A stretch of DNA of 64,000 bases from Nitrososphaerota archaeon (GTDB lineage Archaea; Thermoproteota; Nitrososphaeria; Nitrososphaerales; JACPRH01): contig JAMCPI010000014.1 in the NCBI GenBank assembly GCA_023379805.1, forward strand, positions 1 to 64,000, read 5' to 3'. Made by a program: the position numbers and the translations under genes. Of this stretch, positions 1-64,000 are shown piece by piece. The notes under the pieces were generated by a model. The model did no database searches, was not told the origin of the DNA, and worked only from the letters and a program-made list of their open reading frames with translations. Numbering within the stretch: position 1 is the first letter of the stretch; each line of letters begins with the position of its first letter.

Positions 1-48
1 CGGCCTGATGTACTCCCACTGCTCATCACTCAGTTCCCTAAACCTCAT
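1..48 (-). CDS. IS5-like transposase, N-terminal fragment cut by the window edge
   Basis: Reading leftwards from an ATG at 48-46, the frame stays open to the window edge and gives 16 residues, MRFRELSDEQWEYIRP. This opening (ELSDEQWE.IRP) is the usual N-terminus of IS5/IS4-type transposases, which belong to the DDE superfamily that cuts and joins insertion-sequence ends. Only the first 16 codons are inside the window, so the DDE residues, the length and intactness cannot be judged. The right end of the element should lie between 48 and the SDR promoter near 140; I could not define a terminal inverted repeat without the other end. Confidence 0.6.
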   Translation of the reverse strand, partial: MRFRELSDEQWEYIRP

Positions 49-140
49 ACAAAGAATACAAGGTTGAATTGCCGAAATAAATCAGGCGGAGCAAAGCCAA
101 CCCACAACCAAGTATTGAGATAGGTTCTATCCGAACAGCC

Positions 141-150
141 AATATATAGT
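141..150 (+). promoter_or_regulatory. TATA box of the SDR gene
   Basis: AATATATAGT is the only strong TATA-like stretch upstream of the TTG start at 242. It predicts a transcript start near 170 and a leader of about 70 nt. The strong GGAG at 191-194 inside this leader has no in-frame start beside it, so it does not set the start. Confidence 0.4.
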
Positions 151-241
151 ACCTAGTGGATACACAGCACTATGGCTTCTTTAGATAGAAGGAGATAATT
201 CGTACGAACACAATCAGTAAGTTAACGGTGGAAAATGTGGG

Positions 242-1003
242 TTGAGCGATTTATTATTTGATCTAACTGGAAAGATCGCTATTGTGACCGGCGCATCGAG
301 AGGTTTGGGGCGAGCTATAGCTATCGGCTTAGCTAAGGCTGGAGCAAACTTGGTGGTAACCGATGTTCTAGATGTGAGTGGGACGGTTGAAGAGATTCAA
401 AGCATTGGTAGAGAAGCAGCGGGGTTGAAGGTAGACGTGTCCAAAAAGAAAGATGTAGAGGAGATGACTAAACAGACAATCAACAAGTTCGGTCGAATCG
501 ACATCCTAGTTAACAACGCCGGAATCTACCGTTCAGCCCCAGCTGAGTCGATGAGTGAAGAAGATTGGGATAAGGTGATCGACATCAACCTGAAAGGTGA
601 ATTCCTCTGCGCCCAAGAAGTTGGGAAACAAATGATAAGGCAGAGAGAAGGGAAAATCATCAACATAGCAAGTGTTGCCGGCCGATCTGCTTCACCACAA
701 TCAGCAGCCTATAACGCCAGTAAGGCTGGAGTCATCCTTTTGACTAAGACGCTGGCAGTGGAGTGGGCTAAACATAACGTTCAGGTCAATGCGATCTGCC
801 CAGGCGTGTTCTTTACGCCGATGACTGAGGGGCTGATAGAGGATGAAAGATTCCTCAACACCCTGAAGAAAGATGTGCCCATGGCTAGGCCCGGCGTGCC
901 TGAGGAGATTGTGGGAGCCGTAATTTTCCTCACGTCAAAGGCCTCAAGTTACGTGACCGGTCACGCACTTGTAGTAGACGGCGGATGGACTGCTGCTCTT
1001 TAG
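242..1003 (+). CDS. short-chain dehydrogenase/reductase (SDR), 3-oxoacyl-ACP reductase-like
   Basis: A 253-residue classical SDR, predicted to be a cytosolic NAD(P)-dependent oxidoreductase acting on a hydroxyl/keto pair. Visible motifs are the Rossmann TGASRGLG near residues 16-23, NNAG near 91, the catalytic Ser in the IASVAG strand, and YNASK near 156-160; the C-terminus ends in the usual GHALVVDGG. The length is normal for the FabG / gluconate 5-dehydrogenase / glucose dehydrogenase branch, and the substrate cannot be read from sequence. TTG at 242 is the only usable start, because an in-frame TAA lies at 218-220; a GGTGG at 227-231 may serve as its ribosome-binding site. The gene stands alone, between an insertion-sequence edge and a convergent ferredoxin gene. 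Confidence 0.85.
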   Translation: MSDLLFDLTGKIAIVTGASRGLGRAIAIGLAKAGANLVVTDVLDVSGTVEEIQSIGREAAGLKVDVSKKKDVEEMTKQTINKFGRIDILVNNAGIYRSAPAESMSEEDWDKVIDINLKGEFLCAQEVGKQMIRQREGKIINIASVAGRSASPQSAAYNASKAGVILLTKTLAVEWAKHNVQVNAICPGVFFTPMTEGLIEDERFLNTLKKDVPMARPGVPEEIVGAVIFLTSKASSYVTGHALVVDGGWTAAL

Positions 1004-1066
1004 AGTAGTATCTGATTAGCAGGTTAAATGAAGAAAGAAAGGGAAAGCTCAGAGCCGAGATTAGGC

Positions 1067-1486
1067 TTAGAGCTGAATGTTTTTGTGAACCTCGACGAGT
1101 GACTCATCAACGTGGATGGCTTGAGTCGGACATCCTGTTACGCAGGCCATGCAGAAGATGCAGTCGGCTTCCCGCTCTGGATCGGATTTGTCGGTATAGT
1201 CGATTCGATCATCTTCGCCGCTTTTCCCAGGATTCTTCGCCCAAGAGAAGACTGTTGTTGGACAGACTGATAGACATGAACCTTCACCGATACAGTCGTC
1301 CCAGTCAACCGCGACCCATGTACCGTGGATAGCTAGTGGCTCCACCTGTTTACCGGCCTTTGCGTAATCAGCCTTGACGTTAGGGTCGTCAGCAGCTGCG
1401 CCGCGCTTGCCGGGTCCCCAGACATAGTGGTCATGGTGCTTCCCCGTGGGCTTCAGGTTCTTGTAGAACTGGTCATCTATCGCCAT
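1067..1486 (-). CDS. zfx: zinc-containing ferredoxin (7Fe type)
   Basis: A soluble electron carrier for ferredoxin-linked oxidoreductases. The first cluster motif is CIGEGSCLSVCP: the middle cysteine of a 4Fe-4S site is replaced by Glu, as Asp replaces it in Sulfolobus Zn-ferredoxin, which suggests a [3Fe-4S] site. The second motif, CIFCMACVTGCP, is a complete [4Fe-4S] site. The N-terminal extension has a KHHDHYVWG stretch and a later IHG, matching the His ligands of the family's structural zinc. An upstream ATG at 1510 is open, but the TATA box at 1523-1530 puts the transcript start near 1500, so ATG 1486 (MAIDDQF) is preferred. The protein is then 139 residues. It is monocistronic and convergent with the SDR gene. 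Confidence 0.88.
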   Translation of the reverse strand: MAIDDQFYKNLKPTGKHHDHYVWGPGKRGAAADDPNVKADYAKAGKQVEPLAIHGTWVAVDWDDCIGEGSCLSVCPTTVFSWAKNPGKSGEDDRIDYTDKSDPEREADCIFCMACVTGCPTQAIHVDESLVEVHKNIQL

Positions 1487-1522
1487 TTGCGTCGCCTGAT
1501 GACAAAGCATTACGAGGCACCG

Positions 1523-1530
1523 CCTATAAA
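1523..1530 (-). promoter_or_regulatory. TATA box of the zinc ferredoxin gene
   Basis: TTTATAGG on the minus strand. The predicted transcript start, about 26 bp downstream near 1500, excludes the upstream ATG at 1510 and supports the start at 1486. Confidence 0.6.
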
Positions 1531-1597
1531 TGTGTTTACCGGAGCTTAGATAACCTTCTTAAGAGCAACAGACAGTGATAGGCTAAAGGAATCCAGC

Positions 1598-2605
1598 ATG
1601 TCTGAGTTCAGGCAAGAGATTACAACCGGCGAGTGGACGATAATCGCAGCCGGAAGAGCTAGACGCCCCACCGACTTCAAATCAACTGATAGTTCAACGC
1701 TGCCGAGCTTTGAAAAAACCTGTCCGTTCTGCCCCGGTCAAGAGTACATGACACCTCCTGATGTTCTACGCTACCCGGAAGAAGGCGGTGGAGCAGGCTG
1801 GTCGATGAGAGGCTTCGTAAACAAGTTTCCCATACTGAGCCCTGAACCCCCGTTCGAGCCGACTATAATCGACGGTCACTTTCTGAAGAGAGGCGGAGCA
1901 GGTGTGCATGAAGTGTTGGTGGAAACACCTCGCCACAACGGGTTCGTGCCATCTAGATCAGTTGAAGAAATTCTTCTGATGCTGAAGGCGTACCGGCAGC
2001 GGTACTTGGCGCGTCGAGAAAAATGGCTTGGCGGCGTGATGATAATATTCAAGAACGAAGGAGCCTCGGCGGGCGCCTCAATTATTCACCCTCACTCCCA
2101 GCTGCTAGTGACATCGTTGATACCACCGATGATTGAGGCAAAACTCCGGATAGCTAAACAATACTTTGAGGATTCGAGCCGCTGCTTATACCGAGAGATA
2201 GAGCAATGGGAAAATGAATCCAAGAGTAGACTGGTGCTTAGGACAGAACAGTTCACCGTCTTCAACCCGTATGCGTCGCGTACACCGTTCGAAACCTGTA
2301 TTGTTCCTCGAAGCGATACAGCTTCGTTCGCAGACATGTCGCAGAACGAGATGGAGGAGTTAGCAAGGGTTCTGCTAGACGTTATGGGTCGGTTCTACCG
2401 GATATTCCGGACACCCGACTTCAACTGGATAATCTACACCACGCCTTACGGGGAAGAGAATCGTAAAGACTTCATCTGGCATCTCCAGATTCAACCGAGG
2501 CTGACGGTGCTTGGGGGCTTTGAGATGGCTGGAGGGATGTTTGTCAACGTTGTGCGGCCTGAAGACGCCGCAGCAGTGCTAAGAGAGGCTGAATCAACCG
2601 CTTAA
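1598..2605 (+). CDS. galT: galactose-1-phosphate uridylyltransferase
   Basis: A 335-residue nucleotidyltransferase of the HIT superfamily that moves UMP between UDP-glucose and galactose-1-phosphate in the Leloir pathway. Diagnostic features are the N-terminal TTGEW.IIAAGRARRP stretch, the CPFCPG zinc-type CxxC near residues 47-50, and the active-site HPHSQ near residues 164-168, whose His becomes uridylylated. The length fits the family (about 330-350). Archaeal members may accept other sugar-1-phosphates, so the exact sugar is uncertain. The gene starts at ATG 1598 and is not in an operon; it faces the rubrerythrin gene tail to tail. No galK or galE lies in the window. Confidence 0.9.
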   Translation: MSEFRQEITTGEWTIIAAGRARRPTDFKSTDSSTLPSFEKTCPFCPGQEYMTPPDVLRYPEEGGGAGWSMRGFVNKFPILSPEPPFEPTIIDGHFLKRGGAGVHEVLVETPRHNGFVPSRSVEEILLMLKAYRQRYLARREKWLGGVMIIFKNEGASAGASIIHPHSQLLVTSLIPPMIEAKLRIAKQYFEDSSRCLYREIEQWENESKSRLVLRTEQFTVFNPYASRTPFETCIVPRSDTASFADMSQNEMEELARVLLDVMGRFYRIFRTPDFNWIIYTTPYGEENRKDFIWHLQIQPRLTVLGGFEMAGGMFVNVVRPEDAAAVLREAESTA

Positions 2606-2636
2606 TTGCCGCCAAGTATCTTCGGTTGGGAGCGAT

Positions 2637-3137
2637 TTACTCAATTTTTCTGAAGCTGCTTTTCTTGGCACCGCATACGGGACACTCGTCAGGAGCTTCG
2701 TTCGGGGCGGTGTGGCCACAGACGCTGCAGACATAGTAGTCGCGCGCAGGCAGATCCTTCTTCTTCTCGACGTTTTCGAGAGCCTCTTCATAATACGCTG
2801 CGTGAAAATGCTCAACCTCCGTTGTCTCATCAAATATTTTTACTGCAGCCTTCGAGCCTTCCTTTTCAGCAGCTACACTGAAATCAGGATACATCTTTGT
2901 ATACTCATAGGTTTCACCCTCGATGGCCGCCTGAAGATTCTCAGCAGTTGATTTAATCGCCTTCATAAGCAGTAACTCGTTAGTAGCATGCACAGCCTCA
3001 GACTCTGAAACAGCGCGGAAAAGCTTCGCAACATTAGGATAGCCTTCTCTCGCAGCCCTATCGGCGAAGGCTCGGTACCGCCTATACGCCTGCGACTCCC
3101 CTGCAACAGCCTTCTTCAGATTCTCATCAGTAACCAT
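2637..3137 (-). CDS. rbr: rubrerythrin
   Basis: A cytosolic non-heme iron peroxidase that protects against hydrogen peroxide. The first ~130 residues form a ferritin-like four-helix bundle with the paired Glu and ExxH diiron ligands (SEAVHATNE, EVEHFHAAYY). The C-terminus is a rubredoxin-like Fe(Cys)4 knuckle, CSVCGH...CPVCGA. The length, about 166 residues, is typical. A GTG at 3143 is also open, but a TATA box at 3161-3166 puts the transcript start at about 3138, so ATG 3137 gives a leaderless message and is preferred. The gene is monocistronic, beside the tRNA-Thr gene on the other strand. With the AhpD-like protein at 16.4 kb it fits an organism that meets oxygen. Confidence 0.93.
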   Translation of the reverse strand: MVTDENLKKAVAGESQAYRRYRAFADRAAREGYPNVAKLFRAVSESEAVHATNELLLMKAIKSTAENLQAAIEGETYEYTKMYPDFSVAAEKEGSKAAVKIFDETTEVEHFHAAYYEEALENVEKKKDLPARDYYVCSVCGHTAPNEAPDECPVCGAKKSSFRKIE

Positions 3138-3160
3138 AAACACACAGAATCACGCTTCAC

Positions 3161-3166
3161 TTATAA
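3161..3166 (-). promoter_or_regulatory. TATA box of the rubrerythrin gene
   Basis: TTATAA on the minus strand, centred about 26 bp upstream of the ATG at 3137; it supports that start over the GTG at 3143. Confidence 0.6.
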
Positions 3167-3238
3167 GATTATGCGGAGCTCCCGATCTCTTAATAAAGAA
3201 AAAAGTTATCGCCTATGTCTACTACATCCTAGAAGCGT

Positions 3239-3330
3239 GCCTCGGTAGCTTAGCGGCAAAGCGCCTGCCTCGTAAGCAAACCTATCGTCGAGATAGCAGG
3301 AGACCGTGGGTTCAATCCCCACCCGAGGCT
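3239..3330 (+). tRNA. tRNA-Thr(CGU) with a 20-nt intron
   Basis: The acceptor stem GCCTCGG (3239-3245) pairs with CCGAGGC (3323-3329), with discriminator U at 3330 as in archaeal tRNA-Thr. D stem GCTT/AAGC is at 3248-3251/3259-3262; anticodon stem CCTGC/GCAGG at 3264-3268/3296-3300; T arm GTGGG-TTCAATC-CCCAC at 3306-3322. The anticodon is CGT at 3271-3273. The intron is 3275-3294, at the canonical 37/38 position. Its splice motif has a 4-bp central helix (CTCG 3269-3272 with CGAG 3289-3292) flanked by two 3-nt bulges (TAA 3273-3275 and ATA 3293-3295), the classic bulge-helix-bulge. The inner helix is only about 2 bp. CCA is not encoded. The spliced tRNA is 72 nt before CCA. Confidence 0.95.
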
Positions 3331-3395
3331 CATTGAGTTTATTACATCTAGCTGCGCTGTTGCTCTATTCAGCGCTGGATGCGGGTAGTGTCAAA

Positions 3396-3857
3396 CTACG
3401 CCTTTTCATTTTTCGGAAGAGTGATACCTGTGACTTCTCTAAACTTTGTTCTGAATATCCAATCAAGGTTCTTGAGGTTGGACGGGTAGAGCGAGACAAA
3501 TTTTATCTTGTTCTTGTGGTACTGAGCCATCTTCCAACGCATGCTGTGCTGATACTCTGATCTCTTTCTGCGATTCTCTACATCAAGGAGCCCCCAGTAT
3601 TCAACGTATACGTCGTAATCTTGCAGGTAGAAGTCTGGTCGGCTTATCTCTTTACTAAATATCCAAGCATGGGTCTTAGCCACCTTTTCATACTCATACT
3701 TGATGTTGCTTCGATAGAAATAATCTGCGATGATCTTCTCAGCTTTGCTCTTAACCCGCTCACCCTGAAGGGTAACACACCTTGCCCCATACTCATTCCT
3801 TGAGGAGAAAAGCCCAATTAATGCGCGAAGCATCTTCATTTTAAAGCAGTTATCCAC
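3396..3857 (-). CDS. PD-(D/E)XK-like nuclease-domain protein, standalone
   Basis: A 153-residue protein whose middle part resembles the small restriction-endonuclease-fold nuclease domains found at the ends of some helicases. Visible pattern: an early SKAEKIIADYF helix with a conserved Glu, then ISRPDFYL (the PD element), then VYVEYWG with the second acidic residue, and a basic C-terminal helix (RRKRSEYQ, MRWKMAQYHKNK). This order is typical of helicase-IV/Vsr-like nucleases, but the catalytic Lys is not clear and no helicase is fused or adjacent. Its job, perhaps DNA repair or defence, is unknown. GTG 3857 is the longest start. ATG 3839 (MKMLRAL) fits better with the TATA-like TTTTAATTA at about 3866-3874. 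The gene is flanked by tRNA-Thr and the metal transporter operon. Confidence 0.6.
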   Translation of the reverse strand: MDNCFKMKMLRALIGLFSSRNEYGARCVTLQGERVKSKAEKIIADYFYRSNIKYEYEKVAKTHAWIFSKEISRPDFYLQDYDVYVEYWGLLDVENRRKRSEYQHSMRWKMAQYHKNKIKFVSLYPSNLKNLDWIFRTKFREVTGITLPKNEKA

Positions 3858-3985
3858 ACAACCCTTAATTAAAACAGCTACTGGGCTACAAGTTCAAACA
3901 CCCACCCATGGCTTTCTTCAAACAATAGAAGTCATCCGCATATTCCGTAAGTGGGAGCATTTGGTTAGTTGGGCAACACATTCTG

Positions 3986-4003
3986 AAGGTTAGTGCAGAC
4001 CTT
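3986..4003. promoter_or_regulatory. possible metal-repressor inverted repeat at the ABC operon start
   Basis: AAGGT and ACCTT arms flank TAGTGCAG, giving an imperfect 18-bp inverted repeat that contains AGGTTAG, a half-site similar to the classic DtxR/IdeR box. It overlaps the GTG at 3993, so either that codon is not the start or the operator lies within the beginning of the gene. The match is weaker than the FTR1 operator at 7089-7106. Confidence 0.3.
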
Positions 4004-4769
4004 TCCATGGATTGAAAGTGAGTCTTTATGTGTAAGGCGCTACCGAGCTGTATTGAAAACTTTGACCACTAACAGCGATAACGATATTTTGATTGTGTCG
4101 AATGTCAGCGTGAAAGTCAAGGATCAAGTGATTCTGGACGACATAAGCTTCAGCCTAAAAAAAGGCGCAACCCTAGCGATAGTTGGGCCCAATGGTGCGG
4201 GAAAGACGGTGCTGTTCAGAGCACTTTTGGGTCTCATGCCTTACACAGGCAAGATTGAGTGGTGCGGCGCTGTCAAAATAGGCTATGTGCCGCAGAAGCT
4301 ATCTGTGAGTGATATACCGATCTCGGTTAGAGAGTTCATGATGTACAAATGCGGTTCGGGATCGGATGCTGAGAAGTGCATTACCTCAGTAGAGTTAGGC
4401 ACTGGAAGGATGCTGGATAAAGAGTTAGGAGTCCTTTCAGGGGGACAACTACAACGTGTGCTAATCGCATGGGCTATAGCTGACAACCCTGACGTGCTTC
4501 TATTCGATGAACCCACCAGCGCCGTTGATGTTGATAGCCAAGAGACCATATACGAGCTGCTAAGCAGGTTGCAGCAAGAGCATAAAATAACCATACTGAT
4601 AATTACTCATGATATGCATGTTGTTCGACACTACTCTGATTATATGCTAGCCTTGAATCGAAAAGCGATTTTCTTCGGGGACTCTGAAGAGATAACTAAT
4701 CCATCGTTGCTTGAAGCAATCTACGGCAGTAGACTATCGCTAAGAAGAAAGCCCATGAGACAGGAGTGA
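3993..4769 (+). CDS. metal ABC transporter ATP-binding protein (ZnuC/MntB-like)
   Basis: The cytoplasmic ATPase subunit of an importer of the zinc/manganese/iron (ZnuABC-type) family. Seen: Walker A GPNGAGKT near residues 68-75, Q-loop VPQKL, signature LSGGQLQR, Walker B VLLFDEPTS, D-loop and switch His in ITHDM. The first ~30 residues from GTG 3993 resemble nothing in the family, and the domain proper begins at ILIVSNVSV. A TTG start at 4053 or 4062 is therefore plausible and would also free the inverted repeat at 3986-4003 to act as an operator. The permease gene follows directly. No substrate-binding lipoprotein gene is adjacent, so it must be encoded elsewhere or another partner used. Confidence 0.88.
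   Translation: MQTFPWIESESLCVRRYRAVLKTLTTNSDNDILIVSNVSVKVKDQVILDDISFSLKKGATLAIVGPNGAGKTVLFRALLGLMPYTGKIEWCGAVKIGYVPQKLSVSDIPISVREFMMYKCGSGSDAEKCITSVELGTGRMLDKELGVLSGGQLQRVLIAWAIADNPDVLLFDEPTSAVDVDSQETIYELLSRLQQEHKITILIITHDMHVVRHYSDYMLALNRKAIFFGDSEEITNPSLLEAIYGSRLSLRRKPMRQE
4762..4768 (+). promoter_or_regulatory. Shine-Dalgarno deciding the ABC permease start
   Basis: AGGAGTG, continuing as AGGAGTGATC, matches the 16S anti-Shine-Dalgarno nearly fully and sits 8 nt before ATG 4775. It includes the alternative GTG at 4766, which is therefore unlikely to be the start. Confidence 0.55.
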
Positions 4770-4774
4770 TCCCT

Positions 4775-5560
4775 ATGACTGACGCGTTAGCTCTTGGCTT
4801 GATTACAGCAGTCGCAGTTGGGCTGTCAGCAGGCTATCTAGGATCGCTTATGGTTCTCAAGAAAATGGCGCTAGTAGGTGACGCCCTATCACACGTAGCT
4901 TTGCCGGGGCTAGGTCTAGGTATTCTATACGGGTTTAATCCCTTCTTCGGAGGCTTCGTCTTCCTTTTCGTAGCAGCCGCATTAATCTGGCGGATAGAAA
5001 GAGTCACTAGACTCTCGGTTGAAACCATCGTAGGCGCACTGTTCACACTATCGCTAGCAGCCGGAATACTGATAATACCTCAGTTCGACCTGCTCGAAGC
5101 CCTTTTCGGAGATATCAGCAAAGTAACCATGGAGAGCACAGTAATAGCGGTAACCGCGTCAGCCATCGCTGCTCTTGTGACAAGAATCATCTACAAGAAT
5201 ATGATATTAGGTATGATCTCCGAGGAGCTCGCAACATCAGCCGGCGTCAAGGTCGCTAGAACAAACCTCCTATACCTCTTCCTCGTATCCCTCACAGTAG
5301 CCGCGGGTTTACAGGTCGTCGGAACCCTGCTGGTAGGCTTTCTGGTAGTAGTACCCGCGGCAAGCGCGAAGAACCTGAGCTCCAACCTTTTCAGATATGG
5401 CGTATTAAGCTCCGCATTCGGCGGAATCAGTGCGGTCTCAGGAATCCTACTGTCAGACTACTTCAAACTCCAGCCTGGACCGTTGATAGTTGTTTCAGGC
5501 GTAGTCGCGTTCTTAGTAACCATAATCACACGCTGGGCGGCCAAAGCACCAGCTCTATAA
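4775..5560 (+). CDS. metal ABC transporter permease (ZnuB/MntC-like)
   Basis: A polytopic inner-membrane protein of about 261 residues with some 8 hydrophobic segments, belonging to the ABC-3 family that forms the Zn/Mn/Fe import channel with the ATPase just upstream. The family hallmarks are clear: the LMVLKKMALVGDALSHVALPGLGLG loop region after the first helix, LSVETIVGALF in the middle, and the VGTLLVGFLVVVPAASA motif near the C-terminal third. The gene overlaps or abuts the ATPase stop at 4769. ATG 4775 is chosen because a strong Shine-Dalgarno lies 8 nt upstream; a GTG at 4766 would add three residues. It converges on the DtxR-type regulator gene, an arrangement consistent with metal-responsive control. 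Confidence 0.9.
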   Translation: MTDALALGLITAVAVGLSAGYLGSLMVLKKMALVGDALSHVALPGLGLGILYGFNPFFGGFVFLFVAAALIWRIERVTRLSVETIVGALFTLSLAAGILIIPQFDLLEALFGDISKVTMESTVIAVTASAIAALVTRIIYKNMILGMISEELATSAGVKVARTNLLYLFLVSLTVAAGLQVVGTLLVGFLVVVPAASAKNLSSNLFRYGVLSSAFGGISAVSGILLSDYFKLQPGPLIVVSGVVAFLVTIITRWAAKAPAL

Positions 5561-5635
5561 CCGTCCTGCGTCACTCTGCCGATTAATATGACGCTACGCA
5601 CCTAAGCTTTAGCAATCCGAGAAGCAAACTAATGG

Positions 5636-6094
5636 TTACTTGTCCTTGGGGCAGCATTTGCCTTTAGGGATAGGTTGACCGTGTGGACATTTGCGTGGAT
5701 GTTTCATCAGAGTGCAGAGGGCATCCGCGAACTCTTGAGACATGTGATGCTCAATTCCGCAGGCGACCTTCGGATCCACCTCGATACCGAGAGAGTCCGC
5801 CATCATCTTCTCGATTAACCTGCCGTTCCGCACCATCCGCTCACCTATTACGCGTCCCTTCCTGGTTAAAGTCACCCCTTCGCGAGCTAGGTACTTGAGG
5901 TAACCGGATTTCTCCAGCTTCCTCAACATCTGAACAGCGCTCGGCGGCGCAACTCCCAAGTTCTGCGATATTGTAGAAATTTTGACAGGAGACTCACCCA
6001 TTTCCTCAAGCAGCCAGACTGCTTCAAGGTACTCTTCGATATGTTCTGATTCAACCGGCTCTATATACAGAACCCTGCAGCCTGAAAGCTCCAT
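5636..6094 (-). CDS. DtxR/MntR-family metal-dependent transcriptional regulator
   Basis: A 152-residue repressor-type protein. Residues about 15-75 form the winged helix-turn-helix (VKISTISQNLGVAPPSAVQMLRKLE), followed by a dimerisation and metal-binding helix pair containing GIEHHMSQEFADALC, whose His and Glu correspond to the Mn/Fe ligands of the family. The C-terminus (HPRKCPHG.PIP..KCCP) is short and cysteine-rich, and the SH3-like third domain of DtxR/IdeR is missing, as in MntR. With bound Fe or Mn it should bind operators; the palindrome upstream of ftr1 (7089-7106) is the obvious candidate. Its own TATA box (6123-6130) predicts an almost leaderless message from ATG 6094. It lies between the two metal-uptake genes. 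Confidence 0.92.
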   Translation of the reverse strand: MELSGCRVLYIEPVESEHIEEYLEAVWLLEEMGESPVKISTISQNLGVAPPSAVQMLRKLEKSGYLKYLAREGVTLTRKGRVIGERMVRNGRLIEKMMADSLGIEVDPKVACGIEHHMSQEFADALCTLMKHPRKCPHGQPIPKGKCCPKDK

Positions 6095-6122
6095 ATCAAC
6101 CTGTCATTCAGTTCAAGCGGGG

Positions 6123-6130
6123 TCTATAAA
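6123..6130 (-). promoter_or_regulatory. TATA box of the DtxR-family gene
   Basis: TTTATAGA on the minus strand; the predicted transcript start near 6100 leaves only a few nucleotides before ATG 6094. No copy of the ftr1-type palindrome is seen here. Confidence 0.55.
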
Positions 6131-7056
6131 GGGCTTTTCTGTGAAGACGCGGCTTCACTTGCGATCTTTTGGCTATCCTTCACAGACACGAGCGATGTCT
6201 CCGTTGAACGGTATGAGCGAACCAAGTAACCACCTATTACAGCCCAGTACCCAAGGTAAGCTATAACGCGGAGCCATTCAGGGTTACCGTCATACCCCAC
6301 GAGCGCCTTTAATATGGAGCCAACTATACCATTCTCGTGAAAGATACTTGTACTCTCCGCTGGATTAATATCGTAAGCGTGTGCCGCTAAGGGACCAATC
6401 TCTATTCCTGAGTGCTCAGCAGCCTCCATCAACTCATGAACTCCGTAGCCGAAGAGCCCAGCTGAGAAGATAAGCAGAAGTGTGCTAGTATACTTGAAGA
6501 AACGCCGTATATCTAACCGGTATATCCCGCGCATCATCAGAAATGAGAGCCCAATAACTGCTCCAACCCCAACAATCATCCCAACGAGAGTCGCAGCGAA
6601 GTCTCGGACAGCGAAGGCGGTTAGGAACAGGACGGTCTCCAGACCTTCCCGAGCCACCGCCACGAAAGCAAGCACTGTGATACCGTACACATAGCCACGG
6701 GTGACCGTTGTGTTAATCTTTGCCTCAAGCTCACCTCGAATTGACCGTGCATTACGCGTCATCCAGAAAATCATGTAGGTGAGGACAGCAGTCGCCGAAA
6801 TAGAGGCGAGACCCTCGAAGAGTTCCGCAGCAACCCCTTCAAGTCCGCCGTAGATGTACGCAGCAACTCCGCCAGCTACAATACTTGTAGCAACCGCCCC
6901 AACGACACCTAAGAGAAGATGTCTGTTGAGATCCGGTCTACCTATTTTCTTCAGGTAGGCGGCGAGAATCCCGACAATCAAGGCCGCTTCTAACGCTTCT
7001 CTAAAGGTTATCAGTAAAGGAGCTGATGAGTTTACTAGGGTTTCAACCGATATCAT
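6124..7056 (-). CDS. FTR1-family iron permease
   Basis: A 310-residue membrane protein with about 7 transmembrane segments that imports iron, in yeast as Fe(III) together with a ferroxidase and in prokaryotes (EfeU) with periplasmic partners. Both diagnostic iron-binding REXXE motifs are present: REALE at residues 19-23 and REGLE before TVLFLTAF, each in a hydrophobic helix. No EfeO or EfeB partner is nearby. The start is ATG 7056, with a GGAG about 13 nt upstream. Its promoter holds a perfect 8+8 palindrome between the TATA box and the transcript start, so repression by the adjacent DtxR-family protein when metal is plentiful is likely. The stop lies about 30 bp upstream of the regulator start, same strand. 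Confidence 0.93.
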   Translation of the reverse strand: MISVETLVNSSAPLLITFREALEAALIVGILAAYLKKIGRPDLNRHLLLGVVGAVATSIVAGGVAAYIYGGLEGVAAELFEGLASISATAVLTYMIFWMTRNARSIRGELEAKINTTVTRGYVYGITVLAFVAVAREGLETVLFLTAFAVRDFAATLVGMIVGVGAVIGLSFLMMRGIYRLDIRRFFKYTSTLLLIFSAGLFGYGVHELMEAAEHSGIEIGPLAAHAYDINPAESTSIFHENGIVGSILKALVGYDGNPEWLRVIAYLGYWAVIGGYLVRSYRSTETSLVSVKDSQKIASEAASSQKSPL

Positions 7057-7088
7057 TATTCCGATTCAACTCCTTCTTAGCTTCTCCT

Positions 7089-7106
7089 AATTAGGTGAAC
7101 CTAATT
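7089..7106. promoter_or_regulatory. DtxR-type operator of ftr1
   Basis: AATTAGGT-GA-ACCTAATT is a perfect 8-bp inverted repeat with a 2-bp spacer. Its TTAGGT..ACCTAA core matches the arms of the DtxR/IdeR consensus. An extra half-site (CCTAA at 7086-7090) overlaps its left side. It sits between the ftr1 TATA box (7111-7118) and the predicted start of transcription near 7089, an ideal repressor position. Confidence 0.75.
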
Positions 7107-7110
7107 ACCC

Positions 7111-7118
7111 ATATAAAG
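7111..7118 (-). promoter_or_regulatory. TATA box of ftr1
   Basis: CTTTATAT on the minus strand, about 26 bp before the predicted transcript start near 7089, giving a leader of about 33 nt. Confidence 0.55.
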
Positions 7119-7248
7119 ATTACCCAAAACCAACTCAACCACAATAGCTCATCAGCAGCCCAAAAGCTAAAAACAAGCACTCCGCGCATCATAACCACTA
7201 ACAGGCCCAAGACAAGACAGAGAAACCTATCCACCCGTTCAGCCCTGC

Positions 7249-7254
7249 AAAAAA
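7249..7254 (-). terminator. T-run at the end of small unit copy 1
   Basis: Six T on the minus strand followed by GCAGGGCTG. Copy 2 has five T followed by GCAAGGCTG at the same distance (about 177 nt) from its predicted transcript start. Archaeal RNA polymerase terminates at such T-runs, so this probably marks the 3' end. Confidence 0.4.
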
Positions 7255-7290
7255 TCAATCAACCCCTTACAATAAACAAAACTTTAAGCA

Positions 7291-7380
7291 TCAACACGTG
7301 CAACTCCGCCACATTAACGGAGAAAAACACTGGGGAGTAGTCTTGCAGGCCTGCATCATGCATCTCTGCAACTCCTGCAT
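7291..7380 (-). CDS. cysteine-rich mini-protein, copy 1 (29 aa)
   Basis: A 29-codon ORF, ATG 7380 to TGA 7293-7291, with Cys at residues 7, 12, 18, 27 and 29. Aligned without gaps to copy 2 (49144-49248), 17 residues are identical: M1, Q2, L4, Q5, R6, C7, Q10, A11, C12, T14, T15, P16, C18, F19, L22, W24 and C27; K13/R and M23/I are conservative. Seven of these 17 codons differ only at synonymous positions, which favours protein coding. The ATG lies 68 nt after the TATA box (69 in copy 2). Four conserved Cys suggest metal or disulfide binding; I do not recognise the family. It lies downstream of leuS on the same strand, separated by its own promoter. Longer in-frame extension upstream crosses the TATA box and is not preferred. 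Confidence 0.5.
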   Translation of the reverse strand: MQELQRCMMQACKTTPQCFSPLMWRSCTC

Positions 7381-7447
7381 CCAAAGGTAATCTACTTGAT
7401 GCAGATCCGTTAACGTAACAACCGGATTCTTACACGCTTTTCCTCGC

Positions 7448-7496
7448 TTTATATATCCCTCCCTCGGCCAATGGCAGCAGTGGCGCCGGCGCACGA
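7448..7496 (-). promoter_or_regulatory. conserved upstream block and TATA box, small unit copy 1
   Basis: The block 7496-7456 begins TCGTGCGCCGGC and matches copy 2 (49025-49065) at 35 of 41 positions without gaps. TATATAAA at 7455-7448 follows at once. The 5' part of the predicted transcript is not conserved, so the block is probably a regulator site rather than simple recent duplication. An inverted repeat CCTAGAT/ATCTAGG (7502-7508/7521-7527) lies just upstream. Confidence 0.6.
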
Positions 7497-7501
7497 TGCT
7501 A

Positions 7502-7527
7502 CCTAGATAACATGAATCCGATCTAGG
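7502..7527. repeat. inverted repeat between leuS and small unit copy 1
   Basis: Seven-bp perfect arms CCTAGAT and ATCTAGG with a 12-nt spacer. It may be the 3' end structure of leuS or a binding site for the downstream promoter; copy 2 has no equivalent. Confidence 0.4.
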
Positions 7528-7571
7528 CAATAGAAAAACACAAACCAGTTCTAACGATAATCTGTTTTATT

Positions 7572-10496
7572 CTACTCAACGTAGATGGCTGGTCGATATG
7601 GCTTTGATAGGCCAGCCCGTCCCTTCGGATCGTATCTATTCTGATCTTCTTCGCTGTAAACAGAGACCTCTGCGCCAAGTTCACGTTTGAAGAAGTCTTT
7701 GGTTTCCTCTATAAGACTCTGCTCGCCAAGCGTAGTTGCTATTGCGAGCCGCCTGCTCCTTATCTCCGGTGGAACAGTTAAGATGTCTTCAACAGTCTTT
7801 TTAGCGAATGAAGAAACCTCTTTAGCATGTTTCTTCAGCTCTTCATCCTCCATTAATTGCTTCATCAACTGACCGACATTGAGCGAACCGTTCTCAGCCA
7901 TCCGCATAGCAGCCAAGTACACAAGTAGCTTCCAGCCGGCAGCAGTATAATAGACCACTCGTGTCGGCTTTATCTTAGTTACCCGGATAATGTTCAAAGT
8001 GTCCTCCAGCAGGCCTCTGATTAGCTCTTCACCCTCCTCAGCATTCCAATCTATCAACGCGGGATTCGGCTTGGGCCAAGCAGCAGTTGATACAAATTCG
8101 CCGTTCCCCAGCAGCTCCCACATCTCTTCAGAGACGAATGGAGCAAAGGGCGCAACAAGTCTAACCCGCACCTGAGCCACCTGATATATCACGTCAGCTC
8201 GAACCCGCTCCCGACTAATATCATCCGAGCCTGATCGGCTTCGACGCAGATACCATTGAACATCCTGATCCGCCGTGTACACTACAGTTTGAATAGCTTC
8301 TCGAACCCGCAGCTTCTCAATCGATCGCGTAGCCTCCTCAACCAGACCCTGAACCCGGCTGAGTATCCATCTATCCTCGACTTTTAGATCACTCATCTTC
8401 GTACCTAAGCCGTGCTTCTCAGCAGCCCAAGCAACGGAGTCGTAGAGCCGTTCAAGACGCTCCCTGAAGGTTCGTATAAGCCCGAGACTCATGTCAGCAT
8501 CTTGCAGAAGCTCTGCAGTTGCGAGAATCGCCATCCTCAACGGATCAGCACCGTACTGACGCACAGCAGATCTGAGAGGAATAATGTTGCCGAAGGACTT
8601 GGACATCTTCTTCCCCTCCATCAGAACGCTCCCGTTAACCACTATCTGACGAGGCCAATACTGCTCAGGAAAGACAGCAGCATGGTTGAAGATGAAGAAG
8701 GTCAGATGGTTAGGCACCAAGTCTCTCCCCGAGTGCCTACTATCCAGCGGATAGAAGTACTCAAACTCGCACCTCATCTGCTTCAGAACATCCAAGTCTA
8801 GGTTGTTCTTCTCAGCGACCTTCTTCTCGTCACCTAAGCCGAGAAAGATATAGTCAAAAACATCTAGGCCTAGTTGATCAGCCTTGACGCCGAGCTCATT
8901 CACATACTTCGAGACAAGGTAGTACGACATGTAGATCACCGAGTCGGAGAGGCTTTCAATAATCCACTCTGGATCCCAAGGTAAGCGGGTGCCGAGCCCA
9001 GATTTTCGTGCACAGGCCTTCTGCTTCAACCAATTAATCGTGTACTCAAATTCGGTGCGTATATCTTCAGGCAGGAGACTCATCTGATCTAGGCAACGGC
9101 GAGCCAGATCCTTCCACTCACGGTTACTGTAATCGATAAACCACTGATTCTCAAAGATTTTCACAACACACTCGGTTCCGCAGCGGCAGACCACCGGCTT
9201 ATTCATGATCTCATAGCTAATTTTGCCGACGCCGGAGCTCAGCATGTCAGCCTTCACCTTATCTCGAGCCTCTGGAACCGACAGCCCCAGGTAGGCACCG
9301 GTTCCATCAGCCATACTGCCCACATGGAACTCATGCCGGTACAGATCAGCAGTCGCCTCCTCAAGCTTAGGATCGTCTTGGCTTCGGATGCCCATCTTCA
9401 GAATAATCTGCTCAGAAGGAACCCCTTCGTACCCCGCCGAGGCCACGATAACAGGGATCCGGATAGAGCGTATGACCTCAGGTGATAAACCGTATTGCTT
9501 CAACAGATCCGGCTTCGCCTCAAGATCCTTCAGCGCCTGATAGTCATACGGCGCATGAGCGGGAACCGACATAACTACGCCTGTTCCGCCTTTAGGATCT
9601 ACAAATGAGGCGGGGAGAAGCGGTATCTTGGTCTTGGTAACCGGGTTCTCAGCCTCGGCGCCTATGAGCGTTGAGCCCAGTATCTCCTCTTTAACTGTGA
9701 CTTTCATTGAGAGAAATCTGAGCTTTTCAACCACATCTCTGCTTACAACCCATTTTTCTCCATCCACATCAGCCCGTACGTAGGTGGCGTCAGGCCTGAT
9801 CCAGACGTTTGTTACCCCGAACACAGTCTCCGGCCTTAAAGTGGCCGCTGGTAGAACTTGACCGTCAAGCAGGAACTTGATCAGTGTATACTCACCGATC
9901 TCAGGTTCAACATCCCCCAAAGTATCGTGTTGACCCACTGGGCTCTGGTCTTTAGGGCACCACCCTACAGGATGGCTTCCACGGGTGATCAAACCTTTCT
10001 GATAGAGTTTCTCGAACTGCCATCTGATGAAGGCGCTGTATTGCGGATCCACTGTAGTGAACTCCCTGCGCCAATCAATCGAGTAGCCGATCTCCTTCAT
10101 GCCTGCCTTAATCTCTTGATGGAAGTACCTTGCAATCTCAATCGGCTTAGCCATAAGCGGGATAATGTCCTTTGGAACCTTGTAGATGTTGATGAAGGTC
10201 TCGATGAGCTCCTTATCACCGGACTCAAGCCGCTCAGACATTGCCAGTATAGGGGTGCCAGTGTAGTGGAAGGCCATCGGGAACAGAACCTGATTACCCT
10301 GCATCCGCTTATACCGGGCGTAGACATCAGTCAAGGTGTAGGTGCGGCCATGCCCAATATGCTGAGGCGAGTTAGGATACGGGTAGGCTACGGTTAGATA
10401 GAACTTGGGGCGAGCCGGATCCGGATTCGCTTCGAAAAGCTTGGCTTCGCTCCACCGGTGACGCCACTTATCCTCAATCGCACCTAAATCCAACAC
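7572..10496 (-). CDS. leuS: leucyl-tRNA synthetase (archaeal type)
   Basis: A 974-residue class I aminoacyl-tRNA synthetase that charges tRNA-Leu. Seen in order: the HIGH motif as HIGHGR near residue 42-47 after YPYPNSPQ; an inserted editing (CP1) domain at about 170-460 with the conserved TLRPETVFG and VPAHAPYD motifs; a Cys pair (CRCGTEC) in the zinc-type insertion; the KMSKSFGN loop near 650; then the anticodon-binding helical domain and an archaeal C-terminal extension. The length is normal for archaea/eukarya-type LeuRS. The gene is followed on the same strand by small unit copy 1 and is preceded by alaS about 31 bp away, so the two synthetases may be cotranscribed. Confidence 0.97.
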   Translation of the reverse strand: MLDLGAIEDKWRHRWSEAKLFEANPDPARPKFYLTVAYPYPNSPQHIGHGRTYTLTDVYARYKRMQGNQVLFPMAFHYTGTPILAMSERLESGDKELIETFINIYKVPKDIIPLMAKPIEIARYFHQEIKAGMKEIGYSIDWRREFTTVDPQYSAFIRWQFEKLYQKGLITRGSHPVGWCPKDQSPVGQHDTLGDVEPEIGEYTLIKFLLDGQVLPAATLRPETVFGVTNVWIRPDATYVRADVDGEKWVVSRDVVEKLRFLSMKVTVKEEILGSTLIGAEAENPVTKTKIPLLPASFVDPKGGTGVVMSVPAHAPYDYQALKDLEAKPDLLKQYGLSPEVIRSIRIPVIVASAGYEGVPSEQIILKMGIRSQDDPKLEEATADLYRHEFHVGSMADGTGAYLGLSVPEARDKVKADMLSSGVGKISYEIMNKPVVCRCGTECVVKIFENQWFIDYSNREWKDLARRCLDQMSLLPEDIRTEFEYTINWLKQKACARKSGLGTRLPWDPEWIIESLSDSVIYMSYYLVSKYVNELGVKADQLGLDVFDYIFLGLGDEKKVAEKNNLDLDVLKQMRCEFEYFYPLDSRHSGRDLVPNHLTFFIFNHAAVFPEQYWPRQIVVNGSVLMEGKKMSKSFGNIIPLRSAVRQYGADPLRMAILATAELLQDADMSLGLIRTFRERLERLYDSVAWAAEKHGLGTKMSDLKVEDRWILSRVQGLVEEATRSIEKLRVREAIQTVVYTADQDVQWYLRRSRSGSDDISRERVRADVIYQVAQVRVRLVAPFAPFVSEEMWELLGNGEFVSTAAWPKPNPALIDWNAEEGEELIRGLLEDTLNIIRVTKIKPTRVVYYTAAGWKLLVYLAAMRMAENGSLNVGQLMKQLMEDEELKKHAKEVSSFAKKTVEDILTVPPEIRSRRLAIATTLGEQSLIEETKDFFKRELGAEVSVYSEEDQNRYDPKGRAGLSKPYRPAIYVE

Positions 10497-10527
10497 AACG
10501 ACCAGCCCTGCCTGCCTGTCTGCTTAC

Positions 10528-13272
10528 CTACTTCTTAGCTTTGCTTCCCTTGAGCGAGGATGACACTGCACGTTTAGCGGCATCCATTGCTTCTCCAATC
10601 TTCTCAGCGCTGCGGCCGCCACCCTGCCCGAACCTCGGGTCACCGCCGCCTGAGCCGCCTAGAACCTTCGCAATGTCTCGAACTAGCTCACCGGCCTTCA
10701 ACCCTTTCTTTCTAGCCGCTTCACCGCAGAAGACGAACAACCTGACACTTCCGTTGACCGCCGTGAAGCCGCAGTATATCAGGCTGGGATCCGCTTTGAT
10801 TGCTTCTTCACCGACCGTTACGTGATACTCTTCGTCAAGCCCTTCATCAGAAGACATGTACAGCTTCAACCCGTTGATTTCGGTGACACGCTTAGAGATA
10901 TCTTCAATCTCATAGGTGGAGAGCCGTTTGATCAGCTGCCTCTGCCGCTTCTTCAAGTCCTCAGCGGTCTTCTTAATCTCGTAAGTAGCCTTGACCGCCT
11001 TGTCTTGAGGAGCCTCAAGTATGTCGGAGATCTCACTCAGCATGCCCTCTCTTGCCTGAATGTATGAGAGAGCAGGTTCACCTGCAACGAACTCTATCCT
11101 TTCGACCCCGTCCTGAACACGCTCGCTTCTAAGAATCTTGATGAAACCTATATCACCGGTTCTGGAGGTGTGAGTCCCGCCGCAGGCCTCAACGTCCCAG
11201 CCTGAGATATTCAGTATCCTAAGCTCCCTCATCGGCACAACACCTCCTTGATAGAGCCTGAAGCCGTACTTCTGCTCCGCCTGACTCCTCGGAAGTATCT
11301 CCTTAATCACAGGCAAATTCATCAGGATGGCACTGTTAGCCACTGACTCTATCCGATCTAGTTCCTCACGTGTAAGGTGAGCGTAGTGAGTGATGTCCAG
11401 CCTCGCCTTATCGACACCTTTGAAGGCTGAATGTTGCCAGATCCATGATCCCAAGGTCTTCTGGGCCGCCCCGTTCACCAGATGGGTGGCGGTGTGATGC
11501 CGAGTGAGGACGCTGCGTCTATGAGCGTCAACCTTGCACCGGATTGTCTGCCCCTCGTTGAGCTGGGACTTCTTGAGCCGGTGAAGCACTACATTACCGT
11601 ACTTCTCGACATCTTCGACCTCGAAGCCGCCGATGAATCCCAGATCCGGTTCCTGTCCACCTGAGCGCGGGTAGAAGGCGGTTGCGTCTAGAATGATGTA
11701 CTGGTTGTCGAATATTTTCAGAACCTTCGCATTGAACTCGAAGAGATCCTGATCCTCGTAGAAGAGTAGTCGCGTAGGAGATATTCGTTCAACATCGAAC
11801 TTCTGAGGCATCTTCTCTTCACGCTCCATCATGTGGCGCTCGGTGACCTTTGCATAGAAGTCCTGAGGCACCTCTATTGGGAGACCGTGCTTCTTCAGCA
11901 TATCAGGGGTAATCCCCTCCGAGTCATAGAGCTGTATCAGTTCATCTTCACTCGGTTTCTTCTGTGTCTTAGCCATGCTGCCTACGAGTTTGTCTATCCG
12001 CTCCACAGTGTTCCGATACCTTTGCTCCTCAACCTCAAGGATTTTTGCTATTTCGTTTCGACGCTCATCCAGCTCAGGGTACATCGCCATGAGGTAATCG
12101 ATATGCCAGTTAGCAACCTCTTCAAGCGTCAGATTCCAACCGAACTCGTCGAGAAAGCCCAGCGCGCGTCTCAACACCACCCGCAGATTGTAGCCGCCGC
12201 CGACGTTGCTAGGTAACCCTCCGTCCGATATTGCGAAGACCAAGCTTCGTGTGTGATCCGCCACAGCGTACAGCGCCTCAAGTCCAGCGGTCTGCCTATG
12301 CAAATCCTTCTCAGAGATTCCTAGCTCCTTAGCGATCTTGGCCTTCTCCTCCTTCAAATCAGAGATCTCGTCAAGGTTAAGGACACCTGCAAGCCGCGCA
12401 TACCGTAGATAGAACTCTGGATCATACTCGATGTTGCAGCGAGCCATCATCTGCTTCAAAGCGGGGCCGAAGACCGCGTCGTAACTGGTTGGGGTGCCCT
12501 GCGTAATCCAGCTAAAACGCTCTAACCCGGCGCCCATATCAATGACCTTCTCCCTCATCACCCTGTAATCCTCAGGGGTTCCCTCGAACTCGGTGAAAAC
12601 AGAATTGCCTAGCTCAAGACCTCTAACGTTGTACTCGAGGCTGTAGCCGAAGGCACCGTATCCAAGCCAGACGTCCTCGGTGAAAACCACCTCTTCAGGG
12701 GGGATGCCGAAGGGGCCGGTGAGAAGCTCAAAGTCCAAGTCGACGCAACGATCCTTCCAGTAACCCTTCCCCTCATCCGAAATGCTGTGCTGCCCAATCA
12801 TGCAGAAAGAGGAGTAGTGTTTACCGGAGACCCCTACGTTCTGAATATCATTGAAGCGTAGACACATCTGTGGGACGATGAGCGGGTTCGCAGGCATATC
12901 GAAGACAACTTTGCCGCCCTCGATCCTTTGAAAATCAATTATTGAAGCGACTGTGAAGAAGAGATCAGGCCGCCACCGGCACACTACAGGGTAGCGTTTA
13001 ATGCTTGTATGTCCGTTCTTAACAAAGAAACTCTCAACCTGACGCCAAGCATCAATATAGTCGAACCGCCGGTTAGTCGGAGGATCGCCTAGGAACTCGT
13101 AGTGCTGACAAGGAGGCTCAGGACAGACCACTCTATCAGGATCCAGCGTCCAGAAGTAGCGTCCACACTTAACGCACTGTTTTCTAATGAAGCCTTTCTG
13201 CCGGAACAGCTCGACCTCATAGTACCGTTTATGGTCGGAGGAAAACTTGGACTTTAGAGCCGCCTTCATCAT
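10528..13272 (-). CDS. alaS: alanyl-tRNA synthetase (archaeal type)
   Basis: A 914-residue class II synthetase charging tRNA-Ala. The N-terminus (VELFRQKGFIRKQCVKCGRYFW) carries the archaeal zinc-knuckle extension absent from bacterial AlaRS. The catalytic core holds RPDLFFTVASI and the GAGLERFSW motif 3 region. The editing domain has HHTATHL and the CGGTH zinc site, and the C-Ala/DHHA1 end is Gly-rich (GGSGGGDPRFGQGGG). The length fits archaeal AlaRS (about 900). ATG 13272 is doubled (MMKAAL), and either could be used. It lies just upstream of leuS on the same strand. Confidence 0.97.
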   Translation of the reverse strand: MMKAALKSKFSSDHKRYYEVELFRQKGFIRKQCVKCGRYFWTLDPDRVVCPEPPCQHYEFLGDPPTNRRFDYIDAWRQVESFFVKNGHTSIKRYPVVCRWRPDLFFTVASIIDFQRIEGGKVVFDMPANPLIVPQMCLRFNDIQNVGVSGKHYSSFCMIGQHSISDEGKGYWKDRCVDLDFELLTGPFGIPPEEVVFTEDVWLGYGAFGYSLEYNVRGLELGNSVFTEFEGTPEDYRVMREKVIDMGAGLERFSWITQGTPTSYDAVFGPALKQMMARCNIEYDPEFYLRYARLAGVLNLDEISDLKEEKAKIAKELGISEKDLHRQTAGLEALYAVADHTRSLVFAISDGGLPSNVGGGYNLRVVLRRALGFLDEFGWNLTLEEVANWHIDYLMAMYPELDERRNEIAKILEVEEQRYRNTVERIDKLVGSMAKTQKKPSEDELIQLYDSEGITPDMLKKHGLPIEVPQDFYAKVTERHMMEREEKMPQKFDVERISPTRLLFYEDQDLFEFNAKVLKIFDNQYIILDATAFYPRSGGQEPDLGFIGGFEVEDVEKYGNVVLHRLKKSQLNEGQTIRCKVDAHRRSVLTRHHTATHLVNGAAQKTLGSWIWQHSAFKGVDKARLDITHYAHLTREELDRIESVANSAILMNLPVIKEILPRSQAEQKYGFRLYQGGVVPMRELRILNISGWDVEACGGTHTSRTGDIGFIKILRSERVQDGVERIEFVAGEPALSYIQAREGMLSEISDILEAPQDKAVKATYEIKKTAEDLKKRQRQLIKRLSTYEIEDISKRVTEINGLKLYMSSDEGLDEEYHVTVGEEAIKADPSLIYCGFTAVNGSVRLFVFCGEAARKKGLKAGELVRDIAKVLGGSGGGDPRFGQGGGRSAEKIGEAMDAAKRAVSSSLKGSKAKK

Positions 13273-13344
13273 TTACAGACCCGTCTCCTGATGAGGGGTT
13301 AATAACGATGTCTCTCTAACCGCCTAAACACGCACCGATAATAC

Positions 13345-13893
13345 TCATGGGTGCAACGTGTTCTCGAGGCTGGCTCGACACGAGGAGCAGAACTTGCTGC
13401 TCTTCCGATCAGTATCAACTATACTGTTTGAGAAGAACATCACGCAGTCAGGATTTCGATCGTGAGGCAGCCCGAAGACATGCCCTAGCTCGTGAATCGC
13501 CTCCTTTACCACCCTATCTATGTAAAGCACAGTATCAGGCGCTCCGCCGAAATACTCAGGTTTCAGACGATAAAGTGAGATAACCCCAGCTCGAACCTGC
13601 GGATTAGCTAATCCGAAGACGTAGTTTAACTCCGGGACGTAAAGATCAGCGTCAGCGACTCCGAGAAAATAATCTGCTGAAAGAGGCGATTCTAACTGGC
13701 TAGCGATGTTTTGAAGTAGAATCGAGGCGTTGTACTGGCTACGTTTAGAGTCGAAGCAATAGTTGAGAAGAGACCCTGACTCCGGCCCAATGTGGCATGA
13801 AAAGCCTGGGAAGGTTTGTGAAACAGCCTGCTGGATGTTACGCAGGATCAGTCTATCCTTACAGTGAATTGGGAGAAGCAGGATATCCGGCAA
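13345..13893 (-). CDS. amzA: archaemetzincin-type metallopeptidase
   Basis: A 182-residue zinc protease of the archaemetzincin family (M54). The motif is HELGHVFGLPHD...CVM.F followed by C-x2-C (FCSSC) about 20 residues later. The three His and the Glu of the catalytic zinc site are present. The usual Cys just after the third His (HC) is Asp here, so the structural second zinc site keeps only three of its four Cys. Natural substrates of the family are poorly known. The start is TTG 13893 (TTG-CCG-GAT); no ATG is available upstream in frame before the rpl12 promoter region. It is divergent from rpl12. Confidence 0.85.
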   Translation of the reverse strand: MPDILLLPIHCKDRLILRNIQQAVSQTFPGFSCHIGPESGSLLNYCFDSKRSQYNASILLQNIASQLESPLSADYFLGVADADLYVPELNYVFGLANPQVRAGVISLYRLKPEYFGGAPDTVLYIDRVVKEAIHELGHVFGLPHDRNPDCVMFFSNSIVDTDRKSSKFCSSCRASLENTLHP

Positions 13894-13970
13894 AGGTCAC
13901 TAGGTGGAAAATGGGGTCTACAGGATATTTCTTTTGCTCTCCAACTAGACTCCGTCTTTACTTGAAAAAT

Positions 13971-13978
13971 TTTAAATA
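13971..13978 (+). promoter_or_regulatory. TATA box of rpl12
   Basis: TTTAAATA, predicting a transcript start near 14000 and a 16-nt leader before ATG 14016. Confidence 0.6.
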
Positions 13979-14015
13979 GCCTCCGCAAAGTCTGCCTGTT
14001 GCGAGTCGAAATAAA

Positions 14016-14315
14016 ATGGAGTCTGTATATGCCGCACTGCTGCTTCACAAGCTCAACAAAGAGGTAAACGAAGAGAACCTAAAGAAGGTTCTACAAGCCG
14101 CTGGAGCACAGCCCGACGAAGTCAAAACTAAGGCCCTTGTTGCAGCCCTCAGCGAAGTAAACATCGATGAGGCATTAAAGAGCGCAGTCGTAGCTGCCGC
14201 ACCGGCTGCAGCACCAGCTGAAGCCGCGCCGAAAGCAGAAGCTAAGAAGGAAGAGAAGAAGGAAGAGAAGAAGGAAGAAGAAGCGCTCGCAGGACTCTCA
14301 AGTCTATTCGGCTAG
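14016..14315 (+). CDS. rpl12: ribosomal protein L12 (archaeal P1/P2 type)
   Basis: A 99-residue acidic stalk protein; copies bind L10 (P0) and recruit translation factors. Residues 1-60 form the helical dimerisation domain ([22 protein letters not shown]), followed by an Ala/Pro hinge, a [13 protein letters not shown] charged segment and the conserved stalk tip LAGLSSLFG that contacts elongation factors. The length is normal for archaeal L12. It usually follows rpl10 in an rpl11-rpl1-rpl10-rpl12 cluster; here it lies on the opposite strand, converging on rpl10, and has its own TATA box, so its stoichiometry must be set independently. Confidence 0.97.
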
Positions 14316-14634
14316 AATAGGCTTCGAAAGAGAAAATCTACGCGCTTCACACTACCCTCAACTACACCTCCCTTCTCCATTATCTTCTTCATCACTAGCA
14401 ATAGCTCTATCCTGAAATTTTCGTTTATTTGTCTAAACTAAAGCAAGCGTGTAGAATGGATGAGCGTCAGCATCGAAGCGTGCTTACCGATACTTAACAC
14501 GACAGATTGAAAGCATACGTAGTCCGTCAGCCCTGACTCAGCCGTAGCTCCTTTCATCCTGCAGAGAATATTCTAGCGTAGATGCAAAATGCGGAGGCTT
14601 GCTGTAGGCAGTTGATGAGACTAAGCCAGTACTG
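14316..14634. other. intergenic region between convergent rpl12 and rpl10
   Basis: 319 bp holding the 3' ends of two convergent ribosomal protein genes. I see no gene, convincing RNA fold or TATA-anchored small ORF. A short ATG frame at 14582 (18 codons, three Cys) lacks a promoter at the right distance and is not called. Confidence 0.6.
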
Positions 14635-15501
14635 CTAACCGCTGAACCCTTTCTTCTGAGCTAAGCTCAGTATAGTCTGTGCTCTTAGCTGAGCGGTTGA
14701 GAGTATGTCAGGCAGGGACTCTTTTGTAGGAATAGCCGCCTCTATCGCAAGGGCTCTTGCGTGGCGAGCTGCTTGCGTCAAGATGAGTGGAGTTGTCTCT
14801 TTTGTGGGGAACGCTGAGTTGACTGCTAGTGACAGTGCTGAGTTGTATGCTTCTTGGATGTTGCGCTGATACTCGTCTAGATTCAGGGATAAGTCAGTTC
14901 TATGGAAGACTACACCATCCATGTAGGCTGCGTCGAGCGATAATCCAGCCTTAATCGGTTTCAGGTTGAGTTTAGCGAGAAGCCCAGCTAGCTTCGGTGA
15001 AATCTTCTCACCGACTTTAACGACAGCGGTATCCTGTGTTACAACGATGTTGCCGGCGTCGATCTTTGTTGGAACCTTCAGCTCCTTAAATTCGCTGAGA
15101 ACTGGGCCAGGCGGCATCCCTGTGTTACCAGCAGGCAGGATTACGTCATTAGTTGCAATGTCTCCGGCTCTCGCAGGCAAATCAACCTTGTTTTTGTCAA
15201 GCATTAGTTGAAGCTTGAAGGGGTTCATGTTGGTGAAGATCAATGCGTTTTGGTCTTTGACTGAGGTCAGGAATTGATCAATATTTGTTCGGCTGTTCTT
15301 TAACGCCATAGCTACGAGCGTGTTTTTGGCTACAAGAATGTTGAGTTCTCCTCGGAAGTCCTTTCGAAGCGCCATCATCTGGCGTGCCCGAACTTTACGG
15401 ATCTTCGAGGCTGCGATGACCTGGTTTCCTTCAGAGTATTTTTTGATCTTCTGAAGCATCTCGGTCTTCTTAGGTGAATAGGTTTGGTTTTCAGTCCTCA
15501 T
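14635..15501 (-). CDS. rpl10: ribosomal protein L10 (P0-like), without the acidic C-terminal tip
   Basis: A 288-residue protein that forms the base of the ribosomal stalk. The N-terminal rRNA-binding domain (KKTEMLQKIKKYSEGN...KIRKVRARQMMALRKD) and the archaeal insertion domain (GDIATNDVILPAGNTGMPPGPVLSEF) are clear, followed by helices that bind L12 dimers. Many archaeal P0 proteins end in a charged linker and a GLG.LFG tip like that of L12; this one stops after AQKKGFSG, leaving the factor-contacting tip only on L12. Whether this is lineage-typical I cannot say. The start at 15501 lies 3 bp after the rpl1 stop, so the two form one operon. Confidence 0.95.
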   Translation of the reverse strand: MRTENQTYSPKKTEMLQKIKKYSEGNQVIAASKIRKVRARQMMALRKDFRGELNILVAKNTLVAMALKNSRTNIDQFLTSVKDQNALIFTNMNPFKLQLMLDKNKVDLPARAGDIATNDVILPAGNTGMPPGPVLSEFKELKVPTKIDAGNIVVTQDTAVVKVGEKISPKLAGLLAKLNLKPIKAGLSLDAAYMDGVVFHRTDLSLNLDEYQRNIQEAYNSALSLAVNSAFPTKETTPLILTQAARHARALAIEAAIPTKESLPDILSTAQLRAQTILSLAQKKGFSG

Positions 15502-15504
15502 CTC

Positions 15505-16158
15505 TTAGCTCACCGCGGCCATTGCGATTGGTTTGGACATTGTTAGCTTCAGCATGACGCGTCCGAAGTTGTTTACGCCTGACGGCATCTTCCGCTCAAT
15601 GTTGTTAAGAACGGCTAGAGCATTTTCAGCGATCTGCTCGTCAGTCATCTTCTCATCACCTACTTTACCGGTGACTGCGAGCTGCTTTCTACTTCTAATC
15701 CTGACCGCTGTTCTGAACCGTTGGATCATTCCTTCAATAGGGGCGTTAGGTGGTAGTGGCGTAGGCATCTTTCCTCTTGGACCGAGGTATTGACCGAGAG
15801 CCTTTCCGATCTTCGGCATGAAAGCGGTCTCAGCTAGGAAGAATGAGTAGTTCTTAGCAATCGTCTTCATCTGTCGCTTCTGTGAGGCTATTTTATCGAG
15901 TTCCTCAGCTTCGATGACGCGATCGGCGCCGCTCTTTCTTGCACGTGTTGCTAAATCGCCGCCTGCGAAGATGCAGACAGATGGTTTCTTAGTGAACGGG
16001 TGAGGTAGGTAAATTACCTCGTTGACGTTCAAATCAACCTTTTTGATATCGATATCACGCAGGGTGATGATTAGCTCAAATGATTGGTCGAAGCCCTTCT
16101 TACTGGCCTTCTCCCTGGCCTCCTTGGCCATTTTAACAAAGTCTTTAACGTTCACCAA
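15505..16158 (-). CDS. rpl1: ribosomal protein L1
   Basis: A 217-residue large-subunit protein that binds 23S rRNA at the mobile L1 stalk and in several archaea also represses its own mRNA. Recognisable parts are KNYSFFLAETAFMPKIGKALGQYLGPRGKMPTPLP and the GKVGDEKMTDEQIAENA stretch near the C-terminus. The length is normal. It heads an rpl1-rpl10 pair, separated by about 10 kb from rpl11 (26.3 kb), although these are adjacent in many archaea. A TTAATAAGG-like box around 16200-16215 probably drives it. A hairpin-forming inverted repeat lies further upstream at 16333-16384. Confidence 0.96.
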   Translation of the reverse strand: MVNVKDFVKMAKEAREKASKKGFDQSFELIITLRDIDIKKVDLNVNEVIYLPHPFTKKPSVCIFAGGDLATRARKSGADRVIEAEELDKIASQKRQMKTIAKNYSFFLAETAFMPKIGKALGQYLGPRGKMPTPLPPNAPIEGMIQRFRTAVRIRSRKQLAVTGKVGDEKMTDEQIAENALAVLNNIERKMPSGVNNFGRVMLKLTMSKPIAMAAVS

Positions 16159-16332
16159 TGATAGTCACCACGTCTCCGGCTCGACCTCTCCTCGATGAAG
16201 ACCTTATTAAGATATCATCTCGGAAGACCGAATCGTCGATCGATCCTGCCTCTCAAAAATGGCTCTAATAACAGTTTCCTTATCCTGTTAAATTAAGAGG
16301 TAGGTGCCTGATACAGTTTGCTTGCGTATAGA

Positions 16333-16384
16333 CTGGAGTGACATCTACCTAGCCGTCACGGCGAATGGAAGAAGTACACTCCAG
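16333..16384. repeat. nested inverted repeat, candidate structured RNA element
   Basis: Outer arms CTGGAGTG (16333-16340) and CACTCCAG (16377-16384) are perfectly complementary, and an inner hairpin GCCG-TCA-CGGC (16352-16362) sits between them. An AT-rich TTAAATTAAG box around 16290-16300 could start a plus-strand RNA near 16320. It lies upstream of the rpl1 promoter and beyond the AhpD-like gene stop. It could be a small RNA, a 3' end structure or an operator. Confidence 0.4.
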
Positions 16385-16443
16385 CTCATAACCGATTTGG
16401 ACTCAGCATTGCGCTTAGGTGTTATGTTTTTTGTTTAATTGAC

Positions 16444-16782
16444 TTACAGTTGTAGGAAGCTTCGTCTTGAGAGTAGGCTTGCGAAGAGCGCAGCTTTACT
16501 TGGTTCACTACCGACGGCGTCTCCCATCATTGTCGTCTTCGCTACTCCTAGATGGAAGCGTTGACAGTATGAGCATTTGACATTGGAAGCTATAGCTGAA
16601 CCGATTAATCGGCGGGGTCTTAGTGAGACATTCAACTCTCTTAGCTGATGCTGTTTGAAGAGCGGCCACTCCTGAACTAGCACGCCCACAGGCAGAGTTC
16701 TCAGTAAGCTAGGCACCGTCCCGAGAGTTATCTCAATATCCTTCAGTGTTTCCGTGTAACTCAGTTCTTCATCTTTTTTCAT
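16444..16782 (-). CDS. AhpD/carboxymuconolactone decarboxylase-like protein
   Basis: A 112-residue protein with the AhpD-like helical fold. The signature IGSAIASNVKCSYCQRFH holds the CxxC pair and the downstream His that form the peroxidase-type active site of this family. Proteins of this kind reduce alkyl hydroperoxides or act as general thiol oxidoreductases; the substrate is unknown. A GATATATG box near 16803-16810 makes ATG 16782 essentially leaderless. It is downstream of carB's strand-mate promoter region but separate from carAB, and is a single-gene unit. Confidence 0.75.
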   Translation of the reverse strand: MKKDEELSYTETLKDIEITLGTVPSLLRTLPVGVLVQEWPLFKQHQLRELNVSLRPRRLIGSAIASNVKCSYCQRFHLGVAKTTMMGDAVGSEPSKAALFASLLSRRSFLQL

Positions 16783-16852
16783 ACTGATTGTAATCGCATC
16801 CGAACATATATCACAAATGCTTCAAATGTATACTTTTGGGTGCCACTTATGT

Positions 16853-19800
16853 TTAAGCTAGGATGTCCACGGTGGGCTTGTTCTTCTGCATCCATTCGAG
16901 GCTTTTGACGAAAACGGTCGCGGTTTCTGGATTGGTGAGGACTGGGATACCGAGTTCGACGGCACGACGACGGATTACGTATTCATCTTCAAGCATGTCG
17001 GCGTACTTCTCCATTGCCGAGGACTGTGGGATATTGATGATGAGGTCAAGTGTCCCACTGACGAGATAGTCAACGATATTCGGCTTCCTATCAGGTTCAT
17101 CGAGCTTAAAGACTGTTGTAACGTCTGGAACACCGTTCTGTGTGAAGAACTCGGAGGTATGCTCAGTTGCTAGGATGTGGTAGCCTAGCTGCTGCAACGT
17201 CTCAACGAGTGGGAGAATGATCTTCTTCATACCTTTGCCGCCTACAGTAATCAGGATGTTGCCGCCCGGCCTAGGGGTCTTGTAGCCTGCGGAGGCCATT
17301 GCTTTACTCAACGCGTCGAAGAAGCTGCTTCCGAAGCAGGCGACCTCTCCGGTCGACTGCATCTCAACTCCGAGGAACAGATCAGCCCCCTCCAGCTGAG
17401 TGAACGAGAACTGCGGAACCTTCACTCCGAACAACCCCTTCTTCCGTGACAAGGAAAGCATTGGCTGAAGACTCCTTCCTAAGACCGCAAGAGCCGCAGC
17501 ATCCATCAGGTTAACACCAGTCAGCTTAGATATGAACGGCATTGAGCGAGAGGCTCTGAGATTACACTCAATCACGTAAACAGTGTCATCTTTAACAATA
17601 AACTGAATGTTAAACGGCCCCTTCACATCCAAGGCCCGAGCGATTCTTCCCGCATAGTTCTCAAGGGTCTCAAGCACCTTTGGAGCAACTCCCTTCGGGG
17701 GAGCAACCATTATAGCATCACCTGAGTGTATACCAGCCTTCTCAACATGCTCGATAACAGAGCCTATCAGCACATCCCGCCCATCCGAAACCGCGTCAAG
17801 CTCCACCTCCATCGCATTCTGAATGAACTTGCTTATCACTACAGGATGCTCAGGACTGACCCGGGCAGCAGCCTTGAGGAACTTTTCAAGATGCTCAGTG
17901 GTCCAAATCACCCGCATAGCGGCTCCGCTTAACACGTAAGAGGGCCTCACCATCACTGGGAAGCCGACTTCTTTGGCGAAGCTCCGGGCCTCTTCGATGG
18001 AGGCGAACAGGCTCCACTGCGGCTGAGCCATACCTAGATCATCGAGTAGCTTGCTGAATTTTGAGCGGTCCTCCGCCATGTCTACGTCTCGGCTGCTTGT
18101 TCCGAGGATGGTGACGCCGCGCTTAGCCAGTTTAGGGGTGAGGTTGTTAGCTGTCTGTCCGCCTACGCAGGTTACTACGCCTTTAGGGCTCTCCTTCTCG
18201 TAGATATCCAGGACACGTTCCAAGGTGAGCTCCTCGAAGTAGAGACGATCACTCACATCGTAGTCGGTTGAGACCGTCTCAGGGTTGCAGTTCACTACGA
18301 TGACCTCTTTCATGCCGTTCCGCTTCAGTCCCCACACCATGTTCATGGTGCACCAGTCAAACTCCACTGAACTCCCGATCCTGTATGTTCCGGCGCCGAG
18401 AACCACGGCCTTCTCTTTGCCGCCGCTGAACTCTATATCATCTACATCACCGCTGTAGGTCATGTAGAGATAGTTGGTTTGCGCCGGCCACTCACCGGCC
18501 AATGTGTCGATCTGCTTCACAACCGGGGTGACGCCTAACTGTTTCCTGAGGCTCCGCGCATCATCCTCCGAGACACCTAGACACAGTGCTATCTGTCGAT
18601 CGGAGAAGCCCAACCGTTTCGCGCTACGGATAAGATCTGTAAGCTGCTTTTTAGGAGCGTCCCGCCCAGCTGCCTTAATCTGCTTCTCGATCTCGACAAC
18701 GTTTCTCAGCTTCTCAAGGAACCATCTATCCACGAATGAGAGCTTCTGTATCTGCTCAAGAGACACCCCGCCCTTAATCGCCTGTATAAGCGTAAACAGG
18801 ATTTCATCAGTAGGCCTGTTTAACCCGGTCTCCACCAGATCCATCGATTCATCCGCCTCACCGGGGTTCCCAACCAGCCCCACTCGACCAATCTCCAGCA
18901 TCCGAATAGCCTTCTGAATAGCCTCCTCGAAGCATCGGCCTATCGCCATCACCTCGCCAACCGACTTCATCTGTGCACCTAGACGCCTGTTGACACGCTC
19001 AAACTTCTGCAGATCCCACCGCGGCATCTTAACCACAAGATAGTCTAGAGACGGCTCAAAACAGGCAGTGGTCACACCGGTAACCTTGTTGCTTAGCTCA
19101 GGAAGAGTATAACCTAACGCAAGCTTAGCAGCCACATAGGCTAGAGGATATCCAGTCGCCTTGGAAGCCAAGGCGGATGATCGTGAAAGCCGCGCATTGA
19201 TCTCGATAGCGTAGAACCGCTCAGACTTCATGTCGAGGGCAAACTGAATATTGCATTCACCTACGATGCCGCAGGCACGGGTCGCACGTATAGCAGCCTC
19301 CCGGAGAATATGGTACTCGCGGTTTGTCAGGGTTTGTGAGGGAGCGACGACGATGTTGTCACCGGTGTGAACCCGCATCGACAGCATATTCTCCATGTTG
19401 CAGACGGTGATACAGTTGTCATCCTTATCACGCATCACCTCGTATTCAACCTGCTTCCAAGATCCCAGATACTCCTCGACCAGAACCTGATGAGCGATGC
19501 TGTTGGAGAGACCTCGCTGAGCAACCTCGTCAAGCTCATACTCGTTATACGCAACACCTGAAGCTCTGCCGCCCAGCGTGTAAGCGACCCTAACCATCAC
19601 AGGGTAACCGATCTCTTTAGCGGCTTCACGAGCCTCCTTAACTGAGTAGGCGGCTCGGCTCTTCGGCACCGGTATCCCGGCCGCAGTCATAGTTTTTCTG
19701 AAGAGATCCCTGTCCTCAGTCGCGTTGATCCCGGCGACAGGTGTTCCAAGCACCTTAACATTATACTTCTCAAGCACGCCCTCCTTCGCGAGCTCGACGC

Positions 19801-20095
19801 CACAGTTCAACGCTGTTTGGCCGCCGAAGCTCAGGAAGATACCGTCCGGCCTCTCTTTCTCAATCACTTCAGAGACGTATTGAAGCGTGACCGGTAGGAA
19901 GTAGACTTTATCGGCCATTCGGCTGTCTGTTTGGATGGTGGCGACGTTCGGGTTAACCAGAACCGACTCGATTCCTTCCTCTCGAAGAGCCTTGAGGGCT
20001 TGTGAACCGCTGTAGTCGAACTCACCGGCTTCACCTATCTTAATGGCTCCGCTGCCGATCACGATAACCTTTCGAACACTGTCTGGTCGGCTCAA
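16853..20095 (-). CDS. carB: carbamoyl-phosphate synthase, large subunit
   Basis: A 1080-residue cytosolic enzyme that makes carbamoyl phosphate from bicarbonate, ammonia and two ATP for arginine and pyrimidine synthesis. It shows two homologous ATP-grasp halves (VIVIGSGAIKIGEAGEFDYSG and later VVLGAGTYRIGSSVEFDWC), the oligomerisation domain between them, and a C-terminal MGS-like allosteric domain starting at ILITVGGKGMKK. The length is standard. Its start overlaps the carA stop by 4 bp (ATGA-type coupling). OTCase (argF, 35.6 kb), its arginine-branch partner, is also in the window. Confidence 0.98.
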   Translation of the reverse strand: MSRPDSVRKVIVIGSGAIKIGEAGEFDYSGSQALKALREEGIESVLVNPNVATIQTDSRMADKVYFLPVTLQYVSEVIEKERPDGIFLSFGGQTALNCGVELAKEGVLEKYNVKVLGTPVAGINATEDRDLFRKTMTAAGIPVPKSRAAYSVKEAREAAKEIGYPVMVRVAYTLGGRASGVAYNEYELDEVAQRGLSNSIAHQVLVEEYLGSWKQVEYEVMRDKDDNCITVCNMENMLSMRVHTGDNIVVAPSQTLTNREYHILREAAIRATRACGIVGECNIQFALDMKSERFYAIEINARLSRSSALASKATGYPLAYVAAKLALGYTLPELSNKVTGVTTACFEPSLDYLVVKMPRWDLQKFERVNRRLGAQMKSVGEVMAIGRCFEEAIQKAIRMLEIGRVGLVGNPGEADESMDLVETGLNRPTDEILFTLIQAIKGGVSLEQIQKLSFVDRWFLEKLRNVVEIEKQIKAAGRDAPKKQLTDLIRSAKRLGFSDRQIALCLGVSEDDARSLRKQLGVTPVVKQIDTLAGEWPAQTNYLYMTYSGDVDDIEFSGGKEKAVVLGAGTYRIGSSVEFDWCTMNMVWGLKRNGMKEVIVVNCNPETVSTDYDVSDRLYFEELTLERVLDIYEKESPKGVVTCVGGQTANNLTPKLAKRGVTILGTSSRDVDMAEDRSKFSKLLDDLGMAQPQWSLFASIEEARSFAKEVGFPVMVRPSYVLSGAAMRVIWTTEHLEKFLKAAARVSPEHPVVISKFIQNAMEVELDAVSDGRDVLIGSVIEHVEKAGIHSGDAIMVAPPKGVAPKVLETLENYAGRIARALDVKGPFNIQFIVKDDTVYVIECNLRASRSMPFISKLTGVNLMDAAALAVLGRSLQPMLSLSRKKGLFGVKVPQFSFTQLEGADLFLGVEMQSTGEVACFGSSFFDALSKAMASAGYKTPRPGGNILITVGGKGMKKIILPLVETLQQLGYHILATEHTSEFFTQNGVPDVTTVFKLDEPDRKPNIVDYLVSGTLDLIINIPQSSAMEKYADMLEDEYVIRRRAVELGIPVLTNPETATVFVKSLEWMQKNKPTVDILA

Positions 20096-21237
20096 AGTGA
20101 ACCCTCCTTCAAAATCTTGTTGAACTCGTCAAAAACGTAGCGTGTATCGTATGGGCCTGGTGAAGCTTCAGGGTGGAATTGAACCGAAATGCAGCGGCCG
20201 TTCTCATGCCGCAGTCCTTCACCGGTCTTATCATCGGCATTGACGAACCATGGACGCAGACCTGTGCCTGATAGAGACTTTGGATCAATCGCGTAGCCGT
20301 GATTCTGGCTTGTAACATAGCCTCGTCGACCGCCCTCCGCTACTACACAGGGTTTGTTCTGACCTCGGTGACCGTACTTTAGCTTAAAGGTGTCTCCTCC
20401 GAGCGCCAACGCCAAGATCTGGGTGCCTAGGCAGATTCCGAGCATCGGAACATCTTTTCTGAAGAGATCCTGCACAGTTTTTATGGTCTCTGTGCAGCGC
20501 TTCGGATCGCCCGGCCCGTTGCTTATCAGCACCCCGTCTGGATGATACTTGAGAACCTCTTCAGCCGAGATGTTGTAGGGGGCTCTGATCACCTTCATTC
20601 CTCGTTGAAGGAGTTCACGTATTATGCTGAGCTTGACTCCGCAGTCAATCAGGACTACAACCTTGCCTCCAGCACCGTACTCTACCGGTTGCTTCACTGA
20701 GACCTCCTTGACGAAGTTGATTTCGCCGTACTGCTGGCTTGAACGCAGCGACTCAAGGAGCGCGTCGTCGCTTGATGGTTTATCGGCGACCTCTAATGTG
20801 CCCATCATTACTCCGTGAACCCTGATTCTCTTAGTCAACTCCCTTGTGTCAATACCGTAGATGCCTGGAACCTTACCTAGCCTCAACCATTCATCTAGAC
20901 TCATCTTTGAGGCCCAGTGATTAGGTGTCTCACAGACCTCTTGCACAATTGCCCCGGAAACCTGCAGCGACTCAGACTCGAAGCCTATCGGCAAACCATG
21001 CTCATCGTGAACCGCGTAGTCAGGAACACCATAATTCCCGATTAACGGGTAAGTGAAACAGAGGATTTGACCGCGGTAAGAGGGATCGGTCAATGACTCG
21101 GTGTAACCGACCATGCCGGTGTTGAAAACGACTTCACCGGTAGTGCGGGTGGGAAAGCCGAAGCCGTAGCCGTCTATGACGGTTCCGTCGTCCAGCGCAA
21201 GCTTCGCCTTCAACGCATCCTTTGTTTTGTAACCCAT
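20092..21237 (-). CDS. carA: carbamoyl-phosphate synthase, small (glutaminase) subunit
   Basis: A 381-residue subunit that hydrolyses glutamine and channels ammonia to CarB. The N-terminal half is the CarA-specific domain (TTGEVVFNTGMVGYTESLTDPSY). The C-terminal half is a class I glutamine amidotransferase with nucleophile Cys in MLGICLGTQ and His/Glu in QFHPEASPGP. ATG 21237 lies 2 nt downstream of the transcript start predicted from the TATA box at 21263-21268, so the message is leaderless. carA-carB is an overlapping operon. Confidence 0.98.
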   Translation of the reverse strand: MGYKTKDALKAKLALDDGTVIDGYGFGFPTRTTGEVVFNTGMVGYTESLTDPSYRGQILCFTYPLIGNYGVPDYAVHDEHGLPIGFESESLQVSGAIVQEVCETPNHWASKMSLDEWLRLGKVPGIYGIDTRELTKRIRVHGVMMGTLEVADKPSSDDALLESLRSSQQYGEINFVKEVSVKQPVEYGAGGKVVVLIDCGVKLSIIRELLQRGMKVIRAPYNISAEEVLKYHPDGVLISNGPGDPKRCTETIKTVQDLFRKDVPMLGICLGTQILALALGGDTFKLKYGHRGQNKPCVVAEGGRRGYVTSQNHGYAIDPKSLSGTGLRPWFVNADDKTGEGLRHENGRCISVQFHPEASPGPYDTRYVFDEFNKILKEGSL

Positions 21238-21262
21238 CCAGGCAGTCTTGACCCCGCAACTC

Positions 21263-21268
21263 TATAAA
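21263..21268 (-). promoter_or_regulatory. TATA box of the carAB operon
   Basis: TTTATA on the minus strand, centred about 26 bp before 21239; predicts a leaderless carA message. Confidence 0.6.
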
Positions 21269-21342
21269 TTTCGATATTAAAGTTAGTATTGCTGAAGTGA
21301 CAGGTCGTTAAAAACATTCCATCCAGCAGCATATCCCTTCAC

Positions 21343-21376
21343 AGCCAGCCGCTAAACAGGCGCAGGGTCGCTGGCT
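21343..21376. repeat. inverted repeat in the carA / 21455 intergenic region
   Basis: Arms AGCCAGC (21343-21349) and GCTGGCT (21370-21376) flank a 20-nt spacer, immediately upstream of a TTATAAA box (21380-21386) that would drive the gene at 21455. It could be an operator. Confidence 0.35.
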
Positions 21377-21454
21377 AACTTATAAACCGGAGCGGCAAAT
21401 AGAAAGTAGAGATTGAACATCGGGAATAGACTTGATTCTAAAGAGGCGTAAGAG

Positions 21455-22048
21455 TTGGAAGTGAGAAGAAAAGAGCCGTTTACGCTTATCGACCCAGCCC
21501 TTGTTCGAGGCTTGCTGAATATACATGAGAAGCTAAGAGGCTCAGGTGTGAACTGGTCTATCGGCGGAGATCTAGGAGAGGCGCTCAGAGGAGTTAAAGT
21601 CGACGCTGACTCAATCGAACTAGTGACAGATGAAGACGGAGCTAAAAAAATCTTTGAAGCTGTGAGCAATGACTATAACCCTACTGAAATCAAGTATTTT
21701 ATGCAACGGCTTCCAAGAGACGCGACGATAAACGAAAAAGAGTACCCTGTCTACATCAGGAGCCACTACTTTGAGTTCCAAGTAAATGCAGTCAGAGTCA
21801 GGGTTCACGGAGACCTGCAATACAAGGTTGGAGAGTGGGATGTGGGCGACATCTTAGAGTTCGATCCTGAGCAGGTGTATATCGTCGGCGAGGAAATGTC
21901 TGTGATACCTCTACTTCTGAAGTATGAAATCGCCAGAGCGTTAGGCTGGAAAGATCGGCAGGAAAAAATACTTGAAGCAATCCGGCCTCAAGTCTCAGGT
22001 AAAGTTCTGTTCAACCCGGAATCCCAGAAGAATCAAGGGACGGTTTAG
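21455..22048 (+). CDS. uncharacterised protein, nucleotidyltransferase-like fold
   Basis: A 197-residue cytosolic protein. The opening LNIHEKLRGSGVNWSIGGDLGEALRG and the following VDADSIELVTDEDGAKKIF resemble the start of nucleotidyltransferase-superfamily proteins (a Gly-Gly turn after a helix, then acidic residues on a strand). The acidic pattern is VDADSIEL rather than a clear DxD, so catalytic competence is uncertain. The later part (GDLQYKVGEWDVGDILEFDPEQVYIVGEEMSVIPLLLKYEIARALGWKDRQEKI) looks like the usual C-terminal helical half that positions substrate. The start is TTG 21455 or GTG 21461, both after AAAGAGG. It has its own TATA box near 21380. Function unknown. Confidence 0.55.
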   Translation: MEVRRKEPFTLIDPALVRGLLNIHEKLRGSGVNWSIGGDLGEALRGVKVDADSIELVTDEDGAKKIFEAVSNDYNPTEIKYFMQRLPRDATINEKEYPVYIRSHYFEFQVNAVRVRVHGDLQYKVGEWDVGDILEFDPEQVYIVGEEMSVIPLLLKYEIARALGWKDRQEKILEAIRPQVSGKVLFNPESQKNQGTV

Positions 22049-22217
22049 CTTGTGCTATGAAGGCGAATCTACCGAAAGACGCTGCTGAACAGAACGGGTT
22101 AAAGCATTAATATCCGAAAAGCCCTTTTCGATGGCGTGTTGTCTTCTGCTCTCGAACTGTTGAAGGGAAGTGGACTTTTTCCCGCGCCGCGTGCAATGCC
22201 ACAGTTGGGTGAGTATC

Positions 22218-22706
22218 ATGGCTAACACTACACTGGTCATAGGTGTCCTGATGGTGGCAGGTGCGGCTTTGATTATCATCGTACCGGCTGTACTGATTCT
22301 TGGTCTTCAGCCACCGATGCAAGTGTTTGGAGGCGCTGAGAATCTTAAACCAACGGTGAACATCACGTTGTACGCGAAGGAGCTAACTGGGAAGTTCGGC
22401 TGGGGTCTTAGTGCCGACAACGTGACTTCGCCGGGTCCGACATTAAGGTTCAAGGTCGGCGATGTGGTTGGAATAACAGTGCATAACGAAGGGGTAGTGC
22501 CTCATGCATTCGCTATAGTCTCGGGCCTAGACAACCCTAAAGTGTTGTTTAACTCGCAGGTTGCGTCCCCGAATGATCCTATACCTCCGGCTGGAACCAA
22601 GAGCGGAGTGTTCAAGGTGACAGAAGCTGGTAATTTCAAGTACATCTGCACTGTATCAGGGCACAGCGTACTGGGCATGAGTGGAGACGTAGTAATAAGC
22701 AAATAG
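22218..22706 (+). CDS. membrane-anchored cupredoxin (plastocyanin/sulfocyanin-like)
   Basis: A blue-copper electron carrier. From ATG 22218 (MANTTLVIG), residues about 4-28 form one transmembrane anchor, followed by an extracytoplasmic cupredoxin domain. Type-1 copper ligands are visible: His in VVPHAFAI, then Cys in YICTVSGHSVLGM with the second His and the Met in the same loop. The spacing C-x5-H-x4-M matches plastocyanin- and sulfocyanin-type proteins. A longer frame from ATG 22170 adds a charged, unlikely N-terminus; GGTGAG just before 22218 supports the shorter start. It is convergent with the cox operon and is the likely electron donor to that oxidase. Confidence 0.85.
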   Translation: MANTTLVIGVLMVAGAALIIIVPAVLILGLQPPMQVFGGAENLKPTVNITLYAKELTGKFGWGLSADNVTSPGPTLRFKVGDVVGITVHNEGVVPHAFAIVSGLDNPKVLFNSQVASPNDPIPPAGTKSGVFKVTEAGNFKYICTVSGHSVLGMSGDVVISK

Positions 22707-22808
22707 TCAATCAAGCCTGTTGGACACTACTCGATAGTCATTAAAGATGCTTGCAGTAGCAGGTTAATGTAAATTGTATCAGCCACTTGGGAGGCTTCCC
22801 GTCTCGTG

Positions 22809-23090
22809 TTACTGCGTCACCATGGTAGGCATCGCGATCATTAATGCCAATAGAAGGAACGCTATCAGCAGGATTAGCAGCGTTAATGGAAATATCCTTA
22901 CTGAGTTAGGTTCGTCTTTGAGATGTTGATAGACTGAGACCACTGCGACGGCTTTAACTGATGCTAATGAGATTACGCCTGCGATGATGAGGGTACGGGT
23001 CAGAGGCGCCAGTAGAGTGATGACCTCTATTATGGTGAAGGCTACTAGGATGCCCCAAACAGCCACATAGAGTGTTGTTGCTCTATCCAT
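22809..23090 (-). CDS. cytochrome c oxidase subunit IV (prokaryotic type)
   Basis: A 93-residue protein with three hydrophobic segments and a single charged loop (VYQHLKDEPN), the pattern of the small subunit IV of bacterial and archaeal heme-copper oxidases. It has no catalytic residues and probably stabilises the complex. It is the last gene of the coxII-coxI/III-coxIV operon, 15 bp after the fused subunit gene. The assignment rests on size, topology and position. Confidence 0.75.
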   Translation of the reverse strand: MDRATTLYVAVWGILVAFTIIEVITLLAPLTRTLIIAGVISLASVKAVAVVSVYQHLKDEPNSVRIFPLTLLILLIAFLLLALMIAMPTMVTQ

Positions 23091-23105
23091 GTCATCATCA
23101 CCTAC

Positions 23106-25514
23106 CTATAGCAGATAGAACAGGGGGAATAGGAAAAGCCAAATGACATCCACCATGTGCCAATACAGCCCGGTGTTTTCAACTCCCTTGTAAGACTCGG
23201 TAAAACCGTTTTTGTACGATTTAGCTATCAGGAAGGCTATTACAATTAAGCCGGCTATAACGTGAGCACCGTGCAGACCAACTGTAACGTAGTAGCTGGC
23301 CGCTGGAAGACCGCTTGTTAATGTGAAACCTTCAGCGTATAATCCTGCCCATTCGTAGCCTTTAATCACCATAAAGGCGGCGCCAAGCGCAAAGGTCGCT
23401 AACAGCCCGATTTTCAACCCCTTCATGTTCCCCTTCTTTATAGCGTTCAGAGCGAGAGCCATTGAAAGACTGCTGGTGACGAGGACGAGCGTGTTTATCG
23501 TACCGAGCACTATATTGTGGATGACCATCTCGCCGCCACCGGGAGCTGCGATAGTGCCGCCTTGGAGATGCGTAAGTATATTTGATACAAGTAGAGGCGA
23601 GGGCCAAGTGGCGCTGTTAGATCTGACGTAGACGTACCCGGAGACCACCATGCTGAAAAGCATCATTTCCGCGGTTATGAAGACCCACGTCCCAAGCTTC
23701 TCGTGAGAAACCTTTTCAAACGGCCACATCCCGTTTCCTTCAGCCTTCGCAGCGAATTTGCCTCTAAGATTGTCTCTGAACCAGCCTACCAAAGAAGCTA
23801 GAACCACGGCGAGACCCAGTATAGCGAGCGGAAGAAACATAGCCACACCTAACAGTCCCAGCGTAGTACCGATCGCTATCGTCAAGGGCCACGGAGTGTA
23901 ACTCTCCTCTACATCTTCCAACTCCGCTGAGACGCCCTTCGGAAAGACAATCTCCTCACTTCCAATCTTTGGCGAAACCTCGAAATCCTGCGCAGGAGGC
24001 GGAGACGGAATCAACCACTCGAGCGTCCAACCGCCCCACGGATTAGTTCCAGCGGGTGATCCACGCCTCAGGCTTAGCAGCATATTCGCAAGCAGTAGAA
24101 GCTGTATGCTTCCAAAGGTGAATCCCCCTATTGTCGCAATGTGATTCATGAAGTCCCACCCGGCTGTAGCTGGGTACGTGAAGATACGTCTAGGCATATC
24201 GAACAGAAAGAACATTGGGAAGTAGATCATAGTGAAGCCTATTGCCGAGATAAAGAAGTGGATCTTGCCTAATTTTTCATTATACATTCTACCAGTTATC
24301 TTTGGGAACCAGAAGTAAAGCGCGCCTAGGAGAGCGAAGATGACTGTGCCACCCATGACGAAGTGGAAGTGACCTACAACCCAGTAGCTTCCACGGAACT
24401 GGTAGTCAAGGGCTATTGAAGCGTTGAAAACACCGGTGATGCCACCAATGATGAACATGTAGATGGCGCCCAGCGCGAACAGCATCGGGGTACTGAGCCG
24501 TATCGACCCTTTTAGTAGAGTCACAATAAGATATATCGTAACGATCTCAAAAGGTAGAGAAATAGCCACGCTGGTGGCGCTGAAGATCTCCTTCACTAGA
24601 GCGGTTTCGGTTGTAGCGAACATGTGGTGACCCCAGACTATGAAACTGATTACCGAGGCTAAGGCGAACGCGCCTAGGATGAACTTCCGCCCATAAATCG
24701 GCCTTTTCGAGAAGGCCGGAACAATTTCGAATAGGATTCCGAGAGCAGGAGCTAAGAGAATGTAAACTTCAGGATGACCGAAGAACCAGAAGAAGTTTTC
24801 CCACAGGAGATCTCCACCCGCATTGGAAGTGAAGAACATGGTACCCAGAATTCTATCGGATAGAAGTAATAGAAGTCCAGCCCCCAGCGGAGGGAAGGCG
24901 AAGAGCATCATAATGACTGTGTAAAGGATTCCCCAAGTGAACAAAGGCATCTTTGACCACGTCATTCCCTGAGCTCTTTCACGAGCAATTGTAGTTATGA
25001 AATTGATAGTACTCATAGTGATGGATGCAACCAACGTAATAAGCGCCATCGCCGCTACAGTCATTCCCACCTGAGGCGTATACTTGGTTGTGTTGAGAGG
25101 AGCATAAGCGGTCCAGCCAACATCAGCACCTCCCCCAGGCAGAAAGAACGACGATACCAAAAGCAGCCCGCTGAAGAGGTAGAGCCAGTAGCTCAGCGCG
25201 TTAAGCCTTGGAAAAGCCATGTCTCTTGCGCCTATCTGTATAGGCACCACATAGTTCGCGAAGGCGAAGCCCATCGGGGAAAGAACCCAGAGAATCATCA
25301 TCAGCCCATGGGTAGTAACAGCTTGATTGTAGGCGGATGCGGTGAAGATGGACTGATTAGGTGAGAACAGTTGAACCCTGAAGTTCATCGCAAGGAAGCC
25401 TGCGAAGAACAGGAAGTAAAACGAGGTTACAAGGTAGAGAATACCCACGTCCTTGTGGTTTGTAGTGGTCAGCCAGCGTTTCAAAGAGAAGGTTTCGCTC
25501 AATCTATCAATCAC
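23106..25514 (-). CDS. heme-copper oxidase, fused subunits I and III (SoxM-like)
   Basis: An 802-residue integral membrane protein that reduces oxygen to water and pumps protons. Residues about 1-510 are subunit I with 12 predicted helices: low-spin heme His in TTHGLMMILW; the CuB/active-site FFGHPEVYILLAP, which keeps the Glu side of the A-family motif; WGHHMFATTE with two CuB His; and VGHFHFVMGG with the heme a3 and a ligands. From about 590 a subunit III domain follows (KLGTWVFITAEMMLFSMVV...YGLHGAHV-like end), ending in WHMVDVIWLFLFPLFYLL. The I+III fusion also occurs in Sulfolobus SoxM and some bacterial caa3 oxidases. Its start overlaps the coxII stop by 4 bp. Confidence 0.96.
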   Translation of the reverse strand: MIDRLSETFSLKRWLTTTNHKDVGILYLVTSFYFLFFAGFLAMNFRVQLFSPNQSIFTASAYNQAVTTHGLMMILWVLSPMGFAFANYVVPIQIGARDMAFPRLNALSYWLYLFSGLLLVSSFFLPGGGADVGWTAYAPLNTTKYTPQVGMTVAAMALITLVASITMSTINFITTIARERAQGMTWSKMPLFTWGILYTVIMMLFAFPPLGAGLLLLLSDRILGTMFFTSNAGGDLLWENFFWFFGHPEVYILLAPALGILFEIVPAFSKRPIYGRKFILGAFALASVISFIVWGHHMFATTETALVKEIFSATSVAISLPFEIVTIYLIVTLLKGSIRLSTPMLFALGAIYMFIIGGITGVFNASIALDYQFRGSYWVVGHFHFVMGGTVIFALLGALYFWFPKITGRMYNEKLGKIHFFISAIGFTMIYFPMFFLFDMPRRIFTYPATAGWDFMNHIATIGGFTFGSIQLLLLANMLLSLRRGSPAGTNPWGGWTLEWLIPSPPPAQDFEVSPKIGSEEIVFPKGVSAELEDVEESYTPWPLTIAIGTTLGLLGVAMFLPLAILGLAVVLASLVGWFRDNLRGKFAAKAEGNGMWPFEKVSHEKLGTWVFITAEMMLFSMVVSGYVYVRSNSATWPSPLLVSNILTHLQGGTIAAPGGGEMVIHNIVLGTINTLVLVTSSLSMALALNAIKKGNMKGLKIGLLATFALGAAFMVIKGYEWAGLYAEGFTLTSGLPAASYYVTVGLHGAHVIAGLIVIAFLIAKSYKNGFTESYKGVENTGLYWHMVDVIWLFLFPLFYLL

Positions 25515-26203
25515 TTCTTAGTCGCGTTTTCAAGCCACTTGCTGAACTGGTCTTGGCTTACCACGGTGATCGTGCCGACCATACCGGCGTGTCCAACCCC
25601 GCATAGCTCATAGCATCTAATGTCGTAACTTCCTGTAGAAGTGGGTTTGATCCAGATTTCACCCATTTGACCCGGTATGGCGTCAGAGGCTGTTTTGAAG
25701 TAAGGGACACCGAATTTGTGCTTAACATCTCTGCTAGTAACGTGAAAAACAATAGTTTGGTTCACAGGAACAACCAGGTTACTCACAGTCTCGACGCCGT
25801 TAGGATACTTGAAGCCCCAAGCCCATTGGAACCCGGTCACCTCGATGGCCAGACCCTTGTCAGGGGGGGTAGTGAGAACGTGGAAGGCGCTGAACGAGCC
25901 GACGACTAAAGTGGAGATAATGCTTAAAGTAACAAAGGAGAGCGCGAAAAGATACTTCAAATGTCCTCGATCCCTCGGAAAAGTACCGGGTTTCGGAGCA
26001 TCCTCAGGCTCAGGCTTACCGGGTTTATACCTATACTTGACAGCGGCGGTTACAAGAAAAGTTATGACAACAGCACCGATGATTATACCTAAAGTCGAAA
26101 AGTAATAGAAAAGTCCCCACCACTGATCAGCAGGAGGCGGAAAGACCAATCTAATCGCTTCTTGAGCGAAACCACTAAATTTAAGATTTAGGGTGCTTAT
26201 CAA
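25511..26203 (-). CDS. cytochrome c oxidase subunit II with CuA
   Basis: A 230-residue subunit with two N-terminal transmembrane helices (about 27-60 and 80-110) and an extracytoplasmic cupredoxin domain that receives electrons at the CuA centre. The CuA loop CYELCGVGHAGM has both Cys, His and Met ligands, and the upstream His is in the VTSRDVKHKF segment. It is the first gene of the oxidase operon. The start is TTG 26203 (M-I-S-T-L), with no nearby ATG in frame before the first helix; no strong Shine-Dalgarno was seen. No heme c motif is present, so a copper protein such as the one at 22.2 kb is a sensible donor. Confidence 0.94.
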   Translation of the reverse strand: MISTLNLKFSGFAQEAIRLVFPPPADQWWGLFYYFSTLGIIIGAVVITFLVTAAVKYRYKPGKPEPEDAPKPGTFPRDRGHLKYLFALSFVTLSIISTLVVGSFSAFHVLTTPPDKGLAIEVTGFQWAWGFKYPNGVETVSNLVVPVNQTIVFHVTSRDVKHKFGVPYFKTASDAIPGQMGEIWIKPTSTGSYDIRCYELCGVGHAGMVGTITVVSQDQFSKWLENATKK

Positions 26204-26331
26204 CCTATGTAGACGTTTCTCGCCTTTATCGCCCTAAAAAAACCAAAATTTAGGCGCGAGTGTATAACTATCGAGACTACTGTCTAGTTATCGCGGATAT
26301 GTTTGTTGTAAAGATATTTTCTATTGGATAT

Positions 26332-26820
26332 CTAGGCGTCAGGTAGTTTGTCGTCCCACTTTCCTTCGCCGAGCTCCCTCTGGAACTCTCGAGGATCCTT
26401 TCCTTCGACCTTTACGCCCATGCTTACGCAGGAACCCACTATCTCACGTGCAATTGATTTCACGGTTTTGCCGTATGACTGCTCCTTCTTAGCACGCGCG
26501 ATCTTTAGAAGATCGTCTATCTTCAGATCTCCGACTAGAGCGGTGTTGGGTGTTCCTGAGCCTTTAGGGACACCTGTAGCTTTCACGACTAATGCGGATG
26601 TTGTTGGTACACCTACTTCCACCTCGAACTCCTTCGTCTCAGTGTCTACGTGAACCTTTACAGGTACTCGCATTCCAGAATAATCTTTGGTCTTCTCGTT
26701 AATCTCTTTCACAATCATCATTACATTCACTCCGAGAGGACCCAAGGCTGGACCCAGCGGAGGGCCGGCGTTAGCTTCGCCACCGACTACTAGTGAAGCG
26801 ACAGTTTGTCTATCTCCCAC
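26332..26820 (-). CDS. rpl11: ribosomal protein L11
   Basis: A 162-residue protein of the GTPase-associated centre. Seen: the N-terminal GGEANAGPPLGPALGPLGVNVM Pro-rich segment, the KTKDYSGMRVPV linker and the C-terminal RNA-binding domain (PKGSGTPNTALVGDL...IAREIVGSCVSMGVKVEG). The length is typical for archaea. It follows nusG by about 125 bp on the same strand and is separated from rpl1-rpl10 by about 10 kb. Confidence 0.97.
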   Translation of the reverse strand: MGDRQTVASLVVGGEANAGPPLGPALGPLGVNVMMIVKEINEKTKDYSGMRVPVKVHVDTETKEFEVEVGVPTTSALVVKATGVPKGSGTPNTALVGDLKIDDLLKIARAKKEQSYGKTVKSIAREIVGSCVSMGVKVEGKDPREFQRELGEGKWDDKLPDA

Positions 26821-26945
26821 TTTACATCATCTGCCAGTCGTTGAGCGGGGTGCATCGAAACCGGGTTAATAAATCTTCGAACATCGACAATATCCGCTGC
26901 CAAGTTAATTACGGGAAAGGTGAGTAGGTAACTGAATGAATTGGT

Positions 26946-27410
26946 TTAGCTGCCGCCTTTCTGTATGAGTTTAAGGTAGTCAGCGTCAACTGTAACGGGT
27001 AGCTGATACGGTGCGTCGAGCAGGATCACGGTTACCTCCTTTCGAACCGCTTCGATTCTTGTGATTCTCGCCTGCATTCCCTTGAATGGCCCTGCGATAA
27101 CTTCGACTTTGTCGTTAACGTTTAGCTCAGTGATGATTGATTTGGTGACGAGGAACTTCTCTATGTCTTGGAACTGGATGATACCGGGGATTTGGCTTTT
27201 CACATGTTTGACGCCCGAGATGCTTTCACCCACTATCTGGGCATTAGGCGCCTCGACGAAAACGTAACCTTTCATCCCTTCGAAGACAAGCACTGAGTAA
27301 ACCTTCGTGCTCCGCATCTGTGCGCGATTCGCTACAAAGTTGGCGACGCTTTTCTCTTGGCCGCCTGTGGTCTTGACAGCGAATATCCTGCCGGTAACCG
27401 CTGCGGTCAT
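26946..27410 (-). CDS. spt5: transcription elongation factor Spt5/NusG
   Basis: A 154-residue protein that binds the RNA polymerase clamp and keeps it processive. Residues about 8-95 are the NGN domain (FAVKTTGGQEKSVANFVANRAQ...VYSVLVFEGMKGYVFVEA), and the C-terminal KOW domain contains NDKVEVIAGPFKGMQARI. The length is normal for archaeal Spt5. ATG 27410 touches the secE stop (27411-27413), so translation is coupled. The Spt4 partner is not in the window. Confidence 0.97.
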   Translation of the reverse strand: MTAAVTGRIFAVKTTGGQEKSVANFVANRAQMRSTKVYSVLVFEGMKGYVFVEAPNAQIVGESISGVKHVKSQIPGIIQFQDIEKFLVTKSIITELNVNDKVEVIAGPFKGMQARITRIEAVRKEVTVILLDAPYQLPVTVDADYLKLIQKGGS

Positions 27411-27587
27411 CTACCTTATTCCCAGCTGGAAGAAGGCTCCAATTGACTGTATGATGAAACCGATTGTGCCCACTACTCCGACGCCTAGGATGACGAGTTT
27501 CAGATATAGGGAGAACTCTGTCCAGTCAGACTTGCGTGCAAGCTTCAATGTGTTTACCGCGGATCGAGCAAAGTTACCTAAACCCAT
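27411..27587 (-). CDS. secE: protein translocase subunit SecE (Sec61 gamma)
   Basis: A 58-residue protein from ATG 27587 to TAG 27413-27411. It begins MGLGNFARSAVNTLKLARKS, an amphipathic segment, followed by DWTEFSLYLKLV and a single C-terminal transmembrane helix (LVILGVGVVGTIGFIIQSI). This is the archaeal Sec61-gamma layout, and the gene sits directly before nusG as in most archaea. Its role is to clamp SecY in the protein-conducting channel. Confidence 0.93.
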   Translation of the reverse strand: MGLGNFARSAVNTLKLARKSDWTEFSLYLKLVILGVGVVGTIGFIIQSIGAFFQLGIR

Positions 27588-27691
27588 TCTTTAACCGCTC
27601 CAAGCATTCGGGGCATGATGCTCAGTATATAGTTTTTCCCATGCGCAGGGTCGCATATTAACATGCAGGCTCATCGGAAGAGTCGGCCGTG

Positions 27692-28738
27692 TTACTCTTT
27701 AGCTTTGATTGTTACGGTTGTTGTCCCGTCTTTTAGACGCTCCATCGCGTATCTTCGGTCTGTGAGTAGTCCAGCTACGTGCAGATCTGTTAACATGTGC
27801 TGCGAAACTGATGAGACTCTGAACTTAGACTCGCCTTCGGCTAGGAACAGCGGCATTACGATAATGTCTCCTAGATGCTGGTCTATCGGTGCGCCTGAAC
27901 GGTATTCGGTTAAGAAGAGGTTCGCAACCTGCTTCCCAACCTTTTCAGCAGGCTTACCCCACTCCCCGATGGAGTCTGCTCCGATGAACGGCCCATCTGC
28001 GCCCACCGAGTACAGAACGATTGATGAGCCGGGGGACACGGCGTCCTCGACCTCTATCTTCATGTCGCTCCAGCCGACACCGGACTCGAAGAGGTGGTTC
28101 AAAGCAGAGCTCATCTGCCGCTCCGCCACGTTTCTGGGAAGTTTCGCGCAGATACTGACGGCTGACGGTTTGGGATTCTCTTTTGAGGTGATGTTCACCG
28201 CGGCCAGCGTTGTAGCGGGCTTCGCGTGTATTTTTACGATGCCGCCGCCTTTAGGGTAGAAGCCGCGTCTAACAACCTCTATCTCGACATCTAGCCCTAT
28301 TAGCTTGTAGATTGGCAGAACAACGTACCGAAAATAGTCCAGCGTGGGGCTCCACTTCACGTCTGTACCGCCAATGAGCTCCATCTCGCAGCCCCCGTTC
28401 ATGCTAGCAGCTGGGATTGCCACCATCATGATTAGAGTGACGCTTCCCGCGGTTCCAACATCAAACTTCAACGAGGATTCTACTCTACCGCTGGGTTTGA
28501 AGCTGATCCAGCTGGCGCCGAGGTGAAGGTTCTCAACCTCAGCCCCGCACATCTGCGAGACCGCTTTGACCGCCGCGATATGTTGAGGTCTCAGACCGGG
28601 GTTGTTACGCTTCGCTCGAATGTTGATTACTTTAACCGGTTTCTTCAGAATTGATGATAAGGCTACGGTGGTGCGCAGTATTTGTCCACCGCCTTCTCCG
28701 AAGGAACCGTCTATTTCGATGAGCGGAGTTTCACTCAA
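27692..28738 (-). CDS. rtcA: RNA 3'-terminal phosphate cyclase
   Basis: A 348-residue enzyme that uses ATP to convert RNA 3'-phosphate ends to 2',3'-cyclic phosphates. Motifs are IDGSFGEGGGQILRT at the N-terminus, RAKRNNPGLRPQHIAAVKA, and the adenylated His near the C-terminus in GAPIDQHLGD. The length is normal. It stands between secE and nadM on the same strand, with about 60 bp to nadM. No RtcB is seen in the window. Confidence 0.96.
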   Translation of the reverse strand: MSETPLIEIDGSFGEGGGQILRTTVALSSILKKPVKVINIRAKRNNPGLRPQHIAAVKAVSQMCGAEVENLHLGASWISFKPSGRVESSLKFDVGTAGSVTLIMMVAIPAASMNGGCEMELIGGTDVKWSPTLDYFRYVVLPIYKLIGLDVEIEVVRRGFYPKGGGIVKIHAKPATTLAAVNITSKENPKPSAVSICAKLPRNVAERQMSSALNHLFESGVGWSDMKIEVEDAVSPGSSIVLYSVGADGPFIGADSIGEWGKPAEKVGKQVANLFLTEYRSGAPIDQHLGDIIVMPLFLAEGESKFRVSSVSQHMLTDLHVAGLLTDRRYAMERLKDGTTTVTIKAKE

Positions 28739-28799
28739 TCCGGCTCACACTTTGAAGGTTCCCTGTATTATTAAATTCATATGTGGTTTGCAGGTAAGT

Positions 28800-29348
28800 T
28801 TAGAGGTCACGTACGGTGAAGTCCTTCTTCAACAGATCCTTAATTCTCTCAACCCCACCTATCTGCTCAATGAATCCGGCTACGTCCTTAGGGACTAAAT
28901 CCGACCAGTCTTCACCTAGGAGCATTCGTCGCCGAATCTCTGTTGCCCAAAAGATTTCACGCTTAATCAGAGGCACAGATTCGATTCTGCCATTCGCCTC
29001 CTTAACCAAGCGGCGTGTAAGCGGCTCATTAGAGTAGACTACATCGAAACTCGGAACGTAGGATTGGACTTCAGCCAGCCACGTTGAGTGCATTGTGACA
29101 TCGGGCACCGGGATCACATAGTATTTCGCAGGGGCAATCTTCGCTCCATTCAGGGCCAGCCTGATCATCGTGATTCTTTCTCCCGCTGTGAATGGATTAG
29201 TGTCTGTGTGGCTGTGCTGTGCGCTTCCAACAACAATAATTAGCTCATCCACCTTTTCAAGAATATACCTTATCGCTTCAAGGTGACCGTTGTGGAACGG
29301 CTGAAACCTTCCAACGAACAAACCGCGACTCAGCGCTTTCTTCTTCAA
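28800..29348 (-). CDS. nadM: nicotinamide-nucleotide adenylyltransferase
   Basis: A 182-residue nucleotidyltransferase joining NMN and ATP to form NAD+. Archaeal-type NadM motifs: GLFVGRFQPFHNGHLEAI with the FHNGH catalytic His pair, VGSAQHSHTDTNPFTAGERI, and EIRRRMLLGEDW near the C-terminus where phosphates are bound. The length is typical. The start is at 29348, and the divergent aminotransferase starts at 29476. Confidence 0.95.
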   Translation of the reverse strand: MKKKALSRGLFVGRFQPFHNGHLEAIRYILEKVDELIIVVGSAQHSHTDTNPFTAGERITMIRLALNGAKIAPAKYYVIPVPDVTMHSTWLAEVQSYVPSFDVVYSNEPLTRRLVKEANGRIESVPLIKREIFWATEIRRRMLLGEDWSDLVPKDVAGFIEQIGGVERIKDLLKKDFTVRDL

Positions 29349-29475
29349 CTAGCTAACTCTTCCTGCCTATCGTTGAAGGCGCGCGGCTTGAAATGTTTTG
29401 CTGAACCGGCATAAGTAGTTGCAAACCTCTTAGATACAGCAAAGTTTACAAAACTCCTTCTGTTGACGAAACGGG

Positions 29476-30624
29476 ATGAACCTTCGAAAACTGATTATGC
29501 TTCCGGGCCCGACGAATGTGCCTGATCGAGTAATGGTTGCGATGCTGAACCCAGTTATGGGTCATAGAACGCCAGAGTTCGGTGTCCTAATGAAGGGGAT
29601 TCTCGACAAGTCGAAACAGGTTTTCCAAACCTCATGCGATGTGATAGTGTTAACAGCATCTGGAACAGGAGGTGTCGAGGCGGCCATCACTAACATTGTG
29701 AAGCAGGGTGACAAGGCTGTTGTCGCAGTTTACGGCGAGTTTGGAGAAAGAGCAGCCGATCTCGTAAAGGGCAGTGGCGCGGAGGCCATTAAGGTCGAGT
29801 CACACTACGGCGACACCCCGAAGATCGATCAGTTAGAGGAGGCTTTTGAGAAGAACCCTAAGGCTAAGGCGCTCGTCATCGTTGCTAACGAGACCTCAAC
29901 CGGATGCAGCTTCAAACAGCTCAAGCAGGCTGGAGACCTAGCAGCGAAGTACGGCGCCTACTTCATTATCGACGCGGTTTCAAACCTCGGAGGCGAAGAT
30001 GTTCCGTTTGACAAGATCGGCGCAGACGTAGTTGCAACAGGGAGCCAGAAGTGCTTAGCTGCACCACCGGGGTTAGCTATGGTGGCTATCAGCGAGAAGG
30101 CGAAGAAGTACATCACAGCGAATCCGCCGGCTTTACTTTACTACAATATTCCTAGATACCTGAAGTACGCGAAGGAGCTGCAAACACCTTTCACCCCTGC
30201 GCTGCCGCTCTACCACGCGTTGGACGAGGGGTTGAACATGGTGCTTGAGGAGGGGCTGCAGCAGAGAATCAAACGGCACACTATGTGCGCGGACGCCTTC
30301 TACTCAGGCTTCAAAGCAATGGGGCTTGAACTCTTCGCAAAGGAGGCGGCTAGATCTAACACCGTAATTGCGGTCAATTATCCTAAAGGCACTGACGACA
30401 AACAGTTCCGCGGAACACTCGACCGTGATCACAGAGTCGTCGTTGCAGGCGGCTTCGGTGAGTACAAGGGGAAGGTCTTCCGAGTAGGCTCAATGGGTGA
30501 AGTGAGCCGTTACCACGTCTTAACAACAATCTCGGCGGTAAACCAAACCCTGAAGGAGCTATCAGGACAGGTTAACAACAAGGATCCTGCCGAGGTAGCA
30601 AAGGCGAAGCTAGCCGGGCTCTAG
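29476..30624 (+). CDS. class V aminotransferase (alanine-glyoxylate / serine-pyruvate type)
   Basis: A 382-residue PLP enzyme of fold type I. The start MLPGPTNVPDRVMVAMLNPVMGHRTPEFG is the substrate-entry segment typical of alanine:glyoxylate and serine:pyruvate aminotransferases. TASGTGGVEAAITN binds the cofactor phosphate, and the Schiff-base Lys is in ATGSQKCLAAPPG. The near-C-terminal FRVGSMGEVSRYHVL is also typical. Exact donor and acceptor cannot be assigned; phosphoserine or phosphonate relatives are less likely. It stands alone, divergent from nadM. Confidence 0.9.
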   Translation: MNLRKLIMLPGPTNVPDRVMVAMLNPVMGHRTPEFGVLMKGILDKSKQVFQTSCDVIVLTASGTGGVEAAITNIVKQGDKAVVAVYGEFGERAADLVKGSGAEAIKVESHYGDTPKIDQLEEAFEKNPKAKALVIVANETSTGCSFKQLKQAGDLAAKYGAYFIIDAVSNLGGEDVPFDKIGADVVATGSQKCLAAPPGLAMVAISEKAKKYITANPPALLYYNIPRYLKYAKELQTPFTPALPLYHALDEGLNMVLEEGLQQRIKRHTMCADAFYSGFKAMGLELFAKEAARSNTVIAVNYPKGTDDKQFRGTLDRDHRVVVAGGFGEYKGKVFRVGSMGEVSRYHVLTTISAVNQTLKELSGQVNNKDPAEVAKAKLAGL

Positions 30625-30870
30625 TTAGCTAGGCAACCAGAGAGCAGGTCTGAAACAAAGCACCTAACCGACCGGTGCGGCTGAGTTGAAGCTTTCGCAC
30701 TTTAGCCAGCATCATGCTTGTTGCAGTAGCCTAGATTGACGTGGGTTGTGGTCAGGGAGCGTAATGCTAGCTAATATGTAACCCTTGGAATATTACAGCA
30801 TGCCAGTGATGATAAGTCGAGGCTAGGTGATAGAATCGTTTTGGTTAGCGTAATGTTTTTACGGACTTCA

Positions 30871-30876
30871 TATAAG
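30871..30876 (+). promoter_or_regulatory. TATA box of the FKBP gene
   Basis: TATAAG within CATATAAG, 26 bp before the TTG codons at 30898/30901; the message would be leaderless. Confidence 0.55.
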
Positions 30877-30897
30877 TCCCAGCTGCAGAGTGATTAA

Positions 30898-31734
30898 TTG
30901 TTGGATAAGGGTTCACTTGTTCTCGTCCATATGACCGCGCGAGTTAAGGATACTGGCGAGGTTATTGAGACAACTATGTCGGAGGATGCTAAGAAGCTCG
31001 GTGTCTACGATGAGTCCAGAAAGTACGAGCCTAGGCTTGTCGCGGTCGGCGAAAGCTGGGTTCTGAAAGGTGTAGATGAGGCTTTAGCTAAAGCAGAGAT
31101 TGGAAAGAAAATTACCGTCGAGGTTCCGCCTGAGAAAGCATTTGGTGCCCGTGACCCTGAGAAGGTTAGACGCATACCGCTTAGGAAGTTTGGAGATAAG
31201 GCGGACGAACTCGCAGTCGGCGACGAAGTTGACGTTGACAACAGGATCGGTTTGGTCCGGTTCATCGGTTCAGGCCGGGCTCAGGTTGACTTCAACCACC
31301 GTTACGCCGGCAAAGTTCTCGTCTATGACTTGAAGCCGGAGAAGGAGCTAACAACCTCGAACGAAAAGATCATTGCGCTCATACGTAGAAGGCTGCCGGT
31401 AGAAGCTGAGAAGATATCACTTGACATCAAGGACGGCGAAGCTACAGTTAAACTGCCTCAGGACGCCTACCTAGCTGAAGGTCTACAAATCATAAAGCGA
31501 GCTGCTTCAACAGACATCTTCAAGCACGTCAGTGAAATAAGCAAGGTCAACTTCATCGAAACCTACGAGACGCCGAAGCCGAAGGAAGCTGAGAAACCAG
31601 CCGCTGAGAAGCCGACTAAAGCAGCGAAGAAAGAAGGAGAAGAAGAAAAGGCTGCACCGGAGGCGGAAAAAGCTCCTGCTAAGAAGGCACCTGCTAGGAA
31701 GAAGGCTGCACCGGCTGCAGCTAAGCCGGAGTAA
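30898..31734 (+). CDS. FKBP-type peptidyl-prolyl isomerase with a charged C-terminal tail
   Basis: A 278-residue SlyD-like protein that speeds proline isomerisation and acts as a chaperone. The FKBP domain begins KGSLVLVHMTARVKDTGEVIETT and continues with GKKITVEVPPEKAFGARDPEKVRRIP, followed by the IF (insert-in-flap) segment around IGLVRFIGSGRAQVDFNHRYAGKVLVYDL. The last ~70 residues are a repetitive Lys/Ala/Glu/Pro tail (EKPAAEKPTKAAKKEGEEEK), probably disordered and rather like the tails of some ribosome-associated proteins. The start is a TTG at 30898 or the next codon. The 3' end overlaps the convergent UPF0179 gene by 14 bp. Confidence 0.9.
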   Translation: MLDKGSLVLVHMTARVKDTGEVIETTMSEDAKKLGVYDESRKYEPRLVAVGESWVLKGVDEALAKAEIGKKITVEVPPEKAFGARDPEKVRRIPLRKFGDKADELAVGDEVDVDNRIGLVRFIGSGRAQVDFNHRYAGKVLVYDLKPEKELTTSNEKIIALIRRRLPVEAEKISLDIKDGEATVKLPQDAYLAEGLQIIKRAASTDIFKHVSEISKVNFIETYETPKPKEAEKPAAEKPTKAAKKEGEEEKAAPEAEKAPAKKAPARKKAAPAAAKPE

Positions 31735-32164
31735 CCTCAACTAGCGCACGGGAAGAACTGTAGGGGCACTCAAAACCCTTCTTCACAACCCGCTGAACTA
31801 TATACCGCTGTCCCGCCTTAACGTAACGGGGGAGGCAGCGGCATTCTTCTCCGCACGGTAAACCATCACCCGCGTTAGTGGTCACGGTTACCGTCATACC
31901 TTCTACTGCTTGGCCTCTGCTGACGGCCAGTAGCCTCGGGGAGGGTTTAACCTGTACCACAACAGCTTTTCCTTCGATCAGGGGGCAGTCCAACTTGTTT
32001 TTTCCTACCTCTGTGACTGAGTAAAACTCACCTTTCTGGAGTTTTCCAAGGCAGACCTTGAGGTTTCGGCAGCTTGTGCAGGGCTCTGGGACACCTAGAA
32101 ACTCGAATGAGTATCCGGGTTTTGCAATGACAGGATTGATGAGGGTGTAGATGCTGGGGGTCAA
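31721..32164 (-). CDS. UPF0179-family protein
   Basis: A 147-residue archaeal protein of unknown function, with several conserved Cys: C.SCRNLKVCLGKL near residues 29-40, a Cys in NKLDCPLIEG, then GLPCGEECRCLPRYV and KGFECPYSS. The Cys pattern suggests zinc or Fe-S binding. The family is widespread in archaea and usually lies beside unrelated housekeeping genes. It begins at TTG 32164, overlapping the egsA stop by 4 bp, so the two are translationally coupled. Its 3' end overlaps the FKBP gene on the other strand by 14 bp. Confidence 0.75.
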   Translation of the reverse strand: MTPSIYTLINPVIAKPGYSFEFLGVPEPCTSCRNLKVCLGKLQKGEFYSVTEVGKNKLDCPLIEGKAVVVQVKPSPRLLAVSRGQAVEGMTVTVTTNAGDGLPCGEECRCLPRYVKAGQRYIVQRVVKKGFECPYSSSRALVEVTPA

Positions 32165-33249
32165 ATTACGTTTGTCTTCCTCGCTATGCTTCTCGCCTTG
32201 GACTCATCTACTTTCACCTTGTTGAGTATTGTGTAGCGGTCAGGCCTGATTTCTCCTGCGTGAACAATCGCCTTCACTGTATCTTCATCACTGAGACCGA
32301 TTTCTTTCGCCTTGGTTGGAGCTCCAATACATTCAAGAGCTTTAACAATGTTTTCCCAATCTACTCCGTGGAGCTCAGCCATCAGAATTGTGCCCAGCCC
32401 CACCTTTTCGCCGTGCAGCCCGGTGTTAGCCCCGATGACGTCGAGCGCATGAGCGAACAGATGCTCTGAGCCGCTGCAGGGACGGCTGGTTCCTGCGATT
32501 CCGGCGGCTACACCGGCGCTGATGAGGGCTTCTACGACGTCGCGGTAGCTCTCCTTCTTCCTGCGACCGATGTCTTCAGCCTCTTTAATCACGATGTCGG
32601 CGCTTAGACGGGCTAGGCTGGCTGAATATTTGCCGAAGTACTCGCCTGTGTCGTCTCTCGCCAGCTCCCAATCCTTTATCGCGGTGATCTTTCCGATGAG
32701 ATCGCCGCAGCCGCTGGCGAGTAAGCGGAAGGGAGCGGCACTGATAACGTCGATGTCCGCGATTATTCCGAGCGGGGAACGTGTGACGATCGAGTATGGC
32801 TTTCCTGAGCCTTTGATAGAGGCAAAGGGGCTTGAAATCCCGTCGTGGGAGGCACTGGTGGGGATGCTGATGAAGGGGTGCCCTGAGTTGAAGGCGACGA
32901 TCTTAGCTATATCGACTGTTCTTCCGCCACCTAATCCAAGTATGATGCCGTCCTGCTCAGAGGGGTAGTCACCAGTTAGCTTCGACTGCTCAATTTTAGC
33001 TGAATCTATCCTTGACCATCTGAAGGCGAAGCCCTCGTTCTTCAGAGTCTCCTCTACAACTTCTCTAACCATTAACATTACATGCGGTCCTGAGATGATG
33101 TGGACGGTTCCTCGGCATCCTAGGTTTTTCAGGAATTCGCCTAGCTCCTTGATTACGCCGTCTCCGACTAAGACGCTTTTCGGAAGATCCATTTCGTGTC
33201 TGCTGGCAGTGGGCCTGCTAACTCTACGTCGGCTTGATGAACCCGTCAA
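32161..33249 (-). CDS. egsA: sn-glycerol-1-phosphate dehydrogenase
   Basis: A 362-residue NAD(P)/Zn enzyme that reduces DHAP to sn-glycerol-1-phosphate, the backbone of archaeal ether lipids. Domains: N-terminal dinucleotide-binding GVIKELGEFLKN and GLGGGRTVDIAKIVAF; SIPTSASHDGISSPFASI; zinc ligands Asp (ASGCGDLIG), His (GSEHLFAHALD) and His (TGLHGEKVGLGT). The length is normal. A GATATAAC box at 33275-33282 makes TTG 33249 leaderless; the first ~19 residues (MTGSSSRRRVSRPTASRHE) look non-conserved, so ATG 33192 (MDLPKSVLVG) is an alternative. This gene is the strongest single mark of an archaeal host. Confidence 0.95.
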   Translation of the reverse strand: MTGSSSRRRVSRPTASRHEMDLPKSVLVGDGVIKELGEFLKNLGCRGTVHIISGPHVMLMVREVVEETLKNEGFAFRWSRIDSAKIEQSKLTGDYPSEQDGIILGLGGGRTVDIAKIVAFNSGHPFISIPTSASHDGISSPFASIKGSGKPYSIVTRSPLGIIADIDVISAAPFRLLASGCGDLIGKITAIKDWELARDDTGEYFGKYSASLARLSADIVIKEAEDIGRRKKESYRDVVEALISAGVAAGIAGTSRPCSGSEHLFAHALDVIGANTGLHGEKVGLGTILMAELHGVDWENIVKALECIGAPTKAKEIGLSDEDTVKAIVHAGEIRPDRYTILNKVKVDESKARSIARKTNVI

Positions 33250-33274
33250 CGGTGGGAGGATGCGTTTGGATGAC

Positions 33275-33282
33275 GATATAAC
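33275..33282 (-). promoter_or_regulatory. TATA box of the egsA operon
   Basis: GTTATATC on the minus strand; predicts transcription from about 33252, right at TTG 33249. Confidence 0.5.
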
Positions 33283-33459
33283 ACTTACTTTACGCAGCCG
33301 GATTCGCTTAAGCTATTGAGACGGTGAGCTGCCTGCCTACTGTTTTAGGCCAGTAGATGGATTCAAGATACAGATTTAAAGCGGAGTAATTGGGGTTCTT
33401 GTTTAGACGCAGGGTTGAGATTATAGAAGCCAGCTGTTACGATATCATAATTTGCTGTG

Positions 33460-33464
33460 GGAGG
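33460..33464 (+). promoter_or_regulatory. Shine-Dalgarno deciding the aIF6 start
   Basis: GGAGG, 7 nt before TTG 33472. It lies inside the longer frame that begins at GTG 33457 and so argues against that start. Confidence 0.55.
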
Positions 33465-33471
33465 AATTGAC

Positions 33472-34134
33472 TTGTCTATTCATCTTTTGGATATTTACCG
33501 GAGCTCGAATATCGGTATCTTTCTTAAGTGTAATGAGCGGTTTCTTCTGGTTCCCAGAGGTTTAGCTAAGACTAAGATCGCCAAGCTCGCTGAGTTTCTC
33601 GCTGCTGAGCCGATTGAAATTTCGGTTGGAGGCTCTCGGCTTCTAGGCCCCCTTGTTGCGATGAATGGTAGGGGTATTCTTCTTTCTAGGTTCGCTGAGG
33701 ATGAAGAGGTCAGGGTTCTGAGGGCTGCTACGGGGCTGCGCGTTGAGCGTCTTGACTCGAAGTTCACTGCGGTAGGGAACCTTATCACAGCCAATGATAA
33801 GGGCGCAATTGTCTCAAGATTACTGCGAGAGTTTGAAGATCGTATCAGGGACGTTTTAGATACGCCTGTTGAGTTTCTCACGATAGCTTCGTATGATCAG
33901 GTTGGCTCTACATCCATTGCGAATAACACTGGTGCAGCGGTGCATCCCTATACTACTGAGGAGGAGATTGCTAAAGTGGCGGATGTCTTGAAGGTTGACG
34001 TGGAGCCTGCGACCGTTAACGGTGGTGTGCCGTTCGTCGCTTCAGGCATTCTGGTCACGAATGGACGTGCCGTGGTCGGGAGCCTGACAAGCGGGCCGGA
34101 GCTGGTTATGCTCAGCCGAGTCTTCAACCTTTAA
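33472..34134 (+). CDS. eif6: translation initiation factor 6
   Basis: A protein of about 220 residues that binds the large ribosomal subunit and prevents joining to the small one. It has the five-fold pentein repeat of aIF6: LDIYRSSNIGIFLKCNERFLLVPRG at the start, then GNLITANDKGAIVSRLL and a final GILVTNGRAVVGSLTSGPELVMLSR. GTG 33457 would add five residues, but the GGAGG at 33460-33464 points to TTG 33472, giving MSIHLLDIY, which agrees with the usual MDIY-type start of the family. It heads a group aIF6-pfdA-ftsY-argF. The small ribosomal protein gene rpl18a/LX, which often sits between aIF6 and pfdA, is absent. Confidence 0.94.
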   Translation: MSIHLLDIYRSSNIGIFLKCNERFLLVPRGLAKTKIAKLAEFLAAEPIEISVGGSRLLGPLVAMNGRGILLSRFAEDEEVRVLRAATGLRVERLDSKFTAVGNLITANDKGAIVSRLLREFEDRIRDVLDTPVEFLTIASYDQVGSTSIANNTGAAVHPYTTEEEIAKVADVLKVDVEPATVNGGVPFVASGILVTNGRAVVGSLTSGPELVMLSRVFNL

Positions 34135-34186
34135 GCCCTGCAAGCTAGCTGCGCTGGCAAAACTTACCCTATTTTCGGCGTATGGA

Positions 34187-34194
34187 TTTAAATT
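34187..34194 (+). promoter_or_regulatory. TATA box of pfdA
   Basis: TTTAAATT, overlapping the upstream ATG frame at 34182; predicts transcription near 34216 and hence ATG 34218 as the start. Confidence 0.5.
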
Positions 34195-34217
34195 CAGGTC
34201 GAGTGATAGCCCTCCTT

Positions 34218-34652
34218 ATGAGTGATGAAGAGAAGCTGCAGTCAATGGTCTACGAGTCTAGGCTCCTTGAGGGCCAGTATAATGAACTAAACCAGCAGCA
34301 GAGCTTTCTCCTACGGGCCTTCGCTGAAGTAACTGCTGGCCGCGATGCTCTTCGCGGATTAGGTGAAACGGCGCCTACAGATATCCTGATTCCGCTCGGT
34401 GGAGGAGTCTTTGTGAAGGGTACTGCGCCACCGCCAAGCCAAGTTCTTCTCGGCATCGGTGCGGATATAGTGGTTGAGAAGAGTCGGGAGGAGGCGTTGA
34501 GCTTTGTTGAGGAACGGTTGAAGGAAATGGAGAATGCGCTAGCGGGCTTAGAGGCGAGGCGAAACGAGATCGCAAACCGCATCAACGCGCAGCGGCTAGC
34601 CATCAACTCGATGGTCGAAAAGCAAAGCCAGCAGCAACAGCCTCAGCAGTAG
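34218..34652 (+). CDS. pfdA: prefoldin subunit alpha
   Basis: About 144 residues: two long coiled-coil helices separated by the beta-hairpin segment ILIPLGGGVFVKGTAPPPSQVLLGIGADIVVEKS, the hallmark of prefoldin alpha. It forms a hexamer with beta subunits and hands unfolded proteins to the thermosome. The C-terminus is Gln-rich (KQSQQQQPQQ). ATG 34182 is open but overlaps the TATA box; ATG 34218 (MSDEEKLQ) is 2 nt after the predicted transcript start and is preferred. ftsY follows 13 bp downstream. Confidence 0.93.
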   Translation: MSDEEKLQSMVYESRLLEGQYNELNQQQSFLLRAFAEVTAGRDALRGLGETAPTDILIPLGGGVFVKGTAPPPSQVLLGIGADIVVEKSREEALSFVEERLKEMENALAGLEARRNEIANRINAQRLAINSMVEKQSQQQQPQQ

Positions 34653-34665
34653 GGTTAGACCAGTC

Positions 34666-35577
34666 GTGTTTGATCGTCTCCGCTCAGCTATCAGTTCAGT
34701 CACCACTGCCGTAAGTCACAGGACGCTTGACGCCGGAGATGTAGATGAGTTCCTGATTGAGTTCGAGATGGCTCTCCTTGAGAGCGATGTGGCTCAAGAG
34801 GTTGCTGCAGATCTCACCAAGAAGGTTAAAGATGCGGTAGTAGGTCAGAAGATACCTCGTTCCACCGATGCTGGGGAGTATGTTAAGGGTCTTCTGAAGG
34901 ACTCGATTAAACAGGTTATGAGTGAAGCAGCTCAACTTGACATCATCCGGATGATTAAGGAGAGAAAGGCCGCAGGCGGCATTTTCACAACTGTTTTTCT
35001 CGGCATCAACGGGACAGGCAAGACAACCACTATAGCGAAGGTCGCGAAGCTCCTCAAAGACAAAGGCTTCTCAGTCGTAATCGCCTGCGCTGACACCTAC
35101 CGCGCCGGCGCAATTGAGCAGCTCACAGAGCACGCTAACCGGCTTTCCATCAAGGCGATAACGCAGCGCTACGGAGCTGATCCAGCGGCGGTTGCACGTG
35201 ACGCGGTGCTGTATGCGCAGAGCCACCGTATAGATGTGGTTCTGATAGATACGGCTGGGCGTATGCAGACCAGTAAGAACCTGATGGAGGAGATGGGTAA
35301 GATTGTGCGTGTAGTGAAACCGGATGTCAAGATCTTTGTAGGTGATGCTTTAGCTGGGAATGACGCGGTGTCTCAAGCTAAGGAGTTCTCTCAGTACACT
35401 GGGTTCGACGCCGCGATTCTGACTAAGGCTGATGCGGATGCCAAGGGTGGTTCAGCTCTCTCAATAGTGCATGTGTCGCATAAACCGATTATCTTTCTAG
35501 GAGTCGGGCAGGATTACGATAGTCTTGTTCCGTTTGATGTGGATCGCTTTATTTCCACGATATTCCAGCAGAGTTGA
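34666..35577 (+). CDS. ftsY: signal recognition particle receptor FtsY
   Basis: A 303-residue GTPase that docks SRP-ribosome complexes at the membrane. The N-domain (LTAVSHRTL..VDEFLIEFEMALLESDVAQ) is followed by the G domain: GINGTGKTTTIAK (G1), DTYRAGAIEQL, DTAGRM (G3), TKADADAKGG (G4) and GVGQDYDSLVPFD. The acidic A-domain of bacterial FtsY is missing, as is normal in archaea. It begins at GTG 34666 and is cotranscribed with pfdA. Confidence 0.96.
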   Translation: MFDRLRSAISSVTTAVSHRTLDAGDVDEFLIEFEMALLESDVAQEVAADLTKKVKDAVVGQKIPRSTDAGEYVKGLLKDSIKQVMSEAAQLDIIRMIKERKAAGGIFTTVFLGINGTGKTTTIAKVAKLLKDKGFSVVIACADTYRAGAIEQLTEHANRLSIKAITQRYGADPAAVARDAVLYAQSHRIDVVLIDTAGRMQTSKNLMEEMGKIVRVVKPDVKIFVGDALAGNDAVSQAKEFSQYTGFDAAILTKADADAKGGSALSIVHVSHKPIIFLGVGQDYDSLVPFDVDRFISTIFQQS

Positions 35578-35594
35578 GTGGGTAGTGAGCTAAA

Positions 35595-36548
35595 GTGTCT
35601 CTGAAGGGCCGTGACATTCTTTCCTTAGCTGAGCTCTCAAGCGAAGAGATTACCCGTATTCTTGACGTAGCGGCTTTTTTGAAGTCGGAGCGGAAGCAAG
35701 GCAGGTTCAGGCAGCCGCTGGTTCACAAGACTCTTGCCTTGATCTTCCAGAAGCCCTCCACTCGCACCAGAGTCAGCTTCGAAGTGGCTATGAACGATCT
35801 CGGCGGCGGAACAGTCACGCTTAGCAGCGGAGAGATCCAGATAACCCGAGGCGAAACTGTTGAAGACACAGCTCGCACCCTCTCCAGATATGTTGACGTG
35901 ATTATGGCGCGAACTAACAAGCACAGCGACATTGTTGAGCTGGCGGAGCACGCTACTGTTCCGGTGATTAATGGTCTCTCTGATCTGTATCACCCGTCTC
36001 AGGTTCTGGCTGATCTTCAAACGATACGTGAGAGGAAGGGGCGGCTTGAAGGATTGAATCTAGCTTGGGTTGGGGATGGAAACAATATGTGCAACACTCT
36101 TCTGATAGGTTGTAGCAAAACCGGCATCAGCATCACGGCTGCTACTCCAGCGAAGTATCGACCCTACAAGACAGCGTATGATACAGCTAAACGCGAGTCT
36201 AGGAAGACTGGTGGAGAGGTTAAGCTGGTCGAAGATCCTAAGGAGGCTGTTCAAGACGCGGATATCGTGGTGACCGACACCTTCGTCTCAATGGGTGACG
36301 ACGCGGCCCGTGAAGAGCGGCTCAAAGTCTTCCTCCCAAGATATCAAGTGAACAGTAAACTGATGAGCCTAGCTAAACCGGATGCCATCTTTATGCACTG
36401 TCTTCCCGCACATCGAGGTGAAGAGGTAACTGCTGACGTTATTGACGGCGAACACTCAGTTGTCTGGGATGAAGCTGAGAACAGGCTGCACAGCCAGAAA
36501 GCAATGCTCAGCCTACTTCTAGCAGAAGACACTGCACTCCAGATTTAG
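35595..36548 (+). CDS. argF: ornithine carbamoyltransferase
   Basis: A 317-residue enzyme transferring the carbamoyl group to ornithine to give citrulline. Signature sites are STRTRVSFE (carbamoyl-phosphate loop), YHPSQVLADL, SMG in the ornithine loop region (DTFVSMGDD) and HCLPAHRGEEV. The length is normal. It starts at GTG 35595, 17 bp after ftsY. Its substrate is supplied by CarAB at 16.9-21.2 kb. Confidence 0.96.
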   Translation: MSLKGRDILSLAELSSEEITRILDVAAFLKSERKQGRFRQPLVHKTLALIFQKPSTRTRVSFEVAMNDLGGGTVTLSSGEIQITRGETVEDTARTLSRYVDVIMARTNKHSDIVELAEHATVPVINGLSDLYHPSQVLADLQTIRERKGRLEGLNLAWVGDGNNMCNTLLIGCSKTGISITAATPAKYRPYKTAYDTAKRESRKTGGEVKLVEDPKEAVQDADIVVTDTFVSMGDDAAREERLKVFLPRYQVNSKLMSLAKPDAIFMHCLPAHRGEEVTADVIDGEHSVVWDEAENRLHSQKAMLSLLLAEDTALQI

Positions 36549-36582
36549 TTTAGTTAGTTAGCCAGTAGTTCTTCTTAATTAA

Positions 36583-36915
36583 TCAGTGAAAGTTTCTGAA
36601 CATTTTCTTCTCGAAATCAACTATGTGGCCATCAATGACTGATACGCCCTCTGCGGCAAGCTTCTCCACCTTAGCTTCTCGTCCTCGACCGTAGCCGCCC
36701 ACCGTTCCATCCGAGCTCACGACTCTGTGGCAAGGCACGATTACTGGGTTCGGGTTCACATGCATCAGTCGCCCTACTGCTCTAGCGGCGTTAGGTCTCC
36801 CAGCTGCGGCTGCGATGGCACCGTAGGTTGAGACTCTGCCCTTCGGGATCTGAGATGTGGCTTCGTAGACCCGCTTTTTATCTAACGGTATTCGCTTCTG
36901 ACTCATCATTCTCAT
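36583..36915 (-). CDS. ogt: methylated-DNA-protein cysteine methyltransferase, catalytic domain
   Basis: A 110-residue suicide DNA-repair protein with the C-terminal MGMT fold only. VYEATSQIPKGRVSTYGAIA leads to AARAVGRLMHVNPNPVIVPCHRVVSSDGTVGGY, containing the PCHRV acceptor Cys. It repairs O6-alkylguanine or acts as an alkyltransferase-like protein; because the Cys is present, repair is possible. It is shorter than the usual ~150-170-residue enzyme since the N-terminal domain is missing, as in many small archaeal homologues. It lies downstream of dtdA on the same strand with a 22-bp gap. Confidence 0.9.
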   Translation of the reverse strand: MRMMSQKRIPLDKKRVYEATSQIPKGRVSTYGAIAAAAGRPNAARAVGRLMHVNPNPVIVPCHRVVSSDGTVGGYGRGREAKVEKLAAEGVSVIDGHIVDFEKKMFRNFH

Positions 36916-36937
36916 CTGTTCTTTTTCCTCTTCGTTA

Positions 36938-37795
36938 TCATACTTTGACTATTTCCAGCCCAGTCTCTTCTGCGAGCGAGATTATTCGTGGTCGGTCGTT
37001 GACTCCTTTCCAGTCGATGATCGCGTAGGTGATCTTCTCGCTGCATCTTGACTTCATTTGGTTGATAATTGGTTGATTAATGTGTTGCAACGCGTATTTA
37101 GGTGCGATTGCGCCTAACGCGTAACTGGTCTCTATGACTAGTTGCGTGAACTTCTCGGAGTAGTGGGTTCCTCCGAACCCTACTGCAATCTTCTCAGCAG
37201 GAGAGTGGTGGTTGGTGATAGTTTTGACCACGGCTTCGCAGACAGTCTCGACGGCTAATTGGTCGTTCCACCTCTCCTCAGAGGAGCCTATTTCCACGAA
37301 GAGCACGGGTGTCTGGAATGATGTGGGGCCGTGATGCATCGGCTCGGTCACGATCTTGTAATCTGGAACATGCTCTCGTAGCTGTTCTAGGTTTTTCAGA
37401 TAGGCGCGGTGCAGGCTGGGATATGTGTAACCTAGCTCCCGCGGGTTCCCTCCATACGAGGCGTCTTCTGAGAAGTTGCCTGGGAAATGCGCTGTGAGAG
37501 TCGGGATTTGACTTTCAGATCTGTGTTTAGACAGGAAGATGTAGGCGTCAGGTTTGAACCCGGGGTCATTCAGGTGTAGAAGCTCCTTCTCTGTCCTAAT
37601 CAATCGGGTTTCATCTTTTTGATAGATAGGGCTGTCTTCGAACTGCTCTGAGGTTTCTTTGAAACCGTAGTTCTCGATCAGGTGTTGAGCCATGTTTCGG
37701 CTAGCAGAGTCGCGGTTAGATGAGACGAGGAGAAGGTTACCTGTCAAGGTTTGTATATGGCGCGGCTTAACCTGATAGAAAAAGGTTGTTGACAT
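36938..37795 (-). CDS. dtdA: D-aminoacyl-tRNA deacylase (DtdA/GEK1 type)
   Basis: A 285-residue zinc enzyme that hydrolyses D-amino acids from mischarged tRNA in archaea and plants. Typical stretches are LLVSSNRDSASRNMAQHL, DAYIFLSKHRSESQIPTLTAH with NFSEDASYGG, the TEPMHHGPTSF metal/His region and VGFGGTHYSEKFTQL. About 20 residues (MSTTFFYQVKPRHIQTLTGN) precede the conserved start; ATG 37795 has GAAGG directly before it, while TTG 37747 would give a family-like start. It is divergent from the proteasome subunit gene. Confidence 0.92.
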   Translation of the reverse strand: MSTTFFYQVKPRHIQTLTGNLLLVSSNRDSASRNMAQHLIENYGFKETSEQFEDSPIYQKDETRLIRTEKELLHLNDPGFKPDAYIFLSKHRSESQIPTLTAHFPGNFSEDASYGGNPRELGYTYPSLHRAYLKNLEQLREHVPDYKIVTEPMHHGPTSFQTPVLFVEIGSSEERWNDQLAVETVCEAVVKTITNHHSPAEKIAVGFGGTHYSEKFTQLVIETSYALGAIAPKYALQHINQPIINQMKSRCSEKITYAIIDWKGVNDRPRIISLAEETGLEIVKV

Positions 37796-37926
37796 CCTTC
37801 AGGTTCTTTCTCAATACCCGGTTTCCTGCTTGTTTGTTTGCGGGTTAGGACAGTAGAGCTAAATGTTGCTGGCAGTAAGGTTATTAAGTGATGGGATTCC
37901 TTCGTGGAGTGGAATTTCCCCTGTTT

Positions 37927-37932
37927 AGGAGG
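37927..37932 (+). promoter_or_regulatory. Shine-Dalgarno of the proteasome beta gene
   Basis: AGGAGG 8 nt before ATG 37941, a full-strength site that fixes the start and shows there is no long propeptide. Confidence 0.55.
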
Positions 37933-37940
37933 TTTGTTAG

Positions 37941-38531
37941 ATGAGTTACATGCCTGGAGCGACTGCCGTCGGAATTGCCTTTAAGGGCGGCGTGGTAGTT
38001 GCTGCTGAGAAGAGAGTCGCATACGGCACATATGTGGTCAGCAAGACTGGTAGAAAGGTATTCAAGATATCAGATAAGGTTGGAGCTGCCTGCGCAGGAC
38101 TCATAGGTGACATGCAGGTTTTGATGCGTGAAATCTCAGCTTACGTTAAGATTCGTGAGCTTGAGATGAGGAGAGATCTTCCTCCAAACTCGGTTGCGAA
38201 GCTGCTCTCAGTCATCATGTTTGAGCGACGGTTCGCACCATTCATTACACAGATAGTGATAGGTGGGGTTGACGACAAGCCGTTAGTATATGTTCTTGAC
38301 CCGTTGGGCTCAATCATCCCGGACAAGTACGCCTCAGTCGGCTCAGGAGCTGAGATGGCGATAGGCGTCATTGAGAATGAGTTCACCGACAATATGAGTG
38401 AGGATGCAGCGAAGAATCTCGCGGTTAAATCAATCAAATCCTCAATCCAGCGTGATGCAGCCAGCGGCGACGGCATTGACCTCATGATAATTACTCAAAG
38501 CGGGATCCGAGAAGAAACCATCAGCTTTTAA
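37941..38531 (+). CDS. psmB: proteasome beta subunit with Ala in place of the first Thr
   Basis: A 196-residue beta subunit of the 20S core. The fold is clear: GVVVAAEKRVAYGTYVVSKTGRKVFKISDKVGAACAGLIGDMQVL, and later YASVGSGAEMAIGVIENEF and IQRDAASGDGIDLMII. Only six residues (MSYMPG) precede the mature-type start. Aligned with Thermoplasma beta (G-TTTVG), the start reads G-ATAVG: Thr1 is Ala, while Glu17 and Lys33 equivalents remain. From memory, one Sulfolobales beta paralogue has the same Ala-Thr-Ala start and lacks normal activity, so this is probably a structural or atypical subunit needing an active partner encoded elsewhere. The next Thr could serve only if processing shifted. Confidence 0.9.
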   Translation: MSYMPGATAVGIAFKGGVVVAAEKRVAYGTYVVSKTGRKVFKISDKVGAACAGLIGDMQVLMREISAYVKIRELEMRRDLPPNSVAKLLSVIMFERRFAPFITQIVIGGVDDKPLVYVLDPLGSIIPDKYASVGSGAEMAIGVIENEFTDNMSEDAAKNLAVKSIKSSIQRDAASGDGIDLMIITQSGIREETISF

Positions 38532-38557
38532 CGTACTTTACTAGACATCAAAGAAGA

Positions 38558-39529
38558 ATGACCGTAACTGGAGAGCTGCAGCCGTATCCAGCCGAGCTCT
38601 ATCGGCTTCTGAAGAAGCAGGGATACCACTGGGTCGGTCGACACTCAGCCACCAAGAAGTGCAAGTGGCTCCATGAAAGCCTTGTGCACAACCGATCCTG
38701 TTACAAGGAGAAGTTCTACGGCATCCAGTCTCACCGCTGCCTCCAAATGTCGCCCGCTGTCCTCAATTGCATGACCTACTGCATCCACTGCTGGCGAGCG
38801 ATGCCGGAAGACATAGGGTTGAGCTGGGAGAACATCTTTCACGGCGGATGGGATGAGCCTGAGAAGATTGTTAACGGCCTCATCTATGAGCACCGCAGAA
38901 TCCTGTCAGGCTACAAAGCACAGGTCATAGCAGGCAAGGTCGATGATGCGAAATACCGTGAAGCAGTGAACCCGAATCAGGTTGCTGTAAGCCTATCCGG
39001 TGAACCTACGCTCTACCCTAAGCTTGCAGATTTGATCAAGATGTTTAGGGAACGGGACTGCACAGTCTTTTTGGTTACCAGCGGGGTGCTTCCTAAGGCT
39101 CTTGAGGCGTTGAGTGACTTGGGTGCGGAGCCGACTCGGCTCTACGTGTCACTAACTGCACCTAACAGGGATGCCTATCTGAAGTTGAACCGGCCGATTC
39201 AGCCTGATCTATGGTCGTCGCTGCTGAAGAGTCTTGACCTACTCGGCAAGTTCAACTGCTCCAGTGTGATCAGGATAACCGCGTTGAAAGACGTGAACAT
39301 GGGTTCTGAGGATGTTGCTCAATTCGCTGAGCTGCTTACACGCTCAGGCTGCCGAGAGGTTGAGGTGAAAGGGTATATGCACGTGGGCTTCTCGACGACA
39401 CGGCTCACTGATCGTAACATGCCGCTGTTCAGCGAGGTGAAGGAGTTTTCGGAGAAGCTCGGCGACGCAGCGGGTTACAGGTTGAAGGCTGAGTCAGCTG
39501 AGAGCAGAGTTACGTTACTGTCCAAGTAA
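38558..39529 (+). CDS. taw1: tRNA 4-demethylwyosine synthase (TYW1 family)
   Basis: A 323-residue radical-SAM enzyme that builds the tricyclic base of wyosine in tRNA-Phe from N1-methylguanosine and pyruvate. The radical-SAM cluster Cys are in CMTYCIHC (C-x3-C-x2-C). Three more Cys upstream (KKCKW, RSCYK, HRCLQ) match the second cluster of archaeal TYW1. SLSGEPTLYP and VSLTAPNRDAY bind SAM and substrate. The start is ATG 38558, 27 bp after psmB, so both may be cotranscribed. Confidence 0.95.
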   Translation: MTVTGELQPYPAELYRLLKKQGYHWVGRHSATKKCKWLHESLVHNRSCYKEKFYGIQSHRCLQMSPAVLNCMTYCIHCWRAMPEDIGLSWENIFHGGWDEPEKIVNGLIYEHRRILSGYKAQVIAGKVDDAKYREAVNPNQVAVSLSGEPTLYPKLADLIKMFRERDCTVFLVTSGVLPKALEALSDLGAEPTRLYVSLTAPNRDAYLKLNRPIQPDLWSSLLKSLDLLGKFNCSSVIRITALKDVNMGSEDVAQFAELLTRSGCREVEVKGYMHVGFSTTRLTDRNMPLFSEVKEFSEKLGDAAGYRLKAESAESRVTLLSK

Positions 39530-39640
39530 CGTGATCATACAGAAATCCGCTCAGCATGGGATGTAAACGGGTGAAAAGGCTGTTGAAAACCTGTGTGGAA
39601 ACAATTCATTTAAGAGCGAAGTAAATGTAGGTTCGTTAAA

Positions 39641-40630
39641 GTGTTCGACATGGGCTTTAATCTGACGTTTGTAGGTAGTTTTCCGCTGAAGAAGACGCGG
39701 GAGAATATTGTGAGATGCACCGAGGATGTGCTTTCAATCCCGGTTGATTATCCCAACTATGCTCAGCTTGAAGATATGGGTTACCAGTTTCTTCAGCCTT
39801 TAGTGGACGCAGGTCTCGGGCTTGCACGGGAGAGGGATGGGTATCGGTTGACCGGAGAGTTGCAGAAGCCACCTCAGCCGATTGCGAATGAGGCGCTTGA
39901 TATTCTTCTTGAACTCAGCAGGTCCAGCCGATTCAAAGGTAAGGCGCGGGGAGTTAAGGCATGTGTCACCGGCCCCTTTACTTTGGCAAGCCGGATTCTT
40001 CTTGACGAGCCGAAGCTGGGCCTCTTCGGGGAGACAGCGCTAACTAATCCGGAGGTTGTTGAAAGGTTATCGGAGATCGTTGCTGAAACCGCAGTAGGCT
40101 ACCGGAAGAAGGGTGTGGATTACATTACGCTTGACGAGCCAATTCTCTCAGTCATCGTAGGCCGTAAACTGCTGCTGAACGAGCATACTGAGGCTGGAAT
40201 TGTTGAGACTGTTAATAGAGCATTCAGCGGAGTGGACTGCCTGAAGGGTATTCATGTGTGCGGAAGCATATCTCGGAAGCTCGCTGAGATACTTCTTGAG
40301 ACCCATGTTGATGTGCTTGACCATGAGTTCAAGGATAGTGAACGGAACTTTGACACTTACCGCAGAGAGGATTTTGAGCGACATAACAAGAAGCTTGGCT
40401 TGGCAGCCTCGTCGTCACGGGTTCTTCGGATCGAGCCTGTCGAGGAGATGGTGTCGATGTTGAAGCGTGGGATAGAGGTGTTTGGTGAGGAGAATATTCT
40501 GATGGTGAAGCCTGACTGCGGCTTCCGCGGGCTGGACCCTGAGGGGCATCCGCATGGGATTGCGTATTCGGCGGCTATTGGTAAGCTGCGCAACTTGAGA
40601 AGTGCGGTGGACTCTATTCAGGCTCGATAA
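39641..40630 (+). CDS. MetE-like core methionine synthase (archaeal)
   Basis: A 329-residue protein equal to the C-terminal catalytic half of cobalamin-independent methionine synthase. It has the TIM-barrel zinc site IHVCGSI (His-x-Cys), a Glu further on and KPDCGFRGLD (the last Cys), and the starting TFVGSFPLKKTRENI. Archaeal core MetE proteins methylate homocysteine using a methylcobalamin/corrinoid protein or another methyl donor rather than folate polyglutamate. The start is GTG 39641. It overlaps the convergent YbjQ-like gene by 17 bp. Confidence 0.88.
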   Translation: MFDMGFNLTFVGSFPLKKTRENIVRCTEDVLSIPVDYPNYAQLEDMGYQFLQPLVDAGLGLARERDGYRLTGELQKPPQPIANEALDILLELSRSSRFKGKARGVKACVTGPFTLASRILLDEPKLGLFGETALTNPEVVERLSEIVAETAVGYRKKGVDYITLDEPILSVIVGRKLLLNEHTEAGIVETVNRAFSGVDCLKGIHVCGSISRKLAEILLETHVDVLDHEFKDSERNFDTYRREDFERHNKKLGLAASSSRVLRIEPVEEMVSMLKRGIEVFGEENILMVKPDCGFRGLDPEGHPHGIAYSAAIGKLRNLRSAVDSIQAR

Positions 40631-40949
40631 TTACCGCGGTGCCTGTGCCTGATATCATCACGACACCCATCTGGAGTCCGAGGTCTGTGGTCTCAATGTC
40701 GAGACCTATTACGGCGTTGGCACCCATCTTCTCAGCTCTTTCCTGCACTCGGCTTATCGTTTCTATTCTAGCTTTCTCCAGCTCAGATGTGAATGCGGTG
40801 ACCTCTCCGCCGAAGGCGCTTTGGAAGCCTGCGATTATTTTTCCTCCGACACCTCTGGTTCTAGGGGTCAGAGCGCTGACGATGCCGAAAACTTTCGTGA
40901 TCCTGTAGCCGGGGACAGTTGGAGTGGTGACTATTAGAAAGTCTGACAT
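40614..40949 (-). CDS. YbjQ/UPF0145-family protein
   Basis: A 111-residue member of the YbjQ (UPF0145, heavy-metal-binding) family. The pattern TTPTVPGYRITKVFGIVSAL, then ARIETISRVQERAEKMGANAVIGLDIETTDL, is diagnostic. It is expected to form a homopentamer-like assembly; the real role is unknown. It is a single gene, overlapping the 3' end of the methionine synthase gene by 17 bp. Confidence 0.9.
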   Translation of the reverse strand: MSDFLIVTTPTVPGYRITKVFGIVSALTPRTRGVGGKIIAGFQSAFGGEVTAFTSELEKARIETISRVQERAEKMGANAVIGLDIETTDLGLQMGVVMISGTGTAVIIEPE

Positions 40950-41135
40950 GTAATTCGCAGTAACTGCTTGACATGTATTAAATATGTTTGTGTTGACGAG
41001 CCGGTTTGACCTTTGTTAAGTGGTTAAAAGCGCTGTAGAAATGGTTGGAGTTCGAAAAATCATTCTTTTTGCTCCATTATTATTTACCTGAGGTCTTATA
41101 CTATTTCCAGCTTCCTGTTCATTGGTTATCTTTCG

Positions 41136-42209
41136 TTGCTTGATAATCCCTTTGACACTGTAATGTTGACAATGGTTGCTGTGGCGGCGATCATTGGTTT
41201 ACGTGTCGTCAGGGATGTTACGTCATCGAGTCGTAAGCGGAGATATGCGCGTGTCGCTAAATGTGTTCTTCTTCTTTCTCTTGTGCTGGGTGTGGTTCTC
41301 TCCTTCTATGAGAGCACTGCGCTGCTGGTTGCTGAAGCAACTGGTATCGTTATTCTGGCTTCTGCGATTTACTACAGTGTGATTGGAAGCAGGTTGGTGT
41401 CGCACTCGAATCTGCGGGGCTTATGGCTTCCGAGCGAGGTTATGAAGGATTGGTTTCTGTACATCTCTATCTTCGCAGCAGTTATCGGGGTCTCTTCAGG
41501 TGTCCTGTCAGTTGTTCTCCCCTACTTCTTTAGCTCTCTTTCTGTGCCGGTTACAGTCTCGACTATCTACGCAAGTATCTCTGTTTTATCAGCGCTCTTC
41601 GCCTTCACTGTTCTTACGCCGGAGAAAACCACGATTATCGGACTTGTTTACGCGTTCGCCTTCGTTACGAGGCGGTTCTCAGCGGACAAGGAGTTCTATA
41701 TTGAGGACATAGATTTTGAGAAGATTGTGACCAACACGACCAACAGTGAGTTTGATGTTAGAGAAGCACTTGAATCTCTTGTGAAGCAGGGCTTCGCGGT
41801 AAAGCAGTCACCCACCCCGATGGGGAGAGTCCGTTTCAAGATCAACATTTACGGCTCGAAGTACCTTGAGGTGTGCTGGACTGAGACGCTTATCCGCATC
41901 TCGCGGCAGAAAGATAGGTTGGAGAAGACCCTCGCATATGTTGAGCATCGGTTGAAGAGCCTTGACGCTTCTGGAAGCCGAATCGTCTCCAAGGCCTTTG
42001 AGGAGATTGAGATGCAGAAGAAGGTGCTTAACCGGCTTCGTGAAGACTACGGGATGGCTGTCGGCGACTCTTGGTATCAGAAGACGATTCTAAGAATAGA
42101 GTGGCTGGAAGCAGGGTTTAAAGAAGCTGAGGTGCACTATCAGAAGAAAGAGGTTCAAAGCAAACCTGCAAGCAAACCGAGTCCGAACAGCGGCTATAAA
42201 CAACAGTAG
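41136..42209 (+). CDS. unrecognised membrane protein with a cytosolic winged-helix-like and coiled-coil part
   Basis: A 357-residue protein with about six N-terminal hydrophobic segments (residues ~8-28, 43-60, 63-83, 107-130, 137-158, 163-178). A soluble half follows: residues ~190-235 (DFEKIVTNTTNSEFDVREALESLVKQGFAVKQ..MGRVRFKI) look like a winged-helix turn, and ~240-335 is a charged helical coiled-coil. I do not recognise a family. The membrane-plus-DNA-binding-like arrangement would fit a membrane-bound regulator or receptor, but this is inference. It starts at TTG 41136 and is alone on its strand. Confidence 0.65.
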   Translation: MLDNPFDTVMLTMVAVAAIIGLRVVRDVTSSSRKRRYARVAKCVLLLSLVLGVVLSFYESTALLVAEATGIVILASAIYYSVIGSRLVSHSNLRGLWLPSEVMKDWFLYISIFAAVIGVSSGVLSVVLPYFFSSLSVPVTVSTIYASISVLSALFAFTVLTPEKTTIIGLVYAFAFVTRRFSADKEFYIEDIDFEKIVTNTTNSEFDVREALESLVKQGFAVKQSPTPMGRVRFKINIYGSKYLEVCWTETLIRISRQKDRLEKTLAYVEHRLKSLDASGSRIVSKAFEEIEMQKKVLNRLREDYGMAVGDSWYQKTILRIEWLEAGFKEAEVHYQKKEVQSKPASKPSPNSGYKQQ

Positions 42210-42216
42210 TAACAGA

Positions 42217-42366
42217 TTATTTGCTTACCTGTAGCATCAGCTGCTCACCTTCGCGAGTGAACTGAGAGTTGAAGATACGGGAGCGGCTGAGCATCTTTGA
42301 GCAGATATCATCGGCTTGACTTCTTGCAGCAAGGTTAACCTGAAAGTTAGAGATTAGAACCGGCAC
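42217..42366 (-). CDS. small 49-residue protein following the CapA-like gene
   Basis: From GTG 42366 to TAA 42219-42217, encoding MPVLISNFQVNLAARSQADD and a further 29 residues. AGGAGGTG (42380-42373) lies 6 nt before the GTG and overlaps the CapA-like stop codon, so translation coupling is likely. The composition is ordinary (mixed charged and Ser/Arg, amphipathic helix likely) with no membrane span or motif I know. It could be a partner of the CapA-like protein. Confidence 0.5.
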   Translation of the reverse strand: MPVLISNFQVNLAARSQADDICSKMLSRSRIFNSQFTREGEQLMLQVSK

Positions 42367-42378
42367 AAGTCGCACCTC

Positions 42379-43206
42379 CTAGATGCGACCGCCTTCGAAT
42401 GTCACCAGATAGAGAAAAGACTGATCATTCCTGAGATCCGGATCAACTGCGTAGTCGTCCACAAAGTCGCCGGTATCGTAAAGAATCAGCCGCCCATTGT
42501 GAACCTCAACCCCTTGAAAGATGTGCGCGCTGTGGCCGAAGAAGACATCAACACCTATATCGGTCACAGCTCGAGCGAACATCTGAAACTCTTCAGTCGG
42601 GAACTCCCGCATATTTGGACCCCAGTGCATAGAGAGGATTACATAGTCGGCTCCAGCAACCCGCATAGACATTACCGACTGCTCCACCGATTTTAACGCC
42701 TGCTCACCTGCATCCACAGGCATGTAGTTGATGCCGGGCTTTGTTTCGGTAGCAGCCCACTCTGGAGGGTGGTCTGCGAACGCCGCGACACCGATTTTTG
42801 TATCTCGTTTTCGCATGATAGCGGGTTTAGAGGCGGCTGCTAGGTTTTGTCCTGCGCCTACGTGCGCTATGCCGTTTTGATTCAGTCTGTTGAGCATGTC
42901 GAGTAGCGCTTCTTCTTGGAAGTCTAGGGAGTGGTTGTTGGCGTTTGATGCGAAGTCGATGTTGGCTGTTTGCAGTGTGAAGGCGGCGTCAGGATCGGCT
43001 CTGAAGTAGAAGACCTTTGGAGTTGCAGTCCATTTACTTCCTTTGTCTGAGATTACGCATTCTAGATTGATGATTCGTATATCTGCCCTTCTGAGTGTGT
43101 CGAGCGTGTTGCCCCAGACGTATCTGTAGCCGTCGAAGTTGAGGACTCTGTTTACTAGTCTGCCAAGCATCACGTCGCCTGCGAAGGCCAGGGTTACTGC
43201 GGTCAT
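42379..43206 (-). CDS. CapA-family metallophosphoesterase-like protein
   Basis: A 275-residue protein of the CapA/poly-gamma-glutamate (PGA_cap) family, a branch of calcineurin-like phosphoesterases. Motifs: FAGDVMLGR at the start (metal-binding GDxM), NLECVIS, SNANNHSLDF (NNH), SMHWGPNMRE (HWG), GHSAHIFQG (GHxH). No signal peptide is seen, so this is probably a cytosolic relative rather than a capsule enzyme; the substrate is unknown. It ends just before the 49-residue gene, which appears cotranscribed. Confidence 0.85.
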   Translation of the reverse strand: MTAVTLAFAGDVMLGRLVNRVLNFDGYRYVWGNTLDTLRRADIRIINLECVISDKGSKWTATPKVFYFRADPDAAFTLQTANIDFASNANNHSLDFQEEALLDMLNRLNQNGIAHVGAGQNLAAASKPAIMRKRDTKIGVAAFADHPPEWAATETKPGINYMPVDAGEQALKSVEQSVMSMRVAGADYVILSMHWGPNMREFPTEEFQMFARAVTDIGVDVFFGHSAHIFQGVEVHNGRLILYDTGDFVDDYAVDPDLRNDQSFLYLVTFEGGRI

Positions 43207-43346
43207 TACATGTTGACTCTGTTAGTTGTATTTAATGTGGTGTACCTATAAAGTGGTGATAAATTATTTGACAAGCTTCGTTATGCGTCTTGTCTATTCT
43301 TCTTCGCCCTGATACGTAAAAGGTTTTTGCAGGCCCATAAATTCCT

Positions 43347-43994
43347 ATGGGCGATTTTGCCAAGAGTTGGCATAGCGACGGCAAGCCTGTATTGTCTAGG
43401 GTGAAGGATCGGGTTTCACCTAACGATCCTTTGAAGCCCAAGATTATAGAGGCTGAAAGGCTTATCAAAGTTCAGATGAGCCACATCGACCAAGCTCTTG
43501 CCAGAATCGCTAGTAGAGACGCGGCTATTTTTCAAAGGGTAGTTTCTTCGCTTCAGAAGAAGGATATTCAACGTGCTGCGCTCTACGCGAATGAACTTTC
43601 AGAGGTTAGGAAGCTCGGGAAACTCGTCACCCAAGCTAAACTTGCTCTTGAGCAGGTGGTTCTGAGGCTAGACACTATTCAGGATATCGGTGATGCAGTA
43701 ACAGTCATTTCGCCGGTTATGTCGGTGGTTAGAAGCGTCGGTTCGGACCTCACCAACATAATGCCTAATGCTCAGGGTGAGATAGGTGAAATCAACAACA
43801 TCCTCAGCGATATTCTTGTCAATGCTGGAAGCCTAAGCGGCGAAAGACAGATCAACACCGAGACAAGCAGCGAAGAGGCTGACAGGATACTGGACGAAGC
43901 CTCATCCCTTGCAGAGGAACGGATGAGAGACCTCTTCCCCGAGGTAGTCAACAAACCGGTACAGCAGAAGCAGCGCGAACCGTTAGACATCTAA
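43347..43994 (+). CDS. cdvB: ESCRT-III/CdvB-like (Snf7 family) protein
   Basis: A 215-residue helical protein of the Snf7 superfamily. The core runs from residues ~25-135: KPKIIEAERLIKVQMSHIDQALARIASRD, then FQRVVSSLQKKDIQRAALYANELSEVRKLGKLVTQAKLALEQVVLRLDTI, and the acidic C-terminal half ends in short segments suited to binding the CdvC/Vps4 ATPase. In TACK archaea these filaments constrict the membrane during division and vesicle budding. CdvA and CdvC are not in the window, so this is a dispersed paralogue. The start is ATG 43347. Confidence 0.88.
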   Translation: MGDFAKSWHSDGKPVLSRVKDRVSPNDPLKPKIIEAERLIKVQMSHIDQALARIASRDAAIFQRVVSSLQKKDIQRAALYANELSEVRKLGKLVTQAKLALEQVVLRLDTIQDIGDAVTVISPVMSVVRSVGSDLTNIMPNAQGEIGEINNILSDILVNAGSLSGERQINTETSSEEADRILDEASSLAEERMRDLFPEVVNKPVQQKQREPLDI

Positions 43995-44102
43995 ACTCAA
44001 GCAGATGGTCTAGCAGAGAAAATAAGCTGTAACAGCAGGTAGGCACTCAGCTGGTTGGCTAGTGAACTTTAAATTGCTAGCCAATGTCGTTTATCCCACA
44101 GC

Positions 44103-44729
44103 ATGAAGATTTTGCCGAGAGAGCACGGGGCTACGGTTATCTGGTTTGTGTCGGTGCTTGCATCTATACTGGTTATTGCCGCTATTCCATCACCTTCGTT
44201 TCTAATTCTTTTTCTCGCGGTGTCAATCGCGGTCTTGTTGTCGGCTGGGCAGCTCACAAGTCATTCTCATACGTTGATTCGTGTTCAGCGTAACCGGTTT
44301 TTTCTGCCGATTCTTTCGAGCAGCTTAACGCTCATTATGCCTTTGGGGGAACTCATTATGCTCGGGGCTTTATCCGGTAGAGTTCTCGCCGCTTGGTTGC
44401 TTCTTTTCACTTATACCGTTGTCAGTGTCTCGCTGATACAGTCGAAGGTTCAAGGCTTCCTTAAAGGAGAAGCAGCGTCCTCGAAACATATTGTTGTTCC
44501 GGGTCTAGTTGTGCTAGCTGGAGAAGGATTATTGTTTGCTTCGGCTGGGATTTTTCATGCCGCCGTTGTTTTTTCGCTCACGCCGCTGCTGGTTATGTGG
44601 ATCTATCTGAGTCGACGCAGGGTGGGAGAGAAGAGCAGTCGGATGAAGGTGATTAAGGGAGTCGGTTTTCAGCAGACAGGTAACATGATTGCGTTTATCA
44701 TAATATTGGCGATAGTCACACGACTTTAG
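44103..44729 (+). CDS. YwiC-like membrane protein
   Basis: A 208-residue polytopic protein with about 6-7 helices. The start MKILPREHGATVIWFVSVLAS is the PREHGA signature of the YwiC-like family, which is found in bacteria and archaea and has no defined biochemical role. TTTAAATT at 44068-44075 predicts transcription near 44097 and a very short leader to ATG 44103. The C-terminal end has a QQTGN motif followed by a final hydrophobic helix. Function unknown. Confidence 0.8.
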   Translation: MKILPREHGATVIWFVSVLASILVIAAIPSPSFLILFLAVSIAVLLSAGQLTSHSHTLIRVQRNRFFLPILSSSLTLIMPLGELIMLGALSGRVLAAWLLLFTYTVVSVSLIQSKVQGFLKGEAASSKHIVVPGLVVLAGEGLLFASAGIFHAAVVFSLTPLLVMWIYLSRRRVGEKSSRMKVIKGVGFQQTGNMIAFIIILAIVTRL

Positions 44730-44799
44730 TTCAGCCTGCAGCACCGATTAATCTGCATGTGTATGGATGTCTTGTCTTGCATCGGTTGAGCTGGATGAT

Positions 44800-46443
44800 T
44801 TAGGCCTCTAGGTTTGTTAGGAATTTTTCGACTCCGTGTTTGCAGTATCTGTAGGAGAGGTATGATAGTACAGTTCCGATTAGGATGCTGATAGGTAGTG
44901 CGATTGTTAGGTCGAATGTGAAGGGCGGTGCGGGTCCTCTGATGCCTCCTGTGGAGATTATGGTTAGCCCGATTGGTACGAAGGTGGCGAGCGCGAATAT
45001 TCCGCCGATAATGAAACCTATTATGAAGCCTTTGAAGGTGATGTATCGGCTTCTTGTGCCGATGGTGAAGTCAGGGTATCTTACGGCTATTCCGAGTCCT
45101 ATGAAGCTTTCAATTTCGACTACAAGCATGCTGGCTATTATTGTTGCTGCGATGATGGGAAGGGGCATCGGGTCGACGGTTTGGAAGATTATGGTTATGG
45201 CCAGAGTGGCTACGATCGAAATTAGCCAGGTTGGGAGAAGCTTGCCTTTGATGAGTGAGCCTGCTTTGATAGGTAGCATGCGGAGGTTGACCACAGCCTT
45301 GCCTTCCTGTCCTATTGTTATTGATGCGAGCATCAGCGTAGTTATGTAGGGTATCATCGCCATTAGAAAGAAGCCTGGTGATCTGCCTGCGTAGTCCGAT
45401 GGTGAGAAAAGGGTGGGGGCTGTCATGGATATTACGAACAATATGGGGATAGCGATGAATCTAGCTAGGTCTCGACGCCTCACAAGAGCCCTGAACTCCT
45501 TCAGCGCGATAGCGGCCTCTTGGGGAGTGAAGGCTAATCCTAGGATTGATGGTGTGCGTGCTGCGTATTTTGTTGATGACTCGATTACGATTGACACAGG
45601 GGATGGAGACCAATATCTTTGACGAAGATAGGAGGCTGAGAAAAAGATAGTGAAGACGAAGATGAATGATAGGGCTGAGAAGGTCGCTACTGCCGGGAGG
45701 TTGAGCTGGATTAGGTTTGTTATCGCAACTGAAGGCCAGACCATTGGAACAAACCACGCGAGCTCTACGCCGCCTACCAAGATGCTTAGCACATTGAATA
45801 GTATGTAGGGGCTGAAGGCCATCTGGATTACCACGAAGAGGATGACTACCAGTACCAGCCTTGATATGATCGCGAACTTGCCGCTTCGCCGGTAGACCGT
45901 AGATGAGACTCTGTTCACTGCGGCTCTCAGGATCTCTATGATTAATGCGCCTAGTATGAGGGCGAGCAGTGAGAAGATTACTGTAACCGGCCAGACGCGG
46001 ATTAAATCAAACTGCAACGCTAAGGGCAGAGCGATGCCGACACCGAATGCCAAGAGAAATGAGTAGGCTGAGACCACTGACACTGTTGAGGCGGCGACAT
46101 ATTCTCGTGGTGAGATTGGAAGCCAGTTGACGGCTTCGCTTGACGATACGCCTGAGCCTTGACCTAGCTCGAAAAGGATGCCGGCCACTATGATGCCTGA
46201 TGTCAGCAGTAATGGTAGTCCGACCAGTGTCTGCCAAGCCAGAGGCTTAACCAAGGTCAGCAGATCTTCGGGGAAGAGCGGCAGTAGAAATTGAAGAAGC
46301 ATGAATGGTGCTGCGAATACGATTGCGTCGATGAGTATCATGATTTTGAGCTGCATGAAACGGCCTAATCCGCCGGGGCGACCGGCTCGGAAGTATGATT
46401 TGAAGAGGATTGAGGAGAGGGCGGAGATGGCTGATAGCCTCAT
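44800..46443 (-). CDS. ABC-2-type transporter permease
   Basis: A 547-residue membrane protein with about 12 predicted helices in two halves, the size of one-polypeptide dimeric export permeases. There is no substrate signature. It overlaps the ATPase gene stop by 4 bp (46440-46443) and is translated with it. The helices follow the ABC-2 exporter pattern with a central cytosolic region (residues ~270-310, RQRYWSPSPVSIVIESSTKYAA). The exported substrate, drug or lipid or peptide, is unknown. Confidence 0.78.
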   Translation of the reverse strand: MRLSAISALSSILFKSYFRAGRPGGLGRFMQLKIMILIDAIVFAAPFMLLQFLLPLFPEDLLTLVKPLAWQTLVGLPLLLTSGIIVAGILFELGQGSGVSSSEAVNWLPISPREYVAASTVSVVSAYSFLLAFGVGIALPLALQFDLIRVWPVTVIFSLLALILGALIIEILRAAVNRVSSTVYRRSGKFAIISRLVLVVILFVVIQMAFSPYILFNVLSILVGGVELAWFVPMVWPSVAITNLIQLNLPAVATFSALSFIFVFTIFFSASYLRQRYWSPSPVSIVIESSTKYAARTPSILGLAFTPQEAAIALKEFRALVRRRDLARFIAIPILFVISMTAPTLFSPSDYAGRSPGFFLMAMIPYITTLMLASITIGQEGKAVVNLRMLPIKAGSLIKGKLLPTWLISIVATLAITIIFQTVDPMPLPIIAATIIASMLVVEIESFIGLGIAVRYPDFTIGTRSRYITFKGFIIGFIIGGIFALATFVPIGLTIISTGGIRGPAPPFTFDLTIALPISILIGTVLSYLSYRYCKHGVEKFLTNLEA

Positions 46444-47204
46444 ATTTTGAGGGCCTCAACGATCTTAGCGGCGTCTTCTCCTCCGGTTAACTTGAGGAAG
46501 ATGTCTTCAAGGTTTGAGCCGGAGAGGCCTGCCTGTGACCTGAGGTCCTGCATTGAGCCTTCCGCTATAACGGTGCCTTCGTTCAGAATCGTTACGTTGC
46601 TGCATATTGCCTCAGCGATTTCAAGCACGTGTGTGCTGAATAGAATGGCGACGCCTTCGTTCGCCAACCGGTTGAGAAGATCCTTCACTATCCTCGCTGA
46701 TCGTGGGTCAAGCCCGTTCAGAGGCTCGTCTAGGATGAGGATTTTCGGTCTATGCAGCAGGGCGGCGGTTATAGCTATCTTCTGCTTCATTCCTTGAGAA
46801 AAACCGCTCATAACAACATTCACGTTTTTCTCCATCTGCAAAGCTCTGATGATCTCTTCGACTCGTTGCTGCCTGACCTTAGGCTCGATTCCGTAGGCGA
46901 CACCGACGAAGTCAAGGTACTCAGCCGCTGTTAGATACTCGTATAGATAGGGTGACTCGGGAACGTAGCCGATTAATTGTCGTGAGACCACAGGTTTCTC
47001 CTCGACATCTAGATCGTAGATTTTGATGTTGCCTGAGTCTGGTTTCAACAGGCCCAGAATCATCTTCATTGTTGTGCTTTTGCCTGAGCCGTTCGGGCCT
47101 AGAAGGCCTTTGATTTCGCCTTCCTTAACGGTTAGGGAAAGGTTCTGCACAGCCTTTACCGGGCCGAAGGATCTGCTTACCGATTCAACCTTGACCGCGT
47201 CCAA
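46440..47204 (-). CDS. ABC exporter ATP-binding protein
   Basis: A 254-residue cytosolic ATPase. Walker A is GPNGSGKST in LLGLLGPNGSGKSTTMKMILG, the Q-loop YVPESPYLYEYL, the signature SGFSQGMKQK (a variant of LSGGQ), Walker B KILILDEPLNGLD and the switch His in FSTHVLEIA. The G..QGMKQK form is common in CcmA/DrrA-like exporters. It is the first gene of the pair with the permease downstream. Confidence 0.92.
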   Translation of the reverse strand: MDAVKVESVSRSFGPVKAVQNLSLTVKEGEIKGLLGPNGSGKSTTMKMILGLLKPDSGNIKIYDLDVEEKPVVSRQLIGYVPESPYLYEYLTAAEYLDFVGVAYGIEPKVRQQRVEEIIRALQMEKNVNVVMSGFSQGMKQKIAITAALLHRPKILILDEPLNGLDPRSARIVKDLLNRLANEGVAILFSTHVLEIAEAICSNVTILNEGTVIAEGSMQDLRSQAGLSGSNLEDIFLKLTGGEDAAKIVEALKI

Positions 47205-47524
47205 GCTGAATCACCTAACCATTAGACGGATTGTTGGTGCAAACCTTTGATTGGGATGGAAGTATTGCAGAGGGATCAACACAGTAATCTTCTACATGTT
47301 ACTATATTTACTGTTCGCATGTTAGGTGCGAGCTCAGAACTCAAGATCATGCTCATCTTTTTGATGCCAAGACGCCGTTGAACGCTTGACGCGCTTAACG
47401 AATTATCTTGATCATCAATTTTCACAAGGGCTAGCCTCTTCACTGCTCGCAGTTAGTAGAAAGCATAATAAACGTAAATAAGGGATGCGGTGAAAAGAAG
47501 GATGTTGGGGCGTAGGTAAGAGAA
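47205..47524. other. intergenic region without a recognised gene
   Basis: 320 bp between the divergent ABC ATPase and the 174-residue gene. I see AT-rich promoter-like sequence (ATAATAAACG.. about 47466) but no ORF with a good start and no inverted repeat worth calling. Confidence 0.5.
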
Positions 47525-48049
47525 ATGGTGCACATTGATACTACGGCTTCGCTTGAATCATTCAGGTGGTTCCTGATCAATAGTACTTGCATGTCGTTCA
47601 TACCGGAGGGGTACCTTAGGGATCCTGAGGTTTTTCCTGAGAAGGAGGGAGATGCTGGATCGATCTATGTGGAGGCGGCTGACAAGGTTACTTTGAAGAA
47701 GATACGGATGATTAACTTCATCAACGCTAAGGATGTGCTCGGCATCATTTACACCTCTAAGAGTGGGAATACGAATTTGAAGTGGCGTCAGACTCGTGAG
47801 AAGACTGGTAGGGTTATTGGTGAGGCGTCAGCTAACTCTCTGGTGAATCTTCTGGCTGCGCGTGTTATTACGAAGGAGTATGCCGACGAGCTGGCTAACA
47901 TCAAGCCTCAGGAGGAAGAGGGTGAGCTGCAGCGGAAGAAGAAGGAGTCTAAAGAGGAGGAGTGGAGTCTTGATGAAGACGACCAAGATTCATCCACTTC
48001 CGAAATTCCGGGGTTGGAGGGTTCTCTTCAAACATCCGACGACGTTTAG
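47525..48049 (+). CDS. unrecognised conserved-looking protein with an acidic C-terminus
   Basis: A 174-residue soluble protein I do not recognise. Residues 1-130 look folded (HIDTTASLESFRWFLINS, IRMINFINAKDVLGIIYTSKSGNTNLKWRQ, EASANSLVNLLAARVITKEYADEL). Residues ~130-174 are low-complexity and acidic (EEEGELQRKKKESKEEEWSLDEDDQDSS), probably disordered. Its last 101 bp overlap the 3' end of the UPF0282 gene on the other strand, and the low-complexity tail lies in this overlap. GTAGG upstream of ATG 47525 is a weak ribosome site. Alternative: an intact gene whose tail is shared by chance extension of the frame. Confidence 0.5.
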   Translation: MVHIDTTASLESFRWFLINSTCMSFIPEGYLRDPEVFPEKEGDAGSIYVEAADKVTLKKIRMINFINAKDVLGIIYTSKSGNTNLKWRQTREKTGRVIGEASANSLVNLLAARVITKEYADELANIKPQEEEGELQRKKKESKEEEWSLDEDDQDSSTSEIPGLEGSLQTSDDV

Positions 48050-48923
48050 CCTCTAGAAGCCTGTTCTCAAGCCCAAGATGCTCCGCGAAGGTGCGGAGGC
48101 GGTTTCCGTTCTTCTCAGCTACTTCAGCTAAGCGGTGAGTCTCTTCGAGGCCCTTCTCGTTTCTAAGTATGTGGTGGTCAAGCAGAGTAAGCGGTATCTT
48201 TTCGGCAATAACTTTTAGATTCTCAAGCCCCTGCGTGAGGGTTTTCTCGTCTATCTGCCAGCCTGCGAGGTAGAGCGGAGGTCCCCCGATGATTAGGGTG
48301 GATGGTTTCTTTGCGAGTATCCGGTTTAGGCTGTGCTCGGACACCGGGCCCTGCACGTCTGGGTAGAAGGCTACTGTTTCGTCTCCTGATGTGATTTCGA
48401 CCCCGATGATGAATCCTAGTTGGCCGCCTTCTTCACCGTGGGCGAGGGGTTCGGTGAAGGTGATTTCGGTTCCTCCTGTACGGTAGGTTTGGGAGTCTGA
48501 GTAGGTTATTGTTGAGGTGAAGTCTGAGGCGATTTTGCTGAAGATGTATCCGCGTTGACGTTGACTTGAGTTGATGTGGCTCCTGTAATCTTTGGCGTAC
48601 ACGGTTTTGCCGCTGTAAATCTTCTCAGCCTCGGCTTTGCTGCTCCAAGTCCATTTGGCTTCTAGGTTGCTCCAAGTAGCGGTGTAATGGTCGAAGTGGT
48701 AGTGGGAGATTGTGACGGCGTCAGCCTTTTCAGCGTAGCGGCGGATCTTCTCCCGAGAGTCCCTGAGAGCTTCGTACTCCAGGGGGTGAGGAGTCAAACC
48801 GAACCTTTGACCCAGAGATACGCCGGCGTCAAGCAGAATCCGGGTGTCCGGGGTCTCAACAAAGACGCAGAGAGACCTCACGCCTAGGGACTCGCTGCAT
48901 AAAGGAGTAAATGTGATCGCCAA
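47949..48923 (-). CDS. UPF0282-family metallo-beta-lactamase-fold hydrolase
   Basis: A 324-residue cytosolic hydrolase with the metallo-beta-lactamase fold. Metal-binding motif: ISHYHFDHYTATW (HxHxDH) near residues 73-78; a further His in EPLAHGEEGGQLG, an Asp in FYPDVQGPV and a late His in LLDHHILRNEKGLEETHRL. The UPF0282 family is archaeal and its substrate is unknown. The last ~34 residues (RRRMFEENPPTPEFRKWMNLG..) reach into the convergent 174-residue gene and look less family-like. The start is at 48923, facing the small unit copy 2 region. Confidence 0.8.
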   Translation of the reverse strand: MAITFTPLCSESLGVRSLCVFVETPDTRILLDAGVSLGQRFGLTPHPLEYEALRDSREKIRRYAEKADAVTISHYHFDHYTATWSNLEAKWTWSSKAEAEKIYSGKTVYAKDYRSHINSSQRQRGYIFSKIASDFTSTITYSDSQTYRTGGTEITFTEPLAHGEEGGQLGFIIGVEITSGDETVAFYPDVQGPVSEHSLNRILAKKPSTLIIGGPPLYLAGWQIDEKTLTQGLENLKVIAEKIPLTLLDHHILRNEKGLEETHRLAEVAEKNGNRLRTFAEHLGLENRLLEAKRRRMFEENPPTPEFRKWMNLGRLHQDSTPPL

Positions 48924-48956
48924 GCCAAGCAGGATGATAGATTAGGAGGTAATAAA

Positions 48957-49052
48957 ATGTGGTGGGCTAACAACCACCCAGCAACTCACCAGCTTATCTT
49001 GAGCATCTGTTTGCTAGTACGCGCTCGTGCGCCGGCACCAGTGCTGCCGTAG
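48957..49052 (+). CDS. possible 31-residue leader-like ORF
   Basis: An ATG at 48957 follows AGGAGGT (48944-48950) by 6 nt, a near-perfect Shine-Dalgarno, and opens MWWANNHPATHQLILSICLL followed by VRARAPAPVLP to TAG 49050-49052. It runs through the first part of the conserved block of small unit copy 2. Copy 1 has no such ORF. It may be chance or a leader peptide. Confidence 0.25.
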   Translation: MWWANNHPATHQLILSICLLVRARAPAPVLP

Positions 49053-49075
49053 TCCGAGGGGGGGAGGTTTAAAAA
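49025..49075 (+). promoter_or_regulatory. conserved upstream block and TATA box, small unit copy 2
   Basis: The block 49025-49065 begins TCGTGCGCCGGC and matches copy 1 at 35 of 41 positions with no gap. TTTAAAAA at 49068-49075 follows at the same offset, giving a predicted start near 49098. Confidence 0.6.
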
Positions 49076-49143
49076 GCATTGAAGGAGTTGCATTGTTCCA
49101 GCTTTTGCTTAACAGGACATGCCTTAGAGGTATTCGCTGCTGG

Positions 49144-49248
49144 ATGCAAGGCTTGCAAAGGTGTGATGATCAGGCTTGCAGGACTACTCCCCTATGTTTT
49201 CCTGTTTTGATTTGGCAGAATTGTATGTGGGGGTTGCTCGGATGTTGA
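49144..49248 (+). CDS. cysteine-rich mini-protein, copy 2 (34 aa)
   Basis: A 34-codon ORF, ATG 49144 to TGA 49246-49248, starting MQGLQRCDDQACRTTPLCF. Cys occur at 7, 12, 18, 27 and 34. Relation to copy 1: 17 of 29 aligned residues identical, with synonymous differences in seven of those codons, and an equal TATA-to-ATG distance (69 versus 68 nt). The last residues (MWGLLGC) differ. No membrane span. Family not recognised; the conserved Cys-x4-Cys-x5-Cys-x8-Cys suggests a metal site. A T-run at 49271-49275 would end the transcript 177 nt after its start. Confidence 0.5.
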   Translation: MQGLQRCDDQACRTTPLCFPVLIWQNCMWGLLGC

Positions 49249-49270
49249 TTTCTGCATTGGATTAATTGGG

Positions 49271-49275
49271 TTTTT
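49271..49275 (+). terminator. T-run at the end of small unit copy 2
   Basis: Five T followed by GCAAGGCTG, matching the copy 1 sequence after its T-run (GCAGGGCTG) and lying at the same distance from the predicted start. Confidence 0.4.
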
Positions 49276-49427
49276 GCAAGGCTGGGTAGCTTTGGTTTGG
49301 TGTTGGATTGGCTTTGTTCGTTTATTAGTTCATCTTTTACGTTGGATTGAGTTAATATGGTTGGTTGGCCAAACTTTAAATGTGGTTAGATTCGGCTGGA
49401 GATTGAGTAAGTAAAGGGGGATTATGG

Positions 49428-49781
49428 ATGGTTCTTGTTAAGGTTCTGAGGATAAGCAGTTTTACGGATCCGGAGACTGGGAAGGCTGGTAAGCAGATTG
49501 AGCTTGTTGAGGCGAGGCAGCGTCAGGGTATGCCTTTCATCGGTGTTCCCGGTATTGGGGCTGGGAGTGAAGAGGCTAAGCTGGTTAAGAATATCGTGGA
49601 TCAGTTCAGGTCCATGGGTGTTTTCCCCGCCGGTAGGGAGTTGACGCTTCCCAAGTTGACTCTCTTCCTCACAGAGACCGAGTATGATATGCTGGGAATT
49701 AGGTTTGAAGTTAACGATGTTTACGATCTCATCATGAAGGACGGTGCCTTCATGATGAAGAAGACTACTGAAGGCATCTAA
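49428..49781 (+). CDS. unrecognised small conserved-looking protein
   Basis: A 117-residue soluble protein, compact and without transmembrane or signal segments. Sequence landmarks: SSFTDPETGKAGKQIELVEARQ near the N-terminus, a Gly-rich GVPGIGAGSEEAKLVKN, ELTLPKLTLFLTETEYDMLGIRFEVNDVYDL near the end. I do not recognise it; the shape could fit the actin-associated arcadin-1 family, which a profile search would test, but I would not assign it. ATG 49428 follows AGGGGG and a TTTAAATG box (49375-49382). It lies directly after small unit copy 2 on the same strand, in its own transcription unit. Confidence 0.55.
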   Translation: MVLVKVLRISSFTDPETGKAGKQIELVEARQRQGMPFIGVPGIGAGSEEAKLVKNIVDQFRSMGVFPAGRELTLPKLTLFLTETEYDMLGIRFEVNDVYDLIMKDGAFMMKKTTEGI

Positions 49782-49974
49782 AGGCAGAGTAGTAGTAGTT
49801 CATCAGTTATCTACTAGTCTGATCGTTTCTGCTGGAGTGATGGGCTTCTCTGTGTTAGCGTAGCGTGTAGCAGGTTGATATTGCGGTGTCCGTAGTTTTT
49901 TATAGTTTAGTTGAGTAGTATTTCATGCAGCGCTCTGTTTGTAGAGGGCTGTGCAGAGATAAAGGAGCAGCGCA

Positions 49975-50766
49975 GTGAAGAGATATAGAGGAATTAGAAG
50001 AGAACTGTTTCGGAGCCTATCACGGCTGATTGGTGTTAGCAGAAGCTCGAGATTGAAAGGCCATTTAGTTAGAAGTGTCTCGAAGGCCTCTGCCGTTAGA
50101 TATGGGGTGGAAAAGACCTTTGACGATGAGATAACGTTGGTTGAAGATTTTATTCATCGTCGCCCTTTTTTCAGTATGGCGTTCGCGCTGCTTTTAGGAG
50201 TAGTTCTAGGCGGTTTGCTGAGCGCGAGCGTGTCTCAATACATCTTGTTCGCGTTGGTAGGAGGTTTTCCCATAGCTATGCTCTACGGGAATGGGCTGGG
50301 TATATCGCCTGAATTCTCAGTTGTCTTTGTTATCTTCCTGGATCTTCTGGTGATATACGTTTTAATGAGGTCGTTGTATTTTTTCAGCCACTATCCGAAG
50401 TTGACGCCTTATTTTGACGGAGTCAGGAACCGTTACGAGTATTCGGTTGAGGCGCTTCCCAGAGCGCTCAATAGGCTTCCGCTGGTTCTGTTCATTGCTT
50501 TGATTGGCTTTTTAGTGGGTCCGTGGATTACCACGATAATCGCTTATCTTTCGATGGTAAACTTGAAGACAACGGTGACAGGTATCGGTATAGGATTATC
50601 TGGAGCAGGAGTAATATCTCTTGCAATCTACAGAGATCTACTCGGAAGCATACCTAACCCTTTCTTGGTCACAGCTATTACGTTGGCAATAATCTTCGCA
50701 GTCACCACGGTAATCAACAAGGTTCTGAACCAGAAGAAAAGCAGCAGCGAAACCTCTGCAGCCTAG
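49975..50766 (+). CDS. unrecognised polytopic membrane protein
   Basis: A 263-residue protein with a basic N-terminal region (first ~60 residues, rich in Arg/Lys/Ser) and about five hydrophobic segments (residues ~67-86, 88-100, 103-125, 168-205, 220-250). The LVGPWITTIIAYLSMVNLKTTVTGIGIGLSGAGVISLAIYRDLLGSIP region vaguely resembles small multidrug export proteins (PF06695), but I cannot confirm this. It starts at GTG 49975 after AAAGGAG. It is convergent with the S53 peptidase gene. Confidence 0.5.
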   Translation: MKRYRGIRRELFRSLSRLIGVSRSSRLKGHLVRSVSKASAVRYGVEKTFDDEITLVEDFIHRRPFFSMAFALLLGVVLGGLLSASVSQYILFALVGGFPIAMLYGNGLGISPEFSVVFVIFLDLLVIYVLMRSLYFFSHYPKLTPYFDGVRNRYEYSVEALPRALNRLPLVLFIALIGFLVGPWITTIIAYLSMVNLKTTVTGIGIGLSGAGVISLAIYRDLLGSIPNPFLVTAITLAIIFAVTTVINKVLNQKKSSSETSAA

Positions 50767-50792
50767 CTGATCTTTCCTATTCACATCGCCGC

Positions 50793-53700
50793 TTACGGTG
50801 TTTGCTGCAGCGTACTGCTTAGGCTCACTGCGCCTCCATCAGGTTTCCTCTTTCTGAAGGCGAGGAGCGCGCCGGTTCCCGCAATGCCGGCTGTGGTTAA
50901 TGCCAAGATGAGCTGTGTGTAGTCGGTGCTCCACTCCGCGGTTATGACTGCGGAGGAGTTCACCACCAGTTTTGCTTCAGGGTCTTTCGAGGTTAGGCTG
51001 CCGGTCCAGCCGGCGAAGGCCTGCTGGATCAGGATGCCCTGAGTTGTTGGTGTTATCTTTACTGTGGCGACTGAGCCTGAGTTGTACCAGCCTTCACCGG
51101 TTGCACTGCCTATCGGTGTGATTACTTGAACGTAGTATTGAGGTTTCCAGTTGGCTGCGTAGCTTTTGAAGGTGTCCATCGTGACCGAAATGGATGTGTT
51201 GGATGCGGGGTCTGAGCCGCTCCAGCCTGTGAATAGTAGTCTGGATCTGTTGGCGATGACGGTTGAAGGTGAGGTTGCGGTAATTGTTACGGTGCTGCCT
51301 TTGTCGAGCCACTGAGAGGCTTTGTCTACGCTTCCTCCAGACGGGTCGACGGCTAGCCAATACTGGGTTATGTCTAGGAATGTAATGGTACGGCTTGCAT
51401 CAATCTTTACTGCTGGAGTAGTGAATTGACCTGATTGTGATCTTTCGATGTTTGTTTTTTCGCTTTTGTCCAGTTGCCATGCGACGAGCTGGTTCCTTGA
51501 TCTTCCTTTAGCTACATTCCAGACTTGATCTGTAATCACGCTTGTTGACTGGCCGGAGTCGAACCATTCATCTTGGGTGGGTGAGGCGCTGCTGAACTTG
51601 GTGTTGCCTCCTCCAGTTATTTTCACCGGGTACTGGGTGATTGTGTTGAAGGTTACGGTTCGAGGCTTGTTCATTACGATGAGTGGGGTGGCGAATCTTC
51701 CTGTAGGTGAGCGTGAAACAGGGTTAGTTGTTGCTTCATCTTCGAGCTTCCAGCTGATTAGGTTCTTTCGTTCTTTCGCTGCTCCGGCTGCTGCGGCGGT
51801 GTTGGAGGATGTGTAGTCTGTTTCTGCTTTAGTGCCTGCTCCGTCGTCGAACCAGTTGTCCCTAGTTTTGGAGCCTGTGGCGGCGGTGTTGCTTCCCCCG
51901 ATGATTGTGAGAGGATACTGTGTGACTGAGTTGAATGTGAGAGTATGGTGGTTGTTGAAGATGACGGTTGGTCCGGCTGACCCGTTGGCTTCTCTCGGGA
52001 GGCTTCCTGTCTGTCCATCCAAGGTGTATGTGATGAGGTTCTGTCTTGACTGGTTGGGTTTCTCTCCCCATGTGTAGCTGCTCAGGATTTGCATGTCGGT
52101 TCCTTTGTCGAACCAGTCGTCCCCTGTGGGTGAGCCCGCTGAGTATCTTATGTCTGAGCCTCCTGAAACGGTGAGGTAGTACTGAGTTACCCCGTTAAAC
52201 TGAATCGTATGAGTCTTATCCATAACAACATCCGGGGTTGTGAAGGTGCCGCTGCTACTTCTTCCCGTAACCGGTATAATGGCTCCCCCGTCCTGCTGCA
52301 GAGACACAAGGTTTGATCTTGACTCCCCTGATGAAACGTTCCAAACGTAATCGGAGCTGGCTTTGGCGGTTGATCCAGCGTCGAACCAGCCGTCATTTGT
52401 CTGTGAGTTCGAGGATTTGGTGTTATATCCACCGGTTATCTTCAGATAGTATTGCGGAACGTAGTTGAAGGTTACTGTGTGAGAGGTGTTCATCACTATT
52501 TTCGAGGTGATGTTTCCTGCTCCGGCTCTCTGGACAGATGTCGCCTTTCCGTCCTGCTGCCATGAGATCAGGTTCTGTCTAGATGCTCCTGCAACCAAAT
52601 CCTTCGAGACAGGTACCTGTATCTGGGCTGTGGCTCCGGCGTCAAACCAGCCGCCTAGTTCTCCGGCCGCTCCGGTAACGGAGAGAAGATACTGGGCTTT
52701 GTAGTTCAAGATCAGGGAGGTGTTGCCTGTGATTTGAATCAGTTTTTCAGGTTCAGAGGTACTGATCGAACCGGTCCAGTCGCTGAACAAGTAGCGTGTT
52801 CCGTTGCTGCCTGTCACCACCTGTTTGGTTCCAAAGGTATGTGCGCTCCCTGAAACGAACCAAAGGGTTGTGGGAACAGTGTATGATACACCGTCAACGG
52901 TGATCGGGATAGCGGTTGCTCCTGTTGTGGGAGAGGTGATAGATACCCGTTTCAACTGACTTGCGAAACCTACGGATAACGGATCAACATTAAGGGAACC
53001 CCAGCCTGTAACAGAGTCCCATCCCTGCCCGGTCTGGTAGTAACCATTAGATCCTGAAACTGTATCGTGGATAATTGAGCTGTAGTTTGATGATCGTGCA
53101 AACGTGTAAATCAGGGGTGCTGCGAAGCCTAGGTTAGGGTTGCTTGCTGAGCTGTTTGTTAGTCTGCTGCCTATTAGGTTGTTCGCTAAAGCGTAGGCGC
53201 CTGCCGCCAGAGGGGCGGAGAGCGATGTGCCGCCCATGCTACTAATCCACTGCCCACTCACATAGATCGGTACGCCGGTTTTAGGATCCCCGACCATTGA
53301 TATGTCTGGTATGCTGCGCAGGGTGCTGGCTGGAAGGCCGTTTCCCTGCTGCCACCATGGTCTGCTGAAGATGTTGCTAACGCCGCCTCCGCTTTTGCTC
53401 CAAGCTGTTTCGCTTTGATACCTGTTTTGTGAGTCTAGAGTCAAGGTGGTGCCGCCTACCGCGATGACGTTGGGTGATGATGCGGGGTAGGAGACTATGC
53501 GCTGGGTTTGGCTGCAGCCTGCGGATGTTGTTGCGAAGGCGCCGCAGTCTCCTGAGCTGACGAATACCGATATGCCTTGAGCCACAGCCTGCTGAAGAAT
53601 AGGCTCATACATTTCGTCGTCTGGGCTTTCGTTGTCACCCCAGCTTAGAGAGATTATTTTCCCAAGGTTCTTGCTGACAGCATAGTTGACTGCGCCCCAA

Positions 53701-54641
53701 AGGGTCTGATCAGGGGTTGGGCTTACAACCACGTTGATTGTGGCTCCAGGGGCCATTACACTGGCCCAAGTGACATCTAGAGTAGTCTCCTTCGCCCATC
53801 CTGAGTTCTGGGTTCTAGGCTGCCCTGAAGGATAGTAGATGGTGCCATGCGTTCTCTTGACGGAGTATTGATTGGCGAAGACGGTGAGATCGCTTGACAG
53901 GGTTGGGCTACCGTATGCGACGACAATCGTGATGTTTTGACCTGATCCATCAACGTCCCTGTCGAGCAAAGAGGTAACACCGTAAGCTGAACGTATCTGC
54001 TGAGGGTTAAACGGCGGTTGACCGGCCTGACCCATCGGAGCAAACTGGTGAGGTGCCCTCATCACGGTGGCGTTGTTGAGCCCAGCCACCCCGTAAACCA
54101 GCGGGGCGAAGCGGTACGGCAGCTTAGGAGAACTGATGACAGAGTAAACTGTTTCATTATTACTATTCAGATAAAGCCGGAACTCGACTCCCAGCAACCG
54201 CTCGAACTGGCTAACTCCGCCTTTAACTGTCAGCACCAACCTGTTATCATATCTGGTGACAGTTAGGTTCGCGGCTTCGAAGAAGCCGGCGAGATCCTGG
54301 TACGACTCGGCTGAGGGGGAGAAGCGCTCCGAAAACTCCGACGGGGTTAGGTATCGCCGGTAGTTCGGTGAATTGGGGTCTGACAGATCTTTCACAAAGG
54401 AGTTGAGGAGATCTGGATACCGGGGTCGCAATGTTAGCAGCAGCGTTACTTCGGCACCCGGGTCAAGCAGCCCTACTGGCGTCGCGTCTGTTAGAGCAGG
54501 TTGCGAGTAGAGGGGAGTGAACTGTGGAGACTGCTCGTTAATTGCGCCAATCGGCAGAGGAATGATTAGCAGTGCCAGAAGAAGGCCGTGCATGGGGAGC
54601 TTATTCGTCAAGTAGTGGACGCCGCGTTTCACCTTACTCAC
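50793..54641 (-). CDS. sedolisin (S53) peptidase with tandem C-terminal repeats and a membrane anchor
   Basis: A 1282-residue exported protease. Residues ~1-35 are a signal/anchor (LPMHGLLLALLIIPLPIG). Residues ~50-185 are a pro-kumamolisin activation domain (LTPSEFSERFSPS). The S53 catalytic domain is ~210-560: Glu285/Asp289 in AKETTLDVTWA, Asp near 365 in SSGDCGAF, Ser473 in MGGTSLSAP, and a GWDSVTGWGSLN Ca-site end. From ~630 come about seven repeats of 76-94 residues, each beginning QY.L.I.GG (DNA starts near 52683, 52443, 52171, 51910, 51627, 51355 and 51128), most with a DxWFD.G motif, then a terminal helix at ~1247-1270 (LILALTTAGIAGTGALLAF) with a basic end. It probably acts outside the cell at acidic pH, anchored to the membrane. 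Confidence 0.92.
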   Translation of the reverse strand: MSKVKRGVHYLTNKLPMHGLLLALLIIPLPIGAINEQSPQFTPLYSQPALTDATPVGLLDPGAEVTLLLTLRPRYPDLLNSFVKDLSDPNSPNYRRYLTPSEFSERFSPSAESYQDLAGFFEAANLTVTRYDNRLVLTVKGGVSQFERLLGVEFRLYLNSNNETVYSVISSPKLPYRFAPLVYGVAGLNNATVMRAPHQFAPMGQAGQPPFNPQQIRSAYGVTSLLDRDVDGSGQNITIVVAYGSPTLSSDLTVFANQYSVKRTHGTIYYPSGQPRTQNSGWAKETTLDVTWASVMAPGATINVVVSPTPDQTLWGAVNYAVSKNLGKIISLSWGDNESPDDEMYEPILQQAVAQGISVFVSSGDCGAFATTSAGCSQTQRIVSYPASSPNVIAVGGTTLTLDSQNRYQSETAWSKSGGGVSNIFSRPWWQQGNGLPASTLRSIPDISMVGDPKTGVPIYVSGQWISSMGGTSLSAPLAAGAYALANNLIGSRLTNSSASNPNLGFAAPLIYTFARSSNYSSIIHDTVSGSNGYYQTGQGWDSVTGWGSLNVDPLSVGFASQLKRVSITSPTTGATAIPITVDGVSYTVPTTLWFVSGSAHTFGTKQVVTGSNGTRYLFSDWTGSISTSEPEKLIQITGNTSLILNYKAQYLLSVTGAAGELGGWFDAGATAQIQVPVSKDLVAGASRQNLISWQQDGKATSVQRAGAGNITSKIVMNTSHTVTFNYVPQYYLKITGGYNTKSSNSQTNDGWFDAGSTAKASSDYVWNVSSGESRSNLVSLQQDGGAIIPVTGRSSSGTFTTPDVVMDKTHTIQFNGVTQYYLTVSGGSDIRYSAGSPTGDDWFDKGTDMQILSSYTWGEKPNQSRQNLITYTLDGQTGSLPREANGSAGPTVIFNNHHTLTFNSVTQYPLTIIGGSNTAATGSKTRDNWFDDGAGTKAETDYTSSNTAAAAGAAKERKNLISWKLEDEATTNPVSRSPTGRFATPLIVMNKPRTVTFNTITQYPVKITGGGNTKFSSASPTQDEWFDSGQSTSVITDQVWNVAKGRSRNQLVAWQLDKSEKTNIERSQSGQFTTPAVKIDASRTITFLDITQYWLAVDPSGGSVDKASQWLDKGSTVTITATSPSTVIANRSRLLFTGWSGSDPASNTSISVTMDTFKSYAANWKPQYYVQVITPIGSATGEGWYNSGSVATVKITPTTQGILIQQAFAGWTGSLTSKDPEAKLVVNSSAVITAEWSTDYTQLILALTTAGIAGTGALLAFRKRKPDGGAVSLSSTLQQTP
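51118..52700 (-). repeat. tandem extracellular repeats in the S53 peptidase
   Basis: Seven units of about 230-280 bp inside the peptidase gene. Each begins with a QYYL/QYPL-type strand and GG turn, continues to a (D)WFD-G element, an aromatic Y.W strand, an SR.NL strand and an H/RT-TFN end. Copies are diverged, not identical, so they are protein-level repeats. Confidence 0.75.
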
Positions 54642-54722
54642 GACCCCCCTTATTGCTTTTTGTGAGGGTTTACAGCGGGAGTATGTTATAGAACAAATAT
54701 CTGTTGATTTGTTGTTAGTTTT

Positions 54723-56024
54723 TTACTGGAATGATTTTTCCCAGTTCTTGAAGGCTTCGTCGATTTGTTTGGATAGGGATCTTCTTTTGAAGAATGTTGT
54801 TAGTGAGTGGAAGAATTCTCCTATCTCCCATCTGATGCTTTGCTGTCTCTTGTAATCTGATAGTAGATCTTGAATGTTCTTCAATGTTTGATTCTGGATG
54901 TATGTGCTGAGCTCGTCCCATCTTTTCATGGGGAACGCTGGATCCATTTCATCACCTGATATTCCGCTGGTGAGGATGCCGCCTATGCTGAACGCGAGAT
55001 AATCTTCTTCAAAGATAGTTGCTATTCCCTGTGTCAATATTTCAAGCAGCTCAGGTGTTCTCTCGGCCATCTGACGAAAAGTGAAGCTAGCTGCCAACGC
55101 ATTTATGTACGGAAGGTTGTTTGCGCGTGGAATAACGTTCAACCAGCCGGGATGCTTGTAGTCTGAGTCCACGTTACCTGTAAAATCGATTTTAGGTTCT
55201 TTCCACTCTTCGAGGCAAAGCCTCATCAAGACGCTGGCTTTAGGATCGAGCCCCATCATTTTTGACCCGACTATGTCGACTGCGATTGAGCTGGGTGAGG
55301 CAAGCATCATCTTCGTGGGTTTTGGAGTGAAGGTTCCTTTGAACCCTAAGGGGCCGTCTGAGCTGTAAAAGGCATCGATGATTCCGAAGTCTGGGTGGAA
55401 GGCCTTTAACATGTCGAAGGTGACTCCATACCATTCTCTCTTAGCGTGGTACTCGTACATTTTGTCCTGCATCGGGTTTGTGCCATAGATGTTCTTCAGA
55501 GTAAGGGTGTAGTAGTCTTCGATGTGTGTCTTATTCTTCGCGAAGGATATTCTGTAGTCAGCGTCCCTCCAAGCTTTTCCTATGATGTCGTCCTTGCCGT
55601 TTAACCATCTTCCATTGTATTGATGGGGAACACTGTTTTCAGTCATATCTACGATTTCGTATCCGTGAGCTTTAGGTTTGAAGCCGGCTACCTGAGCTAC
55701 GTGAAGAACTTCTCGGTGGAGATACCAGTTGCCGTAGCAGTTTTGAGACTCCACCATCTTAAGATTCTTGAAGCCTTGTTTACGAATCAAGTCTACTAGA
55801 TGCTCAATAAGCTCCGGGTCAGTGTAGGTTGCAACAGGGTCTTCCTTGTGGGTAAACATCATTAGGTTGGGTTTGATCACTACTGAGAAGTCGGTTTTGC
55901 TTTTCCCGGAGGAGGCATGTTTGGAGTTTAGATTCTCAAGGAAACCGCTTTCATCAAGCGTTTTGTCTAGCAGCTCAATCTTATCCTCGCCTTTAAACGC
56001 TACAACCTTTACCTTTTCAGACAA
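54723..56024 (-). CDS. DUF362-domain protein
   Basis: A 433-residue protein with the DUF362 fold. The landmark VVIKPNLMMFTH is near residues 48-59, and WRDADYRISFAKNKTHIEDYYTLTLKNIYGTNP is typical of the family; GIIDAFYSSDGPLGFKGT and SSIAVDIVGSKMMGLDPK follow. The Fe-S Cys seen in longer DUF362 fusions are missing. Family function is unknown; some members are linked to Fe-S or cofactor work. It is preceded on the strand by the transthyretin-like gene (47 bp gap) and is probably cotranscribed with it. Its length is a little above the usual 300-400. Confidence 0.8.
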   Translation of the reverse strand: MSEKVKVVAFKGEDKIELLDKTLDESGFLENLNSKHASSGKSKTDFSVVIKPNLMMFTHKEDPVATYTDPELIEHLVDLIRKQGFKNLKMVESQNCYGNWYLHREVLHVAQVAGFKPKAHGYEIVDMTENSVPHQYNGRWLNGKDDIIGKAWRDADYRISFAKNKTHIEDYYTLTLKNIYGTNPMQDKMYEYHAKREWYGVTFDMLKAFHPDFGIIDAFYSSDGPLGFKGTFTPKPTKMMLASPSSIAVDIVGSKMMGLDPKASVLMRLCLEEWKEPKIDFTGNVDSDYKHPGWLNVIPRANNLPYINALAASFTFRQMAERTPELLEILTQGIATIFEEDYLAFSIGGILTSGISGDEMDPAFPMKRWDELSTYIQNQTLKNIQDLLSDYKRQQSIRWEIGEFFHSLTTFFKRRSLSKQIDEAFKNWEKSFQ

Positions 56025-56070
56025 CTATTGACACCGCCGAATATACAGCGATCTAGTCGATTCTTCCCTG

Positions 56071-57303
56071 CTACGCTCTTGTGATTGAGTAGTAGATGCA
56101 GGGCCTTGTTCCTTTAGGTGTTTTCTCGAAGTGTATAAGCCCGAGCGATCTGTCTCCGAGCAGGTTCAGTATCTCCTGTTCTTCTGGGAGGTATTTGCCT
56201 ACCATAAAGTCGTCACTCACCATTCTGATTTCGTCGTGGAAGTTGGTGAAGTCGAACATCAACATCTGTTTTTGAGTGAACTCGATTCTTGAGTTTCCTC
56301 TCATCAGATACATGAAGATGTATTGGCAGGTTATTTTGCCGTGGCCGTCTTTAACGTATTTGAATCTGAAGAGGGGTGGGGTTAGGCAGGTGTTTGAGAC
56401 CATTCGTCCCTCCCATTCACCTAACACCTTGTTGGTGTCTGGGACCTTCCCGTGTTTCTGAAAGAGTTCCTGGTGGTCTTTTGCGGTCATGAAGTCGAAG
56501 TTGTATTTCCGGGTCATTGCAAAGGTTAGGAGAGGAACTCCAAGAGGGTATCTGCCCACGTATGCTTTTCCTACAACCACGTTGTCGCTGAGTATTTTGA
56601 GGTGATCGTAAAACATGCTGTATTGCGGCTCAGTGTATTCGAGAAGAACCCCCTTTGATGAGTCATTCGGGTCAATCGGCTTCGGGACGTTTTTGGCGGC
56701 CACTATTTCATCGAAGGCGGTAGTCACCCCAGTTATGCTGCGGCCTTTGGCGGTGAACTTTTTGTAGAATCCGCTCTGGAAGATCCATGGAGGCAACAGG
56801 TTGTCGACTGGGTAGAAGCCTTTCCAGTGCGTATCATCATAGATTGTTCCGTCGGCTATGTTCATGGATCTCTTCCCTGAGTTTGCCAGCGTCTTCAAGG
56901 GGAGGCTTGGCGATTCAAACATCTCATTCATTCTGCTTGTGGAGCAGTACATCGGTTGCTCAGGTGAACAGGCTCTTACTATCGGTGATTGAGGTTTCCC
57001 TTTGCTGTCGAGCTTAATATTGAACACTTCAGTTGTCCCCGCCTCATGTCGAACCTCTGTAGTGTGGATTACTTTGCCGTCGGCGGTGCCGATCTTCAGG
57101 TATATGTCAGGCTTAGCTTCTCTATCAAAGAAGCTTCGGAATGCGCCTGCCTGGAACTTGATCTCAAACGCGCCTTTGCTGTCAGTGGTTGATGAGCCTA
57201 GGTGGTCATCAATAAACAAATCTTCATCGTAGGCCTCAACTGATAATCCGGGAGCTGGTTTTCCATCTTTAGATAAAATTTTACCTTTTACTATAAATGA
57301 CAT
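56071..57303 (-). CDS. protein with an N-terminal transthyretin-like domain, otherwise unrecognised
   Basis: A 410-residue protein. Residues ~1-100 form a transthyretin-like/carboxypeptidase-regulatory domain (GKILSKDGKPAPGLSVEAYDEDLFIDDHLGSSTTDSKGAFEIKF). The remaining 300 residues have no recognised domain: aromatic- and Met-rich, containing NIADGTIYDDTHWKGFYPVDN, LLTFAMTRKYNFDFMTAKDHQE, YIFMYLMRGNSRIEFTQKQ and GLIHFEKTPKGTRPCIYYS. A lipid- or ligand-binding fold or an enzyme could be possible, but there is no sequence evidence. No signal peptide. It is upstream of the DUF362 gene on the same strand with a short gap, and they may share a pathway. Confidence 0.6.
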   Translation of the reverse strand: MSFIVKGKILSKDGKPAPGLSVEAYDEDLFIDDHLGSSTTDSKGAFEIKFQAGAFRSFFDREAKPDIYLKIGTADGKVIHTTEVRHEAGTTEVFNIKLDSKGKPQSPIVRACSPEQPMYCSTSRMNEMFESPSLPLKTLANSGKRSMNIADGTIYDDTHWKGFYPVDNLLPPWIFQSGFYKKFTAKGRSITGVTTAFDEIVAAKNVPKPIDPNDSSKGVLLEYTEPQYSMFYDHLKILSDNVVVGKAYVGRYPLGVPLLTFAMTRKYNFDFMTAKDHQELFQKHGKVPDTNKVLGEWEGRMVSNTCLTPPLFRFKYVKDGHGKITCQYIFMYLMRGNSRIEFTQKQMLMFDFTNFHDEIRMVSDDFMVGKYLPEEQEILNLLGDRSLGLIHFEKTPKGTRPCIYYSITRA

Positions 57304-57573
57304 ATCGGCAACCTTCCTATTGATGCATATAAAGTTACCTTTCCCGAGGTGTTATGGAATTAATGCTTAAACTGCGGGACTAAACGCGGATAAATTAGAT
57401 TCTGCTGCTTATTTCGCAAGGTTAGCCTTTGCGGTTTTAGCGGTGTCTAAGCAACTGATAAAATTGTATTCGGTACTCTTTTTGTTACCAGCAACTTATC
57501 ACAGAGCTTAAGGAAGCGGCTAGGGCAAAGGTAAGTAAGAGCACTGGAGAGAAGATGCGGCGGTTATTTTACA

Positions 57574-58587
57574 TTAATTAGAACCAAGCCATGCGTTCCA
57601 TGCGAGCTTAGCGGTTCCGTTATTGTAAAGCAGTCCCATGCTGTTGAAAGGCGCGATTGTTTTCTGGTCGTACATGAAGGCCCAGATGACTGTTTCTTTG
57701 TTCAGATTTTTCGTTAGATTATAGAACCTGTTGATGAACTCGGCCTGCTTGGTCTCGCTGCTTTCCCAGCCCGAGGGGCTTGGAGCGCTATGCCAGCCGA
57801 TTTCCGTGAACATGACAGGCTTTGATGTGTGGGACTTTATCTCGGTATAGTAGTCCGCAGGAATGTCTGAGGGATTCTTGTAGATGAAGCCTGGGTAGGT
57901 TGTGAAGGCGATGAGGTCGTTCTTGGGAAAACGGTCTAGCAGCTGCCACTGGGCCTTGCTGGGATCGTTGACTCCTCCGAATAATCCACCTTTCAACCCT
58001 TTAATTTGTTCCAGCTGGAATATTGTAAATACCTTTGTGTTCGGCGACACAGCCTTTACAGCATCGTACACTTCACTGTAGAATTTGGCGAATTGGTCGA
58101 AATCAGCCGGAGACTTTTCATACAGCATGTCCGGTTCAACTCCCAAGGCAAGGTACTTCGGCCTGTATTTTTCAGCGAACGCGACTGCACCGCTCTTGTA
58201 GCTCTGCTTCGTTGCGTCATCCAAGGGTCTCAGGAGCCGCCCAGTCGATTGTGTAAAAAACTGCGTCTCAACCACAGGAGTATAACCATAGGTTGACGCA
58301 AGCTCAGCCACAACTCTAGAACCACCATTCACATCACCAAGTTCGTTCCAATCTCCCACCCAGCTCACGATGCTGCCAGCTTGTTTTGCCTTCGTAAAGA
58401 AATCAGTGAAGTTGCTCTGCTGGAAACTCTGCGGAGAGAGTGTTACACCTTTCTGAAAACTTGGCGTAGTTGTCGTCGTTGGCGAGTTACTTTGAGTTAA
58501 TGAGGTAAGGAAAATGCCGCCGACAACCACTATAGATACGGCGATAATCACAAGAGCTATCACAAACGCCGTTCTGCGCTTCATCAC
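57574..58587 (-). CDS. membrane-anchored glycoside-hydrolase-like TIM-barrel protein
   Basis: A 337-residue protein. Residues 8-29 are a signal or anchor helix, followed by a Thr-rich linker (TTTTTPSF). The rest looks like a clan GH-A (beta/alpha)8 barrel: GVTLSPQSFQQ, W.GDWNEL, Glu151 in LALGVEPDM (acid/base candidate), a nucleophile candidate Glu262 in PVMFTEIGWHS, and WAFMYDQ near the end. The substrate is unknown (endo-glycosidase of polysaccharide is plausible). AGGAGG lies 8 bp before ATG 58587. It may degrade glycans outside the cell, like the nearby S53 peptidase. Confidence 0.65.
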   Translation of the reverse strand: MMKRRTAFVIALVIIAVSIVVVGGIFLTSLTQSNSPTTTTTPSFQKGVTLSPQSFQQSNFTDFFTKAKQAGSIVSWVGDWNELGDVNGGSRVVAELASTYGYTPVVETQFFTQSTGRLLRPLDDATKQSYKSGAVAFAEKYRPKYLALGVEPDMLYEKSPADFDQFAKFYSEVYDAVKAVSPNTKVFTIFQLEQIKGLKGGLFGGVNDPSKAQWQLLDRFPKNDLIAFTTYPGFIYKNPSDIPADYYTEIKSHTSKPVMFTEIGWHSAPSPSGWESSETKQAEFINRFYNLTKNLNKETVIWAFMYDQKTIAPFNSMGLLYNNGTAKLAWNAWLGSN

Positions 58588-59142
58588 AACCTCCTCAAGT
58601 AAATTGATATTTATTCATTAAGAAAGGAATAACTTATTTTTGATAGTTCGAGCGTTACAAAGATTTTAACGACTTTTAGATATATCTTTCATGATAATGT
58701 ATGTAAAATGACCTATCTACGAAATCTAAACCAAGCATAGATGTCCACTACAACTAACAACTCACTTCCCTAATCATATCAAAACTGCATTATGAGTTAA
58801 AACAAGAATCAATCTGTCCCTCGTTTGTTGCTTAAGGGGGCAGACCACTTAGACTGAGGAACAGCATTGCTTGGGTGGCTTCCGCTGCGATAATGCACAG
58901 TAGGGCAGCTCAAAGAACAAGTCTTCTAAAGGTGTTCTAAAGCATAGGGGTAAAAACTGGGCTTACACAGAATAGATGGTTGATGAGAGCAAATGCGCAA
59001 AGGATAACGCGTTTGTGAGTGAGTAATCATATGAAGAAGGTTGCATTAGTACTATTCTTGTATTAACATGCTGGCGTTTACCGGAGCCTAGTGAGAAAGT
59101 TCTAGATGTGCCTGAGCATAATTGATCTGGCTGGCGGTTTGA
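58588..59142. other. long intergenic region
   Basis: 555 bp between the glycosidase-like gene and the frameshifted BtrH-like gene. It is AT-rich on its left third. An ATG at 59031 opens MKKVALVLFLY then stops, resembling a truncated signal peptide, perhaps a gene remnant. A GC-richer stretch (about 58830-58960) could be a structured RNA, but I found no clear fold or box C/D or H/ACA motif. Confidence 0.4.
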
Positions 59143-60164
59143 TTATGACGAGATAGGAGGAGGGGACGCTTGCTCCAGCAGGGTATATGCTTGTTCCTCA
59201 ATATCATCGATCTGCGTCATTAGCTCAGAGACAATCTGTTTCTGTTTATCCATAGCGGCCTCGCTGAGTTGAATGATTAGTTTCCCGGACTGCTCGAAAA
59301 GTTTTGAGGTCTCTCCCCAGACATCGACATCGTATTTCGCTTTAAGTTCGCTTAGGACAGCGGCCTGCCAGAGTCTCATTCCGTGGCTATTCTCGAAGCT
59401 CTTGGGAACCGTGGGGGGGACAGGTGGCAAACATTGCCATATGGTCGAAGCTTGCCTTATCGCTCCAGTCTAGAATTTCCTTCGAAAGTTTTCTCATCGC
59501 AGGTATTCCGAACATGCTCACAGGAGGGTGAAGCATCTGGTTCGCTTTGAAGCGAAAGCCGGTGGTGGCGACCTCCAACTCGGAAGGAATGTAACTCGGG
59601 ATCTCGAAAACTCTGAGGGTGTTCTTCTTACTCATGCCAGGTACCTTAACATCAAGCGCCTTCTGCAAATCTTCGTAAGAAACCGTCTCTACGTTACTTC
59701 TTCCACAGTCGTGGACATAGAACACCCGCTTTTCGTCGTCGTACCCTACTACAAGGAGATAGTGAATAGGAATATGCTGGCTGCCGTATATCTTTGGATA
59801 GTACTGCAGGTAATACATATCCAGAGCTCCCGCCACGACTGGAGAACCTTGATTGATGAACTCCTTGAGTCTTGAGAGTGTGTTTGTGGAGCTTCGACCC
59901 TCCAGGATAACCTGTTTGAACCCGATTAATATCTCCAGATTCTGAACGAAGTATTTTGTATTTGCGCCCCAGAAGACCATGTTGGGCGGCTTGGCCCGCT
60001 TGAACTTCAGGTAAGCGAAGCTTGCCATTCCTCCGACCACGGACAGCAGATGGTCAACGTACCTTCTATCCCTCCAAGCAAGGATATCCTCTATACCGTT
60101 GACATAGCATTCAGAATCGCATACTTTGTGTGGAAGAAAAATCAGCTTCCTCAGGAGTTATCAC
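59143..60164 (-). pseudogene. BtrH/DUF4872-like peptidase gene with two apparent frameshifts
   Basis: Three overlapping reading frames together cover one protein of about 340 residues resembling BtrH N-terminal (C39-peptidase-like) plus DUF4872. Frame 1: GTG 60164, MITPEEADF. Frame 2, to 59387: FLPHKVCDSECYVNGIEDIL, then VVGGMASFAYLKFKR, PPNMVFWGAN, AGALDMYYLQYYP and HYLLVVGYDD with the catalytic-type His/Asp. Frame 3 (59430-59143): PTVPKSFENSHGMRLWQAAVLSELK to the end. The shifts fall at A5 60137-60141 and G7 59413-59419 (plus strand); removing one base from each joins all frames. Homopolymers suggest sequencing error or true decay. The conserved Cys may be in CDSEC. The function is unknown. 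Confidence 0.65.
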
Positions 60165-60347
60165 CCAGGCATACTCAAGGCTAAGGAAGGACGATAATAA
60201 AAAGGAAAAGAGACCGCGCGTCCGGCAGCAAGCAACTGCCGCAGAAACATAGGCGAGCCAGACCTTCGCGGAAACCTTTTCTACAGGTCAGATATGTTGC
60301 TGCCCTTGCAGCATAACGATGCTACAAAGCTTGGAAGGTATTTGTCT

Positions 60348-61175
60348 ATGAAGGTTCGTGTTGGTCATAGTCCTGATCCTGATGACGCGTTCATGTTTTA
60401 CGGTTTCAGCAGCGGAGCTGTGAAGCTCAAAGGTTACGAGTTTATTGAAGTTGTTGAAGACATAGAGTCCTTGAACAAGAGGGCTATGAAGGGTGAGCTT
60501 GAGGTCACCGCAGTATCAGCTAACGCTTACGCCTTCACCGGCAACAAGTACTACATTCTTAGCTCCGGTTCAAGCATGGGGTTCGGTTACGGCCCCATGG
60601 TTGTGGCTCGCAAACACCTTAGCCGTGAAGAGTTGAAGCGAAAGACTATCGCTATCCCGGGTAAAAACACTACTGCGTACCTTCTTCTGCAGCTGGTGCT
60701 CGGCAAGGTTAAGGTTGTTGAAATGAGTTTTGAGAAGATAATTGGTGCAGTAGCGAGAGGTGAGGTGGACGCAGGGTTGCTGATACATGAGGGGCAGTTA
60801 ACATACGCTTCGTCAAACCTTGAAAATGTTCTGGACATTGCGTCTTGGTGGAACAAGGAAAGCGGCAATCTACCTCTTCCACTCGGGTTGGATGCGACCA
60901 GAAGGGATCTCGGCAGAGAATTCGCGAAAAAGTTCAGCGATCTCCTGAGAGACTCGATTAATTACGGGCTGGCTGAGAAGGAAAAATCCATGAATTATGC
61001 GGCGAAATTCGCGCGGGGCGTATCTATGGATATCGTTGAGAAGTTCACCCTAATGTACGTCAACGATTTAACTTTGGATATGGGTAGCAAAGGCCAGGCT
61101 GCTTTAGAGTTCCTGTATCAGCAGGCAGCGGAAAAAGGAATAATTCCAGATATCCCAGACCTCGAAATTATCTAA
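60348..61175 (+). CDS. mqnD: 1,4-dihydroxy-6-naphthoate synthase (futalosine pathway)
   Basis: About 275 residues; a periplasmic-binding-protein-like fold that converts cyclic dehypoxanthinylfutalosine to 1,4-dihydroxy-6-naphthoate in menaquinone synthesis. The first strand HSPDPDDAFMFYGF is diagnostic of MqnD, and YGPMVVARK and EGQLTYA follow. The longer frame from 60294 begins LLPLQHNDATKLG; GGAAGG before ATG 60348 (MKVRVGHSPDPDD) supports the shorter start, which matches the usual family start. It converges with mqnA; together with mqnE and mqnC it makes a cluster. Confidence 0.92.
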   Translation: MKVRVGHSPDPDDAFMFYGFSSGAVKLKGYEFIEVVEDIESLNKRAMKGELEVTAVSANAYAFTGNKYYILSSGSSMGFGYGPMVVARKHLSREELKRKTIAIPGKNTTAYLLLQLVLGKVKVVEMSFEKIIGAVARGEVDAGLLIHEGQLTYASSNLENVLDIASWWNKESGNLPLPLGLDATRRDLGREFAKKFSDLLRDSINYGLAEKEKSMNYAAKFARGVSMDIVEKFTLMYVNDLTLDMGSKGQAALEFLYQQAAEKGIIPDIPDLEII

Positions 61176-61224
61176 CACAAACGCGCAGGTTAACGAACTA
61201 TCCGAATTCAATCAATAATTGTGC

Positions 61225-62076
61225 TTAGCTGGTGCTAGCCTGCCTGAAGTACGGGCTTAGAAATTGTATGGGTGCGTAGTCGCCCTCTAGGGTCTTAAAC
61301 ATATTGTAGAGGCTGGCTTGAACATCTGCGCTGTAATCCAGTCTCACGCATCGGAAGTACTTTGCAATCAACTCCTTCGGGAGATCTGAACGGCTAGCGG
61401 TTTCACGGATAATCTCATCAAGATTTGAATATCCGTACTGCACCGACGTTCTGACTAAGTTCAAGATACGATTGGTTTCTTTAGGATTCTCATCGACCCA
61501 TTTCCTCCGCATTGCTGAGACTGCGAACACAGCGGGTTTCCCCATGGTTCGCCACCACTCCTCACCTATGTCAAAGATCATAACCGCCTCTTCGTTACCC
61601 GTGCATGTCTTTAGGGCCTCGTCGCCAATTAAGAGCGCCAAGGGTGCTTCGGACAGTAAATCGTTAGACTTGGTGTAATTCGACTTAAGGAAAGTAACTT
61701 CCTCTATCTTTCTCGCCCTTAATATGGCCTCAAGCATCCTTGCTGATGTCTCGGTGTATTCTGTTACCGATATGCGATCACCGCTTCTAATAGAATCCCG
61801 CTGGTGTTTTGGAGTTCTGCTGGAGACCACGCCTGCGCTTAGGATAGGTCCTTTGCTGTGCACTGACATCGCAGGAACCGCTACGAGTTCTTCGCTTCCT
61901 GCAGCTGCGAGGCTTACAGATGAAATTGGAGCAAAGTCGATATGGTCTTGCAGTAGGAGATTAAGGAGTTCTCGTGGTGTCGCGGATATAATCTTAACGT
62001 CATCAGGCGTATTCTTTTCCAGGTAATAGAAGGCGGGATCATTATGGATGAAGGAGATTCGCCCTATTCTAAGCAA
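61225..62076 (-). CDS. mqnA: chorismate dehydratase
   Basis: A 283-residue enzyme that dehydrates chorismate to 3-[(1-carboxyvinyl)oxy]benzoate, the first step of futalosine-type menaquinone synthesis. It shares the binding-protein fold with MqnD. Recognisable: the start IGRISFIHNDPAFYYL, SVSLAAAGSEELVAVPAMSVHSKGPILS, SVTEYTETSARMLEA, SEAPLALLIGDEALK, and DIGEEWWRTMGKPAVFAV. It follows mqnE by 24 bp on the same strand, so they are probably cotranscribed. Confidence 0.93.
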   Translation of the reverse strand: MLRIGRISFIHNDPAFYYLEKNTPDDVKIISATPRELLNLLLQDHIDFAPISSVSLAAAGSEELVAVPAMSVHSKGPILSAGVVSSRTPKHQRDSIRSGDRISVTEYTETSARMLEAILRARKIEEVTFLKSNYTKSNDLLSEAPLALLIGDEALKTCTGNEEAVMIFDIGEEWWRTMGKPAVFAVSAMRRKWVDENPKETNRILNLVRTSVQYGYSNLDEIIRETASRSDLPKELIAKYFRCVRLDYSADVQASLYNMFKTLEGDYAPIQFLSPYFRQASTS

Positions 62077-62100
62077 TGTACGTCGGACGCCTCTGAGTGT

Positions 62101-63264
62101 TTACAAGTATCTAACAATATCGTAAAACGTGTTTCTTTCAGCTGGTGTCCGCCCTATCGCGGTAATTAATTTGGCTAGTTCCTCTCCTGTAGTGGCGCCG
62201 TCTAGACCAGTTGCGTTGAACACCTTCTCACTGAAGGCGGTTCCAACAAGATCGTTACCGCCGTACATGAGTGCTGTTTGAGCCACATGTTTTCCAAGAG
62301 AAACCCAGTAAACTGAAATGTTGTTAATGCTTGAAGCCAGAAGCAGTCTTGATACCGCGATAACCTTCAAATCATCCATAGGTGAGGTTGATCCTTTAAC
62401 GTCTCCCGAATTCAGAAGCGCCGTTTTTTCAGGACTATACTTCAAAGGTATGAATGAGAGAAAACCAGGAACCCTATCCTGAAGATCTCTTAGCTTCAAA
62501 ATGTGATCAACACGATGCTCAGGCTGTTCCACATGACCGTAGAGCATTGTAGAATTCCCGGGTATACCGAGCTTATGGGCTTCTTCTGCAACGCGAAGCC
62601 AATCTTCGCTGGAACATTTGGGTTTACTGCTTATCTTTGCCCTCACTTTTTCATCGAAGATTTCTGCGCCACCACCAGTGGTAGCGTCGAGCCCGGCGGC
62701 CTTCAGTCGGCTCAACACTTCATGCACACTGTTTCCGGTTATTTTCGCTATGAAGTGTATCTCAGCTAATGTGAGAGCTTTTACTGTTACACTTGAGCTT
62801 GTCTTCTTAATCGCGCTGATCAATGACTCGTAATATTCAAGAGAAAGATCCGGGTTAAGCCCCCCAACTGTGTGAATCTCAGTTGCTCCGAGGTGAATAG
62901 CCTCCTTAAGCTGGTCAAGTGCTTGATCAACTGTTAACGTGTACGCTCGTGGATCCTTGGTTCCACCCCGCCTGTACGGTACGTAGAATGCGCAGATCGG
63001 GCACTTTGCCACGCAGATGTTGGAGTAACTCAGATTGTAGCTTGCGGCAAAGGTTACTGTGTCACCGCTATTCTTCCGCCTGACGGTGTCGGCTACTGCA
63101 CCTATCGCATGAATATCGGCGTCTTCTTCACTCTTCATCAATAAGGTACCGTCAGATAAGGTGAGTCGTTCGCCTTGCAGTGCCTTTTCAAAAACATCCG
63201 CTATTGAGGAGTTATCTGTCAGGGCACTGGCCACCTTTCTCACTTGCTCGCTCACCCTTGCCAT
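62101..63264 (-). CDS. mqnE: aminodeoxyfutalosine synthase
   Basis: A 387-residue radical-SAM enzyme that joins the MqnA product with adenosine from SAM to form aminofutalosine. The cluster motif is CVAKCPICAFY (C-x3-C-x2-C). HTVGGLNPDLSLEYYESL and ATTGGGAEIFDEKVR are the MqnE-specific versions, as opposed to the cyclase's QGG and GAGAEI in MqnC. The C-terminus GRTPAERNTFYDIVRYL is also typical. It is the first gene of the mqnE-mqnA pair and is divergent from mqnC. Length as expected. Confidence 0.95.
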   Translation of the reverse strand: MARVSEQVRKVASALTDNSSIADVFEKALQGERLTLSDGTLLMKSEEDADIHAIGAVADTVRRKNSGDTVTFAASYNLSYSNICVAKCPICAFYVPYRRGGTKDPRAYTLTVDQALDQLKEAIHLGATEIHTVGGLNPDLSLEYYESLISAIKKTSSSVTVKALTLAEIHFIAKITGNSVHEVLSRLKAAGLDATTGGGAEIFDEKVRAKISSKPKCSSEDWLRVAEEAHKLGIPGNSTMLYGHVEQPEHRVDHILKLRDLQDRVPGFLSFIPLKYSPEKTALLNSGDVKGSTSPMDDLKVIAVSRLLLASSINNISVYWVSLGKHVAQTALMYGGNDLVGTAFSEKVFNATGLDGATTGEELAKLITAIGRTPAERNTFYDIVRYL

Positions 63265-63296
63265 CGACGACGAATCGAAGGGATAAATACGCTAGG

Positions 63297-63302
63297 TATA
63301 TA
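63297..63302 (+). promoter_or_regulatory. TATA box of mqnC
   Basis: TATATA within AGGTATATACG; predicts transcription near 63325, six nt before ATG 63331. Confidence 0.5.
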
Positions 63303-63330
63303 CGATTTACTTGTAGCTGGTAGCATCGCG

Positions 63331-64000
63331 ATGCGATTGTCCAGCCGGGAGAAGGAGTCCAGAATCGCCACCCTCACGCGCGATAACGAGAAACCTGATG
63401 TAATAAACGCATTCGAGAAGATTGCAGCCGGCGAGAAGCTGCATCTCAGCGATGTTGAATCGTTGATGGGCACCAACAACCTGCATCTTCTAGGCTTGTT
63501 TGCGGACAAAATGCGGGAGAAAGTAGTCGGAAGAACGGTTACGTATATCCCCAATATTATTCTGAATTACACGAACCGCTGCATTGTCAAGTGTCGTTTC
63601 TGCGCTTTTTACAGGGAGTTGGGAAGCAGCGAAGGATACGCGTTAACGGTTGATCAAGCCGCTGATAGAGTAATCGAAGCTTGGACAAGGCTTAGGATTA
63701 GGCAGGCGCTTATTCAGGGTGGAGTCAACCCCGAGTATGGTGTCGAGTATTTTGAGGAGTTGTTCAGGGCGATAAAGACACGAACCAACGGGGAGGTGGC
63801 TATCAACGGGTTAAGCACCTCTGAAATAGAGTACATCGCTAAGAAGGAGAGGATGAGCGTGAAGGAGCTGCTTTCTAGGCTGCGGGAAGCAGGAATTGAC
63901 TCGCTACCGGGGGCAGGCGCCGAGATACTTGTCGATAGAGTTCGAAGGTCTGTTGGCAGAGGCCTCTCAACAGCAGAGGGCTGGTTAAGGACAATGGAAG
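63331..64000 (+). CDS. mqnC: dehypoxanthine futalosine cyclase, 5' part
   Basis: A radical-SAM enzyme that cyclises dehypoxanthine futalosine; the 3' part runs past the window edge. ATG 63331 opens MRLSSREKESRIATL, with the visible ~223 codons including the cluster motif CIVKCRFCAFY, LIQGGVNPEYGVEYF (MqnC-type QGG.NP) and GAGAEILVDRVR. This is the expected first 60 percent of a protein of about 370 residues. It is divergent from mqnE and completes a four-gene mqn set with mqnA and mqnD. Confidence 0.92.
   Translation, partial: MRLSSREKESRIATLTRDNEKPDVINAFEKIAAGEKLHLSDVESLMGTNNLHLLGLFADKMREKVVGRTVTYIPNIILNYTNRCIVKCRFCAFYRELGSSEGYALTVDQAADRVIEAWTRLRIRQALIQGGVNPEYGVEYFEELFRAIKTRTNGEVAINGLSTSEIEYIAKKERMSVKELLSRLREAGIDSLPGAGAEILVDRVRRSVGRGLSTAEGWLRTME

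Follow-up and report, generated by a model that had tools for sequence, protein, structure and literature searches.

Two copies of a repeated element in the window

The window analysed here comprises the first 64,000 bp of contig JAMCPI010000014.1 of an uncultured Nitrososphaerota archaeon from soil/groundwater and harbours two copies of one intergenic element. Copy 1 lies on the minus strand at 7236..7555, as delimited by an all-versus-all blastn of the loci (its homology with the paralogues extends from about -101 to +219, counted from box A), and the family profile matches it at 7290-7466 (-) with 104 bits. Read in its own direction, it begins with a GC-rich upstream promoter block (7456..7496, -) containing the near-palindrome GTGCGCCGGCGCCAC and a G-rich stretch before box A, a block which was aligned in 28-77 copies. 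Box A itself (TATATAAA) occupies 7448..7455 (-), and a GAAA follows 13 nt from its start (7439..7442, -). The conserved body (7314..7426, -) is defined by alignment, and transcription would start near its beginning; the locus-specific 3' part (7229..7314, -) is of type A (...GCAGGGCTG).

Copy 2 is found on the plus strand at 49025..49294 (profile match 49058-49233, 79 bits, and synteny). Its promoter block (GTGCGCCGGCACCAG...) spans 49025..49065 (+), box A (TTTAAAAA) lies at 49068..49075 (+) and is followed by GAAG in place of GAAA, and the body, again placed by alignment, covers 49097..49209 (+). A direct check confirmed that the blocks at 7496-7456 (-) and 49025-49065 (+) are identical in 35 of 41 positions and that box A comes directly after the block at both sites, as the first-pass annotation had reported. 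By synteny, the orthologous loci in a congeneric genome are C1:4523 for copy 1 and C23:23808 for copy 2.

The genes flanking copy 1 encode a probable LeuRS, an aminoacyl-tRNA synthetase of class I (7572-10496, -), and an FTR1-family iron permease (6124-7056, -). About 130 bp downstream of copy 2 an Arcadin-1 gene is located (PF18653, E 1.5e-20; 49428-49781, +); in other archaea Arcadin-1 is a partner of the archaeal actin crenactin. The window also contains a tRNA-Thr(CGT) of about 92 nt at 3239-3330 (+), which is probably intron-bearing.

The two sites had been interpreted as genes for a small cysteine-rich protein, or for a dual-function RNA. Each contains a mini-ORF: one of 29 aa in copy 1 (7291..7380, -) and one of 34 aa in copy 2 (49144..49248, +). 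The observations behind this proposal are correct. Both peptides have 17 identical residues, seven of them encoded by different codons, and they have Cys 7, 12, 18 and 27 in common, with an extra Cys at 29 or 34. In this pair the differences are distributed 4/9/14 over the codon positions, which resembles coding selection, yet the pattern vanishes over 75 copies and is therefore a small-sample effect (three-base phase in position entropy absent, 1.02/0.95/0.98 by phase). The ATG is present in only six of 77 copies, and many copies contain in-frame stops, e.g. L019 with ...LQG*VM*ACKTT, while the stop pattern ...TTSQ*F recurs in many near relatives. Across the family the frame is thus broken where the nucleotides are conserved, and we found no frame on either strand that is open in all copies, nor any relative of the peptide in searches of Pfam and PDB.

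The element codes for no conserved protein, and a cysteine-rich protein as the function of the family is refuted; the probability left to it is practically nil. Both mini-ORFs, being unconserved in other copies, were judged not to be genes, and they illustrate how look-alike mini-ORFs at two sites can arise as a by-product of a repeated noncoding element. Start codon and frame had been generalised from two copies. The same is true for the T-run that was thought to end the transcript, as most copies have only 3-5 T there, and the supposedly unconserved leader between TATA and ORF belongs, in most other copies, to the conserved body. What stands from the first-pass annotation is a real, shared and new small element, similar to a transcription unit, with a conserved promoter block.

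Family size, promoter sequence and RNA structure

The resemblance of the two sites exceeds chance. In a blastn search against its own genome (G000; 2.34 Mb, 17 contigs) a 252-bp stretch finds 22 places, with E 2e-68 for the best paralogue, and profile R1, built from 28 copies, identifies full-length copies in both genomes compared, 40 of them here and 37 in the congener G001, whose contigs are the records JACPRH01 (Thaumarchaeota archaeon NC_groundwater_674). The comparison is one of two draft genomes, one of them 87% complete, with contig ends at several copies. A sequence-only profile, R2, built from 75 copies, gives the 40 copies of G000 at least 71 bits and adds C11:3, which is cut off at a contig end, the diverged C2:94700 (E 2e-6) and the doubtful C2:66714. 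The elements are about 330-470 bp long, with two 3' types among the copies and mosaic types among the dispersed repeats.

Searching the order in 100 and then 300 genomes, the best score elsewhere was at most 26 bits with R1 and 22.6 bits with R2. The weak partial matches were scattered over the model and judged to be due to chance, as were matches of viral contigs to an 18-mer; no relative was found in the plasmid and phage records searched. The genomes of the order searched thus yielded no credible homologue beyond the genus JACPRH01, in which the element occurs about 40 times per genome. A family of Nitrososphaeria that does not oxidise ammonia takes its name from JACPRH01 (PMC10833072).

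A box-A-like octamer (at least 6/8) is present in all 76 scorable copies, in which 19 different octamers are used, and in 68 of the 76 a GAAA starts 13 nt after the start of box A. The block before box A has 63% G+C, occurs in the types GTGCGCCGGC, TGCACGCACGC and ACTATTACGC and has a G-rich stretch at its end; in some groups the conserved unit extends about 165-245 bp upstream of box A. These alignments show that the element carries a strongly conserved putative promoter of archaeal type. Going by archaeal promoter geometry, transcription would start near +25..+30.

The genes flanking the 40 copies (upstream, downstream) are oriented -- in 13 cases, -+ in 11, ++ in ten and +- in four. The occurrence of all orientations excludes both a leader and a 3' UTR, and a cis-regulatory leader or riboswitch was rejected as a candidate. 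The neighbours have no function in common: 71 neighbouring proteins match 156 Pfam families, none of which is found in more than two of them. Two class I and two class II matches to aminoacyl-tRNA-synthetase families are among these 71 neighbours, a number that may exceed chance. A diverged copy (G000 C14:116901) is adjoined by a gene for a 498-aa protein (L113:3-1496) with a weak, below-cut-off CdvA-like coiled-coil match, which is conserved in G001, and another copy by what is apparently a fragment of an IS240-type DDE transposase (L026:1636-2115).

A structured RNA, which the dual-function proposal would imply, finds no support. Among the Rfam 15 covariance models only a tRNA matched in the window, and 19 copy loci gave no match at E<=1. 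For the structure search RNAalifold was applied to each type, fold z-scores were computed for either strand, and named helices were compared with shuffle and slide controls. Compared with dinucleotide shuffles the fold energy has a mean z of -0.13 for +28..+225 and of -0.55 for the core (+28..+140), and in the best-looking helices two-sided pair changes number 11, against 11.0 in shuffles. The hairpin CUUGCAAUGCUU/AAGCAUUG is convincing in single copies and was discarded, as excess covariation is absent. Mutual information over all copies recovers only the split into subfamilies.

Fixed positions, concerted evolution and strand asymmetry

By means of neighbouring proteins about 31 of the 40 loci could be paired with loci in G001, some of these pairs being based on one flank only, with short stretches compared. 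Within the pairs the three parts of the element behave differently. The promoter block is no more similar to the orthologous locus than to a random copy (0.50 vs 0.50) and the body scarcely so (0.64 vs 0.60), whereas the 3' part keeps its locus identity (0.65 for orthologous vs 0.47 for non-orthologous copies). The best paralogue within the genome is closer than the orthologue for the promoter in 28 of 28 loci and for the body in 28 of 30. Most copies are diverged (50-70%), and the promoter spacing is nonetheless kept. The positions of the element are thus shown, within this synteny comparison, to be fixed between the two species, while its 5' two thirds are homogenised within each genome; judged from these identities this is concerted evolution, with the tract ending near +140. 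Moreover, flanks are swapped at elements between the genomes (A12_350503/A9_59732 vs B47_18021/B19_5197, and A9_5740 vs B3_33212/B8_56586), from which it follows that copies recombine with each other.

The copies are also spaced much more evenly than random placement would give. Of the 29 within-contig gaps of G000 the shortest measures 12.3 kb and the longest 232 kb, the mode being 23-36 kb, and all 12 of G001 lie between 15 and 54 kb. For the minimum gaps of 12.3 kb (G000) and 15.0 kb (G001) random placement gives P ~1.5e-4 in each genome, two tests which are not independent since most loci are common to both. In G000 47% of the gaps fall at 20-40 kb, where 24% would be expected (P 0.003). 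Owing to a few long gaps, their coefficient of variation does not stand out. The tRNA genes used as a control (25 found) do not follow an even-spacing pattern (P 0.95). Divergent neighbours are separated by shorter gaps (16-53 kb) than convergent ones (31-232 kb; P 0.005, exploratory). Even spacing could also stem from selection against nearby repeats.

When every locus is turned to the direction of its element, a strand asymmetry becomes apparent. On a large scale a plateau begins at about -6 kb and continues up to the element; in both genomes the signal is over by +1.5-2 kb. Just upstream of the promoter the skews are near zero; downstream they jump, regardless of the direction of the next gene, to maxima at +150..+250 (G-C up to 0.5, T-A up to 0.4). 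At -5..-0.3 kb, 35 of 38 loci of G000 and 27 of 30 of G001 have a positive summed skew, as do 39 of 39 and 31 of 33, respectively, at +0.3..+1.5 kb; the corresponding numbers for the distant comparison at -9.5..-7 kb are 20 of 35 and 16 of 25. A weak skew of the same sign persists beyond 5 kb, and larger domains may therefore account for part of the asymmetry.

Third codon positions shift within each gene orientation separately. At fourfold sites, as the mean of both gene orientations, the share of A declines from 0.24 to 0.19 (to 0.15 at +0.3..1 kb) and that of C from 0.22 to 0.19 (0.14-0.16) in both genomes, and G and T increase in the domain, also in both. Such a shift cannot come from coding bias. 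The pattern is of the C->T and A->G type, as would be expected if the sense strand were exposed in single-stranded form. Transcription from box A can account for the peak at +0.3..1.5 kb. It cannot explain the upstream plateau, since a transcript running in the opposite direction would expose the other strand and since ordinary genes, in the far bins, have no G>C and T>A skew at third positions on their own coding strand.

In the window the asymmetry is visible by eye round both copies. Based on the 1-kb skew profile and the family average, the domain of copy 1 was placed at 5800..13500 (-; C>G and mostly A>T on the plus strand) and that of copy 2 at 43000..50600 (+; G>C and T>A), where the asymmetry is wider (~32-57 kb). 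Around copy 2 it is about 25 kb wide (32000-58000), far above the family average, and in the stretch separating the two divergent copies, near 26-32 kb, the skew changes sign in a manner that looks like an origin-type switch. The element as a bidirectional replication origin was rejected, because the skew has the same sign on either side of it and no switch occurs.

Interpretation and comparison with known systems

A multicopy gene for a trans-acting noncoding RNA (~100-200 nt, with little structure and high dosage) would explain the conserved promoter, the skew peak just downstream of the start and the homogenisation of promoter and body, and it suits the genes on both strands beyond the element; the skew would then be a by-product of very heavy transcription. 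Signals of fold and covariation are, however, absent, the asymmetry extends some 6 kb upstream of the promoter, the coding strand of ordinary genes lacks a G>C, T>A skew at third positions, and an RNA gene family does not require even spacing, so that we regard this explanation as rather unlikely. The dispersed repeats with their mosaic types, the exchange of flanks and the DDE transposase beside one copy may also point to an old non-autonomous mobile element of MITE type, spaced by target immunity and homogenised by recombination. Yet such an element would have to hold positions conserved between species and to keep its promoter spacing in mostly diverged copies; terminal repeats and target duplications were not seen by eye in the alignments, two flank searches found no empty site, and plasmid and phage records contain no relative. 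We consider this origin improbable.

Equally improbable, in our opinion, is an ordinary dispersed repeat whose even spacing arises merely because deletions or inversions between close repeats are lethal. The copies do recombine, and the closer spacing of divergent than of convergent pairs (an exploratory result) agrees with it, but it leaves unexplained both the excess of gaps at 20-40 kb and the oriented domain of asymmetry.

Our preferred reading, which we put forward tentatively and at a little under an even chance, is that the element is a fixed, evenly spaced, noncoding and directional chromosome landmark at which the sense strand would be exposed repeatedly, by an inferred mechanism. With somewhat more reserve we think it possible that the copies represent a hitherto unknown kind of archaeal chromosome element: about 40 promoter-bearing sites, fixed and evenly spaced, that would act as polar hotspots where strands open and recombine, or where forks undergo programmed processing. 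They would partition the chromosome into units of about 25-50 kb, and each would leave a directional mutational imprint of 7-8 kb. Accepting the landmark for the moment, a short noncoding transcript from box A would open the next 1-2 kb downstream on the non-template (sense) strand. The element would at the same time be a polar point of recombination or fork processing, where the strand ending 5' is resected or left unreplicated, and the sense strand would consequently be single-stranded for several kilobases upstream.

Two models can be envisaged for this. In one, 5'-to-3' processing of one-sided ends at the element would expose the sense strand upstream and feed the invasion of one copy by a strand of another; in the other, forks arriving from upstream would stall in a polar manner and expose the template of the lagging strand. 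Both agree with the gene conversion and the rearrangements at elements, and if such ends invaded other copies, conversion as well as the flank-swapping rearrangements would be explained. Resection of a two-ended break predicts the opposite skew downstream; its absence counts against the landmark, and a one-sided process must therefore be assumed. Even spacing would reflect a role on the scale of the chromosome, namely in replication restart, segregation or nucleoid domains. Provisionally we favour a directional landmark that serves recombination or fork processing and is accompanied by a short transcript.

Little is known about the organisation, segregation and repair of Nitrososphaeria chromosomes. 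Here one genome-wide set of sites, defined by sequence, joins promoter, even spacing, fixed position, concerted evolution and a signature of strand exposure. Should these sites prove to be landmarks of recombination or replication, archaeal chromosome organisation becomes testable by mapping alone.

Among known systems, MatP/matS, SlmA/SBS and Noc/NBS are chromosome-organising sites of bacteria with tens of dispersed copies. The element is similar in having tens of copies along the chromosome and a near-palindromic motif in its block; matS, SBS and NBS are, however, short motifs bound by proteins and lack a promoter, a body and an asymmetry domain, whereas the present element is archaeal and has all three. 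Like REP/REPIN and MITE sequences it is a dispersed intergenic noncoding repeat; unlike them it has syntenic positions, even spacing and a conserved promoter, and neither terminal inverted repeats were noticed nor is there a linked transposase family. The homogenisation recalls the polyploid archaeon Haloferax volcanii (PMC8223754), in which gene conversion acts between chromosome copies, whereas here it acts between paralogous loci within one genome.

The skew jumps at multiple origins (N-domains) and the strand asymmetry of mitochondria are comparable in their local GC and TA skew and in the A->G and C->T bias of the exposed strand, but the lack of a sign change at the present element argues against a simple bidirectional origin. 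A further possible resemblance is that to Chi, a polar site at which single-stranded DNA of one strand, decaying over kilobases, is expected on the 5' side together with gene conversion. The upstream asymmetry, of the type left by single-stranded DNA, and the concerted evolution would fit such a site; a downstream component is present, too. We know of no Chi-like site in archaea. Chi is an octamer with hundreds of copies, whereas the present element has about 40 copies of some 400 bp with a promoter. What suggests a chromosome landmark of an unrecognised kind is the patch of strand asymmetry, several kilobases long, in which each of the evenly set copies lies.
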